64,000 bases of DNA, from assembly GCA_021324015.1 (NCBI GenBank), contig JAJPJX010000159.1, positions 62,001 to 126,000 of the forward strand. Direction: 5' to 3'. Shown here one piece after another: positions 1-64,000 of this stretch. Within the stretch, counting starts at the first letter, position 1. Every line of letters starts with the position of its first letter. Source of the stretch: Solibacteraceae bacterium. Lineage in GTDB: Bacteria > Acidobacteriota > Terriglobia > Bryobacterales > Bryobacteraceae. The notes below the pieces were generated by a model, which was not told the origin of the DNA, did not search any database, and saw only the letters and a program-made list of their open reading frames with translations. Both the position numbers and the translations under genes were made by a program.

Positions 1-1810
1 AGAATTCGTAGGATTGGGGAGCGGGGCACTCGCCGTCGCGTTCCCCAACCAGCACCAGCGTGGGCGTCTTTACGTTCTTGATGAAGGTGATGGGGGAACT
101 CTTGGCGTACACTGCCGGATCGTCGTACACGGACGCGCCGAAGTAGGGGATGAGCCACTGGTCGATGGAATTCTGGCCGTAGTAGCTCTGCCAGTTGGCT
201 ATACCGGCTCCGGCGACGGCAGCGCGGAAGCGGCGGGTCTGGGTGACCCCGAACATGGTCATAAAGCCGCCGTAGCTCCAACCGGTGAGGCCGATGCGAG
301 CGTCGTCCACGGGCAGCGTCTTGACGATGTAGTCGACGCCGGCCAGGATGTCGCGCAGGTCGCCGCCGCCGAAGTCCTTGACGTTGGCCCGGGTGAAGGC
401 CTCGCCCTGCCCGTAGCTGCCGCGGGGATTGGGGAAGAAGACGAAGTAGCCTGCGGCGGAGAGCACGGACATGTCATAGGCGGTGTTGGGCCAATGGACG
501 CGCGCCTCGCCGGCGGGTCCGCCGTGGACCGACACCACCATGGGATAGCGCTGGGACGGCGAGTAGTCGCGGGGAAAGAGGAGCCATCCCTGGAGGCGGA
601 AGCCCTCGTTGGACCAACGTACGCTGCTGGCCTCGCCCCATAAGGGCCGCAGATCGCGATTGGCGCGGGTAATCTGGCGCCATCGGCCGATTTCGCCGGC
701 CCAGACTTCCGGAGGCTGCTGCCAACTCTGCCGGACGATGGCGGCGGTACGACCATCCGCGGCGAGGGAGAAGTTGGGGAAGTTCCCGGCAGCGTGCGCT
801 TCTTCGTCGCCGCGCCAGAGGGTTTCCGCAGTTCCGGTTTCGAGATCCAGCGTGGAGATGGCGTTGCCGCCGTCCACACGCTCGGTGAAGAGAAACTTGC
901 CAGGCGTACGCCAGGTGAACCAGGTGAGGGAGGACTTGCGGCCGGGAGTGCGGCCGCGCGCTTCTCCCCCCGCCGCCGGCAGCGTGTAGAGATCGCCACC
1001 GGTGAAGCCTTCGTCGCTCATCAGACCGCCGATGAAAGCGATGTTCCGCCCGTCGGGCGACCAGCGCGGCACGGCGATCTGGAAGGAGGGGCGCAGCAGG
1101 GAGTGCAGTTTGCCGGAGTCCAGAGAGAGTGTGTAGAGTTGCGCGATGTACCAGTTGTCGTCGGCGGGACCGGGCGCGGCCGTGAGAGCGAACTGCTGGC
1201 CGGAGGGGGACCAGTCGAACTCGTAGACGTTGAGGCCGGCCGGCGAAACCTCGTGCACGCGTTCCGACTCGGCATCCACCACGGTGAGGCGCGCGTTGGA
1301 GATGGCCGCCTGGATGACGCCAGTTTCGGCCGTGGTGGCTTCGAGCGGCCCGCCGCCTCCGCCGGGAGAAACGAGCAGGGCGATGCGGCGGCCGTCCGGC
1401 GACCAGTGCGGCTCGGAGAGGTAGCCGCTGAAGCGAGTCAGCCGGCGGGGAGATCCGCCGCGGGCCGGCGCGGTGTAAAGCTGAAGCTGGCGGTTGTCTT
1501 CGCGGTCGGAAAGAAACAGAATCCGGCTGCTATCGGGTGACCACTCGATAGCGCGGCCTGGGCCGAGCACGCGGGGCTTCGCGCCGGCGTCGCGCCACCC
1601 GAGCAGATGGATAGCCAACTCGCCGCCGGCATCTTGACCGACCCAGGCGAGGTGCAACCCGTCGGGCGAGATGGCCACCTCAGGAAAAGGCCGGACGGCG
1701 AAGACCTGGTCCAGGACCTGGTCGAGCGTGAGCGGGGCGGCGGAGAGCCACGCGGCGAGCCATGCGAGGGCGAGAATGCGGGCGAGGGCAGGCATAGGCG
1801 ATGTAATCAT
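1..1810 (-). CDS. S9 family prolyl-oligopeptidase-like peptidase, C-terminus cut by window edge
   Basis: This is a secreted serine peptidase of the DPP/acylaminoacyl-peptidase type. The first 25 or so residues form a Sec signal (hydrophobic ALARILALAWLAAWLSA). A WD40-like beta-propeller follows, with repeated SPD motifs such as AISPDG and EWSPDS. The C-terminal part is an alpha/beta hydrolase with the nucleophile in GWSYGG (about Ser512). The late strand VLVGERDGECP probably carries the catalytic Asp. The catalytic His lies beyond base 1, so the gene is incomplete here; 603 residues are visible. The start ATG at 1808-1810 overlaps the lpxA stop as ATGA, so translation is probably coupled to lpxA. 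An in-frame ATG at 1795 is an alternative start. Family assignment is firm; the substrate is unknown. Confidence 0.9.
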   Translation of the reverse strand, partial: MITSPMPALARILALAWLAAWLSAAPLTLDQVLDQVFAVRPFPEVAISPDGLHLAWVGQDAGGELAIHLLGWRDAGAKPRVLGPGRAIEWSPDSSRILFLSDREDNRQLQLYTAPARGGSPRRLTRFSGYLSEPHWSPDGRRIALLVSPGGGGGPLEATTAETGVIQAAISNARLTVVDAESERVHEVSPAGLNVYEFDWSPSGQQFALTAAPGPADDNWYIAQLYTLSLDSGKLHSLLRPSFQIAVPRWSPDGRNIAFIGGLMSDEGFTGGDLYTLPAAGGEARGRTPGRKSSLTWFTWRTPGKFLFTERVDGGNAISTLDLETGTAETLWRGDEEAHAAGNFPNFSLAADGRTAAIVRQSWQQPPEVWAGEIGRWRQITRANRDLRPLWGEASSVRWSNEGFRLQGWLLFPRDYSPSQRYPMVVSVHGGPAGEARVHWPNTAYDMSVLSAAGYFVFFPNPRGSYGQGEAFTRANVKDFGGGDLRDILAGVDYIVKTLPVDDARIGLTGWSYGGFMTMFGVTQTRRFRAAVAGAGIANWQSYYGQNSIDQWLIPYFGASVYDDPAVYAKSSPITFIKNVKTPTLVLVGERDGECPAPQSYEF

Positions 1811-2574
1811 TCGCGGCAGATGCCGCGTTCGCTGCGGCGGATGAAGTGGACCAGGTGGAGGGTTTCAGGCGTAGGGATTTCGGTCTCGATGCGCGCCAGG
1901 GCCTCCTCCAGCTTGAGGCCTGAGCGGAAAAGGATCTGGTACGCGGTCTTGAGGACGGCCAGATCGGAGGCCTTGTAGCCGGCGCGCTTGAGGCCCACCA
2001 CGTTCAGGCCCTTGGCCTCGACATTGAAGCCGGAGTAGAGGAAGAACGGCGGCACGTCGCTGTTGACGCGGGTGTTGCCGCCGATCATGGCCAGGCGCCC
2101 GATCTTGGAGTACTGGTGAACGACCACGCCGCCGGAGATGAAGGCCTGGTCCTCCACCTCCACGTAGCCGGCCACCAGTGCGCAACTGCAAATCACGGTC
2201 TGGTTGCCGATGCGGCAATCGTGGGCGATGTGGCCGGAGGTCATAATGTAGTTGTCGTCACCGATTTGAGTGACCGACTCCGGCCTGGTGCCGCGCGAGA
2301 TGGTGAAGTGCTCGCGGATGATATTGCGGTTGCCGATGTGCAGATAGCTGCGCTCGCCTGTAAAGCTCTTGTCCAAGGGATCGGTGCCCAGGACGGTGCC
2401 CGCGGAGATGTGGTTTTGCTCGCCGAGGGTGGTCCAGCGCTTCACGTAGACGTAGGGCTCCAGCACGCAGCCGGCGCCGATGACCACGTCTTGTTCGACC
2501 ACACAGAACTCCCCGATGGCCACCCCGGGAGCAATGTGCGCTCCGGGATCCACCTTTGCTGTAGAGGCGATCAC
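1807..2574 (-). CDS. lpxA: UDP-N-acetylglucosamine O-acyltransferase LpxA
   Basis: This cytoplasmic enzyme transfers a 3-hydroxyacyl group from acyl-ACP to UDP-GlcNAc, the first step of lipid A synthesis. The 255 residues are mostly hexapeptide repeats forming a left-handed beta-helix. The active-site stretch HIAHDC is at about 115-120, with His118 matching the E. coli catalytic His125. The C-terminus ends RRSERGI, like other LpxA proteins. I chose a GTG start at 2572-2574 because the frame upstream has no ATG before it would run deep into lpxD. The gene is divergent from lpxD with 17 bp between starts and overlaps the S9 peptidase by ATGA. The usual lpxD-fabZ-lpxA order is not present here. 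Confidence 0.93.
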   Translation of the reverse strand: MIASTAKVDPGAHIAPGVAIGEFCVVEQDVVIGAGCVLEPYVYVKRWTTLGEQNHISAGTVLGTDPLDKSFTGERSYLHIGNRNIIREHFTISRGTRPESVTQIGDDNYIMTSGHIAHDCRIGNQTVICSCALVAGYVEVEDQAFISGGVVVHQYSKIGRLAMIGGNTRVNSDVPPFFLYSGFNVEAKGLNVVGLKRAGYKASDLAVLKTAYQILFRSGLKLEEALARIETEIPTPETLHLVHFIRRSERGICRE

Positions 2575-2591
2575 AGTTTGTATGATAAGGC

Positions 2592-3620
2592 ATGCGCGTA
2601 CGTGAATTAGCCGAATGGCTGGGCGCGACTTACGAAGGCGACGGGGAGAAAGAGCTGACGAGTGTGGCTCCGCTGGAGACCGCCGGAGGAGGCGAGCTCT
2701 CCTTCGTCGGCAGCCGGAAGGCGATAAAGCAGGCGGAGGATTCCGCCGCGGGCTGCCTGATTGTCCCGATGGATTATCCGAGTCCGAGCTACCGCACGGT
2801 GATCCGCGTGGCGGAGCCGCGTACGGCATTCGCGCGGGCGATGAACCGCTTTCATCCCACGCAGGAGCTGAAGCCGGGCATTCATCCCACGGCGGTGATC
2901 GGTACGGGGGTGGAAATCGGCACGCTGGTGGCGGTGGGACCGCACGCGGCGGTCGGCGATCACACGCGCATCGGGCTGGCGACGAGCATCGGCGCGGGCT
3001 GTGTGATCGGTAAGCGCGTGTCGCTGGGCGAAGGTTGTGTGCTGCACGCCAACGTCACAATTTACGACAACGTGGACATCGGGCGGGGCGTGATCCTGCA
3101 CTCCGGCTGCGTGATCGGAGCGGATGGGTTCGGCTACGTGCTGGAGCACGACCGCTATCACAAGTTTCCGCAGGTGGGCCGGGTGGAGATCGCCGATTTC
3201 GTAGAGATCGGCGCCAACTCGTGCGTGGATCGGGCGGCCCTGGGAGTAACCAGCATCGGGGAGGGCACCAAGCTCGATAACATGGTGCATGTGGGACACA
3301 ATTGCCGCATCGGGCGGCACGTGGTGGTGGCCGCGCAGACGGGATTTTCGGGCGGCGTGGTGGTGGAAGACTACGCGGTGATCGGGGGGCAGGTGGGCAT
3401 AGGAGACAAGGCGCGGATCGAATCGCGCGCGGTGCTGGGCTCGGGCTGCGGCATCCTGACTTCTAAGATCGTGCGCTCCGGCCAGGTGGTGTGGGGTACG
3501 CCGGCGCGTCCACTCAAGGAACACCTGGAGCAACTGGCAAACCTGGCGCGGCTGCCGGATCTGCGCCGCGAGGTCGCGGAATTGAAGCGCCGGCTGGCGC
3601 AACTGGAGAGCCGGGCCTGA
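2592..3620 (+). CDS. lpxD: UDP-3-O-acylglucosamine N-acyltransferase LpxD
   Basis: LpxD adds the N-linked acyl chain to UDP-3-O-acyl-glucosamine, the third step of lipid A synthesis. The 342-residue length is normal for the family. Residues 1-100 form the uridine-binding N-terminal domain (SVAPLETAGGGELSFV). Residues 100-320 are hexapeptide repeats. The active-site region reads NMVHVGHNC, with His236 as the likely catalytic base, followed by QTGFSGG. A short charged coiled C-terminal helix ends the protein, as is usual. The start ATG lies 18 bp from the lpxA GTG on the other strand, so its promoter must sit inside lpxA. The stop overlaps the next start as TGATG. Confidence 0.95.
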   Translation: MRVRELAEWLGATYEGDGEKELTSVAPLETAGGGELSFVGSRKAIKQAEDSAAGCLIVPMDYPSPSYRTVIRVAEPRTAFARAMNRFHPTQELKPGIHPTAVIGTGVEIGTLVAVGPHAAVGDHTRIGLATSIGAGCVIGKRVSLGEGCVLHANVTIYDNVDIGRGVILHSGCVIGADGFGYVLEHDRYHKFPQVGRVEIADFVEIGANSCVDRAALGVTSIGEGTKLDNMVHVGHNCRIGRHVVVAAQTGFSGGVVVEDYAVIGGQVGIGDKARIESRAVLGSGCGILTSKIVRSGQVVWGTPARPLKEHLEQLANLARLPDLRREVAELKRRLAQLESRA

Positions 3621-4234
3621 TGCTGGTGGTGGTGGGCGGGCACACGCGGAATATCGGCAAGACCGCCGTGGCCGCAGGGATCATCCACGCGTTGCCGGAA
3701 GGGAACTGGACGGCCATCAAGATTACGCAGTTGGGGCACGGCATCTGCGCGGCGCGCGGCAAACACTGCGGGTGCGAGGCGGACATGGACCACCCGTTTT
3801 CCATCCGCGAAGAAGTGCAGCCGGGGCGAAGCGACACAGGCCGGTACGTGGCCGCCGGGGCGCGGCGCTGCTACTGGGTGCGCACTGTGGCGGGCCAGTT
3901 GCGGCACGCCGTTCCGCGGCTGCGCGGCATCCTCAGCGAGAGCGAAAATGCGATCATCGAGTCCAATAGCGTGATGGAGTACTTGCAGCCGGACGTGTTC
4001 CTGATGGTGTTGGATTTCGGGTGCGAGGATTTTAAGCCTTCCAGCCAGCGGTTCCTGCACCGCGCGCACGCCTTCATCGTAATCGACAACGGAATCCACG
4101 CACCAAGGTGGAAGGGGGTCGCGCCAGGCGGATGGGACGGCAAGCCGCGTTTCGTAGCACGCCCGCCGCAGTATGTTCCGGCAGACCTGGCGGAGTTTGT
4201 CAAGGGGCGCCTCGAGGGCGCAGCGCAGAGGTAG
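3620..4234 (+). CDS. P-loop NTPase-like protein of unknown function
   Basis: The start overlaps the lpxD stop (TGATG), so the protein is probably made together with LpxD. It has 204 residues. It opens with a beta-strand and a Walker-A-like loop, VVVGGHTRNIGKTAV (GKT at 13-15), of the kind seen in MobB and dethiobiotin-synthetase relatives. A Cys-rich stretch follows (Cys43, Cys50, Cys52; GKHCGCEAD), which could bind metal. A later strand, FLMVLDFG, could serve as Walker B. The C-terminal part contains FIVIDNGI. No signal peptide is visible, so it is likely cytoplasmic. I do not recognise a named family; a kinase or NTPase acting near lipid A or a cofactor is possible but unproven. Confidence 0.75.
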   Translation: MLVVVGGHTRNIGKTAVAAGIIHALPEGNWTAIKITQLGHGICAARGKHCGCEADMDHPFSIREEVQPGRSDTGRYVAAGARRCYWVRTVAGQLRHAVPRLRGILSESENAIIESNSVMEYLQPDVFLMVLDFGCEDFKPSSQRFLHRAHAFIVIDNGIHAPRWKGVAPGGWDGKPRFVARPPQYVPADLAEFVKGRLEGAAQR

Positions 4235-4240
4235 ATCCGG

Positions 4241-5173
4241 CTAGGGGGCGGATACCGGCTCATTGGAGACGGAGGATTCCACGCGGTTACGGCCTTTGTG
4301 TTTGGCGCGGTAGAGCGCCGCGTCCGCCTGGCGAAGAAGGGTTTCGGTCTCGGCCAGATGGGGGGAATCGCACCAGGCGACGCCGAAACTGGCGGTCACG
4401 GAAAGAAACAGTTCGTCGACGTGGAAGGCTTCGCCGGCGATGGATTCCCTGAGCCGCTCGGCCTGGACCAGAGCCCCCTGGGCTTTGGCGTCCGGGAGCA
4501 CGATCAGAAACTCTTCGCCACCGTAGCGGCCGATGAAATCGTGGCGCCGGACGCCGGAGGCCATGCGGATGGCCGCTTCACGTAGTACGGCGTCTCCGGC
4601 GGCGTGCCCGTGGGTGTCGTTGACCTGCTTGAAGTGGTCCAGATCCACCATGAGCACGGCCACGGAGGATCCATTGCGGCTGGCGCGGGAGAGTTCCTGC
4701 TCCAGGATCTGAAGGATCGTGTTGCGGTTCCACAGATGCGTGAGGCCATCCCGCTGGGCCTGCTCGCGCAGGGCTTCGCGGGCCATGATGAGCTCATCCT
4801 GCAGGGCCAGGATACGCAAGCCGGCGCGCAGCCGGGCTCGCAACTCGGGGACTTTGAACGGCTTGGTGACGTAGTCATCGGCGCCGGCCTCGATGCCGGC
4901 GACCAGGTCCTCGCCGCCGGCCCGAGCGGTGAGCAACAGCAGATAGATGTAGCGGTCGCTGACTTCCGCCCGGACGCGCCGGCAGATCTCGATGCCCTCC
5001 ATGGCGGGCATCATCCAGTCCAGGATTGCCAGGCGCGGCCCGCCCGACTCGCTCAACATCGACCAGGCTTCGTTCCCATCGCGCGCGATGAGGACGTCGT
5101 AACCCCATTCCTTAAGCAGGCCTTTGAGCAGGGTCTGATAGACGGGATTATCTTCCGCGACGACGATTTTCAT
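4241..5173 (-). CDS. Response regulator with GGDEF diguanylate cyclase output
   Basis: This 310-residue protein should make cyclic di-GMP when phosphorylated. Residues 1-120 are a receiver domain: acidic pair E7/D8, phosphoacceptor D52 in LAILDWMMP, Thr82 and Lys104 in TKPF. A helical linker spans 120-140. The GGDEF domain follows with the active-site variant GGEEF at 218-222, which is catalytically competent in this family. An inhibitory I-site RxxD (RRHD, 209-212) precedes it, so product feedback is expected. No histidine kinase lies beside it, so the partner is elsewhere. The start ATG at 5171-5173 was chosen because MKIVVAEDN is the canonical beginning of a receiver domain. The gene is convergent with the P-loop gene. 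Confidence 0.93.
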   Translation of the reverse strand: MKIVVAEDNPVYQTLLKGLLKEWGYDVLIARDGNEAWSMLSESGGPRLAILDWMMPAMEGIEICRRVRAEVSDRYIYLLLLTARAGGEDLVAGIEAGADDYVTKPFKVPELRARLRAGLRILALQDELIMAREALREQAQRDGLTHLWNRNTILQILEQELSRASRNGSSVAVLMVDLDHFKQVNDTHGHAAGDAVLREAAIRMASGVRRHDFIGRYGGEEFLIVLPDAKAQGALVQAERLRESIAGEAFHVDELFLSVTASFGVAWCDSPHLAETETLLRQADAALYRAKHKGRNRVESSVSNEPVSAP

Positions 5174-5279
5174 GAAAAGCCCGGTACGCCCTCCGCGTGA
5201 ACAGACATTAACCAAGTTATCACGCTCTTTTCTGCGCGGTTGCGGGAACTTTTCGGGGCGCCTCCGCGTTCCACAGTCC

Positions 5280-6563
5280 ATGGGATTCGTGTTGTCGGAA
5301 GCCTCATCCCCCGCGGCGAGTGTCACCCGGCCGATGGTAAAAGCCTTGTTCTTCGCAAGTTGCCTGCTATCCGTCGTCTCCTGGTACACCACCTGGCAGG
5401 GTATGGCGCTGTATCTCTCCGCATGGTTTTCGCTGCTGGCGTCGCTCGGCGTGCAATGCGCGCTGGTATTCGTCGCCTGGCTGATCGGCTTCACCAAGAC
5501 GCGCCGCGCGCTGCTGGTGGCGGTCTACGTCATCACGGCGGTGGTTTCCATCGCCTTCTCCTATGTCAGCCTGTACACCTGGTTTTCGGCCCGTGAGCGG
5601 CCCATGCAGGTGGAGCGCAAGCTGTATGACACGCTGAACACCGCCGTGGACCAGACGGAGCAGGTAGTGGCGGCGGCCATCAACGAGGGACAGAAGCACG
5701 TGCTGGCGCTGGACGAAATGACCGAGGCGGAAAAGACGCACGGGTACATTTCGCGGGCTCAGGACGCGGATCCGTACCTGGCGAAAATCCGGGGGGCAGT
5801 GGCGCAGGAGGCGCGGACCTACTCGGCGACTTACCAGGAGGGCGCCGGCGGCGGGCTGAGGTACACGGCTTTCGACCGCTACGCGAAACTGACGCGCCAA
5901 TCGGTGGAACGGATGCAGGAGGCCCAGAAGAACCTGACGAATTTCCGGGCGCAACTGAAGCCCCTGGAGCCGACTGACAAACAACTGCGGGACTTCCGGC
6001 AGGCCTACGATGCGGTGCCCTGGAACGACGTCGAGCAGTCGCTACACGCGGCCCGCTTCGAGCGGCCGGCCGTCCCGAATTATGCCGATTACGTGGACCG
6101 GTCCGCCAGCGGTCAGGAGGATCTGCTGATCGCTTTCCAGGAGCTCCTCACGGCGCCTACCAACCGGCATGTCTTTTCGCTGGCCCTGGCAGCATTCATC
6201 GACATTATCGTCTTCCTGCTGGCGTACGCCTCGGGCCCTTACTTCTTTGGCAGCGCGGAACAGCGCTGGTTCTCGGCCGGAGCTGCGCTGGAGGCGCTGG
6301 ACCACCAGGTGTTCGTGCGCGACTTCCTGCGCAAACTGACGGCCGGGCCGCGCGGCGTAGCGCGCGTGGAGGCGGCGGCCCTCACGCCGGGCGAACAGCA
6401 GGTGTGCCTGCTGCTGGTGGGTAAAGGCTCGGCGGCGATCCAGGAAGAAGAAGGCAAGACCTGGTATCTGCTGAGCCCGGAGGTGCACGAGCAGCTTCTG
6501 GAGGCCCTGGCTTCGCAGGGCTTTCGCCTGAGAGCCGCCACACCGCGCGCCGCCATGAGCTGA
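5280..6563 (+). CDS. Multi-pass membrane protein with long extramembrane helical region, function unknown
   Basis: The protein has about 427 residues from the ATG at 5280. Three hydrophobic segments lie at roughly 20-37, 43-68 and 75-98. A long polar, probably helical region spans about 100-295 (RKLYDTLNTAVDQTEQ, then KLTRQSVERMQEAQK). A fourth hydrophobic helix lies around 297-320, and a soluble tail of about 100 residues follows. The layout resembles sensor or scaffold membrane proteins, but no catalytic or signalling motif is visible. It diverges from the diguanylate cyclase with about 106 bp between starts. An open frame continues upstream to 5172, but that stretch overlaps the neighbour's start and lacks membrane-protein character. 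No family was recognised. Confidence 0.75.
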   Translation: MGFVLSEASSPAASVTRPMVKALFFASCLLSVVSWYTTWQGMALYLSAWFSLLASLGVQCALVFVAWLIGFTKTRRALLVAVYVITAVVSIAFSYVSLYTWFSARERPMQVERKLYDTLNTAVDQTEQVVAAAINEGQKHVLALDEMTEAEKTHGYISRAQDADPYLAKIRGAVAQEARTYSATYQEGAGGGLRYTAFDRYAKLTRQSVERMQEAQKNLTNFRAQLKPLEPTDKQLRDFRQAYDAVPWNDVEQSLHAARFERPAVPNYADYVDRSASGQEDLLIAFQELLTAPTNRHVFSLALAAFIDIIVFLLAYASGPYFFGSAEQRWFSAGAALEALDHQVFVRDFLRKLTAGPRGVARVEAAALTPGEQQVCLLLVGKGSAAIQEEEGKTWYLLSPEVHEQLLEALASQGFRLRAATPRAAMS

Positions 6564-6571
6564 AGAGTCCT

Positions 6572-6594
6572 GCCCGCCTGCATCAGGCACGGGC
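6572..6594. terminator. Candidate bidirectional terminator hairpin without U-tract
   Basis: Arms GCCCG-CCTG and CAGG-CA-CGGGC pair around a CAT loop between two convergent genes and include the stop of the minus-strand gene. No T-run follows on either strand, so this is only a candidate. Confidence 0.3.
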
Positions 6595-6981
6595 GTGCCT
6601 CTCCGACCTGCGGGCCAGGCGGACGGCGAGGCAATGAACGTAGGGAATAATGGCGCAACGGCTTCCTTCGTATGCCGTAATCAGCAGGGCTGCCCACACC
6701 AGCAGAAAGCTCACATTCATGGCGAAGCGCAACTGGCGCGCCAGCATGCTCAGAAAGAGAGGGCAGACTTGTTCGAGCAGGCGCAGCAGGCCCCACGCGA
6801 GCCCCCAAACCGCTGTCATCAACGCCGAGTGGAAGGCGTGAAAGCGGATGGACCAAATATTCCCGTACGGGGGGAAATGCAGAAAAATGCCGGCCGAGAA
6901 AGGGCCGAGCAGGTAGCACAAGAGGCGAGCCTGAGCTTCTGAGCACCGGCCGGCGGAGTGGTCTCGAACATGTGTCCCCAT
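6583..6981 (-). CDS. Small membrane protein, DUF4870-like
   Basis: The protein has 132 residues from the ATG at 6979-6981, which has a GAGG ribosome-binding site about 8 bases upstream. After a short polar N-terminus, the segment RLLCYLLGPFSAGIFLHFPP begins the first hydrophobic region. It is followed by IRFHAFHSAL, and the pairing of these two motifs is typical of DUF4870/Tic20-like small membrane proteins. Two more hydrophobic segments follow near 85-115, and the C-terminus is Arg-rich and probably cytoplasmic. The function of the family is not established. A frame open to 7137 exists, but the upstream portion has no protein-like character. The gene is convergent with the preceding membrane protein. 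Confidence 0.7.
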   Translation of the reverse strand: MGTHVRDHSAGRCSEAQARLLCYLLGPFSAGIFLHFPPYGNIWSIRFHAFHSALMTAVWGLAWGLLRLLEQVCPLFLSMLARQLRFAMNVSFLLVWAALLITAYEGSRCAIIPYVHCLAVRLARRSERHARA

Positions 6982-7190
6982 GACTGACCTCGATAATCCA
7001 GGGGCAATTCCGGTGCCAAACGGTTGAAGCTCACAGAGGGCTACGAAAACTGTTGTTTCCATTCCATCTCTGTTGGGGAGGCATCGGATGCGGGGGTTGC
7101 CGGCCCCGGGTACGCGGGTAGGTAAAGTTTTCCGCATCCCGGCGCGTGGTATGTTTGCCCGAAGTCGTCCGAAGTAAGATGATTACTCCG

Positions 7191-9149
7191 ATGAAACGAC
7201 TCGTCTTTTGTTTTGCTCTCATCTATAGCCTGGAGGCCGCGGAGGTCAAGCCGGTCCCCCCGCCGGGTGTAACGATCTCCGAGAAGGACCGCGGAGAACT
7301 GGAGGCGGGCCTGGCCAGGCTGGAGGCCTCGATCCAGGGATTACGCGGCAGCACGCTGGCGGCGGACGTGCGGATCTTCCACGAGGCCGTGCGCTACGCG
7401 CTCGAATACAACGAATTTTTCGCAACGGAAGACATCGTGCGGGCGAAGGAGCTGCTGCGGGAAGGGCAGGCGCGCGCGGATCTGCTGGCAGGGGGGCAGT
7501 CTCCCTGGGCGACGGCTGGTGGCCTGGTGGTGCGCGGTTACGTTTCCCGGCTGGACCAGAGCGTGCAGCCCTACGGGCTAGTGGTTCCGCCGACGTATGC
7601 ACCGAACCTGCCGCACCGCTGGCGGCTGGACACCTGGTTTCACGGCCGCAACGAAAAGCTCAGCGAAGTGAACTTCCTGTGGGACCGTATGCACAACCCG
7701 GGAGAGTTCACGCCGCCCGACACGATCGTGTTGCACCTTTACGGCCGCTACTGCAACGCCAACAAGCTGGCGGGAGAGGTGGACCTGTTCGAGGCGCTGG
7801 CAGCAGTCAAGCGGCAATATGCCATCGACGAGAACCGCATCGTGGTGCGCGGGTTCAGCATGGGCGGGGCGGCATGCTGGCATATTGCAGCGCACTACGC
7901 CGGCATGTGGGCCGCGGCGGCGCCGGGCGCGGGCTTCAGCGAAACGCCGGAGTTCCTGCGCGTGTGGGCTAAGGAAACGCTGAAGCCAAGCTGGTGGGAA
8001 CAGAAACTGTGGCACCTCTACGATGCCACCGACTACGCCGTCAATTTTTTCAATTGCCCGGTGGTGGCGTACAACGGCGAAATCGACAGCCAGAAACAAG
8101 CGGCGGACGTGATGGAGCGCGCCATGGCCCAGGAAGGCCTGCGGCTGATGCGTGTAATTGGGCCGAACACGGCGCACCGCTATCATCCGGATTCGAAAGT
8201 TGCCATCAACCGCATCATCGACGGGATCGCCGCCCGGGGCCGCGATCCGGTTCCGCGCAAAATCCGCTTCACCACGTGGACACTGAAGTACAACCGCATG
8301 AAGTGGGTCACGGTGGACGGCATGGACAAGGAGTGGGAGCGGGCGCGGCTGGATGCGAAGATCACGGACGATCACACGGTGGCGGTGCGCCTGGCGAACG
8401 TGAAAGCGTTCACAGTGGCCATGGGACCCGGTGAATGTCCCCTGGACGACACGCAGCAGCCGGTGGTGCTGATTGACGGCGAGAAGGTGAGCGCGCCTGC
8501 ACCGATGTCCGATCGCTCCTGGAGCGCGCATTTCCGCAGGAGCGGGGGACGGTGGGCCACAGCGGAAAGCGCCGAATTGCCTGGGCTGCACAAACGCCAC
8601 AACTTGCAGGGCCCTATCGACGACGCGTTCCTGGACAGCTTCGTGATGGTTCGGCCCACGGGCGCGCCCCTGGCGCCGGGCGTGGCGGGGTGGGTGAAGA
8701 GCGAGCAGGAACACGCTATCCGGGAGTGGCGGCGGCAGTTCCGCGGCGAAGCGCAGGTGCGGGACGATACGCAGGTGAGCGACGCCGATATCGCCGCGAG
8801 CAACCTGGTGCTGTGGGGAGATCCGGGCAGCAACCGGATCCTGGCGCGCATTGCCGACCGCCTGCCCGTCCGCTGGACGCGAGACAGCATCGAGGTGGGC
8901 AAGCAGAAGTTTCCAGCGGCCACCAGCGCGCTGATCCTGATCTATCCCAATCCGCTGAATCCGAAAAAGTACGTGGTGGTGAACAGCGGCTTCACGTTCC
9001 GCGAATATGACTACCTAAACAATGCCCGCCAGGTGCCGAAACTGCCGGACTACGCCGTGGTGGATACCACCGCGCCACCTGACGAGCGCTTCCCGGGAAA
9101 GATCGCGCTGGCGGGCTTTTTTGATGAGGACTGGCAACTGAGCCAGTAG
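7191..9149 (+). CDS. Secreted alpha/beta-hydrolase (prolyl-oligopeptidase/esterase type)
   Basis: The protein has 652 residues from the ATG at 7191, beginning with a Sec signal peptide (RLVFCFALIYSLEAAE). An N-terminal helical region leads into an alpha/beta-hydrolase core whose nucleophile elbow is GFSMGG (Ser223). The strand PVVAYNGEIDSQ probably bears the catalytic Asp and NTAHRYHP the catalytic His. The remaining 250 or so residues form a second beta-rich region, including a late strand FPAATSALILIYPNP. Related large esterase-like proteins are common in Acidobacteriota and Planctomycetota and usually lack known substrates. An in-frame ATG 12 bases upstream (7179) is an alternative start. 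It is convergent with the beta-lactamase-like gene, separated by 5 bp. Confidence 0.85.
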   Translation: MKRLVFCFALIYSLEAAEVKPVPPPGVTISEKDRGELEAGLARLEASIQGLRGSTLAADVRIFHEAVRYALEYNEFFATEDIVRAKELLREGQARADLLAGGQSPWATAGGLVVRGYVSRLDQSVQPYGLVVPPTYAPNLPHRWRLDTWFHGRNEKLSEVNFLWDRMHNPGEFTPPDTIVLHLYGRYCNANKLAGEVDLFEALAAVKRQYAIDENRIVVRGFSMGGAACWHIAAHYAGMWAAAAPGAGFSETPEFLRVWAKETLKPSWWEQKLWHLYDATDYAVNFFNCPVVAYNGEIDSQKQAADVMERAMAQEGLRLMRVIGPNTAHRYHPDSKVAINRIIDGIAARGRDPVPRKIRFTTWTLKYNRMKWVTVDGMDKEWERARLDAKITDDHTVAVRLANVKAFTVAMGPGECPLDDTQQPVVLIDGEKVSAPAPMSDRSWSAHFRRSGGRWATAESAELPGLHKRHNLQGPIDDAFLDSFVMVRPTGAPLAPGVAGWVKSEQEHAIREWRRQFRGEAQVRDDTQVSDADIAASNLVLWGDPGSNRILARIADRLPVRWTRDSIEVGKQKFPAATSALILIYPNPLNPKKYVVVNSGFTFREYDYLNNARQVPKLPDYAVVDTTAPPDERFPGKIALAGFFDEDWQLSQ

Positions 9150-9154
9150 CGGCG

Positions 9155-10042
9155 CTATTTCCGGGCCAGACCCTGGACCAGAATCCTGGCTAGGTCGGCG
9201 ATCAGCAGGGAGCCGACGTTGTCGGGGGAGTAATCGATCTTCGGCATGTCGTCTATGGTGATGGACATGGCGATGCGGCCGCGGGCGGAGTAGACGATGC
9301 CCACGTCGGAGCGCAGGGCATCGAGGGCGCCGGTCTTATTGGCCACGGGCAGGTCTCCCATCTTGCGCCGGATGCCGGTGTTGTCCTGGCAGCGCTTCAG
9401 AATGGCGATCATCTCGCGGGAGGCCTCCGGGCTGACGATCTCGCCGCCCGCAAGTTTTTCGAGGATGGCTACCATGTCGTGCGGGGTGGAGACGCCCAGG
9501 CCGTATTTCTGGTTTTCGGGAAGCCGCCCCGCGGCGGAAAAGCCGGAGGGCGCCTTGAGCTGATTGCCGTCGCCGCGCACTTTCCGCAGCGCCCGCGTGG
9601 CGCGGATGCCGATTTTGTCCAGGTAGGCATTGACGGCGTCGGCGGTAAAGCGCCCCAGGATCATGTTGGTGGCGGTGTTGTCGCTGAGCACGATCATGAG
9701 ATGGACCACGTCGCGGAGGGGCAACTGGACGCCATCGGAGATTTCGCTGCCCAGGATGCCCGATCCGGACACTTTTTCAGCCGCGGTGACGGTCAGCGGC
9801 TCGGTCCAGCGAGCCTGTCCGCGGGCCACCGCGTCAAAAACGGCGAGCAGGATGGGCAGCTTGATGGTGCTGGCGGTGCGAACCGGAGCAGTCTCACGAA
9901 TGCCAACCGACACCCCGGTATCCAGATTCTTGGCGTAGAGGGATACCGTGCCCGTGAAGTTGCCGATCCGCGCGCGGAGGGCTTCCGGCAGCGGCTCGGC
10001 AGCGGCGGCAGCGGCCAGGACAAGGGCCAGGAGGGTGCGCAT
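9155..10042 (-). CDS. Class-A beta-lactamase-fold serine hydrolase lacking the omega-loop Glu
   Basis: A 295-residue exported protein with a short Ala-rich signal peptide (residues 1-16). The class-A active-site motifs are present: S58-T-I-K61 (SxxK), S120-D-N and K236-T-G. The omega-loop ExxLN motif that supplies the deacylating Glu166 in true class-A enzymes is not visible; the corresponding stretch reads RGDGNQLK. This suggests a beta-lactamase-related hydrolase or a penicillin-binding protein that acylates but deacylates poorly, rather than a resistance enzyme. Length and motif spacing otherwise fit class A. The gene stands alone between convergent and co-directional neighbours and shows no resistance cassette context. 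Fold assignment is firm, activity is not. Confidence 0.88.
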   Translation of the reverse strand: MRTLLALVLAAAAAAEPLPEALRARIGNFTGTVSLYAKNLDTGVSVGIRETAPVRTASTIKLPILLAVFDAVARGQARWTEPLTVTAAEKVSGSGILGSEISDGVQLPLRDVVHLMIVLSDNTATNMILGRFTADAVNAYLDKIGIRATRALRKVRGDGNQLKAPSGFSAAGRLPENQKYGLGVSTPHDMVAILEKLAGGEIVSPEASREMIAILKRCQDNTGIRRKMGDLPVANKTGALDALRSDVGIVYSARGRIAMSITIDDMPKIDYSPDNVGSLLIADLARILVQGLARK

Positions 10043-10113
10043 GAGATCGATGATAGACGACGCCGAGGTGCGCTAGCCATGTTTCGTGATCGCGACAGGT
10101 TGCGAGCCCCGAC

Positions 10114-12228
10114 CTAGCGCTCGATCACCACGACCTCGTATTCGTCCAGGTGAGGGAGAACGATTTCGGTCCCACCGCCGGGCGCGCGAGCGGGGCGCAA
10201 CTCGCGCGGCTGCATCAGGGTAAAGACTCTTGCGGGCATGCGGCCGCCGGGCAGGCGGATGCGCAGATTCTCGACCGGAACAATCTGCCGGATGGGCCTT
10301 ACCATCTCGCCGGTATAGTTGATCAAGTGCAGGAGCAGGCGCCGGCCGTGATCCTGCGAGCGGAGCGTCACCTCCATGGAGCGCGGGCCGTTCTCCAGGC
10401 GCACGGGCGCGGGGGTGAGGCGGCTGACGTTTTCGACGATTTGCAGGTGCTCGGCCATGTGGTAGGCGTGGATGGCGCTGTCCAGATCGCCGCTGGAATA
10501 GATCGCCTCGCCGCGGCCATACGGGTGGCGGAGTAGAGCCGGGAGGGAAGAGGGCTGGGGCATGCCCTCGTAGGGTCCGTCGAGGGGCTGCATGAAGCGA
10601 AGCACGGCCCCGGCCTCCCGGGCCAGCACCGGCATGTAGGCCAGCGGGGAAGGCAGGACTTCGCGGCGGACGCCGTCCAGCAGGCCGCCCTGGCTTACGG
10701 GCTGCATGAGATCCCAGTGATGCCGCCCGGCGAGGGGGCCGGCTACGGCGACACCGAAGACGTCGGCCAGCGCAAAATCGGCGCGGCGGACTCCGGCTTC
10801 GTCGTACAGGGAAGTCTCGAGGGTGGCGAACAGCCGGCCTCCCTGGCTGACGAAGCTGCGCAGCCGTTGCGCCGCGGCGCCGCTCATGCAGGCCACATTG
10901 GGCAGGAAGATGGCGGCGTAGCGGCTGAGATCTTCGCGCGCGAGCGAGACATCATCGATGACATCGAATGGTACGCGGGCACTCTCCAACGCATCCGCCA
11001 TGCCGCGAAAGGCCGCGTCCGGATCGCCCGGCATTCCGGCGTGCCCATAGTAGTTGGCGGTGTCATCGGACCAGACCAGGGCGGTGGTGGCTTCCGAGCG
11101 GGTGTCCAGGAAATACCTGGCGTTGTGCGCTACGAAGCGATTCATCGCCACCACGGCTTGCATTTCGGGCACTTTGAGGTCCGGCGGCATCACGCCCATC
11201 CAGACGTTGGCGCCGTTGGCGATGGTCTGCGCGTACATCAGGCGCGTCTCCGGCTCCGGCAGTACGGAAAACGGCCAGGGGCTCTGTTTGGAGGCGCAGA
11301 ACACCACGCGCGGTTTTCCCCCGGCTTGCGTTTCGAGCAGCTTGGCGGCCACGGAGGGCTTCCAGACGGCTTCGCGGGACAGGTCGTCGCGAAGCACTCC
11401 GCCTTCGAATCCGATCAAGTCCTGCTCCCCGGTCAGGTAGCGGTTGAGACGGGCACTGGGCCAGTTGGCCTGGCGGCCTCCTCCGTTCATATAAAAGGCG
11501 ATCTCCGGGTTGACGGAGTGGATCGCCTCGCGGGCATCGTGCAGGAAGTCGCGGAGGCTATTGGCCTGGAACTCAACCAACCTGCGGAAAGCGGGGCCCC
11601 GGCGCAGTTTCTTCGAAGGCATTTCGCCGCCGTAGAGGTTGCGGAATTTGGTCCGGCAAGACTGGCAATAGCAGGTATCGATAGAGAAGATGGGGCCGTC
11701 GAAGAAGATGCCGTCGATCGGGTAGGCCGCCAGGTCGCGCACGACCTGCAGGACCCAGTCGCGCCAAGGGCTGTTCACGCAGAAGTTGGTGCCGACGTTG
11801 TACATGCCGGAGAGCGCGCTGCCGTCCTCGCGGCGCTGCACCCAGTCGGGGTGCCGTTCGGCGAAGGAGGGCTTGTACCAGTGGACGTCGAAATAGACGA
11901 TGACCCGCAGGCCGCGGGCCTTGGCGGCCGGCAGATAGGCGCCCAGGTAATCGGGATTCTGGCGGCGGGCAGCCTTGGTCTTGAAGTACAGGTGGTCGTC
12001 ATCCAGGCCGCCGCGCATGTCGGTGGCCTCGAAGTGCTCCACGTTGTAGCCCTGATCGACCTTCCTGGCGGCCAGTTCCGCGGGCGGGATCCGGATGGTG
12101 AGGCTCAGCGCATTCACCAGGTTGATGATGCGCAGAGGCTCGCGCTGCCACCAGTGCGGGGCGGGTTCGGCCGGGGCGGCGCCGCGCGACAGGGCGCAGA
12201 ACACGGCCGCTAACAGGCACGTGTGCAG
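10114..12228 (-). CDS. Glycoside-hydrolase-like protein with beta-galactosidase trimerisation-type domain; start unclear
   Basis: The frame encodes a likely exported protein of about 700 residues. A TIM-barrel-like N-terminal part includes RVIVYFDVHWYKP and YPIDGIFFDGPI, typical of hypothetical glycosyl-hydrolase domains. A Cys-containing stretch (CYCQSC) follows. The middle contains a class-I glutamine-amidotransferase-like Rossmann segment resembling the beta-galactosidase trimerisation domain (YAAIFLPNVACMSG). The C-terminal region is beta-rich. A signal-peptide-like hydrophobic stretch (FLHTCLLAAVFCAL) begins near 12231, but no ATG, GTG or well-placed TTG stands before it in frame. The boundary given is a CTG; the frame stays open to 12408 inside the divergent kinase gene. 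A small frameshift near the start is possible. The substrate is unknown. Confidence 0.7.
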   Translation of the reverse strand: MHTCLLAAVFCALSRGAAPAEPAPHWWQREPLRIINLVNALSLTIRIPPAELAARKVDQGYNVEHFEATDMRGGLDDDHLYFKTKAARRQNPDYLGAYLPAAKARGLRVIVYFDVHWYKPSFAERHPDWVQRREDGSALSGMYNVGTNFCVNSPWRDWVLQVVRDLAAYPIDGIFFDGPIFSIDTCYCQSCRTKFRNLYGGEMPSKKLRRGPAFRRLVEFQANSLRDFLHDAREAIHSVNPEIAFYMNGGGRQANWPSARLNRYLTGEQDLIGFEGGVLRDDLSREAVWKPSVAAKLLETQAGGKPRVVFCASKQSPWPFSVLPEPETRLMYAQTIANGANVWMGVMPPDLKVPEMQAVVAMNRFVAHNARYFLDTRSEATTALVWSDDTANYYGHAGMPGDPDAAFRGMADALESARVPFDVIDDVSLAREDLSRYAAIFLPNVACMSGAAAQRLRSFVSQGGRLFATLETSLYDEAGVRRADFALADVFGVAVAGPLAGRHHWDLMQPVSQGGLLDGVRREVLPSPLAYMPVLAREAGAVLRFMQPLDGPYEGMPQPSSLPALLRHPYGRGEAIYSSGDLDSAIHAYHMAEHLQIVENVSRLTPAPVRLENGPRSMEVTLRSQDHGRRLLLHLINYTGEMVRPIRQIVPVENLRIRLPGGRMPARVFTLMQPRELRPARAPGGGTEIVLPHLDEYEVVVIER

Positions 12229-12306
12229 GAACCGGCGGGTATTCGAGCTACCATTGAAGTCCGCAGTGAGGATACAGTGATTATACGCCGATTGAGCTGA
12301 CGCTCC

Positions 12307-13665
12307 ATGCGACCACAGCCGTTCGCTTCGACCTATCTCGGTATCGACCTGGGCACTTCCTTCCTGAAGGGCGCCGTGCTGGACCTGGACACGCCGGCGG
12401 TCCGCCACGTGGAGCGGGAGCCATTTCCCGACGTTTTGCCGGGGTTACCGGCGCTGCACCGCGAGTTTGACGCGGAGAAGATCTTCGCGCAGGTGGAGGC
12501 GTTGCTGGAGCGCCTGGCGGCGCACGCACCGGAGTGCCAGGGATTGGTACTGTGCACGCAGATGCACGGGCTGGTGCTGGTCAGCCGGGAGGGCGAGCCT
12601 CTCTCCCACTATCTTTCCTGGGCAGACCAGCGGGCGTCCGGAGAATGCTTCGAGGAGATCTCGCGGCGGATCGGGCCGGAAGAGCGGCGCCAGTTGGGCC
12701 ACGAGTTCCGGGCCAGCCTGCCGCTGGCCATGCTGTTCTGGTTTCGGGAGCACGGCGCGCTGCCGAAGGGGGAGGTGTTTCCGGCATCGCTGGGCGAATA
12801 TGTGGCCGCGCGCCTGTGCCGGGCGCTGCCGGTCTTCGAGGCGACCGACGCGGCGGCCTGCGGGGCGGTCAACCTGGAGACCATGAGCTGGCACGAAGAC
12901 GTGCTGCGCAAACTGGGGCTGGAGAGCCTGCGCTGGCCGCAGATCCGCAAGGCGGGGGAGGCCGTGGGCCGGTGGCGGGGGGCGCCCTGCTTCACGCCGG
13001 TGGGCGATCAACAATGCGCGCTGGTGGGGTCGCTGCTGGCCGAAGGCGAACTGTCACTCAACATCGCCACGGGCTCGCAAGCGGCGCTGATCAGCCCGCG
13101 GCTGGAATTCGGCCAGTACACCACGCGGCCCTACTTCGACGGCCGGTTCCTGAAAACCCTCACGCACATTCCCGGGGGGCGCGCGCTGAACGCGCTGATC
13201 GGGCTACTTACGGAAATGGGCGGCGGCGAAGATCCCTGGGCGTATATCCAGGAAGCTGTCCGGGGTGTTCCCGCGACTGACCTGCGGGCGCACATCGCGT
13301 TTTACCCAGGGCCGTGCGGCGACCGCGGCAAACTCGAAAACTTGCACGAGGGCAATCTCACCGTCGGTCATGTTTTTCGCGCCGCGTTCGAATCCCTGGC
13401 GGCCAACTACCAGGCCTGTGCGGAGCGGCTGGCGCCGCGGGACGAGTGGTCGAGGCTGGTATTCTCGGGCGGGCTGGCGCGGAACCTGGAGGTGCTGCGC
13501 AGCCTCATCATCGAGAGACTGCGAACCGAATGGCGGCTTTCGCCCTCGGCGGAAGACACCATGCTCGGGTTGCTCATCCTGGCCCTGGTCTTCAGCGGGC
13601 GGCAGGACTCGGTACGGGCGGCGACGGAATTCTTCCGCGCGCAGGGGCAAAAGCACCTACAATAG
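12307..13665 (+). CDS. FGGY-family carbohydrate kinase, sedoheptulokinase-like
   Basis: A 452-residue cytoplasmic sugar kinase. The N-terminal phosphate-binding strand is YLGIDLGTSFLKGAVLD, followed by the sugar-binding stretch CTQMHGLVLV and SWADQR. The catalytic Asp of the second domain is in GDQQCALVGS (about residue 235), and the C-terminal adenosine-binding motif is VFSGGLARN. Length is within the FGGY range of 450-520. The GDQQC context resembles sedoheptulokinases more than xylulokinases, but substrate choice cannot be settled by eye. The ATG at 12307 is preceded by only a weak ribosome-binding site. The gene heads a plus-strand run with the UroD-type and TIM-barrel genes, suggesting use of a sugar or sugar-derived metabolite. 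Confidence 0.85.
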   Translation: MRPQPFASTYLGIDLGTSFLKGAVLDLDTPAVRHVEREPFPDVLPGLPALHREFDAEKIFAQVEALLERLAAHAPECQGLVLCTQMHGLVLVSREGEPLSHYLSWADQRASGECFEEISRRIGPEERRQLGHEFRASLPLAMLFWFREHGALPKGEVFPASLGEYVAARLCRALPVFEATDAAACGAVNLETMSWHEDVLRKLGLESLRWPQIRKAGEAVGRWRGAPCFTPVGDQQCALVGSLLAEGELSLNIATGSQAALISPRLEFGQYTTRPYFDGRFLKTLTHIPGGRALNALIGLLTEMGGGEDPWAYIQEAVRGVPATDLRAHIAFYPGPCGDRGKLENLHEGNLTVGHVFRAAFESLAANYQACAERLAPRDEWSRLVFSGGLARNLEVLRSLIIERLRTEWRLSPSAEDTMLGLLILALVFSGRQDSVRAATEFFRAQGQKHLQ

Positions 13666-13683
13666 TTTCGGAGGTGGATATCG

Positions 13684-14853
13684 ATGACCCACCGCGAACG
13701 TGTGCTCGCGGCGCTCGAGCACCGGCAGTCCGACCGCGTGCCCATGGATTTGGGCAGCGCGCGTTTCACCGGAATGGTCAAGCCGGCCTACGAGCATCTT
13801 CGCGCGCATCTGGGGTTCGGAGAGCCCGGACCGATCACCGACCGCATGCAGCAACTGGTGGACATGGACGAACGGGTGTTGCGCTATCTGGACGTGGATG
13901 CGCGGGCCGTCTCCCACGGGTCGCCCGACCACGGCGGGGACCTGGAGTTGGGACCAGGGCGCTACATGGATGAGTGGGGCGTGGTGCGGGTTCAGCCAGC
14001 CGGATGCCCCTATTACGACATGGAGGAGAGCCCGCTGGCCGGAGAGATTTCCGCCCAGAACATCGCGCGTTACCGCTGGCCGGACCCGACCGATCCCGGG
14101 CGGGTGCGCGGCCTGCGGGAAAGGGTCCAGCGGCTCCGTGAGGAGACCGACTACGCGATCATCTTCAACGCCCGCTTCCACCTGGTGCACCAGACGCAGT
14201 ACCTGCGCGGGTTCCACGACTGGTACCTGGATCTGGGCCAGAACCACGACCTGTTCCACGCCCTGATGCAGGGAGTGCTGGAGGTGCTGCTGGAACTCAA
14301 CCGCCGGGCGCTGCGGGAAGTAGGCGACCTGGTGGACATCGTGGCGTTCGGCGACGACGTCGGCCTGCAGGACCGTCCCGTCTGCTCCCCCGCGCTCTAC
14401 CGGCAAATGATCCGGCCGTACCAGGAGCGCATCACCGGCTGCATCCGGGAGCACACAAAGGCCAAGATTCTGTATCACACCTGCGGCTCAGTGTATCGCC
14501 TGATCGACGACTTCATCGGCATTGGCGTCAACGCCCTCAACCCGGTGCAGGTGACTGCGCGCAACATGGAGCCGGAGCGGCTGAAGCGCGAGTTCGGGGA
14601 GCGCATCGCCTTTTGGGGGGGCATCGATTCGCAGCACGTGCTGCCCTACGGCACACCGGAAGACGTGGCGGCCGAAGTGCGGCGCGTCTACCAGATCATG
14701 GGTCCCGGCGGCGGATACGTATTGGCCGCTGTACACAACATCCAGCCGGACGTTCCTCCGGAGAACATCCTGGCCCTGTTTCAGGCCGGGCGCGAATGCA
14801 GAAAGGAAACCCTGTCATGCCGCACCAGCCTTTCGGCCGCCGCGCTTTCCTAG
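13684..14853 (+). CDS. Uroporphyrinogen-decarboxylase-fold (UroD/MtaA-type) protein
   Basis: The protein has 389 residues. It opens MTHRERVLAALEHRQSDRVP, the usual start of UroD-family methyltransferase-like proteins. The motif H265-T-C-G matches the zinc-binding His/Cys site of corrinoid methyltransferases of the MtaA/MtbA type. It is not HemE, which lacks this Cys motif and begins differently. A clear GGAGG ribosome-binding site lies 7-8 bases before the ATG. It follows the sugar kinase by 18 bp and overlaps the next start by about 37 bp, so it is probably in one operon. UroD-fold proteins in soil bacteria often sit beside sugar or aromatic catabolic genes; the methyl donor or substrate here is unknown. 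Confidence 0.85.
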   Translation: MTHRERVLAALEHRQSDRVPMDLGSARFTGMVKPAYEHLRAHLGFGEPGPITDRMQQLVDMDERVLRYLDVDARAVSHGSPDHGGDLELGPGRYMDEWGVVRVQPAGCPYYDMEESPLAGEISAQNIARYRWPDPTDPGRVRGLRERVQRLREETDYAIIFNARFHLVHQTQYLRGFHDWYLDLGQNHDLFHALMQGVLEVLLELNRRALREVGDLVDIVAFGDDVGLQDRPVCSPALYRQMIRPYQERITGCIREHTKAKILYHTCGSVYRLIDDFIGIGVNALNPVQVTARNMEPERLKREFGERIAFWGGIDSQHVLPYGTPEDVAAEVRRVYQIMGPGGGYVLAAVHNIQPDVPPENILALFQAGRECRKETLSCRTSLSAAALS

Positions 14854-15707
14854 GCGTTGCGGGCGCCGGAGCCGCGAGCGCCGCCGCGCGGACCGATGCC
14901 CTGCTTCTGCCGCTGGTCTCGCTGGGGGCCAAGCGCGTCTCGCGCCTGATCGCGGGCGCCAACCCTGTGAACGGCTACTCGCATTGCACCCAGAGGCTCA
15001 GCGAACTGATGGTGCAATATTTCACCGTGGAGCGGACCACGGGGTTCCTGCTCCACTGTGAGCGGCAGGGGATCAATACCTGGCAGTCTTCGTACAGCCC
15101 GAAAGTCCGCGATGCCCTGCGGGCCGCCCGCGAGCAGGGCTCGAAGATCCAGTTCATCTGCCTGACTTCCGGGAGCCACAAGGAGTCGCTGGAGGATGTG
15201 CTGGCGCTCGATCCGATCGCCATCGTGCACCACGGAGGCGTGACCGACCGCCTGTTTCAGGCCGGCACGCCGGAGTTGGTCCGCGACTACGTGAAGCGCG
15301 TGCAGGATCGCGGTATTCCTGTGGGCATCTCCACCCACAACCCGGATTTCCTGGCGCGGATCGAAGATTCGGGCTGGGAGAACCAGTTTTACATGACCTG
15401 CGTGTACAACGTGACGCGCACCAGGGACCAGTTGCAGCAAATGCTGGGCGATCAGCCGCTGGGGGAACTGTTCCTGGCCGGAGATCCGGAGCGGATGCTG
15501 CGGCGTGTGCGGCAAGTGGCCAAGCCCTGCCTGGCCTTCAAGATCCTGGGGGCCGGGCGGCTCTGCGACAACGCCGCCAAAGTGGAACAAGCCTTTGCCT
15601 TTGCGTACCGGAACATCAAGCCAATAGACGGTGTAATTGTGGGTCTGTATCCGGTCTTGTTTGATGAGGTGAAGCAGGATACGGATTTGGCCCGGAAGTA
15701 CGCATAG
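14817..15707 (+). CDS. Tat-exported TIM-barrel protein, aldo/keto-reductase-like
   Basis: The protein has 296 residues from the ATG at 14817, which has an AAAGGA ribosome-binding site and lies inside the end of the UroD-type gene. The N-terminus GRRAFLGVAGAGAASAAA is a twin-arginine signal. The body (KRVSRLIAGANPVNG, then repeating strands such as IQFICLTSGS, IAIVHHGGV and IPVGISTHN) fits a TIM barrel of the aldo/keto-reductase or dehydratase-like kind. The canonical AKR catalytic tetrad could not be located with certainty, so the activity is left open. Export of an AKR-like domain by Tat implies folding, possibly with a cofactor, before translocation. Confidence 0.75.
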   Translation: MPHQPFGRRAFLGVAGAGAASAAARTDALLLPLVSLGAKRVSRLIAGANPVNGYSHCTQRLSELMVQYFTVERTTGFLLHCERQGINTWQSSYSPKVRDALRAAREQGSKIQFICLTSGSHKESLEDVLALDPIAIVHHGGVTDRLFQAGTPELVRDYVKRVQDRGIPVGISTHNPDFLARIEDSGWENQFYMTCVYNVTRTRDQLQQMLGDQPLGELFLAGDPERMLRRVRQVAKPCLAFKILGAGRLCDNAAKVEQAFAFAYRNIKPIDGVIVGLYPVLFDEVKQDTDLARKYA

Positions 15708-15779
15708 GCGCGCGGATTTAACAACTTCGCTCTTGACAAATTGGCGAATAAAAAGCGAAACTGAGCGCTGGAGGAGACG

Positions 15780-16289
15780 ATGGCAATTCGCGACGCCCTG
15801 TTAGCCGAGTTCGATCACGAGATGGCCACCACGCGGCGGGTTTTGGAGCGCTGCCCGGAGGCCAAGTTTGGCTGGAAACCGCACCCCAGATCCTTTGACA
15901 TGGCCTCGCTGGCCACCCACATCGTGAACATGGTGGGGTGGAGCGTGGAGACGATTCAGAAAGATTCCGTGGATATTGCCCCGCCGGGTCAGCCCCCTTA
16001 CAAGGAAGAGCCGGTAACATCCCAGAAGGAATTGCTGGACCGCTTCGACAAGAATGTGGCGGCCGCCCGCGCCGCCATTGCCGGCGCCGAGGACGATCAA
16101 ATGGTTAAGGAGTGGTCGCTACTGAACGGCGGGCAGGTAGCCTTTACCATGCCGCGCGTCGCCGTGCTGCGTACTTTCATCATGAACCACGCCATCCACC
16201 ACAGGGCGCAACTCGGAGTCTATCTACGCTTGAACGACATCCCGGTGCCCAGCAGTTACGGCCCGTCGGCGGACGAATCGCCGATGTAG
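15780..16289 (+). CDS. DinB-family four-helix-bundle protein
   Basis: A 169-residue cytoplasmic protein of the DinB/YfiT superfamily. Putative metal-binding histidines are seen in MASLATHIVNM and in the late helix FIMNHAIHHRAQLGVYLR, the hallmark of the family. Members are metal-dependent; some act as thiol transferases, but most have no assigned reaction. GGAGGAGA is a strong ribosome-binding site 5-9 bases before the ATG. A TTGACA hexamer lies at 15733-15738 but no matching -10 box is evident at the right distance. It is convergent with the PLP enzyme, about 21 bp apart. Confidence 0.88.
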   Translation: MAIRDALLAEFDHEMATTRRVLERCPEAKFGWKPHPRSFDMASLATHIVNMVGWSVETIQKDSVDIAPPGQPPYKEEPVTSQKELLDRFDKNVAAARAAIAGAEDDQMVKEWSLLNGGQVAFTMPRVAVLRTFIMNHAIHHRAQLGVYLRLNDIPVPSSYGPSADESPM

Positions 16290-16310
16290 AAGGGGCGGCC
16301 GAAGCCGACC

Positions 16311-17498
16311 CTATCCCAGCAGTTCCGCAAGGCGGCGGGCGACGATCTTGTGCTCGTCGCCCTGCATCATCCACACGGAAATAGTCATGCCGCGCTCGTC
16401 GCGGGCGAAGATGGCGATGGAGGGGTCGCCCGCCATGAGTTGCTGCGACACCTCGCGGGCGGTCAGCTTGCCTTCCCAATCGAGCTGCACGTGGGGCACG
16501 TGGTTGGCGATTTCGGGCACAACGATGCTGGCCTTTACACCGGGCAGTTTGGACATCACATCGATGATGTGGTTTGCGCGGCTTTCGAGCAGACGCCTCT
16601 CGGCGTCGTGATCCACTTTAAGATAGCGCTCCACGGCGGCGAGCAGGCCGATCATCTCCTCCTTCCCGACTTTCATGCCGCGGCCGATGCCGTCGTGCGG
16701 GCTGATGGCCGGAATGGCAGCTTCGATGAGGTCCTTGCGCCCCAACAGAAGGCCGGAGCACTGCGGCCCCAGGAGCCCTTTGCCGCCGGAGAAGGTCACC
16801 AGGTCAAAACCCTCCTTGACGTACTGTGCCAAGTGCTCGCGGGGTGGAACGTCGGCGGCGGCGTCATTGAAGGTCGGGATGTTGCGCTCTTTGCCGATCT
16901 TGATCCACTCGTCGCGCTTGATCTGCCCTCGGGGCTCGGAGACGTTGGTGAAGTAGAGGACCGCGGTACGGTCGTTGATGGCCGCCATTAGCTCTTCGCG
17001 GGTTTCCACGTGGATGATCTTGGCGCCGGTGACCCGGATCTGAGCCTCGTATCCTACGGCGTGGCTCTTCTGTTGGATGACCTCGTGTTTCAGGCCCGTA
17101 ACATCCGGCAGGCGGTGGAAGTCCTCCATGTTGCCGCGCGCGATGCAGGCGGCGGTGCCCACGGCGATGGCGGAGGCGGCGCCGGCGGTGACCATGGCCG
17201 CGGGGATATCCAGCAGTTCCGCGATCCGGGCGCCGACTTTGCGCTGGAGGTCGGGCAACTGGACGAAATAGCGGGAGGCCTCCTCCATGGCCCGCACCAC
17301 CTCGGGGGGCATGATCGAGCCGCCCAGCACGGTGACCGTGCCGACGCCATTGATCAAAGGCCTGACGCCCAGGCGGGTATACACATTGGCTTCCGCGAAC
17401 GAATTTACCTTGGCGCCGCGAGGCGCGGCCAAAGCCCCGGCCGCCGGCAGAGCCGCCGTGGCCTTCAAGAACCCTCTGCGTGTCGCACGATTCGCCAT
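16311..17498 (-). CDS. Tat-signal SelA/DgaE-type PLP-dependent enzyme
   Basis: A 395-residue fold-type I PLP enzyme of the SelA / D-glucosaminate-6-phosphate ammonia-lyase group. The internal aldimine Lys is K240 in FSGGKGLLGPQ, the family signature. Asp212 in TFNDAAAD probably pairs with the pyridine nitrogen. Unusually, the N-terminus (ANRATRRGFLKATAALPAAG) is a twin-arginine signal, so the enzyme should be exported folded with PLP. An AAGGAGGA ribosome-binding site precedes the ATG closely. It follows the M81 peptidase gene by 21 bp on the same strand, implying a bicistronic unit. The substrate, probably an amino acid or amino sugar acid, is not known. Confidence 0.87.
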   Translation of the reverse strand: MANRATRRGFLKATAALPAAGALAAPRGAKVNSFAEANVYTRLGVRPLINGVGTVTVLGGSIMPPEVVRAMEEASRYFVQLPDLQRKVGARIAELLDIPAAMVTAGAASAIAVGTAACIARGNMEDFHRLPDVTGLKHEVIQQKSHAVGYEAQIRVTGAKIIHVETREELMAAINDRTAVLYFTNVSEPRGQIKRDEWIKIGKERNIPTFNDAAADVPPREHLAQYVKEGFDLVTFSGGKGLLGPQCSGLLLGRKDLIEAAIPAISPHDGIGRGMKVGKEEMIGLLAAVERYLKVDHDAERRLLESRANHIIDVMSKLPGVKASIVVPEIANHVPHVQLDWEGKLTAREVSQQLMAGDPSIAIFARDERGMTISVWMMQGDEHKIVARRLAELLG

Positions 17499-17519
17499 CT
17501 TTTCCTCCTTGACTGCTTT

Positions 17520-19091
17520 TTACGGCTTTTCCGGATCCAGTCCGAACAACGGCCGACGCACTCGTTTGAACGTATATCGCGCCGGATTCACCGCCGTCAA
17601 GCCCGGGGTGTCCACCGGGATAATTTTGGCGGCGATGGGCTCATAGGCTGCGCGCGGGGCGATGGTGCCCTTGGCGATCAGAATATGCTGGCGCTCCGGA
17701 TAGATTCCCAGGCTGACGATCTGCTGCAAGCTGTCCGGGGTGACGCGGTGGCTATTCAACACCAGCAGGTTCAGCAGATCCGGCGTGGAGCCCTCGACTT
17801 CGATCACCGCGGTCAACCCCTGGTCGAAATAGCGGCCGCCGCCGTGGCGCACTTCGGTTTCGATGTACTTGCCGTCGTGGAGAGACTTCACGCGCCCCCG
17901 GACCGGCACGGGGTCGCCGTGGAACTTGTCGGTCTTGCCGCCCACCGGCATGTCGAAGCTGCCGCCGATGCCCGCCCGGACCGCGGCCTGGACGGCTTGC
18001 GGGTCATAGATGGTCATGACCCAGCCCTGGGCCTTCTGGCGCAGCAATTCGGCGAGCAGGAAGGTGCTGTCGCCCGCCGAGCCGCCGCCGACGTTATCGC
18101 CCATGTCCATGAGGGTGACGGGAAAGCGGTCCGAAGCCATGGCCTGGCGGACTGCCTCGGCGGCTTCGGGCAGGTGCAGGCGAAGCTGGTCGCGGGTGTC
18201 CCAGAGCATGTCGGAGAGCCTCTTCGCCTCGCGTTTGGCCAGTTCGGGATCGTTGTCGGTGACCACGATGACGCTGGGGCCCATGGCCGGGACGTCGGCG
18301 TACTGATAGCCGCCGGGGACGCTAACGGCCAGGATCTTGGGGTTCCGCTCCAGCCGGCGGCTCTCGTCCGTGATGGGCTTCAAGGGAGGCCTGCTGGTCT
18401 GCTGATACACGATGTTGTAGAGCATGGGCGGCTTGGCGAGAGCCTGCACCGGCTTGACCCTTCCGCTGACCACCAGCGACATGATGCGCGCCGCCTGGAT
18501 GCCACGCTCCTGGGTATCCAGGTGCGGATTCTGCTTGTAGGTGATGAGCGCGGTGGTCTCGTCCACGATCTGCTGGCTGACGTTGGCGTGAAAATCGTGC
18601 GTGACGATGATGGGGAACGACGGCCCCAGGACGGCGCGCAGGCGCCGCACGATCTCAGGGTCACCCTGCGGGTAGGTTTCCTCGACCATCGCGCCATGCA
18701 GCGCCAGCAGCAGGCCGTCCAGATGCGGCGCGGCTTTGAGACGCCGGATGAGTTCGCCGGTCAGGTAGTTGAAGGCTTCGTCCGTGACCGGACCCCTGGG
18801 CGTGGCGTACGTCACAAGCGTCGGATAGAGGTCCAGGCCGTATTGCCGCGCGCCCAAGACGAAACCGCTGATTTCGTCCTTGGCTTTCGCCCACTCGGCC
18901 AGCGTGGCCTCGGGCGTCGAGACCGGGCGAATACGGAAGTCGTGGAGGCCCGTCTTGGCGGGATTGAACGAGTCGGACTCGTGCTTGATGCCGCCCACGG
19001 CGATGAGCGGGTGGTGCGTCTGGGCCAAGGCGGCCGTGGCGCACAACACCAACGGAAGAAAACGGGTCATAGAAATTGCAGTGGTCCTCAT
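17520..19091 (-). CDS. Exported M81-family (MlrC/microcystinase C-like) metallopeptidase
   Basis: About 523 residues. The signal sequence TRFLPLVLCATAALA is followed by the M81 hallmarks: HPLIAVGGIKHESDSFNP at the N-terminus, LLLALHGAMV, VTHDFHANVS with metal ligands, and a C-terminal half ending in the family pattern that includes VLNSHRVTP. M81 members are zinc enzymes acting on linear peptides such as degraded microcystin; many relatives have unknown peptide or amide substrates. I chose the ATG at 19089-19091 because AAGGG lies just upstream; the ATG at 19070 is an alternative. Only 15 bp then separate it from the divergent acetamidase start. It probably forms an operon with the following PLP enzyme. 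Confidence 0.87.
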   Translation of the reverse strand: MRTTAISMTRFLPLVLCATAALAQTHHPLIAVGGIKHESDSFNPAKTGLHDFRIRPVSTPEATLAEWAKAKDEISGFVLGARQYGLDLYPTLVTYATPRGPVTDEAFNYLTGELIRRLKAAPHLDGLLLALHGAMVEETYPQGDPEIVRRLRAVLGPSFPIIVTHDFHANVSQQIVDETTALITYKQNPHLDTQERGIQAARIMSLVVSGRVKPVQALAKPPMLYNIVYQQTSRPPLKPITDESRRLERNPKILAVSVPGGYQYADVPAMGPSVIVVTDNDPELAKREAKRLSDMLWDTRDQLRLHLPEAAEAVRQAMASDRFPVTLMDMGDNVGGGSAGDSTFLLAELLRQKAQGWVMTIYDPQAVQAAVRAGIGGSFDMPVGGKTDKFHGDPVPVRGRVKSLHDGKYIETEVRHGGGRYFDQGLTAVIEVEGSTPDLLNLLVLNSHRVTPDSLQQIVSLGIYPERQHILIAKGTIAPRAAYEPIAAKIIPVDTPGLTAVNPARYTFKRVRRPLFGLDPEKP

Positions 19092-19106
19092 TTTACCCTT
19101 ATTCCT

Positions 19107-20102
19107 ATGCGCAGATTCGTCTTCCTTGCTTTCCTGCCGGCGCTGATGTTTTCCGCCGAGCATCGCGTGGTCGCGGAGCACTACTATCACACCTTTTCGC
19201 GCAGCAATCCGGTGCTGCTGCGTGTGGCCCCCGGGGACAGGGTGATCACCAAGACCGTGGATTCGGCGGGGTTCGATTACCAGGGGGTGCGCCGCACCAA
19301 GACGCACGGCAATCCCCTGACCGGGCCCTTCTACGTGGAAGGAGCCGAACCGGGCGATGCGCTGGTGGTGCGCCTGGAGCGGGTCCGGCTGAACCGGAAT
19401 TCCGGATACACGGGTTACCGGCTGGGTGGAGGGGCGGTGCTCCCCGAGTACGTCGAATCCATGTACCCCGGCCGCTACAAGGAAGACGTAGTGCTGAAAG
19501 GCCGGTCAGACCTGGTACCGTGGGAAATCGACCTCCAGCGCAACACCGTGCGGCCACGCGAACCTCTGAGCCCGCGCGCGCGGCTGGAATTTCCGGCGCG
19601 ACCCATGCTCGGGTGCATCGGCGTGGCTCCGGCCGGTGACTTCACTCCCACTTCCGGGCCGGCGGGCCCCTGGGGCGGGAATATGGACTTCAACGAAGTC
19701 GGGGAGGGGGCCACGGTGCTGCTGCCGGTATTTCAACCCGGGGGGCTGTTCTACCTGGGCGACGGCCATGCTTTGCAGGGCGACGGTGAACCGATCGGCT
19801 CCGGCGTCGAAACCTCGCTGGACGTGGAGTTCGTCATCGATCTGCGGAAGAAGGCGGGCTTGACTGGGCCACGGCTGGAGAATGCCGACTACCTGGTCAG
19901 CATCGGCCCACAGCCCGAATTCAGCAGTTCGCTTGACCACGGGCTGCAAATGGCCACCACGGACATGATTCACTGGCTGACCCGGGACTATGGCCTGGAC
20001 CCGGTGGCCGCGCACATGATCATCGGTTACCAGGGGCAATACGTGGTCGTGACGGTGGCGGGGACCATGGCCTTGAAGATCCCCAAGCGCGTGCTACGCT
20101 GA
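19107..20102 (+). CDS. Exported acetamidase/formamidase family protein
   Basis: A 331-residue FmdA/AmdA-type amidase with a Sec signal (RRFVFLAFLPALMFSA). Typical family stretches include NPLTGPFYVEGAEPGD, ARPMLGCIGVAP and WGGNMDFNEV, the last containing the conserved GGNMD motif. Family members hydrolyse small amides and are normally cytoplasmic and beta-sandwich in fold, so a signal peptide is notable but not rare in Acidobacteriota. The frame is open far upstream, but that part is antisense to the M81 and PLP genes. No clear ribosome-binding site precedes this ATG. The next gene starts 4 bp after the stop, so the two are probably co-transcribed. Confidence 0.87.
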   Translation: MRRFVFLAFLPALMFSAEHRVVAEHYYHTFSRSNPVLLRVAPGDRVITKTVDSAGFDYQGVRRTKTHGNPLTGPFYVEGAEPGDALVVRLERVRLNRNSGYTGYRLGGGAVLPEYVESMYPGRYKEDVVLKGRSDLVPWEIDLQRNTVRPREPLSPRARLEFPARPMLGCIGVAPAGDFTPTSGPAGPWGGNMDFNEVGEGATVLLPVFQPGGLFYLGDGHALQGDGEPIGSGVETSLDVEFVIDLRKKAGLTGPRLENADYLVSIGPQPEFSSSLDHGLQMATTDMIHWLTRDYGLDPVAAHMIIGYQGQYVVVTVAGTMALKIPKRVLR

Positions 20103-20105
20103 ATT

Positions 20106-21482
20106 TTGTTGTACGCATTGTTTCTGCTCGCGGCTGCCCTGGCCGCCGAATCGGCCCCTCCGCGCACTTTGCGCCTGGACTACTTTCATACTGGCACTGC
20201 GGCCGGGGAACATTTCGCGCTGGATGGCCTGGCGCTGGAGGGTCCGTGGCCCGGCCCGCTCGACAAAACCCTGGACGACACAAACCTGGGCAAGTACTTC
20301 TTCGTGGTGATCGACCGCCGTACCAACCAGGTTCTCTACTCGCGCGGCTTCGCCAGCATCTACGGGGAATGGGAGACCACCGACGAAGCTAAGGAGCAAC
20401 CGCGCGGTTTCCGGGAATCCATCCGCTTTCCCCTGCCGGCCGCGCCGGTGCAGGTGGTGATCCGCAAGCGCGACCGGCAGAACGCTTTCCGGGAGGTGTG
20501 GTCCGTGCTGGTGGACCCCGCAGATCCGGCCATCGACCGCGCGGCGCCTCCGGCGGCAAAGGTGTGGGCCGTGATGCGGAATGGAGAACCACGGGATAAG
20601 GTGGACCTGCTGCTCATGGGCGACGGCTACACGGCCGCCGAGCTGGAGAAGTGGCACGCCGACGCTCGCCGCCTGACGGAGATCCTGTTTGCCGCTTTGC
20701 CGTTCAAGGAGCATCGCGGCGACTTCAACGTCTGGGCCCTGGACACGCCGGCCGCGGAGAGCGGCGTCTCGCGGCCTTCGGATGGAGTTTACCGTCACTC
20801 TCCGCTGGGCGCGGCCTATGACGCTTTCGGGTCGGAGCGCTACGTCCTGGCGTTCGACAACGAGCGCGTGCGCGAGGCCGCCGCCGCGGCGCCCTACGAG
20901 TTCATCGAGATTGTGGTCAACGACCGCAAGTACGGCGGTGGGGGGATTTTCAACCTGTACGCCACGGTGGCCGCCGACAACGCCTTTACGCCGTACATTT
21001 TCGTGCACGAGTTCGGGCACCACTTCGCGGGCCTGGCGGATGAATACTACACCTCCGATGTGGCGTACGAGGCCGGCGCACAAAGGCTCGAGCCGTGGGA
21101 GCCGAACGCCACCGCCGACCCGCACGCCGGCAAATGGAAAGAACTGATCGCTGCCGGAACCCCGCTGCCGACTCCCTGGCCCAAAGAGGCGTTCGAGTCG
21201 ATGGAGAAGGAAATTCAGGCCAAGCGCCGCGAGATCCGCGCGCAGCACCGCCCGGAGCAGGAGATGGAGGCGCTGTTCAGGGACGAGCGCGAGCGTATCA
21301 CGCGCCTGCTCAGCGGCGGACCGTATGCCGGCAAGACCGGGGCGTTTGAAGGCGCCAACTACCAGGGGCGCGGATACTACCGGCCGCAGCAGGATTGCAT
21401 CATGTTCACGCGCGACGAGGTGGGCTTCTGCGCGGTGTGCCGCCGGGCCATTGAGCGCGTGATTCGCCTCTACACGCATTGA
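20106..21482 (+). CDS. Secreted M64-family (IgA-peptidase-like) metallopeptidase
   Basis: A 458-residue exported peptidase beginning with a TTG codon and a short hydrophobic signal (LYALFLLAAALAAE). The zinc site is H301-E-F-G-H305, followed by FAGLADEYY, the extended HExxHxxGxxDE signature of M64. Peptidase M64 was first described from a Clostridium IgA-cleaving enzyme; soil homologues have unknown targets. An N-terminal beta-rich domain occupies roughly 20-150. A Cys-containing C-terminal stretch (CIMFTRDEVGFCAVCRRAI) may form disulfides or bind metal. It lies 3 bp after the acetamidase, and its stop overlaps the next start as TGATG, coupling it to the Topo III-RecQ gene. Confidence 0.9.
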   Translation: MLYALFLLAAALAAESAPPRTLRLDYFHTGTAAGEHFALDGLALEGPWPGPLDKTLDDTNLGKYFFVVIDRRTNQVLYSRGFASIYGEWETTDEAKEQPRGFRESIRFPLPAAPVQVVIRKRDRQNAFREVWSVLVDPADPAIDRAAPPAAKVWAVMRNGEPRDKVDLLLMGDGYTAAELEKWHADARRLTEILFAALPFKEHRGDFNVWALDTPAAESGVSRPSDGVYRHSPLGAAYDAFGSERYVLAFDNERVREAAAAAPYEFIEIVVNDRKYGGGGIFNLYATVAADNAFTPYIFVHEFGHHFAGLADEYYTSDVAYEAGAQRLEPWEPNATADPHAGKWKELIAAGTPLPTPWPKEAFESMEKEIQAKRREIRAQHRPEQEMEALFRDERERITRLLSGGPYAGKTGAFEGANYQGRGYYRPQQDCIMFTRDEVGFCAVCRRAIERVIRLYTH

Positions 21483-24400
21483 TGTCCCCAGACTCCGCCG
21501 GGCAAACCGCCGTCGTCGCCGAAAAGCCATCCGTCGCCCGGGATATCGCGCGCGTGTTACGCGCTACGCAACAAGGCAACGGCTACCTGCACGGAAACGG
21601 GTACGTGGTGACCTGGGCCATCGGCCACCTGGTGGCGCTGGCGCAGCCGCACGAAATCCGCCCGGAGTGGCGCCAGTGGAGGCGGGACTTGCTGCCCATG
21701 CTGCCGCGCGAGTGGCCGCTGGTGGTCTACGAAAAGACCAAGGACCAGTTCGAGGTGGTGCGGAAGATCCTGAGCTCGCCGCGCGTCGCGCGGGTGGTGT
21801 GCGCCACCGACGCCGGCCGCGAGGGGGAACTGATCTTCCGCTACATCTACGAGGCCGTCGGGTGCCGTAAGCCTGTCCAACGCTTGTGGATCTCTTCGTT
21901 GACGCCGGAGGCCATCCAAAGGGGCTTCGAGAACCTGCGCGACGGGCGGGACTACGATCCCCTGGCGGATGCCGCGCGGGGGCGCAGCCGGGCGGACTGG
22001 CTGGTGGGCATGAATCTTTCGCGCGTCTATTCGCTGGCCTACCGGGAGGAACTTTCCGTGGGTCGCGTGCAGACGCCCACGCTGGCCATGGTGGTGGAGC
22101 GGGAACTGGCTATCCGCGCCTTTGTCCCGGCAGACTACCTGGAGGTCGTAGCCACTTTCTCGCCGGTGGGTGTGGAGCCGCCGGCCTCGTACCAGGGCAC
22201 CTGGTTCCGCCTGGAGAAAGACCAGCGCGTGACGCGCCTCCCGGCCGATGGCGAAGAGGCGGGGCGCATCGTGGCCCGGGCGCGCATGGGTGAAGCGCGG
22301 ATCGAATCCATCGCATCCGAAACCCAGCGCATGGCGCCGCCGCTGCTCTACGACCTGACGGAGCTCCAGCGCCACGCCAACCGGCTTTACGCCTTCAGCG
22401 CGCAGAAGACCCTGGAACTCGCCCAGGCGCTTTACGAGCGGCACAAGCTGATCAGCTATCCGCGCACCGACAGCCGGCACCTCTCCGCGGATGTGGCCAA
22501 GACACTGCCCCGCATTGTGCAGGCCATCGCGGCGCCATACCAGGGAATGCTCGCGCCAGGAACCGGGGAGCGCCCGCTGGGCCGCCGTTTCGTGGACGAT
22601 TCGAAAGTCACCGATCACCACGCGCTCATTCCCACGGTCACTTCGCCGGGAAAGGCGTCGCTTTCCCCGGACGAACAGAAGATCTACGACCTGATCTGCC
22701 GCCGCCTGTTGAGCGCCTGGCACGGCGACCATATCTGGTCCGTAACCACGGTGATCACCAGGATCACCAACGGCGAGATCGCCGACCGCTACTACGCCAC
22801 CGGCACCGCTGTCCAGCAGGTCGGATGGAAGGTTCTGGACATCGCCGCGGAGAAGAAGAAAGAACGCCGCCGCGCGCAGGAGGGCGCTGAGGAGCCCGCC
22901 GAGCAGGTCCTGCCGCCCGGCTTGCGCCAGGACCAGCCGCAGACGGTGGCCGAGGTGGAACCGGTGCGGAAGCGCACCCGGCCTCCGCGGCGCTTCACCG
23001 AAGGCACCCTGCTCACGGCCATGGAAACGGCGGGAAAGACGCTCGACGAGAAGGAACTTTCCGAGGCGATGAAGGAGACCGGGCTGGGCACGCCCGCCAC
23101 GCGCGCGGCGATCATCGAGGTGCTCTTCGAGCGCGGGTATATCGAGCGGCAAGGCAAGAGCCTGGCAGCCACAGAGAAGGGCATCAACCTGATCGAAGTG
23201 GTGCACCCGGAGGTCAAGAGCCCGGTCATGACGGGGCAGTGGGAGGCGTACCTGAAGCGCATCCAGCGCGGCGCCGCCCAACTCGATCCGTTTCTCGAAG
23301 GCATCGAGAACTACGTGCGGGAAGTGGTGGGCAAGGTGGGGCGGGAGCCGGCACGGGCGCCGTCCGCCAAACCCCTTGCTCACGCGCACGGCCCGGCCCC
23401 GGATTCTGAGCCACGACCGTCAGGGAGTGGTTCTTCAGAGTCTCCGCACCCTGCCCCCGCCCCTGTGCCCAACGGTGACCTGGCGCAACTGTTGAATTCG
23501 GCATTCGGGTTTTCTTCGTTCCGGCCCAACCAGGAGGCCGTGTGCCGGGCGGCCACACGGGGCGAGGATGTCCTGCTGGTGATGCCCACGGGTTCGGGGA
23601 AGTCGCTGTGCTACCAACTGCCCGGCCTGGCGCGCGGCGGCACCACGCTGGTGATCAGCCCGCTGATCGCTCTGATGGAAGACCAGGTGGCCAAACTCAA
23701 GCAACACGGCTTCGCGGTGGACCGCATCCACTCCGGCCGCGACCGGGCCGCCTCCCGCCAGACGTGCATCGAGTATCTCAACGGAAAACTGCAATTCCTA
23801 TTCATCGCGCCGGAGCGCATGCGCGTCAGCGGCTTTCCGGAAATGCTGGCGAAGCGCAAGCCCACGCTGATTGCCGTGGACGAAGCGCACTGTATTTCCC
23901 AATGGGGCCACGATTTCCGCCCGGACTATCGCATGCTCGGCCAGTACCTGCCCATGCTGCGGCCGGCGCCGGTGGTGGCCCTGACGGCCACCGCCACGCC
24001 CCCGGTGCAGAACGACATCGTGGAGCAACTCGGGCTCATCCAGCCGAACCGCTTCATCCACGGCTTCCGCCGCGAAAACATCGCCATCGAAGTCGTGGAG
24101 GTGGCGCCGGGTGACCGGCCCGCGTTGGTCCGCGAGCTGCTCGAGGAAGAATCCCGGCGCCCGGCCATCGTCTACACGCCGACGCGGAGGGCCGCGGAGA
24201 GTTTGGCGGAGGACCTGGCCGCCGAGTATCCGGCGGCAGCCTATCACGCGGGCCTGGATGCCGGGCGCCGCAAGGAAGTGCAAGCCCGCTTCCTCGACGG
24301 CAAGCTGGAAGTGATGGTGGCCACCATCGCGTTTGGCATGGGCATCGACAAGCCGGACGTGCGCACTATCCTGCACACGGCGCTGCCGGGAAGCCTCGAA

Positions 24401-25576
24401 GCGTACTACCAGGAAATGGGCCGCGCGGGGCGTGACGGCCTGCCCTCCCGCGCCATACTGATGCACTCCTACGCCGACCGCTACACGCACGATTATTTCT
24501 TCGAACGCGACTATCCTGATGTAAAAGTACTGGACGGTATCTTTGCGCGGCTGGGCGCGGAGCCGCAACCCAAGGAGCTGTTGCAGAAGCAGGCGCGCAT
24601 GGATCCGGACCTGTTCGACCGCGCGCTCGAGAAGTTGTGGATCCACGGCGGCGCGCTGGTGGATTACGCCGAAAACATCAGCCGCGGGCAGGAGGGGTGG
24701 CGCGGAGCCTACATCGCGCAAGGCGAGCACAAGGCGGCGCAGCTCGAACTGATGCTGCGCTACACGGAGACCAGCCACTGCCGGATGCTGGCGCTGGTAC
24801 GGCACTTCGGCGATTTCGCCGATGCGCAACGGGCCTGTGGCATCTGCGATTTCTGCGCCCCGGCATCCTGTGTGGCGCAGCGCTTCCGCGCGGCCACGGA
24901 AACCGAGAAGCAGGCGCTGTTCCGCATCCTGGATGCGCTGAAGCAGAATGACAACATGGCCACAGGCCGGCTGCACGCCGACCTGTTTGCCGATGGCTCG
25001 CTGGCCCGGCGGGACTTCGAGCAGGTGCTCGGCGCGATGGCCCGCGCCGGCTTGGTGCAGATGGCGGACGCCTCCTTCGAAAAAGACGGCCGCCGCATCG
25101 ACTTCCGCAAAGTGCGCTTGACCCGCGCGGGTCGCGAGGCGGATGAATCCACGCCCATCGTGTTCGCACTCAAAGAAGTGGCGGGGACGCAAAAGAAGCG
25201 CAAAAAGCGCAAAGCGGCGCCGGGCGCCGCCAAGCCCAAGCCGAAGGCCAAACCCAAGGAAGCCGCGACGGTCCGGCCGGCCAGGCCTGCGGCGCCGCCC
25301 AAGCCGGCGGAGCGTGGCGCCGCGCCGGAGCCTCCACGACAAGGCGAACAGGAAGCGCGCTCGGAGGCCGAGCAGGCCATGCGCGCCTGGCGCCTGGCGG
25401 AAGCCAAGCGCCGCAACGTACCGGCCTTCCGCATTCTGACGGACAGTGCGCTACAAGCCATCGTCGCCGCCATGCCGGCCACCGCCGCCGAATTGCTGCG
25501 CATTCCGGGGGTGGGCATCAGCACCGTGGAGAAGTATGGCGCGCAGATCTTCCGCCTGTTGCACGAGAGGCGGTAG
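21482..25576 (+). CDS. Topoisomerase III-RecQ helicase-HRDC fusion protein
   Basis: One uninterrupted frame of 1364 residues joins two enzymes that normally act as partners. Residues 1-617 are a type IA topoisomerase III: Toprim start VVAEKPSVARDIA, acidic motif ATDAGREGELIF, catalytic Tyr326 in ISYPRTDSR, and GLGTPATRAAIIEVLF. C-terminal zinc ribbons are absent. Residues 618-663 are a Pro/Ser/Ala-rich linker. Residues 665-1050 are a RecQ helicase core: Walker A PTGSGKS near 701, DEAH 800-803, TATAT, FGMGIDKPDVR and QEMGRAGRDG. The RecQ zinc site follows (ACGICDFC near 1117), then a winged-helix-like segment, a Lys-rich linker and a C-terminal HRDC domain (about 1297-1364). Expected activity is coupled unwinding and strand passage of recombination or replication intermediates. 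The start overlaps the M64 stop. Confidence 0.95.
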   Translation: MSPDSAGQTAVVAEKPSVARDIARVLRATQQGNGYLHGNGYVVTWAIGHLVALAQPHEIRPEWRQWRRDLLPMLPREWPLVVYEKTKDQFEVVRKILSSPRVARVVCATDAGREGELIFRYIYEAVGCRKPVQRLWISSLTPEAIQRGFENLRDGRDYDPLADAARGRSRADWLVGMNLSRVYSLAYREELSVGRVQTPTLAMVVERELAIRAFVPADYLEVVATFSPVGVEPPASYQGTWFRLEKDQRVTRLPADGEEAGRIVARARMGEARIESIASETQRMAPPLLYDLTELQRHANRLYAFSAQKTLELAQALYERHKLISYPRTDSRHLSADVAKTLPRIVQAIAAPYQGMLAPGTGERPLGRRFVDDSKVTDHHALIPTVTSPGKASLSPDEQKIYDLICRRLLSAWHGDHIWSVTTVITRITNGEIADRYYATGTAVQQVGWKVLDIAAEKKKERRRAQEGAEEPAEQVLPPGLRQDQPQTVAEVEPVRKRTRPPRRFTEGTLLTAMETAGKTLDEKELSEAMKETGLGTPATRAAIIEVLFERGYIERQGKSLAATEKGINLIEVVHPEVKSPVMTGQWEAYLKRIQRGAAQLDPFLEGIENYVREVVGKVGREPARAPSAKPLAHAHGPAPDSEPRPSGSGSSESPHPAPAPVPNGDLAQLLNSAFGFSSFRPNQEAVCRAATRGEDVLLVMPTGSGKSLCYQLPGLARGGTTLVISPLIALMEDQVAKLKQHGFAVDRIHSGRDRAASRQTCIEYLNGKLQFLFIAPERMRVSGFPEMLAKRKPTLIAVDEAHCISQWGHDFRPDYRMLGQYLPMLRPAPVVALTATATPPVQNDIVEQLGLIQPNRFIHGFRRENIAIEVVEVAPGDRPALVRELLEEESRRPAIVYTPTRRAAESLAEDLAAEYPAAAYHAGLDAGRRKEVQARFLDGKLEVMVATIAFGMGIDKPDVRTILHTALPGSLEAYYQEMGRAGRDGLPSRAILMHSYADRYTHDYFFERDYPDVKVLDGIFARLGAEPQPKELLQKQARMDPDLFDRALEKLWIHGGALVDYAENISRGQEGWRGAYIAQGEHKAAQLELMLRYTETSHCRMLALVRHFGDFADAQRACGICDFCAPASCVAQRFRAATETEKQALFRILDALKQNDNMATGRLHADLFADGSLARRDFEQVLGAMARAGLVQMADASFEKDGRRIDFRKVRLTRAGREADESTPIVFALKEVAGTQKKRKKRKAAPGAAKPKPKAKPKEAATVRPARPAAPPKPAERGAAPEPPRQGEQEARSEAEQAMRAWRLAEAKRRNVPAFRILTDSALQAIVAAMPATAAELLRIPGVGISTVEKYGAQIFRLLHERR
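23402..23440. repeat. REP-like repeat unit inside the Topo III-RecQ linker
   Basis: The stretch around GAGCCACGACCGTCAGGGAG shares the core CGACCGT(C/G)AGGGAG with the right arm of the inverted repeat at 51300-51355; about 19 of 25 bases match. Here it is translated as part of the linker (SEPRPSGSGSSES). It may be a dispersed intergenic element. Only two copies are visible, so the family is inferred. Confidence 0.45.
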
Positions 25577-25590
25577 CGGGAACTGCCGCC

Positions 25591-27192
25591 TCACCGCGCG
25601 CGCAATACCTGACCGCCGTTTTCGGCCGTCAGCACGCCGTTTTCGATCTCCACTTTTCCGTTGACGATTACGTACGGCATGCCCTCCGGAAAGGCCATGG
25701 GCTTGGTGAAGGTGGCCGTATCCTGCACCTGGTCCGGATCGAACACCAGCAGGTCTGCCGCCATGCCCGGGGCGATGCGGCCGCGGTCGTAGAGTTTGAG
25801 CTCGTTCGCGGGCAGGGAACTCATCTGCCGCACTGCCGCCGCGAGACTGATCACCTTTTCGTCGCGCACGTACTTCGCCAGGATGCGCACGAACGAACCG
25901 AAGGCCCGCGGGTGGGCGTTGGTCGTGACGGCAGGATCGGTGGGCGGAGAATCGGTGCACACGCTCATCCATTCGGTCCGGAGCGCCTGGCGCTTCTGCT
26001 CCTCGTTCATGCTTTTGGGATTCACTTCCACCCGGCCCTGCTGCACCAGATCGAAGAAAGTGGTCCAGTCATCCGTGCCGCGCATCCTGGCGATCTCGGC
26101 CACGGATTTTCCTTCGAACCGCTTGTCCATGCCCTCACCGACTTCCGCCACGAGCACGTTATCCCAGTTGCGGCCCACGTGCAGATACCAGTTCTCCCAA
26201 TCCGCATCGGTCTCGATTTCGCGGCGCAACGCCGCCCGCACCCGCGGATTGGCCAGGGTCTTGACGAACGCCGCGTGTCCCTCGGCGTAGTGCCGCGGGT
26301 GGATGAATGAACCCAGCCCGATACCATTGCGGATATAGGGATAGATATCGGCGGTCACATCCAGTCCCCGGTCGCGCGCGCTCTGAATCAGCGCGATGGC
26401 CTGGGTCATGAGGGGCCAGTTCTGCTCGCCCGCGGCCTTGAGGTGGAAGATGTGCACGGGGAGCCCGCCCTCTTCGCCGATGCGGATGGCTTCCCGGATG
26501 GAGTCCAGCACCTGGCTGCTCTCGTTGCGCATGTGGGTGAAGTAGACGCCGCCGTACTTACCGGCCACCTTGGCCAGTTCGATCAATTCCTCGGTGGTGG
26601 CATAGGTTCCGGGTGGATAGATCAGGGCGCTGGAAAGCCCCACCGCGCCGTCGCGCATCGCCTGTTCGACGAGGTCCTTCATGCGCGCCAGTTGCTCTGG
26701 AGTGGGCGCGCGGTTCTGGTCGCCGATGACCATCTGCCGCACCTGCGCCGCGCCCACGTTATGCACCACGTTGATGGGGATGCCCGCCCGCTCGAGCGCC
26801 GGATAGTAGTCGCGGAAGCGGAGCCAGCGCGCGCTGGGCGCCACCGATCCGCCCTCGCCCGCGAGAATCGTGGTGATGCCTTGCCGGAGCTTGCTCTGCG
26901 CGCTGGCGCGATTCTCGAGCAGCGGTTCACTCGTGGCCCCCATCATGTCGATGAAGCCTGGGGACACCACCTGTCCGTGCACCTGAATGGTCCGCCGGGC
27001 GCTGCGGCCGGCAAGTGCGCCGATTTCGGTGATCCGTCCCCCGAGAATGCCCACATCGGCCCGGTACCAGGGGTTGCCGGAGCCGTCCACAATGCGCCCG
27101 CCGGCCAGAATGAGATCGAAATCCTGGCCCCACGCGGCGGCGCCGCAGAGCAGGAACCAGAGAATGGCGCGCCGCACTATCGCCCCATCCAT
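25591..27192 (-). CDS. Exported D-aminoacylase-like amidohydrolase with altered metal site
   Basis: A 533-residue amidohydrolase of the N-acyl-D-amino-acid deacylase family with an N-terminal signal (RRAILWFLLCGAAAWGQ). Family features include LILAGGRIVDGSGNPWYRAD and a C-terminal RIAPGMAADLLVFDPD. The HxH motif normally after GFID is missing (FIDMMG, 80-85), and the usual Cys ligand motif reads AGEGGSVAP. The later ligands H220 (FTHMRNE), H250 (FHLKAAG) and a late Asp (CTDSPP) remain. It may therefore use a single metal or have another activity. The ATG at 27190-27192 overlaps the KduD-like gene by 16 bp; a GTG at 27175-27177 forming TAGTG with that gene's stop is an alternative start. It is the last gene of a three-gene minus-strand operon. 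Confidence 0.82.
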   Translation of the reverse strand: MDGAIVRRAILWFLLCGAAAWGQDFDLILAGGRIVDGSGNPWYRADVGILGGRITEIGALAGRSARRTIQVHGQVVSPGFIDMMGATSEPLLENRASAQSKLRQGITTILAGEGGSVAPSARWLRFRDYYPALERAGIPINVVHNVGAAQVRQMVIGDQNRAPTPEQLARMKDLVEQAMRDGAVGLSSALIYPPGTYATTEELIELAKVAGKYGGVYFTHMRNESSQVLDSIREAIRIGEEGGLPVHIFHLKAAGEQNWPLMTQAIALIQSARDRGLDVTADIYPYIRNGIGLGSFIHPRHYAEGHAAFVKTLANPRVRAALRREIETDADWENWYLHVGRNWDNVLVAEVGEGMDKRFEGKSVAEIARMRGTDDWTTFFDLVQQGRVEVNPKSMNEEQKRQALRTEWMSVCTDSPPTDPAVTTNAHPRAFGSFVRILAKYVRDEKVISLAAAVRQMSSLPANELKLYDRGRIAPGMAADLLVFDPDQVQDTATFTKPMAFPEGMPYVIVNGKVEIENGVLTAENGGQVLRAR

Positions 27193-27947
27193 CCGCCATC
27201 CACGGTGACGATGGATCCGTTCACATAGTCGGAAGCCCGAGATGCCAGAAAGACGGCGACGCCTTTGAAATCGTCCGGCGTGCCCCACCGGCCGGCCGGA
27301 ATGCGGGACAGGATGGCCGGATTGCGCACCGGATCGTTGCGCAGGGCCTCGGTGTTGTCCGTGGCAATGTAGCCTGGGGCGATGGCGTTCACCTGCACGC
27401 CCTTGGCGGCCCACTCGTTGGCCAGCGCCTTGGTGAGGGAGCCGATGCCGGCCTTGGCCGCGGCGTACCCCGGCACGGTGATGCCGCCCTGGAAGGTTAG
27501 CAGGGAAGCCGTGAAGATGATTTTGCCGGCACCGCGCTCCACCATGCGCCTGCCGATCTCACGGCTCAGCACGAACTGCGCGTTCAGGTTGATTTCGATG
27601 ATGCGGTCCCAATACTCATCGGGATGCTCCGCGGCCGGTTTCCGCAGAATCGTCCCGGCGTTGTTGACCAGGATATCGATCACCGGGAAGTCCGCGGTCA
27701 CCTGGCGGATGAAGGCGTACAGCGCCTGGCGGTCGCCGAAATCGCAGGCGTACCCGCGGAACCGGCGCCCCAGGGCCAGCACCTCCTTTTCGAGCGCGCT
27801 GCCCGTAGTCTCCAGGGAGGCACTGACGCCAATGATATCCGCGCCGGCCTCCGCCAGCGCCAGCGCCATGGCCTTGCCGATGCCCCGGCGCGAGCCGGTT
27901 ACCAGGGCGACCTTGCCGTCCAGCCGAAATTGATCCAAAACGTTCAT
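27177..27947 (-). CDS. kduD: KduD-like short-chain dehydrogenase (2-dehydro-3-deoxy-D-gluconate 5-dehydrogenase)
   Basis: A 256-residue cytoplasmic SDR. The NAD(P)-binding motif is VTGSRRGIGKA; the catalytic residues are Ser in FTASLLTFQGGI and YxxxK in YAAAKAG. Resemblance to E. coli KduD, which interconverts 2,5-diketo-3-deoxygluconate and 2-keto-3-deoxygluconate, is strong in several blocks: FQGGI, NEWAAKGVQVNAIAPGY, RIPAGRWG, ASDYVNG and the C-terminal VDGGW. Pectin or uronate breakdown is therefore the likely pathway. It follows the alcohol dehydrogenase by 4 bp and overlaps the deacylase start, so the three genes are one transcription unit. Confidence 0.87.
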   Translation of the reverse strand: MNVLDQFRLDGKVALVTGSRRGIGKAMALALAEAGADIIGVSASLETTGSALEKEVLALGRRFRGYACDFGDRQALYAFIRQVTADFPVIDILVNNAGTILRKPAAEHPDEYWDRIIEINLNAQFVLSREIGRRMVERGAGKIIFTASLLTFQGGITVPGYAAAKAGIGSLTKALANEWAAKGVQVNAIAPGYIATDNTEALRNDPVRNPAILSRIPAGRWGTPDDFKGVAVFLASRASDYVNGSIVTVDGGWMGR

Positions 27948-27951
27948 CGCT

Positions 27952-28971
27952 TTATTCCGCGCACTTCACCAGAATCTTCATGACTTCCCCGCCGCGCTCC
28001 ATCTGCCGCAGGCCCTGCTCGAGCTGATCGAGCGAGTAGACGTCCGTGATCAGGCGCGGGAAGGGCAGCGCCCCGCCGGCGGCCAGTTGAATCGCCCGTT
28101 CGAAATCCTGGTGCTCGTAGACCCGGGCTCCGCAGAGCTTCAGCTCGCGCCAGAAGAAGCGGAACAAGTCCACCTTGGGCTGCTCCCCGAAGATGGCGAC
28201 GATCACGATGCGCCCGCGCACGCGGGGCAGCTTGGTCATGAGCTCCGCCCCGGCGGCAGAGCCGGAGACCTCGAAGATCACGTCGGCGCCGGCGCCGCCG
28301 GTCTGCTCCTCGACGTACTCGACGACGTTGGTTTGCCGGGGATTGATCACCTCCAGGCCCAGTTCCTGCGCCAGTTGGATGCGGAAGGGGTTGACCTCGG
28401 TGACCAGCACCCGCGCACGCTCGTGGCGGGCCACCAATGCTACCAGCGTGCCGATCGGACCGCTGCCCTGGACCACCACAAAATCGCCGGGCTTGACCTC
28501 TCCCAGGCGCACGTCGTGGCAGGCCACGGCAATCGGCTCGACCAGCGCGCCGTGCTCCAGCGAGAGCGAGTCCGGCAGATGGTGCAGAGTGTGCGCCGGC
28601 ACGGTCCACAGGCCTTGCAGCGCTCCCGGGGAATCGATGCCGATAAATTTCAGGCGCTGGCAGACGTGGCTGTGACCAGCCTTGCAAGCGGGGCACTCGC
28701 CGCAGGGATCGAGCGGCATGACCGTGACGCGATCGCCCTCCCGGTAGCCCGTGACGCCCGGCCCCAGATTCACGATGGTGCCGGACATCTCATGCCCGAT
28801 GACCTGCGGGAGGCGCACGCGGTGATCCATTTTGCCGTGGAACAGATGCAGGTCTGTGCCACAAATCCCGCAGTGCGAGACCTGAATCTGCACCTGCCCG
28901 GCGGCCGGCGGCAGCGGATGGCACTCGCCCACGCGTATGGTCTCGTGGCCTTCGTAATATGCGGCTCGCAT
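27952..28971 (-). CDS. Zinc-dependent medium-chain alcohol/polyol dehydrogenase
   Basis: A 339-residue MDR enzyme of the sorbitol/threonine dehydrogenase type. The catalytic zinc site shows HCGICGTDLH and GHEMSGTIV. The structural zinc loop has four Cys (CGECPACKAGHSHVC). The Rossmann motif is GSGPIGTL. Length and motif order are standard, and no signal peptide is present. Substrate is probably a sugar alcohol, sugar acid or hydroxy acid; the operon partner KduD-like dehydrogenase suggests a hexuronate-derived compound. The ATG at 28969-28971 begins MRAAYYEGHE, a usual start for the family. It is divergent from the D-threonine-aldolase-like gene across a 92-bp region holding a small palindrome. 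Confidence 0.9.
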   Translation of the reverse strand: MRAAYYEGHETIRVGECHPLPPAAGQVQIQVSHCGICGTDLHLFHGKMDHRVRLPQVIGHEMSGTIVNLGPGVTGYREGDRVTVMPLDPCGECPACKAGHSHVCQRLKFIGIDSPGALQGLWTVPAHTLHHLPDSLSLEHGALVEPIAVACHDVRLGEVKPGDFVVVQGSGPIGTLVALVARHERARVLVTEVNPFRIQLAQELGLEVINPRQTNVVEYVEEQTGGAGADVIFEVSGSAAGAELMTKLPRVRGRIVIVAIFGEQPKVDLFRFFWRELKLCGARVYEHQDFERAIQLAAGGALPFPRLITDVYSLDQLEQGLRQMERGGEVMKILVKCAE

Positions 28972-28994
28972 TTCACCGCAAGTGTATCACCCCG

Positions 28995-29014
28995 CACCGC
29001 CCCTATCGGCGGTG
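28995..29014. promoter_or_regulatory. Palindrome in divergent intergenic region, candidate operator
   Basis: CACCGCC and GGCGGTG form a perfect 7-bp inverted repeat around a 6-base spacer, between the starts of the divergent alcohol dehydrogenase and D-threonine-aldolase-like genes. It could be a regulator site or a chance GC-rich hairpin. Confidence 0.25.
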
Positions 29015-29063
29015 GCAGAAAAGTTGTACACTCTAGCGCATAACCCCCAATGGAGGCTGTCCG

Positions 29064-30290
29064 ATGACTTCACGCAGATCGTTTTTACAGGCCGGCGCTG
29101 CCGGAGCCATGCTGGCCGGCACGGTGCGCGGCGCCCGCAGCGAATACTCGTTCCCGGAGTTGGAGGCGCGCATCGCGCGTAAGGATTTCCGCGGCATTAC
29201 CAAGGCCGATCTCCCCACTCCGTGCATGGTGCTGGAGCAGGAGCTGTTCGAGGCGAACGTGCACAAAATGGCGGAGCACTGCAAGGCCAACAAGATCAAC
29301 CTGCGCGCGCATGTGAAGATCCACAAGTGCCCGGAGATCAGCAAACGCCAGCAGGCCCTGGGCGCGATCGGCGTGTGTTGCGCCACCATCGCCGAAGTGG
29401 AACTCATGTCCGGCTCCGGCATTCGCGGCGTGCTGCATACGTGCCAGCCCGTGGGCCGCAACAAGGTCAGCCGCGCCATTGCCGTGGCGAAGAAAGACCC
29501 CACCGTGAACTGGGTGGTGGATGACCCCATTACGGTGGATACGCTGGAAGAGGCCGCCGGCGCGGCGCACACCAAGATGAACGTCGTGGTGGATGTGTAT
29601 GCCGGCCTCACCCGCCAGGGTATCCAGCCTGGCGATCCCGCTCTGGCGCTGGCCCAGAAAGTCGACAAGTGCAGGAACCTCCGGCTGATCGGCATCATGG
29701 GCTACTCGGGCGGGGCTTCGCACACCCATGGTTTTGAGGCGCGCAAGCAGCGCTCCGCGCAGGACATCGCCGGCATGCTGGAGACCGCCCACCGCGCCAA
29801 GGAATCCGGACTGCCCATCCAGATCATCACCGGTGGAAGCACCGGCACGTACAACATCGACGTCGGTTCTCTCACGGAACTGCAAGCCGGTTCGTACATC
29901 TTCATGGATACGCTCTACCGCAAGATCGGCGGCAAGGACGATCCGGAGGTGTATTCCGACTGGCAGCCGGCGCTGACCGTCCTGACCACGGTGATCAGCA
30001 AGACCCGGCCGAACCAGGCGGCGATCGACGCAGGCAACAAAGCCTTGCTGCGCCCCACCGATCAGGTGAAGGGCCGTCCGGGGGTGCGTATCGAAAACGG
30101 TGGCGCCGAATACGGCATGCTGCTGGTGAACGACGGCGACCGCGACTTCAAGCTCGGCGACCAGGTGGAGATCTACCCCTCAAACCTGGATATGAGCACG
30201 AATGTTTACGATCGCTATTACGTGGCTCGCGGCGAGCAGATCGTGGACGTCTCGCCGATCATGGGCCGCGCCGGCGCCCCGCAGCGCTGA
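29064..30290 (+). CDS. Tat-exported D-threonine-aldolase-like PLP enzyme
   Basis: A 408-residue fold-type III PLP enzyme of the DSD1/D-threonine aldolase family. The N-terminus SRRSFLQAGAAGAMLAG is a twin-arginine signal. The Schiff-base Lys is K85 in RAHVKIHKC, matching RPHxKTHK in characterised members, and a phosphate-binding stretch ITGGSTGTY is present. The C-terminal metal site of the family, normally His plus Cys or Asp, reads PSNLDMSTNVYDRYY, with Asn where His is usual. Activity on D-threonine or D-serine is therefore uncertain. A GGAGG ribosome-binding site precedes the ATG. It is convergent with the double PIG-L gene, separated by 5 bp. Confidence 0.83.
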   Translation: MTSRRSFLQAGAAGAMLAGTVRGARSEYSFPELEARIARKDFRGITKADLPTPCMVLEQELFEANVHKMAEHCKANKINLRAHVKIHKCPEISKRQQALGAIGVCCATIAEVELMSGSGIRGVLHTCQPVGRNKVSRAIAVAKKDPTVNWVVDDPITVDTLEEAAGAAHTKMNVVVDVYAGLTRQGIQPGDPALALAQKVDKCRNLRLIGIMGYSGGASHTHGFEARKQRSAQDIAGMLETAHRAKESGLPIQIITGGSTGTYNIDVGSLTELQAGSYIFMDTLYRKIGGKDDPEVYSDWQPALTVLTTVISKTRPNQAAIDAGNKALLRPTDQVKGRPGVRIENGGAEYGMLLVNDGDRDFKLGDQVEIYPSNLDMSTNVYDRYYVARGEQIVDVSPIMGRAGAPQR

Positions 30291-30295
30291 TCTCG

Positions 30296-31855
30296 TCACT
30301 CTTCTTCGTAGTGAAATTCTTCCGCGTAGCGGAGACCGTACTTCTTGCCTACGGTCTCCGCGCGGCCTCTTTCGTAGATCTCCACCATTTGCAGGTAGAA
30401 GCGGTCTCCTTCTTTCTCGAGCAGCGGCATGCGCAGGCCGGCGATGGCTAACTGGTCCCGGATCTTGTTCACGGTGGACTGCATCATGGTTTTGTGCGCC
30501 TGCACGGTGCGGATGCGCAGGTCCATCTCGGAAGTCACGTCGAACACCCGGTTGATATCGCTCGGCCCGCGCGCATAGTAATACCGCTCGCGGACGGTGT
30601 GGGGCTTCAGCCCCACGGCGATCTGCTCGGGATTGAAATGTTCGTTGCCCGCGGCCCAGGCCGCCTCCGCCGCCACGCGGGCAACGCGCGCATGGTCCGG
30701 GTTGCGTTCGTAAAGCGACCAGGGATCGTAGGTCACCAGGGCGTCCGGCTTGAGCGTGCGGAACACCATGACCAGGCGGTCGCGCATCTCCGTGTGCGGA
30801 AACGACTCCATCTCGTCGTTCTTCAGGTTCAGGCTGATGACCTCCTTCACCCCGATGATTTTGGCTGCCTGCCGCAGTTCCCGGAGGTTGTGCTCAATCG
30901 TCTCGCCGGCCGAGTAACCCAACCCGTGATAGTCCTTCTCGTCGTTGCTGACCTGGATGATATACGCCGTCCAGCCGGCCCGGATCATGCGCGCGATGGT
31001 GCCCCCGGCAAAGCCGGACCAGTCGTCGGCGTGCGGCGTCACGATGGCCAGAACTTTTGGGCCGGGCTCCGGATTGACGATCTTGGCTGAACCGGTGGGG
31101 CCGGCCCACTCCTTGCCGCTTTTCAACTGCTGCTCGTACCACTCCACGTAGGGTCCCTGCAGGCCGCTGCCGGTGGTGTAGTGGAACTCCTCGGACGAGC
31201 CCGTGTGGCCGTTGAGCCGGTGCGGGCGGTATGCCGTAAACATGGGGATGGCGGCGAGCGCCTGCCGCTTCTTTTCCAGCGTGGCGCTGATGTCCGACAC
31301 CTGGTTGACGTAGCGCTGCCCGGCCGACCAGTAGTAACGTGCCGGCACGCTATACGTGGCCAGGCCCGCGCGATTCAATTCCGGGTGAAACTTGTTGTTC
31401 CCTCCGGTCCAGGCGGCGTCCTCCACGGCGCGCCCCACCTTCTCGTGATCGAAATTGTCGTCATAGCGCGTCCAGGGATCGCAGGTCATCAGCGCATCCG
31501 GCCGCAAGGTGCGGAACAGGGTGATAAAGCGCGCACGCAGGCCGGTCTCGGGTTCGGCCTGGAGTTCACCGTCCTTGTAGTTCAAGTGGATCACCTCGCG
31601 AACGCCCAGAATCCTGGCGGCCCGCTCCACCTCGCCGCTAGCGCGCACGCGGGTCTCCTCGGTCGAGATCCCCGTGGAGTGCTTCTCGTCGTTCGTTACC
31701 CGGACCAGGTAGATCTCGTCGCCAGCGGCAGTCATCTTGGCGATGGTGCCGCCCGCGTAGATCACGAAATCGTCGCCGTGTGGCGTAATGACCACCAGTT
31801 TCCTGGCCGCCAGCAGGGAAGGGAATAGCAGTAACCACGCCGCCAGCCGCTTCAC
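30296..31855 (-). CDS. Two-domain PIG-L (LmbE) family deacetylase, exported
   Basis: A 519-residue exported protein containing two PIG-L deacetylase domains in tandem. After a signal (RLAAWLLLFPSLLAA), domain 1 (about 18-240) has the metal motif HGDDF and a later FDHEKVG. Domain 2 (about 265-500) has HADDW and NPDHARV. Both carry AGGTIA and a following TNDEK/SNDEK. The family uses zinc to remove N-acetyl groups from sugars (GlcNAc-type substrates). Both domains keep the His-x-Asp-Asp core and the distant His, so both could be active. The start overlaps the stop of the single-domain paralogue as ATGA. The repeat structure implies internal duplication. Confidence 0.9.
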   Translation of the reverse strand: MKRLAAWLLLFPSLLAARKLVVITPHGDDFVIYAGGTIAKMTAAGDEIYLVRVTNDEKHSTGISTEETRVRASGEVERAARILGVREVIHLNYKDGELQAEPETGLRARFITLFRTLRPDALMTCDPWTRYDDNFDHEKVGRAVEDAAWTGGNNKFHPELNRAGLATYSVPARYYWSAGQRYVNQVSDISATLEKKRQALAAIPMFTAYRPHRLNGHTGSSEEFHYTTGSGLQGPYVEWYEQQLKSGKEWAGPTGSAKIVNPEPGPKVLAIVTPHADDWSGFAGGTIARMIRAGWTAYIIQVSNDEKDYHGLGYSAGETIEHNLRELRQAAKIIGVKEVISLNLKNDEMESFPHTEMRDRLVMVFRTLKPDALVTYDPWSLYERNPDHARVARVAAEAAWAAGNEHFNPEQIAVGLKPHTVRERYYYARGPSDINRVFDVTSEMDLRIRTVQAHKTMMQSTVNKIRDQLAIAGLRMPLLEKEGDRFYLQMVEIYERGRAETVGKKYGLRYAEEFHYEEE

Positions 31856-32670
31856 TTGTTTTTCTCCATGGGGACCACTTCGAGTGCCTTGTAGTTATCC
31901 CCGCTGCCCGTGCCGATCGAGTTCGTGTAATGAAACAACTCGGCGTATTGCATGTGATTGAGTTCGCCCAGCCGGCGGTTGGCCGCGCGCAGATCCATCA
32001 GGATCTGCGGATCGCGGATCATGCCGCGGTGCGCCCGCACGGCGGCGATTTTACGGTCGATGGTCGAAGAGATGTCCACCACCTTGTTTACCGTGTGCGG
32101 CCCGCGCGCCCACAGGTACAGTTCGTTCACGTAGAACGGCTGAAAGCCGGCGCGGATCTGCTCCGGGTGGAAGCGGTCGATTTGAGCGGTCCAGCAGGCC
32201 TGGACCGTGATCCGCCCGGTCTTGATGTGGTCGGGATTCTCTTCGTAAGCGGCCCAGGGGTCGAAGGTCATCACCACGTCCGGCTTCAGGTGCCGGATCA
32301 ACAGCATCAGCTTGCCCATGAGCTCCGTGGGAGAAACCGTCTCCAACTCATCGTTTTTTTGGTTCAACTGGAAAATGTCTTTGATGCCCAGGATGTGCGC
32401 GGCGTCCTGGACCTCCCTGCCGTTGCGCAGGCTGTTCTCGGGAGCGCTGGCGACGCCGTCCTTTTCGTCGTCGGTCACCCGGATCAGGTAGCCCGTATAG
32501 CCTTCGTCGATCAGTTTGGCGATGGTCCCGCCGGCGAAAATCGAAAAGTCGTCCGCGTGCGCGGTTACCACCACGAGCGTCTTTCCGGCGTAAGGCCTGG
32601 TCTGCGCGTCTGTCACGAGCGGGGCGACGGCGGCGCACAGCAGAATGGCCAGGCGTCTGGATTGTTGCAT
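31852..32670 (-). CDS. Single-domain PIG-L (LmbE) family deacetylase, exported
   Basis: A 272-residue exported deacetylase. A signal peptide (RRLAILLCAAVAPLVTDA) is followed by the zinc motif HADDF, FAGGTIAKL, TDDEKDG, the central DPWAAYEENPDH (third ligand) and a C-terminal ELFHYTN stretch also seen in the neighbour. It closely resembles both halves of the downstream two-domain protein and is translationally coupled to it by an ATGA overlap. Together the two genes provide three catalytic domains in the periplasm or outside the cell. The substrate is probably an N-acetylated sugar or glycan; the exact compound is not visible. Confidence 0.9.
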   Translation of the reverse strand: MQQSRRLAILLCAAVAPLVTDAQTRPYAGKTLVVVTAHADDFSIFAGGTIAKLIDEGYTGYLIRVTDDEKDGVASAPENSLRNGREVQDAAHILGIKDIFQLNQKNDELETVSPTELMGKLMLLIRHLKPDVVMTFDPWAAYEENPDHIKTGRITVQACWTAQIDRFHPEQIRAGFQPFYVNELYLWARGPHTVNKVVDISSTIDRKIAAVRAHRGMIRDPQILMDLRAANRRLGELNHMQYAELFHYTNSIGTGSGDNYKALEVVPMEKNK

Positions 32671-32772
32671 CGTGCCTCCTGGAGTTTCAGACTGCCTATC
32701 ATATGCAACCCGGCCCTTGAATCTCTACCGGGGCGTGTAATAGGCTTTGAGAATCTGATAGGAGCACTTGGC

Positions 32773-33870
32773 ATGAACCGCAGAAAATTCGTTTCGTCTT
32801 CCGCCGGCGCCGCGGTGGCGCTGGGTACGCATCTGGCGCCTGGTCCCGCGTCCGCCGCTACCCGCAGGAAGCCCCTCATGAAGTTGGGATGCCAGAGTGC
32901 GCCTACCAACGACAAGCACCTGCAATACTTCGCGCGTTACAGCGTGCGCAACATCTGCGGTTACCCGGAGATCGCCGATGGCCGCCTCTATGCCACGGTG
33001 GAGGAACTCAAGCGCATGCGTGACCTGGCCGAGAAATGGGGTGTGAGCATTGACTGCCTGGCTCCTCCGTTCCTCTCCTCCAGCCATATCGACAAGGAGA
33101 AGCACCCGGCCATCATGCTGGCCCAGAGTCCGGAGCGCGACCGCGACATCGAGTCGCTACAGACGCTGATCAAGAACTGCGCCGCGGTGGGCATCCCGTC
33201 CATCAAGTACAACATGAGCATCCTCGGCGTGCTGCGCACGGGCCGTACGCCCGGCCGCGGGGGCGTCGGCTACAGCACTTGGCGGCTGAGAGACGCGCAT
33301 CCGACCCCCCCCCTGACGCGCGCCGGCCACGTGGATGCGGACGCGGCCTGGGAGCGCATTACCTATTTCCTCGAGCGCGTCATTCCAGTGGCCGAGGAAT
33401 ACAAAATCCGCATGGCTTGCCACCCGCACGATCCGGGCGTGCCGCCCGAAGGATACCAAGGCGTGGTGCGCGTGCTTGGCACGGTGGACGGCCTGAAAAA
33501 GTTCATCAGCATCAAGGAGAGTCCCTATCACGGCCTCAACTTCTGCCAGGGTACGGTTTCGGAAATGCTCCAGGACCCAGGCAAGCAGATCTATGACGTG
33601 ATTCGCTATTTCGGTTCGCGCCAGAAGATCTTCAACGTGCACTTCCGCAACATCCGCGGCCACCGCAACGATTTCCTGGAAGTCTATCCGGACGAAGGCG
33701 ACGTGGATTTCGTGAAAGCCGTGGAGACCTATGTCGAGGTCGGGTACCCCTATATGCTGATGCCCGATCATGTTCCGGTGCATCCGGACGACCCCGGCGG
33801 GCTGCAATCCTTCGCCTATTGCTACGGCTACATCCGGGCGCTGATCCAAGCCGCTGACCGATTGGCGTGA
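32773..33870 (+). CDS. Tat-exported mannonate-dehydratase-like protein
   Basis: A 365-residue TIM-barrel protein of the UxuA/xylose-isomerase-like group. The signature CHPHDPG (in RMACHPHDPGVPP), FNVHFRNIRG and the late MPDHVPVH provide the metal-binding Cys/His/Asp residues known in D-mannonate dehydratase, which converts mannonate to 2-keto-3-deoxygluconate. Unlike UxuA, it begins with a twin-arginine signal (NRRKFVSSSAGAAVALG), so it should act outside the cytoplasm. AGGAGC lies 7-12 bases before the ATG at 32773. The nearby KduD-like dehydrogenase acts on a related keto-sugar acid, supporting a uronate role, although compartments differ. The real substrate could be different from mannonate. 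Confidence 0.82.
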   Translation: MNRRKFVSSSAGAAVALGTHLAPGPASAATRRKPLMKLGCQSAPTNDKHLQYFARYSVRNICGYPEIADGRLYATVEELKRMRDLAEKWGVSIDCLAPPFLSSSHIDKEKHPAIMLAQSPERDRDIESLQTLIKNCAAVGIPSIKYNMSILGVLRTGRTPGRGGVGYSTWRLRDAHPTPPLTRAGHVDADAAWERITYFLERVIPVAEEYKIRMACHPHDPGVPPEGYQGVVRVLGTVDGLKKFISIKESPYHGLNFCQGTVSEMLQDPGKQIYDVIRYFGSRQKIFNVHFRNIRGHRNDFLEVYPDEGDVDFVKAVETYVEVGYPYMLMPDHVPVHPDDPGGLQSFAYCYGYIRALIQAADRLA

Positions 33871-34020
33871 CTGGGGGACTCGGGGGCCGAGCCCGGGCGC
33901 AACGCCCCCTTCCGATGCTAAGATGGATGCGTGATGGGCGGAACCGGGTGGGCGCCGGCTCGGACGGCGAGACACCCGGCTGGTCATGTTGCCCGCAAGT
34001 CCAAAGTAGACCAGAGGATC

Positions 34021-34096
34021 GCCACCCTAGCTCAGTTGGTAGAGCGGCTGATTCGTAATCAGCAGGTCGCCGGTTCGATCCCGGCGGGTGGCTCCA
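34021..34096 (+). tRNA. tRNA-Thr (anticodon CGT)
   Basis: A cloverleaf folds with acceptor GCCACCC/GGGTGGC, D-arm GCTC/GAGC, anticodon stem GCTGA/TCAGC with loop TTCGTAA, and T-arm GCCGG/CCGGC with TTCGATC. Discriminator T and an encoded CCA end at 34096. The anticodon CGT reads ACG. Degraded island DNA begins right after the 3' end. Confidence 0.95.
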
Positions 34097-34218
34097 TCTA
34101 ACCCTTTCCCCTTCAATGAATTGCGGGCACTTCCCGCGTTTCCTCGGAATTGGCGGTTTCGGGGTTGTGCCCAATTTTGTGCCCACCCCGGATAGGTGTG
34201 CGAAATGCTCGGAGGGGG

Positions 34219-34455
34219 TCATTCCTCTTCCGAAACGCCTCCAGCAGCCTCCACGTCGCGGTCGGCACCCGCGTACAAGCCGAAGTTCGGATTTTCTGCG
34301 GCCGCTCTGACTTGGTCTAGTTCCGTCTGGGCGCGCGCTCTTTGGCCTGGGGTTGTCGTTACATCGGCGATCTGCTGTTCCAAGATCTCGGCCCGAAGCC
34401 CCAAGATGTACGGGCGAGTCCTTGTCGCTGATCGCGCTCCAGATCTTGGCGGCAT
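34219..34455 (-). CDS. Small hypothetical protein, possible island gene fragment
   Basis: A 78-residue frame from an ATG at 34453-34455. The C-terminal half is Ala/Glu/Gln-rich and plausibly helical (EILEQQIADVTTTPGQRARA), ending GGVSEEE. The composition looks coding, but no family was recognised and a plus-strand coding-like frame overlaps its 5' end. It may be the tail of a decayed protein. Confidence 0.3.
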   Translation of the reverse strand: MPPRSGARSATRTRPYILGLRAEILEQQIADVTTTPGQRARAQTELDQVRAAAENPNFGLYAGADRDVEAAGGVSEEE

Positions 34456-34716
34456 CGTGCCATCGATGCTGTCTTAGGCAAAGTTTGCACCGAAGGCCGA
34501 GTCGTTGAGGCGGTCCAGGCGAAGATCCCCGAGAGGCTAGCCAAATTGGAGTGGCTGACCGGGTGGCGTCCACCGGCGTCTCTGAAGTTTGAAATTCGTC
34601 AAGGCCAAGCGAAACCACCTGTTGGGGTGATGCTCTACCAGACGGCAGACGTAGGGCGGCTGGTCGAGCGGATCAATGGCGAGGTGGTTCGAAAGGCAGA
34701 AAAGAGGGTTGGCTAA
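34432..34716 (+). pseudogene. Decayed coding fragment without start codon
   Basis: A stop-free frame of about 94 codons reads as ordinary protein (VVEAVQAKIPERLAKLEWLT, later PPVGVMLYQTADVGRL, ending EVVRKAEKRVG) and closes with TAA at 34714. Upstream it is bounded by TGA at 34429 and it has no ATG before position 34630, so it is probably the 3' remnant of a gene from the integrated element. No family was recognised. Confidence 0.35.
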
Positions 34717-34732
34717 GCACGGGTGGCTTGCC

Positions 34733-35545
34733 CTACCGCTGTCTTCCAAGGAGCGAAAACCGCTCATGTACCGCCTGGAGATCCTCGACGCCAAGACTCT
34801 GGAGGTATCGCTCAGTCGTCTTGACCGAGCTGTGCCCCAGGATCTTCGACAGGTAAAACAGATTCCCGCCGTTCCGCAGGTAGCAAACTGCAAACGTGTG
34901 CCGAAGGGTGTGGAATGAGCACCGGACTCCGGCAATCCCGATTCGCTGGCAGATCGCGGCAAAATCCCGCTGGAGGTTCCTTACCGTACAGAGGGTTTGG
35001 TTCCGGGTTCCGAACACGAACCGGCCTGGGTGCCGTTGCACGAATCGGTAGAGGATCTTTCGTCCCTCAAACGAGATTGGCCCCCGCCGTTCCTTTCGGC
35101 CTTTGCCCATGACCGTGATTAGGAGGTTCTCAAAGTCCAGATTCGCCGGTTCCAGTTTTCGGGATTCATCAATCCTCAAGCCTGTGTCGAGGAGGAGGCA
35201 CACCAATGCATGGCACCGAGTCTCGTTTTTGCCTTTCGGTTTGAACGCCAGGAGCCGTTGGACCTGTTCCGCCTTGAACGTGGCCAGGATCTTTTGCTCC
35301 TCCTTCAGGTAGTCAACTTTGAGGTCGGTTCCCGCCCACTTCCAGTGGGCATTCATCGCGCAAATATATGTATTGATTGAGGTTGCGGAGATTCCGGCCT
35401 GGCGTTGGTTGACAATCCAAGTCTTCCAATCCCCTTGCGAGTGGCGCTCCCAAGATTTGAAGGCGCACCTGTAGTACACTAGTGTCTTGTCGGTGACGTT
35501 CTTGAGGTACTTCCGTTCGGCGAGGAATTCTTCAAAGCGTTCCAT
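34733..35545 (-). CDS. Tyrosine recombinase (phage-type integrase)
   Basis: A complete 270-residue site-specific recombinase. The N-terminal SAM-like DNA-binding domain covers residues 1-85. The catalytic set is intact: R124 (TGLRIDE), K148 (VMGKGRKER), H212 and R215 (FHTLRHTFA), H238 (LGHSS) and nucleophile Y247 (TTERYLQS). The size fits compact XerC/D-like integrases of small elements. The first ATG is at 35543-35545; a TTG two codons upstream is possible. It lies between tRNA-Thr and tRNA-Arg and has lower GC than its surroundings, indicating acquisition. No other mobility gene is present, so the element is minimal or mostly deleted. Confidence 0.93.
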   Translation of the reverse strand: MERFEEFLAERKYLKNVTDKTLVYYRCAFKSWERHSQGDWKTWIVNQRQAGISATSINTYICAMNAHWKWAGTDLKVDYLKEEQKILATFKAEQVQRLLAFKPKGKNETRCHALVCLLLDTGLRIDESRKLEPANLDFENLLITVMGKGRKERRGPISFEGRKILYRFVQRHPGRFVFGTRNQTLCTVRNLQRDFAAICQRIGIAGVRCSFHTLRHTFAVCYLRNGGNLFYLSKILGHSSVKTTERYLQSLGVEDLQAVHERFSLLGRQR

Positions 35546-35598
35546 CGGCAACCAGAGGCTCTAAAAACCCTGGATTCCCCGCAAGTCATTGAAAACAA

Positions 35599-35675
35599 GC
35601 GCCCGTAGCTCAGTTGGATAGAGCGTCTGGCTACGAACCAGAAGGTCGGCAGTTCGAATCTGTCCGGGCGCACCA
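35599..35675 (+). tRNA. tRNA-Arg (anticodon ACG)
   Basis: A cloverleaf folds with acceptor GCGCCCG/CGGGCGC, D-arm GCTC/GAGC, anticodon stem TCTGG/CCAGA with loop CTACGAA, and T-arm GGCAG/CTGTC with TTCGAAT. Discriminator A and encoded CCA end at 35675. It starts 53 bp from the integrase start codon on the opposite strand. Confidence 0.95.
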
Positions 35676-35759
35676 TAAAATTATTGAGGGTAGGGCGGCA
35701 CTCCGGCGCGCCGCGGGTGCCAAGTTTATGGGCGGTCGGGTACGAGGCTGCGCCACGGG

Positions 35760-36200
35760 TCAGGGCGCGGTGGCGCAGAGCGCGGAAATGTCGCCGGCGC
35801 TCAGCCGGGCATCCGGGTGGAAAAGGGTATATTGCCATAGAGGCATCTCGCCTTTGCGGGCCTCCTCGCACATCTCCCCGGCGCGCAGTCCCGACATTTC
35901 AGGGCCGTAACGATTCCATTCCGAAAGATTCAGGCGCGCTCTTCCGTCCTGGACATCCTTCGCCACCAGCCACGATACAGGCGCGATTTTGCTGTACCAG
36001 GGCCAGTTGGTCTCGTGCGAGTGGCAGTCCATGCACGCCCGGTGGACCACCGCGGCCGCCGCGGGCGCCGGTTTGGCGACCGCTTCGAAGGAAGCGCGCG
36101 GGTCCGCCGGGGGATTCGTCCGGTGTGGCTGGATGAATTGAATGGCGCCTGCGATCACCATGAGGGCGATCACGACGGCCTTCACGGTTTTCCGCAACAC
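35760..36200 (-). CDS. Membrane-anchored haem-binding domain protein (Haem_bd family)
   Basis: A 146-residue protein with one N-terminal hydrophobic anchor (KAVVIALMVIAGAIQFI). A c-type haem site follows: C56-M-D-C-H60, in the family-typical context SHETNWPWYSKIAPVSWL. A later conserved acidic/Trp region (NLSEWNRYG) and GEMPLWQYT complete the domain. It probably faces the periplasm and passes electrons. The stop of the upstream di-haem peroxidase lies 10 bp before its start, so the pair is an operon and the two haem proteins likely work in one redox chain. Confidence 0.87.
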   Translation of the reverse strand: MLRKTVKAVVIALMVIAGAIQFIQPHRTNPPADPRASFEAVAKPAPAAAAVVHRACMDCHSHETNWPWYSKIAPVSWLVAKDVQDGRARLNLSEWNRYGPEMSGLRAGEMCEEARKGEMPLWQYTLFHPDARLSAGDISALCATAP

Positions 36201-36210
36201 CGCATTGCTC

Positions 36211-37257
36211 CTAATCCGCGAGGTCCGGCTTGGGAGTCTTCGCCGTGCTCTTAGGCAATTCGGGCGGCTTGATGTACTCGGCCGGTATGTCGCCGGTGAG
36301 CGTCTTCAGGAAAGCGCCGATCGAACGCACCTCGGCATCGCTCAATTGCTTGCCGAGTTGGTATTCCGCCATCTGCACGATGGCGGCGTCCAGGGTGGGA
36401 ATCTTGCCGTTGTGGAAGTAGGGCCCGGTCTTCTCCACGTTCCGCAGGGAAGGTACCTTGAACGTCATCTTGTCGGCATCGCTCTTGGTGACCTGGAAGC
36501 GGCCTTCGTCGGATGTGTCGGGATAGGGCTTGACCGTGCCGATCTTCTGGTACAGGTTGCCGCCCAGCAGGGTTCCCGCGTGGCAGGCCTGGCATCCGGC
36601 GGCGACAAAGGTGTTGAAGCCCGCCTTTTCCTCCGGCGTGAGGGCCGTTTCATCACCCTTCAGGAACTTGTCCCAGCGGGCAGGTGTCAGGAGTCCGCGC
36701 TCGAAGGCGCCGATGGCTTTTGCGGCGTTCTCCAGCGTCACCGGGTCTTTTTCCCCGGGGAAGGCCCGCTGGAAGGCGGCGACGTATTCCGGCATCGATT
36801 TCAGCACCGCGGCGACGGCTTTCTCCGAAGGCATGGCCATCTCCACCGGGTTCATGACCGGACCCTTAGCCTGCGCTTCGACATCGGGCGCGCGGCCGTC
36901 CCAGAATTGCACGAAGTGGGCCGCGGCGTTATAGACCGTTGGAGAGTTGCGGTTGCCGTGCTGTTTTTTGAAGCCTTCGGAGGTGGGCTCGCCATCCACG
37001 CCGTACCGGGTGAGGTTGTGGCAGGTATTGCAGGAAACGTCCTGGCCTTTGGAAAGGCGTGGTTCATAATAGAGCATCCGGCCCAGCGTGACCTGGGCTT
37101 CGGCCGGCGCGCCCGCCTTGGCCGGCACGACGTCCGGCAGGGGGGCGAACATTTTCAACTTCGCGGCATCCACGGTTTGCGGTGCCTGCCTGCCGCAACC
37201 GAGGGCTCCCAGGGCAAGGGCCGCAACCGCGCCCAAAAAGACTCGCGCTGCACGCAT
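36211..37257 (-). CDS. Di-haem cytochrome c peroxidase / MauG-type lipoprotein
   Basis: A 348-residue bacterial di-haem peroxidase-family protein. The N-terminus has a lipobox (ALGALGC, Cys21), so it is probably a lipoprotein in the periplasm. Haem sites are C76-N-T-C-H80 and C222-Q-A-C-H226, the standard two-haem arrangement. Family blocks include LYYEPRLSKGQDVSC, RNSPTVYNAA, FWDGRAP and VPSLRNVEKTGPYFHNGK. It reduces hydrogen peroxide with cytochrome electrons or acts in MauG-like oxidation. A GGAGG ribosome-binding site lies about 8 bases before the ATG at 37255-37257. It leads the operon with the haem-binding protein. Confidence 0.93.
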   Translation of the reverse strand: MRAARVFLGAVAALALGALGCGRQAPQTVDAAKLKMFAPLPDVVPAKAGAPAEAQVTLGRMLYYEPRLSKGQDVSCNTCHNLTRYGVDGEPTSEGFKKQHGNRNSPTVYNAAAHFVQFWDGRAPDVEAQAKGPVMNPVEMAMPSEKAVAAVLKSMPEYVAAFQRAFPGEKDPVTLENAAKAIGAFERGLLTPARWDKFLKGDETALTPEEKAGFNTFVAAGCQACHAGTLLGGNLYQKIGTVKPYPDTSDEGRFQVTKSDADKMTFKVPSLRNVEKTGPYFHNGKIPTLDAAIVQMAEYQLGKQLSDAEVRSIGAFLKTLTGDIPAEYIKPPELPKSTAKTPKPDLAD

Positions 37258-37349
37258 GGTCAATCCTCCAAATAGATAGTTTCGGACCTGTATCACTGAT
37301 ATTATGCTATAAACCCCGGGGCCTTGGAAGCCGCTCCGTCCGGACCAGT

Positions 37350-38744
37350 TCAGGACCTCGCGAGCCTCTGTAGTTCGGCGCTCAAGGCATCGCGTGTCCG
37401 GCGAAGCGAGGCTGCATGGATCAGGTTGCGCATTTCATAAGGATCGGAGTGCAGATCGTACAATTCATCCATATCTTGAAGTTCCGTGTAGTGGATATAC
37501 TTCCAGCGTTCCGTGCGCACGGCTTGATAGCCCATATTCAGCATCCGCTGCATCGTGCGGTCGGAGAAGTATTCGATCAGGAACGACGAGCGCCATTCGG
37601 GCTTTTCACCGCGCAGCAACGGCACGAGTGAGCGTCCATGGATCTTGCCAGCGGTTCTCGTGCGGCCGATTTCCAGCAGGGTCGGCGCGAGATCGATGCC
37701 CAGCACCATCGCGTCGATCTTTGTCCCGCCCCGGATCAGTTTGGGGTATCGCATGATCATCGGGATGCGAATGGACTCTTCATACGAGAGCCGGCGTTCG
37801 ATGCTAAGCCCGTGCTCACCGAAGAAGTAGCCTTCGTCGCTGGTGAAGACGAACATGGTATTCTCCAACTGGCCGGCGCGCTCCAGGGCCTCACGCATCT
37901 GTCCGATGCCTTCATCGACTGCCTTCAGCATGCGCGCGCGATTCCTAATGGTTTCATCATCCGTGCCAGTTGCAGGACCAAGCGGCGGCAGCTTGCCGAT
38001 TCTACGCAGAAGCGCAGGCTTACCAGTGGGCGGCTTGCCGGCGTTCGGCCGCCGGGGCACCGCCGCACCCACGAAAAGCGACTTGTGGCGATCGGCAGGA
38101 ACGAATTGTCCGCCGTGAGGGTCGCTGATACTGCCATCCGCGAATTGCGTCAGTTCGGGGTGGACGGCCTTGTGTGCCAGCCAGAGGCAGAGTGGCGCCG
38201 CCCGCCGGCACGAAAGAACCTCAACGGCATGGCGAGCCAGGATGTCGGTGGTGTAGCCGGTCTCCTTCACGCTTCGGCCGTTTATGTTCAGCTCCGGGTT
38301 GAAATAGGTCCCCTGACCGGAAAAGCCCACCCAATGGTCGAAGCCTGGGCGCGGACTGTTATCCACACCCATGTGCCATTTGCCTACGAAGGCAGTCTCG
38401 TAGCCGCTGTCGTGCAGAGCACGCGGGAAAGTCGGAAGCCGGTGGCTAGCCGGGCTTCGGTCGGTGTTGTCGGTGATGCCGTGGGCATGGGCGTATTGGC
38501 CGGTCAGGAAAGACGCACGGCTGGGCGAGCACAGCGGCGTGGTGACGAAGGCGTTGCGGAAAATTGCGCCTTCGGCGGCAATCCGGTCCAGGTTGGGCGT
38601 GAGCGCGAACGGGTGGCCGGTGCAGTGCAGTTCATCCCAGCGGAGGTCGTCCATCAAGACGACCACGATATTCGGCCGGCTGGCTTGGGCGCCTGCGCAC
38701 GCCAGCCCTCCCAGACCGGACAGAAAACGCCTGCGGGACTGCAT
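37350..38744 (-). CDS. Tat-signal sulfatase
   Basis: A 464-residue type I sulfatase. The signal QSRRRFLSGLGGLACA is twin-arginine-like. The active-site signature is C72-S-P-S-R in PLCSPSRASFLTG; this Cys is matured to formylglycine. Metal-binding acidic residues appear in VVLMDDLRWDE and later FTSDEGYFFGEHG. Substrate is probably a sulfated glycan or a small sulfate ester. No dedicated maturase or SusCD pair is nearby, so the activating enzyme must be elsewhere. The gene stands alone, divergent from the MBL hydrolase. Confidence 0.92.
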   Translation of the reverse strand: MQSRRRFLSGLGGLACAGAQASRPNIVVVLMDDLRWDELHCTGHPFALTPNLDRIAAEGAIFRNAFVTTPLCSPSRASFLTGQYAHAHGITDNTDRSPASHRLPTFPRALHDSGYETAFVGKWHMGVDNSPRPGFDHWVGFSGQGTYFNPELNINGRSVKETGYTTDILARHAVEVLSCRRAAPLCLWLAHKAVHPELTQFADGSISDPHGGQFVPADRHKSLFVGAAVPRRPNAGKPPTGKPALLRRIGKLPPLGPATGTDDETIRNRARMLKAVDEGIGQMREALERAGQLENTMFVFTSDEGYFFGEHGLSIERRLSYEESIRIPMIMRYPKLIRGGTKIDAMVLGIDLAPTLLEIGRTRTAGKIHGRSLVPLLRGEKPEWRSSFLIEYFSDRTMQRMLNMGYQAVRTERWKYIHYTELQDMDELYDLHSDPYEMRNLIHAASLRRTRDALSAELQRLARS

Positions 38745-38804
38745 GCCGGTAGTCTATCAGTTAAGTCCCACCAGCCCGGCGCGCCCGTGATACAAGAGAA
38801 AGCT

Positions 38805-39689
38805 ATGAGGATGCTGCTCCTGGGGCTCGTTGCCGCCGCCGTTGTCTCCGCACAAACCCAGCCCGTTCTTGGCGAAAACACAGTCAAAGTCTCCGAGCAC
38901 GTGTGGGCGATCATGGGTTGGCCCAATATCGGAATTATTGTCGGGAACCGGGCCACGCTGATTGTTGATACCGGCCTCGGGCCGCGGAATGGCGCCACCG
39001 CCGCCCGCGTGGCCACCAAGCTGGCGCCCGGCAATCGGAAGCTCTTCCTGACAACGACCCATTTCCACCCCGAGCATGCCGGCGGGGCGTCCGGTTTTCC
39101 CGAAGGCGCCATTCTGATCCGAGATGCGGTCCAGCAGCAAGAGATGGAGGCGCACGGGAAGGAGATGATGGAGCTGTTCGCCGGCCGCTCGGCGCAATTC
39201 AAAGAACTGCTGGCCAACGCCACCCTGCGTGTACCCGACATCACCTTTGACACCGAGGTGCGCCTCGAATTGGGCGGTGTGACGGCGCGCCTTCTCTGGT
39301 TCGGCGGCGCGCACACGAAGGGCGATGAACTCACGTTTGTCGAGCCGGATCGAACTCTTGTGTCCGGCGACGTGGTGCAGAACAAGATCGTGCCGGGCAT
39401 TTATCGGGAGGGTGGCACTCCTGCAAGCTGGCTCGCCGTCCTCGACAAGGTTGCGGCGCTAAACGCCTTGCATGTGCTCCCGGACCACAGCGCTCCAGGG
39501 GACGGCGCCATGGTAGCCCGCGAGAAGGCCTTCATCACCGACCTGCGTAACCGCGCGCTGGCGCTGAAGAAGGCAGGCGTGACCGCGGATGACGCCGGGA
39601 AGCGCCTCGAAACCGAGTTCCAGGCAAAGTATCCGGCTTGGCCGAGTATGCACGTCGCGGGCTTCGTGCGCAGCATCTACGCGGAATGA
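38805..39689 (+). CDS. Exported metallo-beta-lactamase-fold hydrolase
   Basis: A 294-residue MBL-fold protein with a Sec signal (RMLLLGLVAAAVVSA). The metal motif reads THFHPEHAGG: an HxHxEH variant of HxHxDH, so the second-metal Asp is replaced by Glu. Downstream ligands appear as FGGAHTKGD and VLPDHSAPG. The layout resembles exported MBL proteins such as SoxH/quinoprotein-relay-like hydrolases rather than antibiotic enzymes. The ATG at 38805 was chosen because the signal peptide begins there; the upstream open frame is antisense to the sulfatase. The substrate is unknown. Confidence 0.88.
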   Translation: MRMLLLGLVAAAVVSAQTQPVLGENTVKVSEHVWAIMGWPNIGIIVGNRATLIVDTGLGPRNGATAARVATKLAPGNRKLFLTTTHFHPEHAGGASGFPEGAILIRDAVQQQEMEAHGKEMMELFAGRSAQFKELLANATLRVPDITFDTEVRLELGGVTARLLWFGGAHTKGDELTFVEPDRTLVSGDVVQNKIVPGIYREGGTPASWLAVLDKVAALNALHVLPDHSAPGDGAMVAREKAFITDLRNRALALKKAGVTADDAGKRLETEFQAKYPAWPSMHVAGFVRSIYAE

Positions 39690-39700
39690 AGGTTCCTGGT

Positions 39701-40531
39701 TCAGCGAGCCGGCACGCGGGAAAAAGCCCCGACGAGACCCTGCCAGGGCACGACCGCGTTTGCCCCGGCGATCTCGGCGTGAAGCCGGTCTCGAAGAGTT
39801 TCCAAATCGCCCAGACCTTCAAGAGACAGATTGTGGCGCTGGACCTGCGGCCACAAACTGCGTAAGGTGTCACACGGCCAGGCAGTAAAGCCGGCATCGT
39901 TCCCCAAGGGCACCTCGAGGGTCATGGCGGGTGGCGGCAGCCTGGCCTCCTGGAAAACCTGGTACAGCGCGAATCCCATCTCCGTGTTCGCGCCACTCCG
40001 GCGCAGCGCGTCGTGGACCAAGGAAACGGCGCGAGACCAAAGCGGCAAATGTGACGAAAGCAGAAGAAACGGCGCGTAGGACGGCTCCTGGAACGCGACG
40101 ATCCCGCCAGGCCGGACCAAGTGACACGCAGCGCGTAAAACGGCCGGCGGATCCTCCACATACATGAGAATGAAACGGCCGACTACCGCGTCGAACAGGC
40201 TGTTCCCCGCGACTTCAGAAACATCTGACGGAAGGAAGCGGACATTGTGGAAGCCAGCCTCGGCGGCGCGAAGTCGAGCCCGGGCGACGGACCTCATGTC
40301 CCGTTCGACGCCCACGACCTCTCCCGCCGGGCCTACCAGGCGCGCGGCGACTAGAGCTACTTCGCCCACCCCTGAACCTAAATCCAGGACATGTTGGTTC
40401 GGGCCGACACCCGCCTGGCGGAGAAAGCGTTCGGTGTAGGGCGCGAGACGCGCTCCCTGCCGGATCAGCCGATCGTGCTCCGCTTCGGAGTCACCCAGAG
40501 GGTATGGAGAATTGGGATTCAGACCGGTCAT
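39701..40531 (-). CDS. Class I SAM-dependent methyltransferase
   Basis: A 276-residue cytoplasmic methyltransferase. Motif I is VLDLGSGVGEVAL, followed by the acidic residue at the end of strand 2 (VVGVERDM), a motif II-like stretch FDAVVGRFILMYVEDP, and LVRPGGIVAFQEPSYAP. The fold is clear, but the substrate is not. The ATG at 40529-40531 gives TGLNPNSPYPLGDSEAE, a plausible N-terminus. It is convergent with the MBL gene and divergent from the transhydrogenase. Confidence 0.88.
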   Translation of the reverse strand: MTGLNPNSPYPLGDSEAEHDRLIRQGARLAPYTERFLRQAGVGPNQHVLDLGSGVGEVALVAARLVGPAGEVVGVERDMRSVARARLRAAEAGFHNVRFLPSDVSEVAGNSLFDAVVGRFILMYVEDPPAVLRAACHLVRPGGIVAFQEPSYAPFLLLSSHLPLWSRAVSLVHDALRRSGANTEMGFALYQVFQEARLPPPAMTLEVPLGNDAGFTAWPCDTLRSLWPQVQRHNLSLEGLGDLETLRDRLHAEIAGANAVVPWQGLVGAFSRVPAR

Positions 40532-40666
40532 GCGCTGGACATCATTATGCCGTGAGCGGGTATCCCGCCGGTGATCAGGTCGTGGAACGTTCGGAACGGA
40601 GTCCGGATTTCTTGAATGGGGTGTCCGATCCTGCAGGCCGGTTTGGGATACCATCGAACACGGATT

Positions 40667-41947
40667 ATGGAGAGCGAAATCGCGTTCGAGATGGCAGTCT
40701 CAAGCGTGCGCTTCGGGGCTGGAGTGACACGCGAAGCCGGTATGGATCTGGCGGACATGGGCGCCCGCCACGTCCTGGTGATCACCGACCCGGTGTTGAA
40801 GCGCCTGCGGCCGGTTCAAACGGTGCTCGAATCCCTCGATCAGAACGGCGTAAGTTGCGTCCTTTACGACCGTGTTCGCATCGAGCCGACGGATCAATCC
40901 CTGCTGGATGCGATCGCCTTCGCCGGCGAATCCCGTTACGACGCTTTCGTGGCCGTGGGCGGCGGTTCCACGATCGATACCGCCAAGGCCGTGAACCTGT
41001 ATACAACCTATCCGCCCGCCGATTTCCTGGACTACGTGAATGCGCCGATCGGCAAGGCGATGGCGGTGCCGGGGCCACTCAAGCCTCTGATTGCGATCCC
41101 CACGACGGCCGGGACGGGCAGCGAGACAACCGGCGTGAGCATCTTCGACCTGACGCGGATGCATGCCAAGACAGGTATCGCCAGCCGCCTGCTGAAACCA
41201 ACCCTGGGACTCCTCGACCCGGAGAACACACTCACCATGCCGCCCCAGGTGGCCGCTTCCACCGGGCTGGATATTCTCAGTCACGCGATCGAGTCGTACA
41301 CGGCCCTGCCTTTTTCGCAGCGGCCGCGACCTGAGCGGCCCAAGATGCGTCCCGCGTACCAGGGGTCGAATCCGATCAGCGATATTTGGGCGCTTCAGGC
41401 GCTCCGCATGGTGTCCCAGTTCATCATTCGCGCCGTCAAGGACCCTTCCGATGACGAGGCCCGCGCAAACATGCTCCTGGCAGCATCCTACGCTGGAGTC
41501 GGGTTCGGAAATGCCGGTGTGCACCTGCCGCACGGCATGTCCTATGCGGTATCCGGCAACGTGCGGAAGTATCACGCCGCGGGCTATCCCGCGGATCATC
41601 CCCTCGTGCCGCATGGCTACTCGGTCATTCTGAACGCACCCGCCGTGTTTCGCTTTACGGCCGGGTGCGCTCTGGAGCGCCATCGTCAAGCCGGCGCCGC
41701 GTTGGGGGCCGACACTTCCCGGTATGGCGCGGAAGACGTCGGGCGGGTTCTTGCCGACCGCATCACCTGGTTTATGCAGCAACTGAACGTGCCCAACGGG
41801 CTGCGCGAAGTTGGCTATGCGTCTTCCGACATTCCAGCGCTGGTAGAAGGGACATTGCCGCAGCACCGGGTGACCAAGCTCTCCCCTAGACCCGCCGGGC
41901 CGGATGAACTGAGCAAGATGTTTGAGGAAGCCATGCGCGCATGGTGA
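40667..41947 (+). CDS. Hydroxyacid-oxoacid transhydrogenase (ADHFE1-like iron ADH)
   Basis: A 426-residue group III iron-dependent dehydrogenase. It resembles recalled eukaryotic ADHFE1 along its whole length: FEMAVSSVRFGAGVT, AVGGGSTIDTAKAVNLY, DFLDYVNAPIGK, PTTAGTGSETTGVSIFD, RPAYQGSNPISDIWA, GFGNAGVHLPHGMSY, and QHRVTKLSPRP at the end. That enzyme oxidises 4-hydroxybutyrate while reducing 2-oxoglutarate to D-2-hydroxyglutarate without net cofactor use. Metal ligands Asp and His are visible in GLDILSHAIES and HPLVPHGY. The ATG at 40667 was chosen because the match begins there. It is cytoplasmic and monocistronic. Confidence 0.9.
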   Translation: MESEIAFEMAVSSVRFGAGVTREAGMDLADMGARHVLVITDPVLKRLRPVQTVLESLDQNGVSCVLYDRVRIEPTDQSLLDAIAFAGESRYDAFVAVGGGSTIDTAKAVNLYTTYPPADFLDYVNAPIGKAMAVPGPLKPLIAIPTTAGTGSETTGVSIFDLTRMHAKTGIASRLLKPTLGLLDPENTLTMPPQVAASTGLDILSHAIESYTALPFSQRPRPERPKMRPAYQGSNPISDIWALQALRMVSQFIIRAVKDPSDDEARANMLLAASYAGVGFGNAGVHLPHGMSYAVSGNVRKYHAAGYPADHPLVPHGYSVILNAPAVFRFTAGCALERHRQAGAALGADTSRYGAEDVGRVLADRITWFMQQLNVPNGLREVGYASSDIPALVEGTLPQHRVTKLSPRPAGPDELSKMFEEAMRAW

Positions 41948-42095
41948 GCGCCGCCGGCGGCGGGAAATCGACACGACTCGCGGTCGGGATATCGGTTCGC
42001 GCCACATCTCGCGGTCTTGGCGTACGACGAAGGCTCCGATGCCGTTTGCCGGCTGGTGACTGCGGTCACTGTGCCTGGAGTCCGCGCGGGTTAGC

Positions 42096-42602
42096 ATGCG
42101 GTCAGAGAAAACGATGAGAATTATCCAGGCTCTTCTCGGCGAACACGGAGCGATGTACCCGCTGCTCGAACTCATCGAACGAACAGCAGCGGGCGCGGAT
42201 CTCCCGGAACTCAAGATCCGGGCGAGCTGCCTGCGGTCGGCCGTCGGCACGCATGCCAAAATCGAGGACGAATTGCTGCGGCCGGCAATCCAGGCCTATC
42301 TTGCCCCTCCCGCAACCGCCGGCGACGGCACGGCCGAGCCTACCGATCATGAGGTCATCGAATCCGGATTGTCGCGCGTTCTGGCGTCCGCGGAGGCCGA
42401 GCAAGCGCGGCAGTCTCTGCTCGATACCGTGGCGAAAACGCGGGAACACTTTCTGAAAGAAGAGACGATCATTTTCGGTATCGCCGCGCGCGAATTGCCG
42501 CCGGAATTCCAGGAACAGCTCGGGGCGGAGTGGGCGCGCCGGCGCGGTGTCTCCCTCGTGGAGGCGGACGGACCGCATCCTCCCCCTTGCGCTTCGACAT
42601 AG
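42096..42602 (+). CDS. Hemerythrin HHE-domain protein
   Basis: A 168-residue four-helix-bundle protein. Iron-ligand candidates are GEHGAMYPLLE, THAKIEDELLRPAI, DHEVIESGL and REHFLKEETIIF, the His/Glu spacing of the hemerythrin/HHE cation-binding family. It may bind oxygen or sense oxygen or nitric oxide. The start could also be the ATG at 42114, with the extra six residues omitted. The C-terminal 25 residues are Arg/Pro-rich and outside the domain. It lies 41 bp before the PadR gene on the same strand. Confidence 0.85.
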   Translation: MRSEKTMRIIQALLGEHGAMYPLLELIERTAAGADLPELKIRASCLRSAVGTHAKIEDELLRPAIQAYLAPPATAGDGTAEPTDHEVIESGLSRVLASAEAEQARQSLLDTVAKTREHFLKEETIIFGIAARELPPEFQEQLGAEWARRRGVSLVEADGPHPPPCAST

Positions 42603-42643
42603 GGCTGTGTAGACTGTCTCTTGTCGAAGGGCGAGGGGAGACA

Positions 42644-42976
42644 ATGGGATGCGAACGATTGGAGCTTCCGCAAGGGACGCTCGATCTGCTTATTCTGAAG
42701 ACGCTTGCGTTGGGACCGATGCACGGCTGGGCCGTCTCCGAACGTCTGCAGCAAATCTCCGGCAATGCTTTGCAGGTGGGACAGGGCACGCTCTATCCGG
42801 CGCTCCACCGGCTGGAGCGCCGAGGGTGGATCACGGCCGCGTGGGGCGCCAGTGATCACAATCGCCGCGCCAAATACTATGCGCTCACACGCGCCGGGCG
42901 ACGGCAGCTTGAGGCCGAGTCGCGCGAATGGCGGAGGCTGGTCGCCCTGGTAGCCGATGTTCTGCAGGCCTCATGA
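42644..42976 (+). CDS. PadR-family transcriptional regulator
   Basis: A 110-residue winged-helix repressor. The family block LPQGTLDLLILKTLALGPMH is followed by GQGTLYPALHRLERRGWI, the recognition-helix region, and KYYALTRAGRRQL, the wing. A strong GAGGGGAG ribosome-binding site lies a few bases before the ATG at 42644. It precedes the large permease by about 16 bp. PadR-permease pairs are a recurring layout in Acidobacteriota, where PadR presumably regulates its own permease gene. Confidence 0.92.
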   Translation: MGCERLELPQGTLDLLILKTLALGPMHGWAVSERLQQISGNALQVGQGTLYPALHRLERRGWITAAWGASDHNRRAKYYALTRAGRRQLEAESREWRRLVALVADVLQAS

Positions 42977-42992
42977 CCGAAGAGGCGGGCTC

Positions 42993-45623
42993 ATGCTGAC
43001 AGACTTGCGACTTCGTCTTCGCGCAATTTTCTGCCGCCGGCAGGTGGAACGGGAACTCGAGGAGGAACTGGAGTTTCACCTGGAGCGGCAGGCGGAGAAG
43101 AATCGCCTGCGCGGGATGGAGCCCACCATCGCTTGGCGGGAAGCACGCATCGCTTTGGGAGGGGAGGAACAGACCAAAGAAGCGTGCCGCGCGGCGAACG
43201 GGACCGCACTCTTCGATACGCTTGCGAAAGACCTGTCGTATGCTCTGCGTGCGGCTCGGCGCAATCCGGGCTTTAGCCTTCTGTCGCTCTCGATCCTCGC
43301 CGCCGGCATCGGAATGTGCGCGATTCTCTTCAGCCTCCTGGACGCACTTTGGTTCAGACCCCTGCCCTTTGTCGAACCCGCACGCCTGGTGGCTGTCTGG
43401 GAACGCCCGCCGCGAAGTGCCCAGTGGAAACGGCAGACCCTCCCGATCGCGGACTTTCTGGAGTTGCAGCGGCATAGTCGCAGCTTCGAAACCCTCGCTG
43501 GAGCTGCGCCTTCGCCCTACGCCACTGTTATCAATCAGGCGGCCGAAAGCCTGTCGGGCGAGCGTGTCAGCCCCGGATACCTCGCTATGCTCGGCATTCC
43601 TGCCCTGATCGGCCGCACCTTTCTGCCCGGTGACGAACCCGGCGCGCCCCTGGCCGTCCTCAGTTACGGTCTATGGCGGCGGCTCGGCTCCAAAAGGGAC
43701 ATCGTTGGGCAGAGTCTCCAACTGAATTCCCGGGCGCACAGCATCATCGGCGTGATGCCGCCGGAGTATCCGTTCCCGAGCCTGGAAGAAGGCCCGCCGG
43801 ATATTTGGACGCTCCTGGGACCGGCGGATGCCGGCAGACTCAGCGTAGTGGGACGACTACGGCCGGCGGCGTCGAGCGAGGCTGCAGAGTCGGAGGTCGC
43901 CGCTCTATTGAGAGAATCTCACGCCCGCATCGCGTCGGAGTCGCGCCCATCAGGCATGATCGTCCGCACGTTGCAGCAGGACCGCGCGGAACCGGCCCGA
44001 CCCGCGGCGGCCGCTATCTCCGGTGCCGTTGCCCTCATTCTTCTGATCGCCTGTGCCAACGTAGCGGGTCTGCTGCTGGGCCGCGGAGTGGAAAGGCAGC
44101 ATGAGATCGCTGTTCGCTATTCGCTCGGCGCCAGCCGTTCGCGCATCGTCGGCCAGCTGTTGATCGAGAACCTTTTACTGTGGTTCACGGCAGGCGCTGC
44201 CGGTGTGGCACTGGCGGTCGAGGGGATCGGGATGCTGTCTGCGCCCGGCGCCCGGATTCTAGGGGCGTTTCCCGCGGTCCATTCGCTCGCTGTAGACTGG
44301 CGCTGCCTGGCTTGCGCCTTCGGGGTGACCCTCCTGACCGGCGTCCTGTTCGGCGCGCTCCCGGCCTTTCAATCATCTCGGCGCGACCCTGCGGCGGCAC
44401 TCCGGCAGTCCGGGCGCGGTCTGATCTTGCCGCGCGGCATGCGACGTTGGGGCCGCACCCTGGTAGCCGGCGAGGCCGCTATCTCCGTGGTTCTACTCGT
44501 GTCTGCAGGGCTTCTCCTGAGATCGGCCGTTCGTCTCAGCGCACAGCCGCTGGGCTTCCGTCCCGCCGGTCTCCTGACCTTTCGAGTCGAGTCGATGGAG
44601 TTGCGTGACCGCCAGTGGCCGGATCGTCAGAACTTCTTTGATCGTGTGCTCGCCGCGGTTCGCGTGCTCCCCGGAGTGCAAGCTGCCGGCGCCACTTCGT
44701 CGCTGCCCTTGCAGGGTACCGTGGTGGGGCCATGCCGTCTTTTTGACCGAGCGGGCAGCGCCGAACCGATGGCCGCCGCCGTCGCAGTGAGCGCCGACTA
44801 CTTCCGGACCCTCGGCGTCGCGCTCATCGCCGGGCGCACATTGAACGCGCACGACACGGAGCTTGCGGACCGCGTTGTCGTGATTAGCGAGGAGATGGCC
44901 CGGCGCCACTTCCAGGGCCAAAACGCCGTCGGCCAGCGCATTAACTGGGGCAATTCCGCCGCTCCCCTGTGGAGCACGGTGGTGGGCGTTGTCGGCAACG
45001 TCAAATATGCGGGTCTCGATTGGGACCTCCTGCCTACGGTCTACCTGCCGTACCGCCAGTTGGCCCCCGAAAATCGGGGGCTCACCGCCCACATGTCCTT
45101 CGTGCTGCGCACGGCCGGCGGCAGATTCCTGCGCAATGATGTGCAGAGGATTGTGAGGTCGCTTGATCCGGCCGTGCCCGTCGTCGATCTGATGTCGATG
45201 GAGGACATTGTGGCTGGGAAAACGCTGCCGGCCCGCGTGAGTGCGGCCGCCTTTTCGGCGTTCGCTGCCGCCTCGCTGCTCCTTGCCGCCATCGGACTGT
45301 ACGCGCTCGTGTCGCAGTCGGTATCGCGGCGACGAAAGGAGATCGCAATTAGAATCGCTTTGGGTGCCGCACCGGGGCGTGTGATCCGCCAAACCGTGAG
45401 TGATGGCGTCCAACTGGGTATTGTCGGAGCGGCCGCGGGCGTCGCTGCGGCAATCCCCCTTGCCCGGCTGATGCGGAATCTGCTCTTTGGCGTCAGTCCG
45501 GTCGACGCGGCCGTGCTTGTGGCGTGTCCGCTGGTGCTGGTTCTGGTATGCGCTGCGGCGAGCTTGGCCCCGGCGCTGCGTGCACGTGCAACCGATCCGC
45601 TTGATGCACTCCGGTGTGATTGA
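42993..45623 (+). CDS. Duplicated orphan ABC permease (ADOP / MacB-FtsX type)
   Basis: An 876-residue membrane protein with the ADOP layout: a charged N-terminal region (RQVERELEEELEFHLERQ), one membrane helix near 88-110, a periplasmic MacB-like domain, then three FtsX-type helices around 345-470. A second copy of the periplasmic and FtsX parts follows (helices near 490-510 and 760-870). No ATPase domain is in the gene, hence orphan. Such proteins are numerous in Acidobacteriota and probably export or transmit signals with an ATPase encoded elsewhere. The start ATG at 42993 begins LTDLRLRLRAIF, the usual ADOP N-terminus. Confidence 0.9.
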   Translation: MLTDLRLRLRAIFCRRQVERELEEELEFHLERQAEKNRLRGMEPTIAWREARIALGGEEQTKEACRAANGTALFDTLAKDLSYALRAARRNPGFSLLSLSILAAGIGMCAILFSLLDALWFRPLPFVEPARLVAVWERPPRSAQWKRQTLPIADFLELQRHSRSFETLAGAAPSPYATVINQAAESLSGERVSPGYLAMLGIPALIGRTFLPGDEPGAPLAVLSYGLWRRLGSKRDIVGQSLQLNSRAHSIIGVMPPEYPFPSLEEGPPDIWTLLGPADAGRLSVVGRLRPAASSEAAESEVAALLRESHARIASESRPSGMIVRTLQQDRAEPARPAAAAISGAVALILLIACANVAGLLLGRGVERQHEIAVRYSLGASRSRIVGQLLIENLLLWFTAGAAGVALAVEGIGMLSAPGARILGAFPAVHSLAVDWRCLACAFGVTLLTGVLFGALPAFQSSRRDPAAALRQSGRGLILPRGMRRWGRTLVAGEAAISVVLLVSAGLLLRSAVRLSAQPLGFRPAGLLTFRVESMELRDRQWPDRQNFFDRVLAAVRVLPGVQAAGATSSLPLQGTVVGPCRLFDRAGSAEPMAAAVAVSADYFRTLGVALIAGRTLNAHDTELADRVVVISEEMARRHFQGQNAVGQRINWGNSAAPLWSTVVGVVGNVKYAGLDWDLLPTVYLPYRQLAPENRGLTAHMSFVLRTAGGRFLRNDVQRIVRSLDPAVPVVDLMSMEDIVAGKTLPARVSAAAFSAFAAASLLLAAIGLYALVSQSVSRRRKEIAIRIALGAAPGRVIRQTVSDGVQLGIVGAAAGVAAAIPLARLMRNLLFGVSPVDAAVLVACPLVLVLVCAAASLAPALRARATDPLDALRCD

Positions 45624-45784
45624 ACTTGTGGTGTGTCTCTCCAGAAACCTGATCATTGCCGTCCGCATGGCCCCGGCGGCGGTATCACGCAGGCGCTTGG
45701 GACTGTTGGTATGTATCTTGTCGCCGATCATTCCGGGAAGCCTTCCTCTGGCTCATCAGATTCTATGTCACCAGGCCCCCGGCG

Positions 45785-45813
45785 TTGACCGCACCCTCTT
45801 AGAGTGATAGCAT
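45785..45813 (+). promoter_or_regulatory. Candidate sigma-70 promoter for DUF1592 cassette 1
   Basis: TTGACC, a 17-base spacer and TAGCAT lie 44 bases before the start of the DUF1592 gene, in the 233-bp gap after the permease gene. Five of six and four of six consensus bases match. The rest of the gap shows nothing recognisable. Confidence 0.35.
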
Positions 45814-45856
45814 TCCGGATAGCGGCGGATACTTACACTCAGAGGCATAGACTGCT

Positions 45857-48268
45857 TTGTCATCGTGGGGCCGAACTCATTGCGTAACGAGACGGGGCGG
45901 TGTCTGTTTCCCGCTCCAGACCTTAGTCCTGTGTTCTCTGATTGTTTCGGCGGCTGCTGCGGATTCTCCCGCAACCTCCCGGCAGGCTTTTCTCAATCAA
46001 TACTGTGTGATCTGCCACAGCCAGAAAGCCCACACCGCTGGGCTGGTGCTGGAGAATTCCGAGCCCGCAAATCCTGGATTCCGGCCCGGCGTTTGGGAGA
46101 AGGTGGTCCGCAGGCTGAAGGCCGGAGAAATGCCGCCGGCGGGGATGCCCCGGCCCGACGCGGCATCTGTGAAAGCTTTTACAGCGGGACTGGTCGAGGA
46201 TCTGGACGCCGCCGCCCGGCGCGCGCCGTACGCCGGCCGCCCGGTGATCCGCCGGCTGAACCGGCTCGAATACGCCAACGCCATTCGGGACTTACTCTCC
46301 ATCGAACTGCCGGTTGCGAGCGAGTTGCCGCCGGATGGCATCGCGGCGGGTTTTGACAATATCGGCGATGCGCTCTCCATGTCGCCCCTGCTGCTGGAGC
46401 AGTATCTGAAAGTGGCACGGAAGGTGAGCGAGTATGCGGTGGGGGTCGGTGATCCATCGCCGGTGACGGAGAATTTCCCGGCGCCCGAAGCGCAATCGAG
46501 CTGGCTGGGCCCGGGACTGCCGTTTGGCACACGCGGGGGCGCCCGCGTCGAGTATTACTTCCCCTACGACGGGCAGTACAACTTGCGGGCTTTTCTGGGA
46601 AAGGAAAGCCTGCCGCCCACCGAAGGGGTGCGCTTTTTTCAGACGCGCGTTGAGGTCAAAGCCGGCTTGCATACTGTGGTTGCGACCTTCCCCGACGAAT
46701 TCGCCGAACGGGAAGGTCCGGTGCCGAATGTCGCCGGCCTGGGTGGCGCCGCATTGGGCGGTCCTCTGGACACGCGGGGCTCTGCGATTCATCCGACCAT
46801 CGAGTTTCGCGTGGACAACCGGCGTGTGAAGGTGTTCGATATTGCGGGATTGAGCGTCGGCGAGGCCGCCTTCGCAGGGCAGCCGGGCCCGCCGACGCTG
46901 AACCGCATCGAGATCTCCGGACCTTACGACGCGCAAGGCGTGAGTGAGACGCCGAGCCGGCGCCGGATATTCGTGTGCAGCCCGGCGAGCGCGGCGGACG
47001 AGCCGGCCTGCGCCTCGAAGATCATCTCCACGGTCGCGCGGCGCGCTTTCCGGCGCGATGTCAGCGCCGCGGAATTGAAACCCTACCTGGCAGCCTACAG
47101 CGACACGCGGCGCAAGCAAAGCTTCGACTCCGCGATTGCCGCCGCTCTTCGCGACCTGCTTCTGGCGCCCGATTTCCTGTTCCGGCTGGAGTTCGATCCC
47201 CCCGGCGCCGCGGCCGGGAGCGTGCACAGGGTGTCGGACTGGGAACTGGCCTCGCGCCTCTCGTTTTTCCTGTGGAGCAGCATTCCGGATGATGCACTGC
47301 TGGCGGCGGCGCGCAGCGGAAAGCTCCAGGACCAGGCGGTCCTGGACCGGGAGACGCGCCGCATGTTTGCGGACTCGCGGGCCGCCACGCTGGCCGACAA
47401 CTTTGCGGAGCAGTGGCTGGGTCTGCGCGCGCTGGCGGAGATCAAGCCGGACAGCCAGGCCTATCCGGACTTCGACGGCGCGCTGGCAGCCGGCTTCGAG
47501 CAGGAGACGCGCCTGTTCGTGCGCAGCGTCATCCGCGAGAACCGCAGCGTGCTGGACCTGATCGGAGCGGACTACACGTATCTCAACGAAAGATTGGCCC
47601 GGACCTATGGGATTCCGGGAGTGATCGGGCCCGGCTTCCGCCGGGTGTCCCTGGTTGGGCACCCGGAGCGGGGCGGCCTGCTGGGCCAGGGCAGCATCCT
47701 GATGCTGACGTCGCACACTACGACGACGTCGCCGATCCTGCGCGGCAAATGGATTCTGGACAGTCTGCTGAACTCGCCGCCGCCCCCTCCGCCGCCCGGC
47801 GTGCCGCCGCTCGACGAAAGCGCCGGGAAAGGACAGAAGTTGACGACCCGGCAACAGATCGAGCGGCACAGGAACAATGCCGTCTGCGCGTCCTGCCACT
47901 CTCGCATGGATCCCTTGGGATTCGCACTCGAAAATTTCGACGTGATCGGCAGGTGGCGGACGCACGACCAGGGCGGCGAGATCGACGCTTCGGGAAAACT
48001 GCCTAACGGCGCGAGTTTCTCCGGCCCGGAGGGGTTGAAGCGCTTTCTGCTCAGCCGCCCGGATCAGTTTGTGGAGGCGACGGTCGCGCGCCTCCTGACT
48101 TACGCGCTTGGACGGGAACTGGACCCGCGGGATCAACCCACGATCCGCCAGATTATGCGGGAAACCGAGCCGGGCGGGTATCGATTCGAAGACCTGGTGG
48201 TGGCTATCGTGAACAGCGTGCCGTTCCAGATGCGACAAATCCAGGCGAAGTCGAAGGATCAGTCATGA
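45857..48268 (+). CDS. DUF1592-family (Planctomycete-type) c-type cytochrome, cassette 1
   Basis: An 803-residue exported protein of the DUF1587/1592/1588/1585 architecture. The N-terminal haem site is C50-V-I-C-H54 after a signal-like region (TLVLCSLIVSAAAA). RRLNRLEYANAIRDLL marks DUF1587; SRLSFFLWSSIPDDALL marks DUF1592; RHRNNAVCASCHSRMDPLGF marks DUF1588, with a second CxxCH. DUF1585 closes the protein (LLTYALGRELD). The exact reaction is unknown; these proteins are thought to be envelope redox or hydrolytic proteins in planctomycetes and acidobacteria. The frame begins at a TTG with GAGG upstream. The stop overlaps the DUF1552 start as ATGA. Confidence 0.87.
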   Translation: MSSWGRTHCVTRRGGVCFPLQTLVLCSLIVSAAAADSPATSRQAFLNQYCVICHSQKAHTAGLVLENSEPANPGFRPGVWEKVVRRLKAGEMPPAGMPRPDAASVKAFTAGLVEDLDAAARRAPYAGRPVIRRLNRLEYANAIRDLLSIELPVASELPPDGIAAGFDNIGDALSMSPLLLEQYLKVARKVSEYAVGVGDPSPVTENFPAPEAQSSWLGPGLPFGTRGGARVEYYFPYDGQYNLRAFLGKESLPPTEGVRFFQTRVEVKAGLHTVVATFPDEFAEREGPVPNVAGLGGAALGGPLDTRGSAIHPTIEFRVDNRRVKVFDIAGLSVGEAAFAGQPGPPTLNRIEISGPYDAQGVSETPSRRRIFVCSPASAADEPACASKIISTVARRAFRRDVSAAELKPYLAAYSDTRRKQSFDSAIAAALRDLLLAPDFLFRLEFDPPGAAAGSVHRVSDWELASRLSFFLWSSIPDDALLAAARSGKLQDQAVLDRETRRMFADSRAATLADNFAEQWLGLRALAEIKPDSQAYPDFDGALAAGFEQETRLFVRSVIRENRSVLDLIGADYTYLNERLARTYGIPGVIGPGFRRVSLVGHPERGGLLGQGSILMLTSHTTTTSPILRGKWILDSLLNSPPPPPPPGVPPLDESAGKGQKLTTRQQIERHRNNAVCASCHSRMDPLGFALENFDVIGRWRTHDQGGEIDASGKLPNGASFSGPEGLKRFLLSRPDQFVEATVARLLTYALGRELDPRDQPTIRQIMRETEPGGYRFEDLVVAIVNSVPFQMRQIQAKSKDQS

Positions 48269-49563
48269 TCATTACCAAAAAGCATCTTCCCCGGCGGACG
48301 TTTTTGCGCGGCGCGGGGGTGTCGCTGGCGCTCCCGCTGCTGGATGCCATGATTCCGGCTTTGCGGGCAGAGCGGCTCACGGCGGCGGCTCCCGTGCGCC
48401 GGCTTGGATTCATTTATTACACACTGGGCGTGAACGTGGACAAGTGGCGGCCCAAGGGGGAGGGGGCGAACTACGAGCTCAGCCCCGCTCTGGCGCCGCT
48501 CGCCCCGCACAAGAACAAATTTCTGGTCCTGAGCGGGCTCTCCTCCGACCCCGACCGCACGAAGGCCGGATTTCACGACCGGGCGCTGGCCTCTTTCATG
48601 ACCGGCGTCGAGCTCACCAGGGGCAAGGTTCACGTCGGTATCTCGGTGGACCAGGTGGCGGCGCAGGTGCTGGGAAAGGAAACCCAGTTCGCCTCGCTCG
48701 AACTGGCGACCGAATACAACAACCAGCTCGGCGGGGTATCGTACAAGAGCGCCACGACCCAATTGCCGTTCGAGCCCAATCCGCGGCGGGTTTTCGAGCG
48801 CCTGTTCGGCGAAGGCGGCAGAATTGATCCGGTGGCCGCCGCCGCGCGCCGCGAGGCCGATCAGAGCAGCCTGGACGCGGTCACCGCCCGCATCTCCGAG
48901 CTGAAGGCGCGCCTCGGCCCGAACGATTGCCGGAAACTGGACGAGTATTTGCAGTCCATCCGGGACATCGAGCGCCGGATTCAGGTGGCGCTGGAAAAGA
49001 AACCCGTGCCGCTGCCGGAAATGGCGCGGCCGGCCGGCATCCCGGATTCCTGGCCCGAGCACGTGAAGATCATGTTCGATCTCCAGGCCCTGGCTCTGCA
49101 GGCGGATTTGACCCGCGTCTGGACCTTCATGATGGCGCGCGAAGCCTCCTCCATGACTTTTCCGCACCTGGGCATCACGATGGGCCACCATGAGATCTCG
49201 CACCACAACTTCGAGGCGGATAAGCTCGCGGCGCTGGCCAAAATCAATGTGAACCAGTCCGAGCTTTTCTCTTATTTCCTGACCAGGCTGGAGGGAATCA
49301 AGGAAAGCAACTCGAGCCTGCTGGACCACTCGCTGATCATGTACGGCAGCGATTTGAGCGTGCCCACGGTGCACAGCCAGCACGATCTGCCCATTATCGT
49401 GGCCGGCGGAGCAGCCGGACGCGTCGCGGGCGGCCGCTACATCGTTTACCCCGGCGACACCACGCCGCTGACGAATCTGTATCTCACGATGCTCGACAAA
49501 GTCGGCGTGCCGACGGAGAAACTCGGAGACAGCACCGGCAAGCTGAACCGCCTGGAGGTTTAG
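48265..49563 (+). CDS. DUF1552 Tat-exported protein, cassette 1
   Basis: A 432-residue protein with a twin-arginine signal (PRRTFLRGAGVSLALPLLDA). The DUF1552 body includes GFIYYTLGVNVDKW, SVDQVAAQVLGKET and a C-terminal LLDHSLIMYGSDLS with HDLPIIVAGG. It belongs to the alkaline-phosphatase/sulfatase-like superfamily by general shape, with no confirmed activity. It is translationally coupled to the DUF1592 cytochrome and is followed 3 bp later by the ankyrin protein. The DUF1592-DUF1552 pairing recurs at 56-60 kb, implying that the two products act together. Confidence 0.87.
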   Translation: MIITKKHLPRRTFLRGAGVSLALPLLDAMIPALRAERLTAAAPVRRLGFIYYTLGVNVDKWRPKGEGANYELSPALAPLAPHKNKFLVLSGLSSDPDRTKAGFHDRALASFMTGVELTRGKVHVGISVDQVAAQVLGKETQFASLELATEYNNQLGGVSYKSATTQLPFEPNPRRVFERLFGEGGRIDPVAAAARREADQSSLDAVTARISELKARLGPNDCRKLDEYLQSIRDIERRIQVALEKKPVPLPEMARPAGIPDSWPEHVKIMFDLQALALQADLTRVWTFMMAREASSMTFPHLGITMGHHEISHHNFEADKLAALAKINVNQSELFSYFLTRLEGIKESNSSLLDHSLIMYGSDLSVPTVHSQHDLPIIVAGGAAGRVAGGRYIVYPGDTTPLTNLYLTMLDKVGVPTEKLGDSTGKLNRLEV

Positions 49564-49566
49564 GCG

Positions 49567-51315
49567 GTGAAGCTCGAAATTCGTTTCCTGACGCGCAGGC
49601 TTGTGCCGTACCTGATGGCAGGCGCGTGTCTTTTCAGCGTTCCGGCACTGGCCGCGCCGCCCGCGGCCGCCGGATCCGGGGAGGCGCTCCTCGAAGCCGT
49701 TCAAAACGATGACCAGGCGGCGGTGGAGACACTGCTGAAGCAGAAGGCGGATGTCAACGCGCGCGAGGACGACGGCGCCACGCCCCTTGCCTGGGCGGCG
49801 CTGCGCTCGAACGCCGGGATCGCCGCGCTGCTGCTGAAAGCGGGCGCCAACCCGAACCTGCGCAACGAGCAGGGAATCAGCCCGCTGTACCTGGCGATCA
49901 CGAACGGGTCGCCGGCCGTCGTGAAGCTCTTGCTCGAGCACGGCGCGGATCCGAACCTCGCCCGGGAGAACGGCGAGACGCCCCTGATGGCCGCCACGCA
50001 CCTGGGGCAGATCGACGTGATGAAGATGCTGCTCGCGCGCGGCGCGGACGTAAACGCGCGCGAGAAGAAGTTCGGCCAGGCGGCGCTGATGTGGGCGGCC
50101 GGCCACCCGGCGGCGGTGCGCCTGCTGGTGGACCACGGAGCGGACGTGCACGCTACTTCAAAGGTCTGGGACATCACGGCGACGATCTATACGCCGACCA
50201 CCAGCACGATCGGAAAAACAGGCATCCCCTGGAACAACGACGGGACCTACACGAGCAAGCAGGGTGGCCAGAACGCGCTGTTTTTCGCGGTGCAGCAACA
50301 CGACCTGGAATCCGCACGTATCCTTCTGGATGCCGGAGTGGACGTGAATGTCGCGGCGGCGGACGGCACCACGCCTCTGCTCGCCGCGCTTTACAAGTGG
50401 GATCCTCTCGGCAAGGAGTTCGTCGCGGGGAAGGGCGCCCCCGCCCCCGCAGGCAGTTCCGCGCATTTCGGCGCCGACCTGGCAATGGCGAACTTTCTGC
50501 TGGATCGCGGCGCCAAGGTCAACGTGGCGGACGGGGCCGGCTACACACCGCTGCACGGCGCCGCGCTGGCGGTCGCCGCCGTCACTACCTTGGGACGAGA
50601 CCGGTCTGCCTATGGCGGCGGCAGGGTGCTCCGGTCGAAAGCCAAGGCCGCAGCGCCTGCCGGAGGGAATTCCTCGGTCAAGCTGGAGGAAGCGCTGGCG
50701 ATGGTGAAGCGGTTGCTCGATCTCGGGGCCGATCCGAACCGGCAAACCCTATATCCCACGTCCGGACCCGTCGGGGATGTGCGCATCAACCCCGCTCCGC
50801 CGGGTTCCTCCGCCTTCCATATCGCGGCCAATTCCGATTGCCTGGAACTGGTCACGATGCTCGCGGCCAAGGGGGCGAATCCGAACCTGGTGCGCAAAGA
50901 CGGCCACACACCGTTCTCGGTGGCGGTTCTCTCCGACAACGTGGCCATCGTGAAGGAAATGGTCGCGCGGGGCGCGAACCTCACTGCCAGGTACAATCCT
51001 ACCGATCACTTCGCCGATCCTGTGAAGCCGATCTCGCTGCCCCGGAGCAATCAGACCATCATGCACATTGCCGCGGGCGCGGGCGCCGCGGAGGTGATCG
51101 AGTATCTGTATTCGCTGGGCGTAGGCCTGGAGGCGAAAAACTCGATGGGCGAAACGCCGCTGGACCTCGCGGACCATCAGGAAAGGTATCGCGAAGCGCG
51201 GGCGAGGGAGGCCGCGGAGGACAAGCCCAATCGCGTGGTGAAGCGCGACACGAGCACCACGGACGCCATCAAAAAACTCCTGGCGTCCCGCTCCCCGGCG
51301 GTCGCGGCTCGGTAA
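49567..51315 (+). CDS. Exported ankyrin-repeat protein
   Basis: A 582-residue protein starting with GTG and a signal peptide (LVPYLMAGACLFSVPALA). About ten ankyrin repeats occupy residues 35-560, with repeated patterns such as DGATPLAWAALRSN, ARENGETPLMAATHL and KDGHTPFSVAVLSDN. An insertion with glycine and threonine runs (TATIYTPTTSTIGKTG) lies near residue 205, and another near 355. The repeats are protein-binding modules; the position right after a DUF1592-DUF1552 pair suggests it holds a partner of that exported system. The stop codon lies within the left arm of a strong inverted repeat. Confidence 0.9.
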   Translation: MKLEIRFLTRRLVPYLMAGACLFSVPALAAPPAAAGSGEALLEAVQNDDQAAVETLLKQKADVNAREDDGATPLAWAALRSNAGIAALLLKAGANPNLRNEQGISPLYLAITNGSPAVVKLLLEHGADPNLARENGETPLMAATHLGQIDVMKMLLARGADVNAREKKFGQAALMWAAGHPAAVRLLVDHGADVHATSKVWDITATIYTPTTSTIGKTGIPWNNDGTYTSKQGGQNALFFAVQQHDLESARILLDAGVDVNVAAADGTTPLLAALYKWDPLGKEFVAGKGAPAPAGSSAHFGADLAMANFLLDRGAKVNVADGAGYTPLHGAALAVAAVTTLGRDRSAYGGGRVLRSKAKAAAPAGGNSSVKLEEALAMVKRLLDLGADPNRQTLYPTSGPVGDVRINPAPPGSSAFHIAANSDCLELVTMLAAKGANPNLVRKDGHTPFSVAVLSDNVAIVKEMVARGANLTARYNPTDHFADPVKPISLPRSNQTIMHIAAGAGAAEVIEYLYSLGVGLEAKNSMGETPLDLADHQERYREARAREAAEDKPNRVVKRDTSTTDAIKKLLASRSPAVAAR

Positions 51316-51344
51316 AGGAAGTAGTGTGTTACCGAGCGGCGACC
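51300..51344. repeat. Inverted repeat at convergent gene ends (REP-like, possible terminator)
   Basis: Arms GGTCGCGGCTCGGTAA (51300-51315) and TTACCGAGCGGCGACC (51329-51344) pair with one mismatch around a 13-base loop. The left arm carries the ankyrin stop codon. The tail GTGAGGGAGCG continues the core motif also found at 23402. No U-tract follows. Likely a mobile REP-type repeat that may stop transcription from both sides. Confidence 0.7.
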
Positions 51345-51366
51345 GTGAGGGAGCGATGAAGCCCGC

Positions 51367-54300
51367 TCAGAACAGGAACTTCAGTGCCAACTGAAGACTC
51401 CGGGGCACGTTCGACTGACCGGTAATGATCCCGAAGTTCGCCCCGTTGATGGTGGTTCCCGGAGCGGCAAAGACGGGCGTATTCGTGATGTTGAAGGCTT
51501 CGGCCCGGAACTGGAATTGATAGCGCTCCTTGAAGGCGAGGTTCTTGAACAGGGAGAAATCCAGGTTTCTCGTGAGGTCCTGGCGAACGCCCGTATACGA
51601 GCGCGCGAGATTGCCGGAGCTGAAATTGGCCGGCTGCGCGAAGGCGGCGGTGTTGAACCACTGATAGATGCTCTTTCCGCTGGAAAGAACCGGATTCCCC
51701 ACCACGTCCGGATGCTGGCCGCCGCCGAAAGTGTAGCTGTTATTGGCGGCGGTATAGAAGAAGAGCGGCTGCCCCGAAGCGAGCGTCAGAAGGCCGTTGG
51801 CCTGCCATCCTCCCAGGAATCCGTTGATCACCGGGTTCCAATTGGAGCCGATGGGTTTGCCTTTTCCAAAGGGCAACTCTCCCACCGCGCTCAGCGTGAA
51901 GCGGTGGGGGACATCGTAGCTGCTGGGCGAATGCTCGCAGCGCACGCAGTACCAGCTCCGATAGGCGCCCGAGCCATTGTGCGCCGAATCGTTCCAGAGG
52001 CCGTCGGCGACATCCGACATGAGCTTGGACCAGGTGTACCCGGCGATCAGGCTGACGCCATTGGTATACCGCTTGGTAAAGGAAACCTGCAACGCATCGT
52101 ACTCGGAGTTCCCGATGGCGGTGCCGTCCGCGGCGACGGTCTGCCATGCGGGAAACGGGCGCAGCAGTTGACCTTGCTGGACCTGCGGCTGGGCCAGCGG
52201 TCCTGACGGAATCACCCCAAAGAACGGGTTGTTCACCAGCGTCAGGAGCTGGTTCCCCATGCTCATCAGGCTCGGCGGGAGTTGATTCATCGAAGTGGCG
52301 CCGCCGCCTCCCACCCAGGCCAGGTGCGTGCCCTTGTTACCCACATAGGCCACCTGCAAAAGCGTATTGGTGGCGATGCTGCGTTGAATGGAGAAATTCC
52401 ACTGCTGGTTGTATTCCGTTCTCAGGGTCGAGGGCAAGGCGCTCTGGAGATTCAGGCCGATCGCGGAAAGCAGGCCCTGCGAACTGCCCGGCGGATAGAC
52501 GTAGCCGGAAGGGAACGGATTGCTGAACAAGGTGTTCGGATGGATGCGGTCCAGGCTGTTCACCCAGGGCGTGGCGGTCTGGAACGCGGTGCTGGTGAAC
52601 TCCCGGGTGGCGGCGTCGTACGGCACCCCGAAGAAGATGCCGTAGCCGGTGCGAATGACCGTCTTGTCGTCCAGGGAATAGGCGATGCCGATGCGCGGGC
52701 TGGGTTTCCACTCCACGCCGCGGATCGTATTCCGGCCCAGACTATCCGGCCCGCTGCCCGCAAAGACATACCCGCCGTACAGGTTCCAGGGCGTTTGGCC
52801 GGTGAAGGGGTTGGTCACCTGGTTGGAGATGGGATTCAGCACAGAAGGATCGATCGCCGCCATGCGGTTGTAGCGCTCCTTCGCCGCAGTCTCCTCCTCC
52901 AGCCGGAAACCGACGTTCATGGTGAGCTTGCGGGTCCACTTGATATCGTCCTGGACGAACTCCCCGAAGTAGTGATTGGCATTGGCAGGCCTGGCGTAAT
53001 AGCCGGCGCTGCCGCTGGTGCCGGTTCCCAGCAGCATGGAAGCCACGCCGTCGCCCGCCGTGGCGGACACGGCCAGGGGATTCGGGCCCTGCGTCATATC
53101 GTTCGCAAAGTTCATCACCAGGGGGTTGGTCTGGAAGAAGTTCAGGAAGTAATCCCGGTGCTCCGCGCCGATGGACAGCGTATGCTTGCCGATGACCCGC
53201 AAAACGCTGCCGGACGCGTTGTAGTTGAGCTGGTTGCTCGAATAGTACGGACCGTTGTTGTTGCCCAGGTTGGAATAGCCCTGCGCGGTGAGGCCCGGGA
53301 ACTCATCCACATCGCCCTGTTCCATGTAGGTCTGAAGGCTCGCCGGCAACCCCAGTTTGGTCAGCAGGAAGCCCAGGCCATTGCTGGGGCGAAACGCGGA
53401 AAAGCGGTTGACTCCGAAGCGCAGGTCCACCACCGTGGCGGTTCCGACCGTCTGCGTGAAGCCCAGTGCCGCGTTATAGGAGTGCACGGTCATGGGCCCA
53501 TAGCCCGTATCCGCCAGGTTGTTGTAGTAGTTGGGCGATCCTGCCACGTTGTACAGATAAGCGAAGCGGATGAAGCCGCGCTTGTTCGGGCTGAAATTGT
53601 GATCGACCTTGCCGGTGATCTGCTCGAGTGGATTGGCGCTGACGGCGGTGGCGGCCAGGTTGTTCAGCGCCGTATACCCGCCGCCCGGCACCGCTTGGCC
53701 CGGCAGGTTCGGCGCGGGCCAGTAGGAGGCCGACGCCGCCCCTGCCGGGTCCATCAGGCTTTTGGGGATGATATTGCCGGGGAAGGGCGTGCGGAGGAAT
53801 TGCCCCGCGTGGGAGGGGTCCGGAGTCGTGCTGAACGGATTGTAAATAGTCCTCAATTGGCCTGCCTGATTGAGGTCCTGGGAAAAGTCCCCCGCGCGCA
53901 TGGCCGCGGTAGGCACGCTGAAGAGGCTGAATGCGCCCGCGTTGTTGACATCTCTCTCGAACAGCCCGAAGAAGAACGTCTTGTTCTTGATAATCGGCCC
54001 GCCGACGGATCCGCCGTATTGATCCATGTGCAGGGGGGCGATCTTCGCGCCGGAGCGGTTGGAGAAGAAGTTGTTGGCGTTCAGCGCGTTGTTGCGCAGG
54101 AACTCGAAGACGTTGCCATGCAAACTGTTCGTTCCGGACTTGGTGACCATGGTGGTGATGCCGCCGCCGCTGCGGCCATACACAGCCGAGTAGCTGTTGG
54201 TCTGCACGCGCATTTCATCCACGGCGTCCACCGACGGCAGCATGGTCAGGCCCATGATGCCCGGGATATCGCTCTGGTTCAGGATGGAGACTCCATCCAG

Positions 54301-54915
54301 TTGAAAATCGGAAGTGGATTCCAGCCCGCCGTTGAAGGAATACCGGATGGCGCTGGTGAAGAAGTTGCTCTGGTAATTGTTGGGCGTGGAGGGAGCGACT
54401 CCCGGCTCAATGGCCATCAGCGTGAGGATGTTCCGATTGACCAGCGGGAGATCGACAATCGACTTGTTGTTCACCACTCCGCCCAGCGTCGCGTTGGAAG
54501 GATCGACCATCTGGACCTGGCTGGAGACCTCCACGGTCTGATTGGTCGCGCCGAGTTGCAGGACGATGTTGAGAACTGCTTCCTGCTTCGCCGTCAACGG
54601 AAACGAGTTCAACTGGTAAATCTGAAATCCGGCGGCCTCCGCGGTGACTTTGTACGTGCTCGGAATCAAATTGTTGATCAGGTAGACGCCATCCTGGTTG
54701 GTGAGCGCCGTAAACGCCACGCCGCGCTGCGTGTCGGTCACCGTCACCTTGACCTTGGGCACGACGGCACCGGTAGGGTCGCTCACGATGCCGGAGACGG
54801 ATGCCTGAAATGTCTGCCCGGGCGCAATGGCAGGCGCTAACAGGACCAGCAAGAGCGCCACCAGGGCTGCTCTTGCGCATTGTTTCTTACGTGGACGTTT
54901 GCTTTGAAGCGTCAT
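51367..54915 (-). CDS. TonB-dependent receptor with carboxypeptidase-regulatory N-terminal domain (Oar-like)
   Basis: A 1182-residue outer-membrane protein. After a signal peptide (RAALVALLLVLLAPAIAPG), residues about 35-120 form a carboxypeptidase-regulatory-like beta-sandwich (ASVSGIVSDPTGAVVPKVKV). A plug domain follows (FQLDGVSILNQSDIPGI, VYGRSGGGITTMVTKSGTN), then a long beta-barrel ending in Phe (LQLALKFLF). Such receptors import large glycans, peptides or siderophores using TonB energy and are numerous in Acidobacteriota. The ATG at 54913-54915 follows a GGAGGAG ribosome-binding site. A TATAAT box stands about 80 bases upstream. The substrate is unknown; the neighbouring secreted enzymes suggest polymer breakdown products. 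Confidence 0.92.
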   Translation of the reverse strand: MTLQSKRPRKKQCARAALVALLLVLLAPAIAPGQTFQASVSGIVSDPTGAVVPKVKVTVTDTQRGVAFTALTNQDGVYLINNLIPSTYKVTAEAAGFQIYQLNSFPLTAKQEAVLNIVLQLGATNQTVEVSSQVQMVDPSNATLGGVVNNKSIVDLPLVNRNILTLMAIEPGVAPSTPNNYQSNFFTSAIRYSFNGGLESTSDFQLDGVSILNQSDIPGIMGLTMLPSVDAVDEMRVQTNSYSAVYGRSGGGITTMVTKSGTNSLHGNVFEFLRNNALNANNFFSNRSGAKIAPLHMDQYGGSVGGPIIKNKTFFFGLFERDVNNAGAFSLFSVPTAAMRAGDFSQDLNQAGQLRTIYNPFSTTPDPSHAGQFLRTPFPGNIIPKSLMDPAGAASASYWPAPNLPGQAVPGGGYTALNNLAATAVSANPLEQITGKVDHNFSPNKRGFIRFAYLYNVAGSPNYYNNLADTGYGPMTVHSYNAALGFTQTVGTATVVDLRFGVNRFSAFRPSNGLGFLLTKLGLPASLQTYMEQGDVDEFPGLTAQGYSNLGNNNGPYYSSNQLNYNASGSVLRVIGKHTLSIGAEHRDYFLNFFQTNPLVMNFANDMTQGPNPLAVSATAGDGVASMLLGTGTSGSAGYYARPANANHYFGEFVQDDIKWTRKLTMNVGFRLEEETAAKERYNRMAAIDPSVLNPISNQVTNPFTGQTPWNLYGGYVFAGSGPDSLGRNTIRGVEWKPSPRIGIAYSLDDKTVIRTGYGIFFGVPYDAATREFTSTAFQTATPWVNSLDRIHPNTLFSNPFPSGYVYPPGSSQGLLSAIGLNLQSALPSTLRTEYNQQWNFSIQRSIATNTLLQVAYVGNKGTHLAWVGGGGATSMNQLPPSLMSMGNQLLTLVNNPFFGVIPSGPLAQPQVQQGQLLRPFPAWQTVAADGTAIGNSEYDALQVSFTKRYTNGVSLIAGYTWSKLMSDVADGLWNDSAHNGSGAYRSWYCVRCEHSPSSYDVPHRFTLSAVGELPFGKGKPIGSNWNPVINGFLGGWQANGLLTLASGQPLFFYTAANNSYTFGGGQHPDVVGNPVLSSGKSIYQWFNTAAFAQPANFSSGNLARSYTGVRQDLTRNLDFSLFKNLAFKERYQFQFRAEAFNITNTPVFAAPGTTINGANFGIITGQSNVPRSLQLALKFLF

Positions 54916-54996
54916 GGCTCCTCCCGCGCTTTGGAATATTTTTGAATCAGGCAGGAATTCGGCTCCTCCTGACCCCTGACTGAGCGCTGTGCAGGG

Positions 54997-55002
54997 ATTA
55001 TA
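54997..55002 (-). promoter_or_regulatory. Perfect -10 box upstream of TonB-dependent receptor
   Basis: On the minus strand TATAAT lies about 82 bases before the receptor start, preceded by GGTA. No good -35 hexamer is seen at 16-18 bases, so regulation by an activator is possible. Confidence 0.4.
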
Positions 55003-55080
55003 TACCAAACCTGCCCAAAAGCGGAGAGCCGGCTGGTCCGGCGGCGGCCAGGGGGTGCCCGGAGCGTCACCCGTGATAGC

Positions 55081-55557
55081 ATGACCGCGATGGAGTCCAC
55101 GCAGACAGACTGGAGGGCGCACGGCATTCGCATCGTTCGTGCGGGGCAGTTGGACCGGAACACTCCCCAGACGCCCGGCATGACCCGAGCGGCCGCCATC
55201 ACTCACGCGAGCGCCGGCGCGAACCGCCTCTGGGCGGGAACGGTGGTGGTGGAGCCTGATGTCAAGACCGGAGCACATCACCACGGGGAACTCGAGACGG
55301 TGCTGTACATCGTCAAGGGCCGCGCCCGTTTCCGTTGGGGCGATCACCTGGAGTTTGTTGACGAGGCAGGGCCGGGGGATTTCATTTACGTGCCGCCCTT
55401 CGTGCCGCACCAGGAGATCAACGCGAGGCGCGACGTCCCTGTGGAGGCGGTCGTGGTGCGCAGCGGGCAGGAACCTGTGGTGATCAATCTGGATATTGAA
55501 AGCCCGGAGCCCGGGCCGGATATGCCTGAGCCGTTTCATCCGGCCGGCCGCGAATGA
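55081..55557 (+). CDS. Cupin-domain protein
   Basis: A 158-residue small cupin. The metal motif GAHHHGELETVLYIVKG (cupin motif 1) is followed by GDFIYVPPFVPHQE (motif 2), with His/Glu/His ligands preserved. No signal peptide is seen. Cupins of this size include isomerases, dioxygenases and sugar-binding regulators; none is favoured by the sequence. A second in-frame ATG is at 55090. It is divergent from the TonB receptor and convergent with the secreted DinB-like gene. Confidence 0.85.
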   Translation: MTAMESTQTDWRAHGIRIVRAGQLDRNTPQTPGMTRAAAITHASAGANRLWAGTVVVEPDVKTGAHHHGELETVLYIVKGRARFRWGDHLEFVDEAGPGDFIYVPPFVPHQEINARRDVPVEAVVVRSGQEPVVINLDIESPEPGPDMPEPFHPAGRE

Positions 55558-55591
55558 GCGTTGTGGCGCCCAGCAGAGGGAGCCCGGACGT

Positions 55592-56107
55592 TCAGTTCTT
55601 CTTGCCTCTCTGAGCGGCCCGCGCCGCCGTGGAGGGCGGAACGATGCCGTTGGCTCGCAGATAGCCGGCGATATTGCCGTAAATCTCGTTGTTGTGCACC
55701 AGAATGTGCAGGAACGCGTAACTCATCTGGGGGGAAGACGAGACTTTCTGGTCGTCAGTGGCCTCCAGCGCTGCGGCACAATAGGCAAACGAGTCCTTCA
55801 GGGCTTTGCTGACGTCGGCTTTCTCCTTCAGGCCGGCCAGGTGCTCCGGGGACTGCGGAGCGGTTTCCGAACGAAGCGTCGCACAGTCAGTGAAGTTTCT
55901 TTGCGCGGAGTGGATGAGCCACTCGGCGAAGGTCATCTGACCGCTGGTGAGCCGAAACTGGTACTTGTCCGCGGGCATCACGTCCGCGCTGGACTCCAGG
56001 TTCCGCCGCACCACGTTGAAATACCGCTGGGTGGCCGTGGTGGTCAGGTTGTTCTGCGCCTCCAGTGCTCCCAGCATCAGGCAAAAACACAAAATCGTGC
56101 GCCGCAT
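55592..56107 (-). CDS. Exported DinB-like protein
   Basis: A 171-residue protein of the DinB superfamily, preceded by a Sec signal (RRTILCFCLMLGALEAQ). The late helix LHILVHNNEIYGNIAGYLRANGIVPP has the family shape; other candidate ligands are in EWLIHSAQRNF. Two Cys (about 75 and 110) may form a disulfide. The ligand set looks weaker than in the DinB protein at 15.8 kb. Start ATG at 56105-56107. It is divergent from DUF1592 cassette 2, with 59 bp between starts. Role unknown. Confidence 0.78.
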   Translation of the reverse strand: MRRTILCFCLMLGALEAQNNLTTTATQRYFNVVRRNLESSADVMPADKYQFRLTSGQMTFAEWLIHSAQRNFTDCATLRSETAPQSPEHLAGLKEKADVSKALKDSFAYCAAALEATDDQKVSSSPQMSYAFLHILVHNNEIYGNIAGYLRANGIVPPSTAARAAQRGKKN

Positions 56108-56166
56108 AGCGGAGAGTATAGTACGCCGGCACGCCTCGCGCCCATTCGGTTCCATGGCGGATTACA

Positions 56167-58623
56167 ATGTACCCAATGTTTCGTGTCTGGGGCACCTTTA
56201 CCGCGGCGCTGGCCCTGGCTGTCACTGCTACAGCGGCTGCGGACGATGTCCTGCCTTTCCTCCACGCCCACTGCAGCGCCTGCCACAACGCGAAGGTAGC
56301 CTCCGGCGGAATTGACTTCTCCGCTTTTTCTGATCCCCAGACCTTCGTCTCGGATCGGGCTGTCTGGGAACGCGTCCTCGCGAAGCTCAAAACAGGCGAA
56401 ATGCCGCCGCGCGGGGCGCCGCAGCCTCCCGCCGCGGATACCGCCGCAGTCACAGCGCGGATCGAGGCCGAATTTACCCGCCAGGACGCTGCTCTCAAGC
56501 CCGAGCCCGGCCGTGTCTTCGCTCGCCGCCTCAGCCGCGCCGAATACAACAACACGGTCCGCGACCTGCTTGGCGTCGATCTCCGGCCGGCCGACGGTTT
56601 CCCGCAGGACCAGGCCGCCTTCGGGTTTGACGATATCGCCGATGCGCTGAATGTAAACCCCGCGCTTCTGGAAAAATACGCCGACGCGGCAGAGCGAGCA
56701 GTCCGCACGGCCATCTTTGGCCCGGAAAAGCTCAAGCCCTCCGCCACGCACTATCCCTTCCCGGTGCGTCTCAACTACTCGCGCGGAACCCAGCAGCGAA
56801 TCCCGGACGCGGCCCACTACGACCTCACCGGCCTCAGTTCCCTGCACGCCTCGCACGTGCTCCATCGGTTTCCGGTGGACGCCACCTACAGCTTCCGCCT
56901 GGTCTTCAACGGACATCGCCCGAACCAGTCGATGCCGGTGCACGCCGCCGTCTGGATCGACGGCAAGATGATTCACGAACTCGAGGTTGATGCGACCGAT
57001 CTGGAGGGCCAGGTCCGCCAGTTCCGCGCGCATGTTCGGGCCGGCGAGCACCTGGTTTCGGCTTCCTACCTGAAGGAGTACCACGGGCTTCCGCCCAGCT
57101 ATGGCGGCCCGGAACCCTCCACGCGTCCGCCCGTCCCTCTGATCAGCGCCCGCGGCAAACTGACCGAAAAAGATATCGAGACACTCCGCCGGTTAGGCAC
57201 CACGATCAAGACGGACGCCATCGAAACCCGCATCGACAACCGGTTCGAATCGATCGACATCGGCGGCCCGTTCGATCAGGCCACCGGCCCGTCCCAAGAA
57301 AGCCTGCGGCGCATCTTCGTCTGCCCGCAGCACGCCGAAGGGTGTGCCCGCGCCATTATCGCCAACTTCGCCCGGCGCGCCTTTCGCCGTCCGTTGCAGC
57401 CGCGGGAAGCCGATCCGTACCTGAAGCTCTACGCGCTTGTGCGCAAACAGGGGGATTCGTTCGAAGAAGGCATCGCCGCGGCGCTCGAAGGGGTCATGGT
57501 CTCGCCGGCGTTTATTTATCGCATCGAAGAGGACCGGCCCCTCAAGGCGGGACAGACGGAGATCCCGGTGAGCGATATCGAGATGGCTTCGCGCCTCTCG
57601 TACTTCCTCTGGAGCAGCATGCCGGATGAGGAACTCATGCGCCTGGCCTCCGAACGCCGCCTGCGCCAGCCCGCTGTTCTCGAAGCGCAGGTGCGCCGCA
57701 TGCTGGACGACGAGAAATCGGATGCCCTCGTGGAAAACTTCGCCGGCCAGTGGCTCCAGCTCCGCAATATCGACGTGGTTCGTCCCGACAGCCAGCGCTT
57801 CCCCGAGTTCGATGAGAGCCTGCGCGGTTCCATGCGCCGCGAAACCGCGCTCTTCTTGGAAAACATCATCCGCCACGACGGCAGCATCCTCGACCTGCTG
57901 GATGCCAATTACAGCTTTCTCGACGAGCGCCTGGCGCGCTTCTACGGCGTGGCCGGCGTGACGGGTCCTGAATTCCGGCGCGTGGACATGACCGCCACCC
58001 CCCGTGGCGGGGGCCTCCTCGCCCAGGGCAGCATCCTGACCATTTCGTCCTACTCCACGCGGACCTCCCCGGTCCTGCGCGGCAAATGGATTCTCGAAAA
58101 CCTTCTCAATGCGCCGCCACCGCCACCGCCTGCCTCCGTGCCTGCGCTGGATGACTCGAAAACCGGCCAGTCGGCATCCCTGCGGCAGCAGATGGAAGCG
58201 CATCGCGCCAACGCCGCCTGCGCCTCCTGCCATGCGAAGATGGACCCGCTGGGCTTCGGCCTGGAAAACTTTAACGCCATCGGCGCTTGGCGCGACGTGG
58301 ATGGCAAGTTCCCCGTGGATGCGGCGGGGATCCTCCCCGGCGGCCAGGCCTTCCAGGGTCCCAAGGAATTGAAAACTCTGTTACTCCAGCGGCGCGACGC
58401 GTTTGTCGCGTGTATGAGCGAGAAGATCCTCACCTATGCGCTGGGCCGCGGCCTGGAGCGCTCTGACCGTCCCGCGCTGGCATCCATCGAAGCCGGTGTC
58501 GCGGGCCACGAGTACCGCTTCTCGCAACTGATCCTCGAGGTAGTGAACAGTCTGCCCTTCCAGATGAAACGCGCGCGCGAAACACAGCAGGTTTCCGCGC
58601 GCATCGGAGGACCTTCCAGATGA
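56167..58623 (+). CDS. DUF1592-family c-type cytochrome, cassette 2
   Basis: An 818-residue paralogue of the cassette 1 cytochrome. The signal (TFTAALALAVTATAAA) is followed by C36-S-A-C-H40. RRLSRAEYNNTVRDLLGVD marks DUF1587, SRLSYFLWSSMPDEELM DUF1592, and RANAACASCHAKMDPLGFGL DUF1588 with the second CxxCH. A DUF1585 block ends the protein (ILTYALGRGLE). Compared with cassette 1 it has a longer insertion around residues 300-370 (GKLTEKDIETLRRLGTT). The stop overlaps the DUF1552 start as ATGA, the same coupling as in cassette 1. Confidence 0.9.
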   Translation: MYPMFRVWGTFTAALALAVTATAAADDVLPFLHAHCSACHNAKVASGGIDFSAFSDPQTFVSDRAVWERVLAKLKTGEMPPRGAPQPPAADTAAVTARIEAEFTRQDAALKPEPGRVFARRLSRAEYNNTVRDLLGVDLRPADGFPQDQAAFGFDDIADALNVNPALLEKYADAAERAVRTAIFGPEKLKPSATHYPFPVRLNYSRGTQQRIPDAAHYDLTGLSSLHASHVLHRFPVDATYSFRLVFNGHRPNQSMPVHAAVWIDGKMIHELEVDATDLEGQVRQFRAHVRAGEHLVSASYLKEYHGLPPSYGGPEPSTRPPVPLISARGKLTEKDIETLRRLGTTIKTDAIETRIDNRFESIDIGGPFDQATGPSQESLRRIFVCPQHAEGCARAIIANFARRAFRRPLQPREADPYLKLYALVRKQGDSFEEGIAAALEGVMVSPAFIYRIEEDRPLKAGQTEIPVSDIEMASRLSYFLWSSMPDEELMRLASERRLRQPAVLEAQVRRMLDDEKSDALVENFAGQWLQLRNIDVVRPDSQRFPEFDESLRGSMRRETALFLENIIRHDGSILDLLDANYSFLDERLARFYGVAGVTGPEFRRVDMTATPRGGGLLAQGSILTISSYSTRTSPVLRGKWILENLLNAPPPPPPASVPALDDSKTGQSASLRQQMEAHRANAACASCHAKMDPLGFGLENFNAIGAWRDVDGKFPVDAAGILPGGQAFQGPKELKTLLLQRRDAFVACMSEKILTYALGRGLERSDRPALASIEAGVAGHEYRFSQLILEVVNSLPFQMKRARETQQVSARIGGPSR

Positions 58624-59924
58624 GTTTTGTCGCCCGAAAACACATCTCCCGCCGCGCCGTGCTGCGGGGAACCGGCGCGGCCGTGGCGCTGCCGTTGCTG
58701 GACGCGATGGTTCCCGCGTTCGGCGGATCCGCCAGGCCGGTGCGGCGCATCGGTGTGGTCTATGTTCCGAACGGCGTGATCATGAACCAGTGGACACCCG
58801 CCGAGACCGGGCGGGACTTCGTGTACCCACGCATCCTCAAGCCGCTCGAACCGTACCGGGAGCAGATCGCGGTGATCTCGGGCCTGTGCAACAATGCCGC
58901 CAACAAGGCGCAGGGTGGAGGGCACGCCAAGGCCTCGGGCAGTTTTCTTTCCGCCTGTCCGCCGAAACTCACCGCCGGAGCCGACGTTCACGCCGGAACC
59001 ACCTTCGATCAGATCGCCGCGAAGAGATGGGCGTCTGAGACGCGCGTACCTTCTCTACAGATCGGCTGCGAGGATTCCCGCATGGTCGGCAACTGCGACA
59101 CGGGTTCCAGTTGCGCCTACACCAACAGCCTTTCGTGGAAAGATCCCGATTCGCCGTTGGCCGTCGAAACCAATCCGCGATCTCTTTTCGAGCGCCTGTT
59201 CGGCGCCGCGGACCCCAGCCTGGATCCGAAAACCCGCGCCCGCCGCGCCCTATACCGCCGCAGCATCCTCGACCTTACGCGCGAGAGCGCCCGCAGGCTC
59301 GAACTCGATCTGGGACCCGCCGATCGCCGCCGCATGGACGAATACCTCACCTCCGTCCGGGAAGTCGAAGAACGCACTGCCGCGGCAGAAAAGGACCCTC
59401 GCATTCCGCCGATCGAGAAACCGTCGGGCATCCCCTTCGACTACGCCGAATACGTGAAGCTGATGTTCGACCTGCAAGCCATCGCTTTTCAGGCCGACCT
59501 TTCGCGCGTGACCACCATGATGCTCGGCCGGGAGGGCAGCGTCCGGAGCTACCCCGAGATCGAGGTCCCCGACCCGCACCACCCGCTCACCCATCACCGC
59601 GGCCACCCCGACTTCATCGAGAACGTGACGAAGATCAACTGCTTCCACGTGCAGATCTTCGCCCATTTCGTCGGAAAGCTGCGAGCCACCTCCGATGGCG
59701 ACGGCACGCTGCTGGATCATTCCGCGATCCTCTATGGAGGAGCCCTCAGCGACGGCAACTCGCACTCGAACGTGAATTTGCCGCTCCTGGTGGCGGGTGC
59801 GCCGGGCCGCCACATCCGCCTGCCGGAGAAAACGCCGGCGGCGAACCTCTTCGTCACGCTCCTCAACGGCGCCGGGATCGAAGTGGAGACCTTCGGAGAC
59901 AGCACCGGCCGGGTGGACCTCTGA
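58620..59924 (+). CDS. DUF1552 Tat-exported protein, cassette 2
   Basis: A 434-residue protein with a twin-arginine signal (SRRAVLRGTGAAVALPLLDA). The body shows IGVVYVPNGVIMNQWTPA, AVISGLCNNAANKAQGGGH, TFDQIAAKRW and DGTLLDHSAILYGGALSD, typical of DUF1552. Two Cys within GSSCAYTNSLSWK and NCDTG may form a disulfide. It shares the same N- and C-terminal blocks as the cassette 1 protein, so the two pairs are paralogous. It is followed 19 bp later by a carboxylesterase, forming a probable four-gene unit with the second esterase. Confidence 0.9.
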   Translation: MSFVARKHISRRAVLRGTGAAVALPLLDAMVPAFGGSARPVRRIGVVYVPNGVIMNQWTPAETGRDFVYPRILKPLEPYREQIAVISGLCNNAANKAQGGGHAKASGSFLSACPPKLTAGADVHAGTTFDQIAAKRWASETRVPSLQIGCEDSRMVGNCDTGSSCAYTNSLSWKDPDSPLAVETNPRSLFERLFGAADPSLDPKTRARRALYRRSILDLTRESARRLELDLGPADRRRMDEYLTSVREVEERTAAAEKDPRIPPIEKPSGIPFDYAEYVKLMFDLQAIAFQADLSRVTTMMLGREGSVRSYPEIEVPDPHHPLTHHRGHPDFIENVTKINCFHVQIFAHFVGKLRATSDGDGTLLDHSAILYGGALSDGNSHSNVNLPLLVAGAPGRHIRLPEKTPAANLFVTLLNGAGIEVETFGDSTGRVDL

Positions 59925-59943
59925 ATCAGGAACTGTGGGCCGC

Positions 59944-61578
59944 ATGTCGAAGAGAACGAATCCGCTCCTGCCGGCATTGCAGGCCGGCATGACGCGGCGG
60001 GAGGTCTGGCCGTCCATCGGCTGCGGCGTACTGCTCGCCGGCAATTCTATGTGCGCCCGAACGGCCGAGCCGTCTCCGGTGGCCGAGACGGCCTATGGAC
60101 GTGTGCGCGGCGTTTCGTTGCGGGGTGTGCATATCTTTCGCGGAATCCCCTACGGCGGGCCGGCGGAAGGCGGGCGCCGCTTCCTGCCTCCCGCGAAACC
60201 CGCGAAGTGGGCCGGCGTCCGCGACGCGAAGGTCACGGGGCCGCGGTGCGTCCAGGGGCCCGGCAATATCCTGCTCTCGCCGCTCATCGGCGAGTACTTC
60301 GGCGGCGGGCGGCCCGACCGCGTGGAGATCTCCCGGCAGGACGATTCCGAAAACTGCCTGGTCCTGAATGTCCTCACTCCCGGGCTGCGCGGCAAGCGCC
60401 CGGTCATGTTCTATATTCACGGCGGCGGCCTGTCCGGCGGATCAAGCGTGCTGACGCTCCTGGGCGATGGATTGGTGCGCGAGCAGGATGTGGTGCTGGT
60501 GGGCGTCAATCACCGGTTGAATGTGTTCGGCTACACCTACCTGGGCGGCCTGAGCTCGAAGTATGCCGCCGGCAACGCCGGACAACTGGACCTGGTTGCC
60601 GCCCTCCAATGGGTCCGCGAGAACATCGCGCGCTTCGGGGGCGATCCGGCGAACGTCATGATTTTTGGTGAATCAGGCGGGGGCGCCAAGGTCAGCGCGC
60701 TGATGGCGATGCCCGCGACCAAAGGGCTGTTCCACAGAGCTTCCGTGCAGAGCGGATCAGCCCTGCGGGTAGGCACGGCCGAAGCCGGCACCGAATTGGC
60801 CCGGAAGCTGCTTGCCAATCTGGGTCTCCACGAGAGTCAGGTGGACGAATTACCGAAGATCCCGGCGGACAAGCTGTTCGCTGCGGCGCGAGCCGCTGGT
60901 CTGGGCGGCACAATGGTGGTAGACGGCCATTCGATTCCGCAGCAGACCTGGGATCCCACGGCGCCGGAGGTCTCGGCCACGGTTCCCCTGCTGGTTGGGA
61001 ACGATAAGGACGAATCCACCCTGTTTTCCCTGAAAAACGAGGCCCTCTTCAGCCTGGACGATGCCGGCCTCCGCGCGAGCCTGGTCAAAGCGGGTACCGC
61101 CGAAGGCGATCTCGATTCGCTGCTGGCGCTCTATCGCCGCGACCATCCCGCGGATAGTCCCACGGACCTGTATTTCCGAATTTCCACCGACCGGGGCGCG
61201 CGCCGCAATGCCATCCGGCAGGCCGAACGGAAGGCGGAACAGGGCAGGGCCAACGTCTACATGTGGTACTGCCAGTGGAACACGCCGTTGGGCCAAGGGA
61301 AGTTCAAAATCAAGTCCTTCCACACGTGCGATCTGCCGCTTACCATGCGCCTGGTCCGGTTCCCCGAATCCGAACAGCTTTCCCGGCAACTCGCCGGCGC
61401 CTGGGCCGCCTTCGCCCGGACCGGGAATCCCAGCCAGAAAGGGCTTGCGTGGCCTGCTTATACCTTGGCCGAGCGCGCAACGATGATCTTTGACGGGCCC
61501 AAAAGCGAAGTAGTCAACGACCCGGACAGGGACGAGCGCCGCATGGTCCGCGACCGTCCCTCGGCCGGCCCGCTGTAA
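59944..61578 (+). CDS. Type-B carboxylesterase, exported
   Basis: A 544-residue carboxylesterase. Family motifs: [10 protein letters not shown] near the N-terminus, [11 protein letters not shown], the oxyanion block [11 protein letters not shown], and the nucleophile elbow GESGGG (Ser244). The catalytic His is probably in [10 protein letters not shown]. The N-terminus ([16 protein letters not shown]) resembles a Tat or lipoprotein-like signal. The start ATG at 59944 was preferred because it gives this signal. The enzyme hydrolyses esters, possibly acyl or feruloyl side chains of plant polymers; the substrate is not determinable. It is followed 32 bp later by a related esterase. Confidence 0.88.
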
Positions 61579-61610
61579 CGGCAACAGGGGATGGCACAGG
61601 AGGGAAAGAA

Positions 61611-63308
61611 ATGCCAGATACGAACCGTCCGCATGCGATAAACCGCCGCTCCGTAATTCGGACCGCGATGGGGGCAGCGGGTCTCACGCCCTTAATCGGC
61701 AGCGCCGCCCGGCCGGCCAAGTCGATCCCGCACGCCTCCGCGCCGGCGAACCCGGTAGTCGAGACCACGGCGGGCAAAGTCCGCGGATTCACGAGCCGCG
61801 GCGTCGAGGTTTTCCGGGGCATTCCTTACGGTGCTTCCACGACGGGGCCCAATCGGTTCATGCCGCCGGCCAAGCCGGAACCGTGGGCCGGCGTACGCAA
61901 CTGCCTCAGCTACGGGCATGCCTGCCCACAAGCCGGCACCGGAGTCATCGAGAACGATCGAGGCGGGCGGAACACCGACGAGGACGCCTTTCTGCTCTAC
62001 CGCACCAACGGCTGGATTCGGGGGGAGGATTGCCTGCGAGTGAACGTCTGGACGCCATCCGCGCCCTCCTCCGGCCGCAAGCGTCCGGTCATGGTCTACA
62101 TGCATGGCGGCGGGTACGTGGGCGGCAGCGGCAACGACCTGCTCTGCTACGACGGAGAAAACCTGGCCCGCAATCACGATGTGGTGGTCGTGACCCACAA
62201 CCACCGGCTGAATCTTTTCGGATACCTCAACCTGAGCGAAATCGGCGGGGAACGCTACGCCTCATCTGGCAACGTGGGGATGCTGGATATCGTCGCGGTG
62301 CTGGAATGGGTGCGGGACAATATCGCGAACTTCGGCGGCGATCCGGGCAACGTACTGATCTATGGGCAATCCGGCGGCGGCGGAAAGGTCAGCACCTTGA
62401 TGGCGATGCCCGCGGCCCAAGGCTTGTTTCACCGCGCCGTGGTGCAGAGCGGCTCGGGCTTGCGGTCCGGGGATGCGGAAACCGCCGCCCGGAGGGCCGC
62501 GGTGGTGCTGGAAGAACTCGGTATCTCGAAGACGCAGTTGGAGAAGATCCACACGTTGCCGACCAGCGCGCTGCAAGCCGTGCAACCCGTGGTGCAACGC
62601 CGCCTGGCGGGACCTGGCCGCCCGGCTGCCGGCGGATTGGGCGGCTGGGGTCCCATCCTGGACGGAAAGATCATTCCCGCGCACCCCTTCGATCCCGTGG
62701 CCCCGGCGATTTCCGCCAACGTTCCCATGCTCATCGGGACTTGTCTGAACGAAATGGTGAATGGCACCGACAATCCGGAGCGCGAGACACTCACGGAGAG
62801 CGAGCTATTGAAGCGGGTCAACGCGCGGTACAGGGAGAAGGGCGGCGATATCGTTGCCGCCTACCGCAAGGAATATCCCAAGGCGTCGCCGTTCGTGGTG
62901 TGGGGAGCGATCTCGGCCGCCGGAATGCGGCGGAATGCGATCACGCAGGCGGAACGCAAAGCGGCGCAGGGGGCGGCTCCCGCGTATATGTATCTGTACG
63001 CCTGGAACACGCCCATGCTGGGCGGCCAGATCGGCACCTTCCACAGCAGCGAGATCACCTTCGCGTTCGACAACGCCAGCCTGTGCACGCACTACTCCGG
63101 CGGTGGTCCCGACGCGTTGGCGCTCTCTACGAAAATGGGCGAGGCCTGGGCCGGATTCGCGCGCCACGGCAAGCCGGGACACGGCGGTCTTCCCCCCTGG
63201 CCCGAGTACACCGGCAAAACCCGGGCAACGATGGTTTTCAACACTCCTTGCGAAGTCCGGAACGATCCGGAGGGTGAAGGGCTGCGGCTGATCCGCCAGG
63301 CGGGGTGA
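61611..63308 (+). CDS. Type-B carboxylesterase with GQSGGG nucleophile elbow, Tat-exported
   Basis: A 565-residue paralogue of the preceding esterase. A twin-arginine-like signal ([15 protein letters not shown]) begins it. Motifs: [30 protein letters not shown] and the nucleophile block [12 protein letters not shown] with Ser254, where Gln replaces the Glu usual before the Ser. The likely catalytic His is in [10 protein letters not shown]. An AGGAGG ribosome-binding site lies just before the ATG. The two esterases align along their length, so they arose by tandem duplication and may differ in substrate. Confidence 0.9.
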
Positions 63309-63383
63309 GCGCGGCTGCCCGCCGGGCGTTACCGATGTTCGCCGGATTGCAGCCGGCTCCGAGATGTGGCATCGTTGCACGTC

Positions 63384-64000
63384 ATGAAGCTGGTGGTGGC
63401 TTTTATTGCCGTTAACTGCGCGCTGGCGCCGGCCGGCGCGCAGAAAATTCCCGACGTGCGCTGCCAGGTCGAGGACTATCCGATGAAGTCGGTGGTTGCC
63501 TGGCAGTTCCCGCAGGTGGTGGAGAAAGTGCAGGTGGTCGTGCTGCGCGATCCGGCCGGCGAGCAGGAGGCGCGCTTCGACCTGCTGCATGGCGCCACCC
63601 TCATCTCGCTGCGATACCGCGGCAAAGAGTTGCTGTACGGCCAGAGCGCGGGCGCGAGCGTCGCCATGTTCGCCACGCGGCGCGGCGGGGAGGCGGATCT
63701 GCGGGGCATGCAGCCCTATTGGTCGGCATACAATCCGGACCAGGGCGGCACGAGCATGGGTGTGCCGGCGATCACCGCGGGCGTGGCGTGCGGCGGCCAG
63801 GCGTCGATGCGGGCCTTTGCGATGATGATTGACCGCGGCGTGAACAATTCGTTCCAGAAAGACCCGCTGCTGGGGGTGTGGCAGGGCCGCATCAGCGACA
63901 ATTTTCCGCCCGGGTATTCGAGTCCGTACGTGATCGAGACGCAGGCGGGCTGGGTGGAGAACCCGGGCCGCTCGCCGCGCTACTATCTGCGGCTGGAGCA
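63384..64000 (+). CDS. Secreted protein of unknown function, truncated at window end
   Basis: A frame open from the ATG at 63384 to the end of the window, at least 205 residues. A signal peptide (KLVVAFIAVNCALAPAGA) is followed by a beta-rich region (VEKVQVVVLRDPAGEQEARF, then GATLISLRYRGKELLYG) that resembles the start of a galactose-mutarotase-like or carbohydrate-binding beta-sandwich domain. No catalytic motif is recognised in the visible part. The remainder lies beyond base 64000, so function cannot be judged. Confidence 0.7.
   Translation, partial: MKLVVAFIAVNCALAPAGAQKIPDVRCQVEDYPMKSVVAWQFPQVVEKVQVVVLRDPAGEQEARFDLLHGATLISLRYRGKELLYGQSAGASVAMFATRRGGEADLRGMQPYWSAYNPDQGGTSMGVPAITAGVACGGQASMRAFAMMIDRGVNNSFQKDPLLGVWQGRISDNFPPGYSSPYVIETQAGWVENPGRSPRYYLRLE

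Follow-up and report, generated by a model that had tools for sequence, protein, structure and literature searches.

In well-studied bacteria, topoisomerase III (Topo III) and RecQ are separate proteins. RecQ-family motors translocate 3'-5' on single-stranded DNA. Topo III is an enzyme of single-strand passage; acting together, the two turn joint molecules into separated duplexes. Cooperation between RecQ-family helicases and Topo III has been described in vitro and in eukaryotes (PMC7140829, PMC8185306). In E. coli the partnership is contested: a physical interaction of RecQ with Topo III was not observed (PMC7140829), and a 2026 study found that RecG, not RecQ, acts with Topo III (PMC13244152). 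It is this dispute that gives weight to a protein in which the two enzymes are one chain.

Such a protein is encoded in the window analysed here, a stretch of 64,000 nucleotides from a Solibacteraceae bacterium, whose habitat is soil. ORF analysis reads 21482-25576 (+) as one uninterrupted frame of 1364 amino acids plus stop, with no internal stop or frameshift, and its parts are laid out as follows.

21480..21484, + strand: TGATG overlap, one A serving both the stop codon of the M64 peptidase gene upstream and the ATG of the fusion gene
21482..25576, + strand: fused topoisomerase III - RecQ helicase gene (ORF, Pfam, NCBIfam)
21509..21898, + strand: Toprim domain, residues 10-139, with E14, D110 and E114 (Pfam)
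21953..23296, + strand: Topoisom_bac type IA catalytic domain, residues 158-605 (Pfam; similar in fold to the E. coli Topo III structures 2o5c and 1i7d)
22457..22459, + strand: catalytic Tyr326 (from alignment with E. coli Topo III; invariant among fusions covering it)
23348..23464, + strand: disordered linker, residues 623-661, rich in Pro, Ser and Ala (pLDDT, alignment)
23522..24007, + strand: first lobe of the RecQ motor, DEAD at residues 681-842, carrying Walker A 702-708 and DEAH 800-803 (Pfam)
24122..24439, + strand: second lobe of the RecQ motor, Helicase_C at residues 881-986, carrying motif VI R981 and R984 (Pfam)
24521..24685, + strand: subfamily-specific insertion at the boundary of motor and zinc domain, residues about 1014-1068 (alignment, model)
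24779..24856, + strand: RecQ zinc site C1100, C1119, C1122, C1125 (Pfam, alignment)
24872..25126, + strand: winged-helix-like region at the RQC position, residues 1131-1215 (model)
25226..25321, + strand: low-confidence tether before HRDC, rich in Lys, Pro and Ala, residues about 1249-1280 (model)
25373..25558, + strand: HRDC domain, residues 1298-1359 (Pfam)

An alternative TTG lies one codon upstream of the ATG at 21482. The TGATG overlap makes translational coupling of the M64 peptidase gene and the fusion possible in this genome; elsewhere the neighbours are not conserved. Six Pfam domains score above their curated cut-offs, in the order Toprim, Topoisom_bac (355.7 bits), DEAD, Helicase_C, RecQ_Zn_bind (residues 1080-1125) and HRDC; the winged-helix-like region has no match to Pfam RQC. 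Among NCBIfam models, the N-terminal part exceeds the cut-offs of topoisomerase III NF005829 (683.7 bits against 597) and TIGR01056 (577 against 515.75), and the C-terminal part that of recQ_fam TIGR00614 (388 against 219.8). By sequence, the topoisomerase half is nearest to solved structures of E. coli Topo III (among them 1d6m, 2o19 and 1i7d) and the helicase half to that of E. coli RecQ, 1oyw. In the predicted model the two parts reach a mean pLDDT of 90 and 89, respectively; fold comparison matches them to structures of E. coli Topo III and of RecQ/BLM. An earlier note, made from the letters of this DNA, had described a true fusion of Topo III, RecQ and HRDC with intact motifs and with a domain order opposite to that of reverse gyrase; the open frame, the family scores and the residues present bear out the first point, and the C-terminal placement of the helicase by Pfam bears out the second.

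The note had also raised a sequencing error in the linker as a possible cause of the apparent fusion. An artefact of this kind, whether frameshift, chimeric assembly or sequencing error, is scarcely credible, as the same architecture recurs at 54-74% identity in many independent assemblies, closed chromosomes among them, and independent full-length fusions in so many genomes exclude chance or assembly error. By a scan of GTDB genome contigs and family-model searches, we read the architecture in about 60 other genomes, some of them closed, from Acidobacteriota, Myxococcota and one Bdellovibrionota bin, a count that pools several collections and may include some genomes twice. At 12 loci of the contig scan a single frame spans both halves, and eight of these loci are complete. 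In the window genome's own family, 12 of 29 genomes have a fusion-length frame according to searches with family models; wherever a Topo III above cut-off occurs it is fused (12 of 12), and the remaining 17 genomes have none. Further fusion-length frames lie in a genome of the same class (G216) and in three other families of the phylum sample. Among 146 genomes around the Myxococcota genome G269, 65 have a Topo III match, 57 of these with frames of 1216-1815 residues, and both halves were confirmed at the DNA level in 34. The Bdellovibrionales fusion (L022) sits on a 122 kb contig, and four carriers have closed or near-closed chromosomes (G137, G350, G387, G421). Where the earlier note had thought of Acidobacteriota, the fusion is indeed present there, but it is no speciality of that phylum, being commoner in the Myxococcota sampled.

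The fusion is also the sole source of both functions in its host. In the window genome (8.2 Mb, 98.8% complete) no other match exceeds the RecQ-family cut-off, and TopA is the one further type IA topoisomerase; the separate topB or recQ-family gene for which the note had suggested a search is absent from this genome. Three of the 12 carriers in the family (G137, G183, G241) have in addition a shorter, separate RecQ of another type. No conserved operon or neighbour surrounds the gene among the fusion loci compared, which suggests that the linked pair itself is the target of selection. An origin from phage or plasmid was rejected: no place in the phage collection covers 80% of the fusion query, nor does any in the plasmid collection among the matches listed.

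Catalytic residues are retained in nearly all of the fusions compared. Across 46 fused sequences, the degenerate L197 excepted, the Toprim residues, Tyr326, the Walker A lysine, DEAH, the motif VI arginines and the four zinc cysteines are invariant where covered; within the Toprim and catalytic set, Y326, R328, E14, D110 and E114 are unchanged at covered positions. Gly112 replaces the second Asp of the Toprim DxDxE motif, as in many stand-alone Topo IIIs of the subfamily (ATDAGRE). The segment aligned with the decatenation-loop region of E. coli Topo III is similar in length and poorly conserved. Both halves are under strong purifying selection: in two close Acidobacteriota pairs, dN/dS is 0.035 and 0.077 for the topoisomerase half and 0.027 and 0.049 for the helicase half. 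The linker, in the single pair where a value was computable, stands above both domains at 0.18. The pairwise distances of one half are correlated with those of the other (Mantel r 0.82, 0/5000 permutations); topoisomerase and helicase are co-inherited and evolve together.

The fused helicase is not of the E. coli type. It falls short of the classical RecQ equivalog TIGR01389 (481 bits against a cut-off of 640.2) and branches outside the classical RecQs in the RecQ tree, which marks it as a distinct subfamily. About 65 extra residues, folded in the model into three helices and a beta wing, lie between its motor and zinc site, so that motif VI and the CxxCxxC motif are 129-134 residues apart in fusions as against 62-75 in classical RecQs.

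How often did the two genes join? In the topoisomerase tree the fused sequences form one clade (SH-aLRT 100) with a single change of state, and independent repeated fusions are thus not supported. The RecQ tree needs six changes of the fused or stand-alone label, and an exclusive clade of fused RecQs is rejected (AU p = 0.00011): two sets of stand-alone RecQs, those from Acidobacteriaceae-type genomes and those from family f59, branch from within the fusions. Directly upstream of one such stand-alone RecQ in f59 (L166) is a stretch with stop codons that matches topoisomerase residues 551-623 (E = 5.5e-7), which argues that the topoisomerase half decayed in place. Taken together, the rejected RecQ clade, the single topoisomerase clade and this remnant point to losses, and the simplest reading is probably one ancient fusion followed by repeated loss of the topoisomerase half. 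In G243 it is the helicase that has degenerated: only a remnant of RecQ lobe 1 is left behind Topo III, its DEAH having become EEAE, and elsewhere in the genome there is an intact, separate RecQ. Three apparent breaks were discarded, the split in G249 being a run of N between poly-G/C in the GC-rich linker, and the Topo IIIs of G120 and G357 that seemed to lack a full RecQ being cut by contig ends. On whether the halves exist apart, a point raised earlier, the answer is therefore divided: the split locus in G249 is an assembly gap, but true stand-alone RecQs of this subfamily do exist. Judged by the trees and its distribution, the fused form is ancient, and three bacterial phyla have conserved it, although the trees do not separate vertical descent from transfer between them.

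The join itself is loose. Linker residues 623-661 have pLDDT below 50, and linkers range from 24 to 267 residues among fusions. A disordered, fast-evolving segment of such variable length suggests that fusion sets stoichiometry and local concentration rather than orientation, and the overall pTM of 0.61, despite confident domains, likewise predicts no fixed arrangement of the halves. Of the earlier proposal that covalent union would fix both ratio and geometry, the ratio stands and the geometry does not. The Topo III family profile match ends at position 600 of 669, after which linker and RecQ follow; by alignment, they take the position of the zinc-ribbon tail. A Cys-rich tail with 4-18 cysteines is found in 10 of 11 stand-alone Topo IIIs examined and not in the fusion, in keeping with the zinc ribbons reported missing. 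E. coli Topo III is not known to have C-terminal zinc ribbons either, and the ribbon is then not defining for the whole Topo III family.

A flexible linker of 24-267 residues and the repeated loss of one half are what would be expected if fusion merely secured co-expression or co-inheritance of two independent enzymes, their linkage having no mechanistic role. We consider this unlikely, given that one fused clade is kept in three phyla without conserved neighbours, that the 12 genomes of the family sampled with a Topo III retain it solely in fused form, and that the Topo III tail has been replaced. It is improbable, too, that the helicase directs strand passage so as to make the fusion an ATP-driven topoisomerase, giving directional change of linking number or processive dissolution of joints beyond what separate RecQ and Topo III achieve, in effect a bacterial counterpart of reverse gyrase assembled independently, with a different helicase and in the opposite order. 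The narrower form, in which such an independently evolved counterpart changes supercoiling directionally, is very unlikely. It draws on the likeness to reverse gyrase, in which an SF2 helicase and a type IA topoisomerase are likewise covalently united (PMC8185306), and is opposed by the reversed order, by a RecQ in place of the reverse-gyrase helicase-like domain, by the disordered linker and by a TIGR01054 score of 110 bits (cut-off 471.7) that comes from the topoisomerase part only.

We propose instead that in the fusion RecQ and Topo III probably form one strand-passage machine on a single chain, a dissolvasome or toposome of covalent kind, whose substrates would be intermediates of recombination or of late replication. 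In this model the RecQ half would move 3'-5' on single-stranded DNA with ATP and unwind or migrate DNA joints, such as converging Holliday junctions, D-loops or the last turns between converging forks, so that single strands or hemicatenanes become accessible. The Topo III half, tethered to it, would then cut one strand with Tyr326, pass the other and reseal, separating the duplexes without crossover. The linker may hold the topoisomerase beside the helicase at 1:1 while leaving orientation free, and the zinc, winged-helix and HRDC modules of RecQ may supply the DNA binding otherwise given by Topo III zinc ribbons.

The dissolvasome model draws on the complete, near-invariant catalytic sets of both halves and the confident structural matches; on the single fused-topoisomerase clade, the co-evolving halves with low dN/dS and the lack of any other RecQ-family or Topo III gene in the genome; and on the cooperation of such enzymes described in vitro and in eukaryotes. 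Against it, repeated loss of the topoisomerase half and the degenerate helicase of G243 indicate that linkage is dispensable in some lineages. As the fused RecQ is of another subfamily, and RecG rather than RecQ acts with Topo III in E. coli, the model does not carry over automatically to that organism. The same machine might have as its main job the unlinking of converging forks or precatenanes at termination, not the dissolving of recombination intermediates, which we hold to be possible but doubtful. RecQ and Topo III reportedly resolve converging forks in vitro (Suski and Marians 2008, cited in PMC13244152). Bacterial Topo III has, moreover, been placed at replication forks as a decatenase (PMC7140829). 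Sequence and gene context fit the recombination role equally, and the two roles are not exclusive.

No paper describing a TopoIII-RecQ fusion was found in the open-access literature searched, in agreement with the earlier note, which named no characterised protein of this design. The family is, however, already catalogued, under a misleading name and without a function: the PADLOC-DB model PDLC02865, with 1499 positions and labelled DpdF, scores 1797 bits with both parts of the window protein and 2356 bits with a Myxococcota fusion. It was evidently built from this family, although its label names another protein and states no function for the fusion. Whatever the label says, it is extremely unlikely that the fusion actually is DpdF, the helicase that belongs to the Dpd system of 7-deazaguanine DNA modification and defence. 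The curated NCBIfam DpdF model NF041063 gives 198 bits against a cut-off of 550, no Dpd genes are among the seven neighbours tested, and an ordinary RecQ from Serratia reaches 1102 bits with sibling PADLOC 'DpdF' models, which shows the label to be unspecific; on these grounds the link to Dpd defence was rejected.

That the fusion is conserved suggests a working partnership of Topo III and RecQ in bacteria as well, which is a disputed point. A selected fusion in several phyla, and the sole source of both functions here, is strong evolutionary evidence for a bacterial RecQ-Topo III unit, at least with the fused RecQ subfamily. It also offers a one-protein, fixed-ratio system for testing dissolution. 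Myxococcota carriers include large-genome, Myxococcaceae-like bacteria, in which laboratory genetics may be possible.

Set beside known systems, the fusion has the core fold of E. coli TopB together with its catalytic residues (2o5c, 31% identity) and, as in E. coli RecQ, the motor, zinc site, winged helix and HRDC. It differs in being one polypeptide instead of two, in having linker and RecQ where Topo III has its C-terminal tail, and in the extra residues between motor and zinc domain. Adjacent recQ-topB genes, as in Listeria (L224) and in Bacteroidales (L034/L035, about 2.7 kb apart), likewise place both functions at one locus, but they encode separate proteins of ~40% identity outside the fused clade, with recQ upstream in Listeria. 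Reverse gyrase also joins an SF2 helicase-type motor covalently to a type IA topoisomerase, a likeness of kind only: the order is opposite, and the fusion has a RecQ and a disordered linker and does not reach the TIGR01054 cut-off. Like the eukaryotic BLM/Sgs1-TopoIIIalpha-RMI dissolvasome, it brings a RecQ-family helicase and a type IA topoisomerase together as one unit; that complex is non-covalent, whereas here the union is covalent, with the topoisomerase N-terminal, the helicase C-terminal and no RMI subunit seen.

At locus L197, the helicase half is a fused RecQ that has been reduced to a tail. RecQ lobe 1, lying C-terminal to Topo III, is truncated and its DEAH motif has become EEAE, while lobe 2 is absent; the source, G243, is a single-contig genome that also carries an intact, separate RecQ (locus L161). 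At L166, the stand-alone RecQ that nests among the fusions on the RecQ tree has a pseudogene remnant of the C-terminal part of Topo III immediately upstream.

L197 (G243), 1435-4059: Topo III with degenerate RecQ lobe 1
L166, about 6468-6680, minus strand: Topo III C-terminal pseudogene remnant

In the window, the genes around the intact fusion are metabolic or encode peptidases, and none of these neighbours is a DNA-repair gene.

16311-30290: SelA-like, M81, formamidase, M64 peptidase, amidohydrolase, SDR, zinc alcohol dehydrogenase, D-serine dehydratase-like

Other forms of both enzymes were seen among the compared genomes. The Topo III of L127 ends in a Cys-rich tail of ~400 residues with three Toprim_Crpt repeats, and G262, a Myxococcales bin, has the fusion plus two near-identical E. 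coli-type Topo IIIs (L204, L221). The RecQ of L139 has ~360 additional N-terminal residues without a Pfam match. Very long RecQ-like frames (1650-1791 aa) occur in G125, G133, G159, G175, G154 and G249, genomes of the same class as the window's; in the shorter L162 protein (1358 aa), a UvrD-type helicase is fused to a RecQ-like motor.

L127 (G046), 1321-4509: Topo III, 1063 aa
L139 (G080), 3889-6912: RecQ with extra N-terminal region

Three PADLOC-DB models named DpdF, the helicase of the Dpd 7-deazaguanine DNA-modification/defence system (PDLC02865, PDLC02861 and PDLC02864), give very high scores on Topo III-RecQ fusions and ordinary RecQs, and PADLOC calls of DpdF may therefore include many unrelated RecQs.
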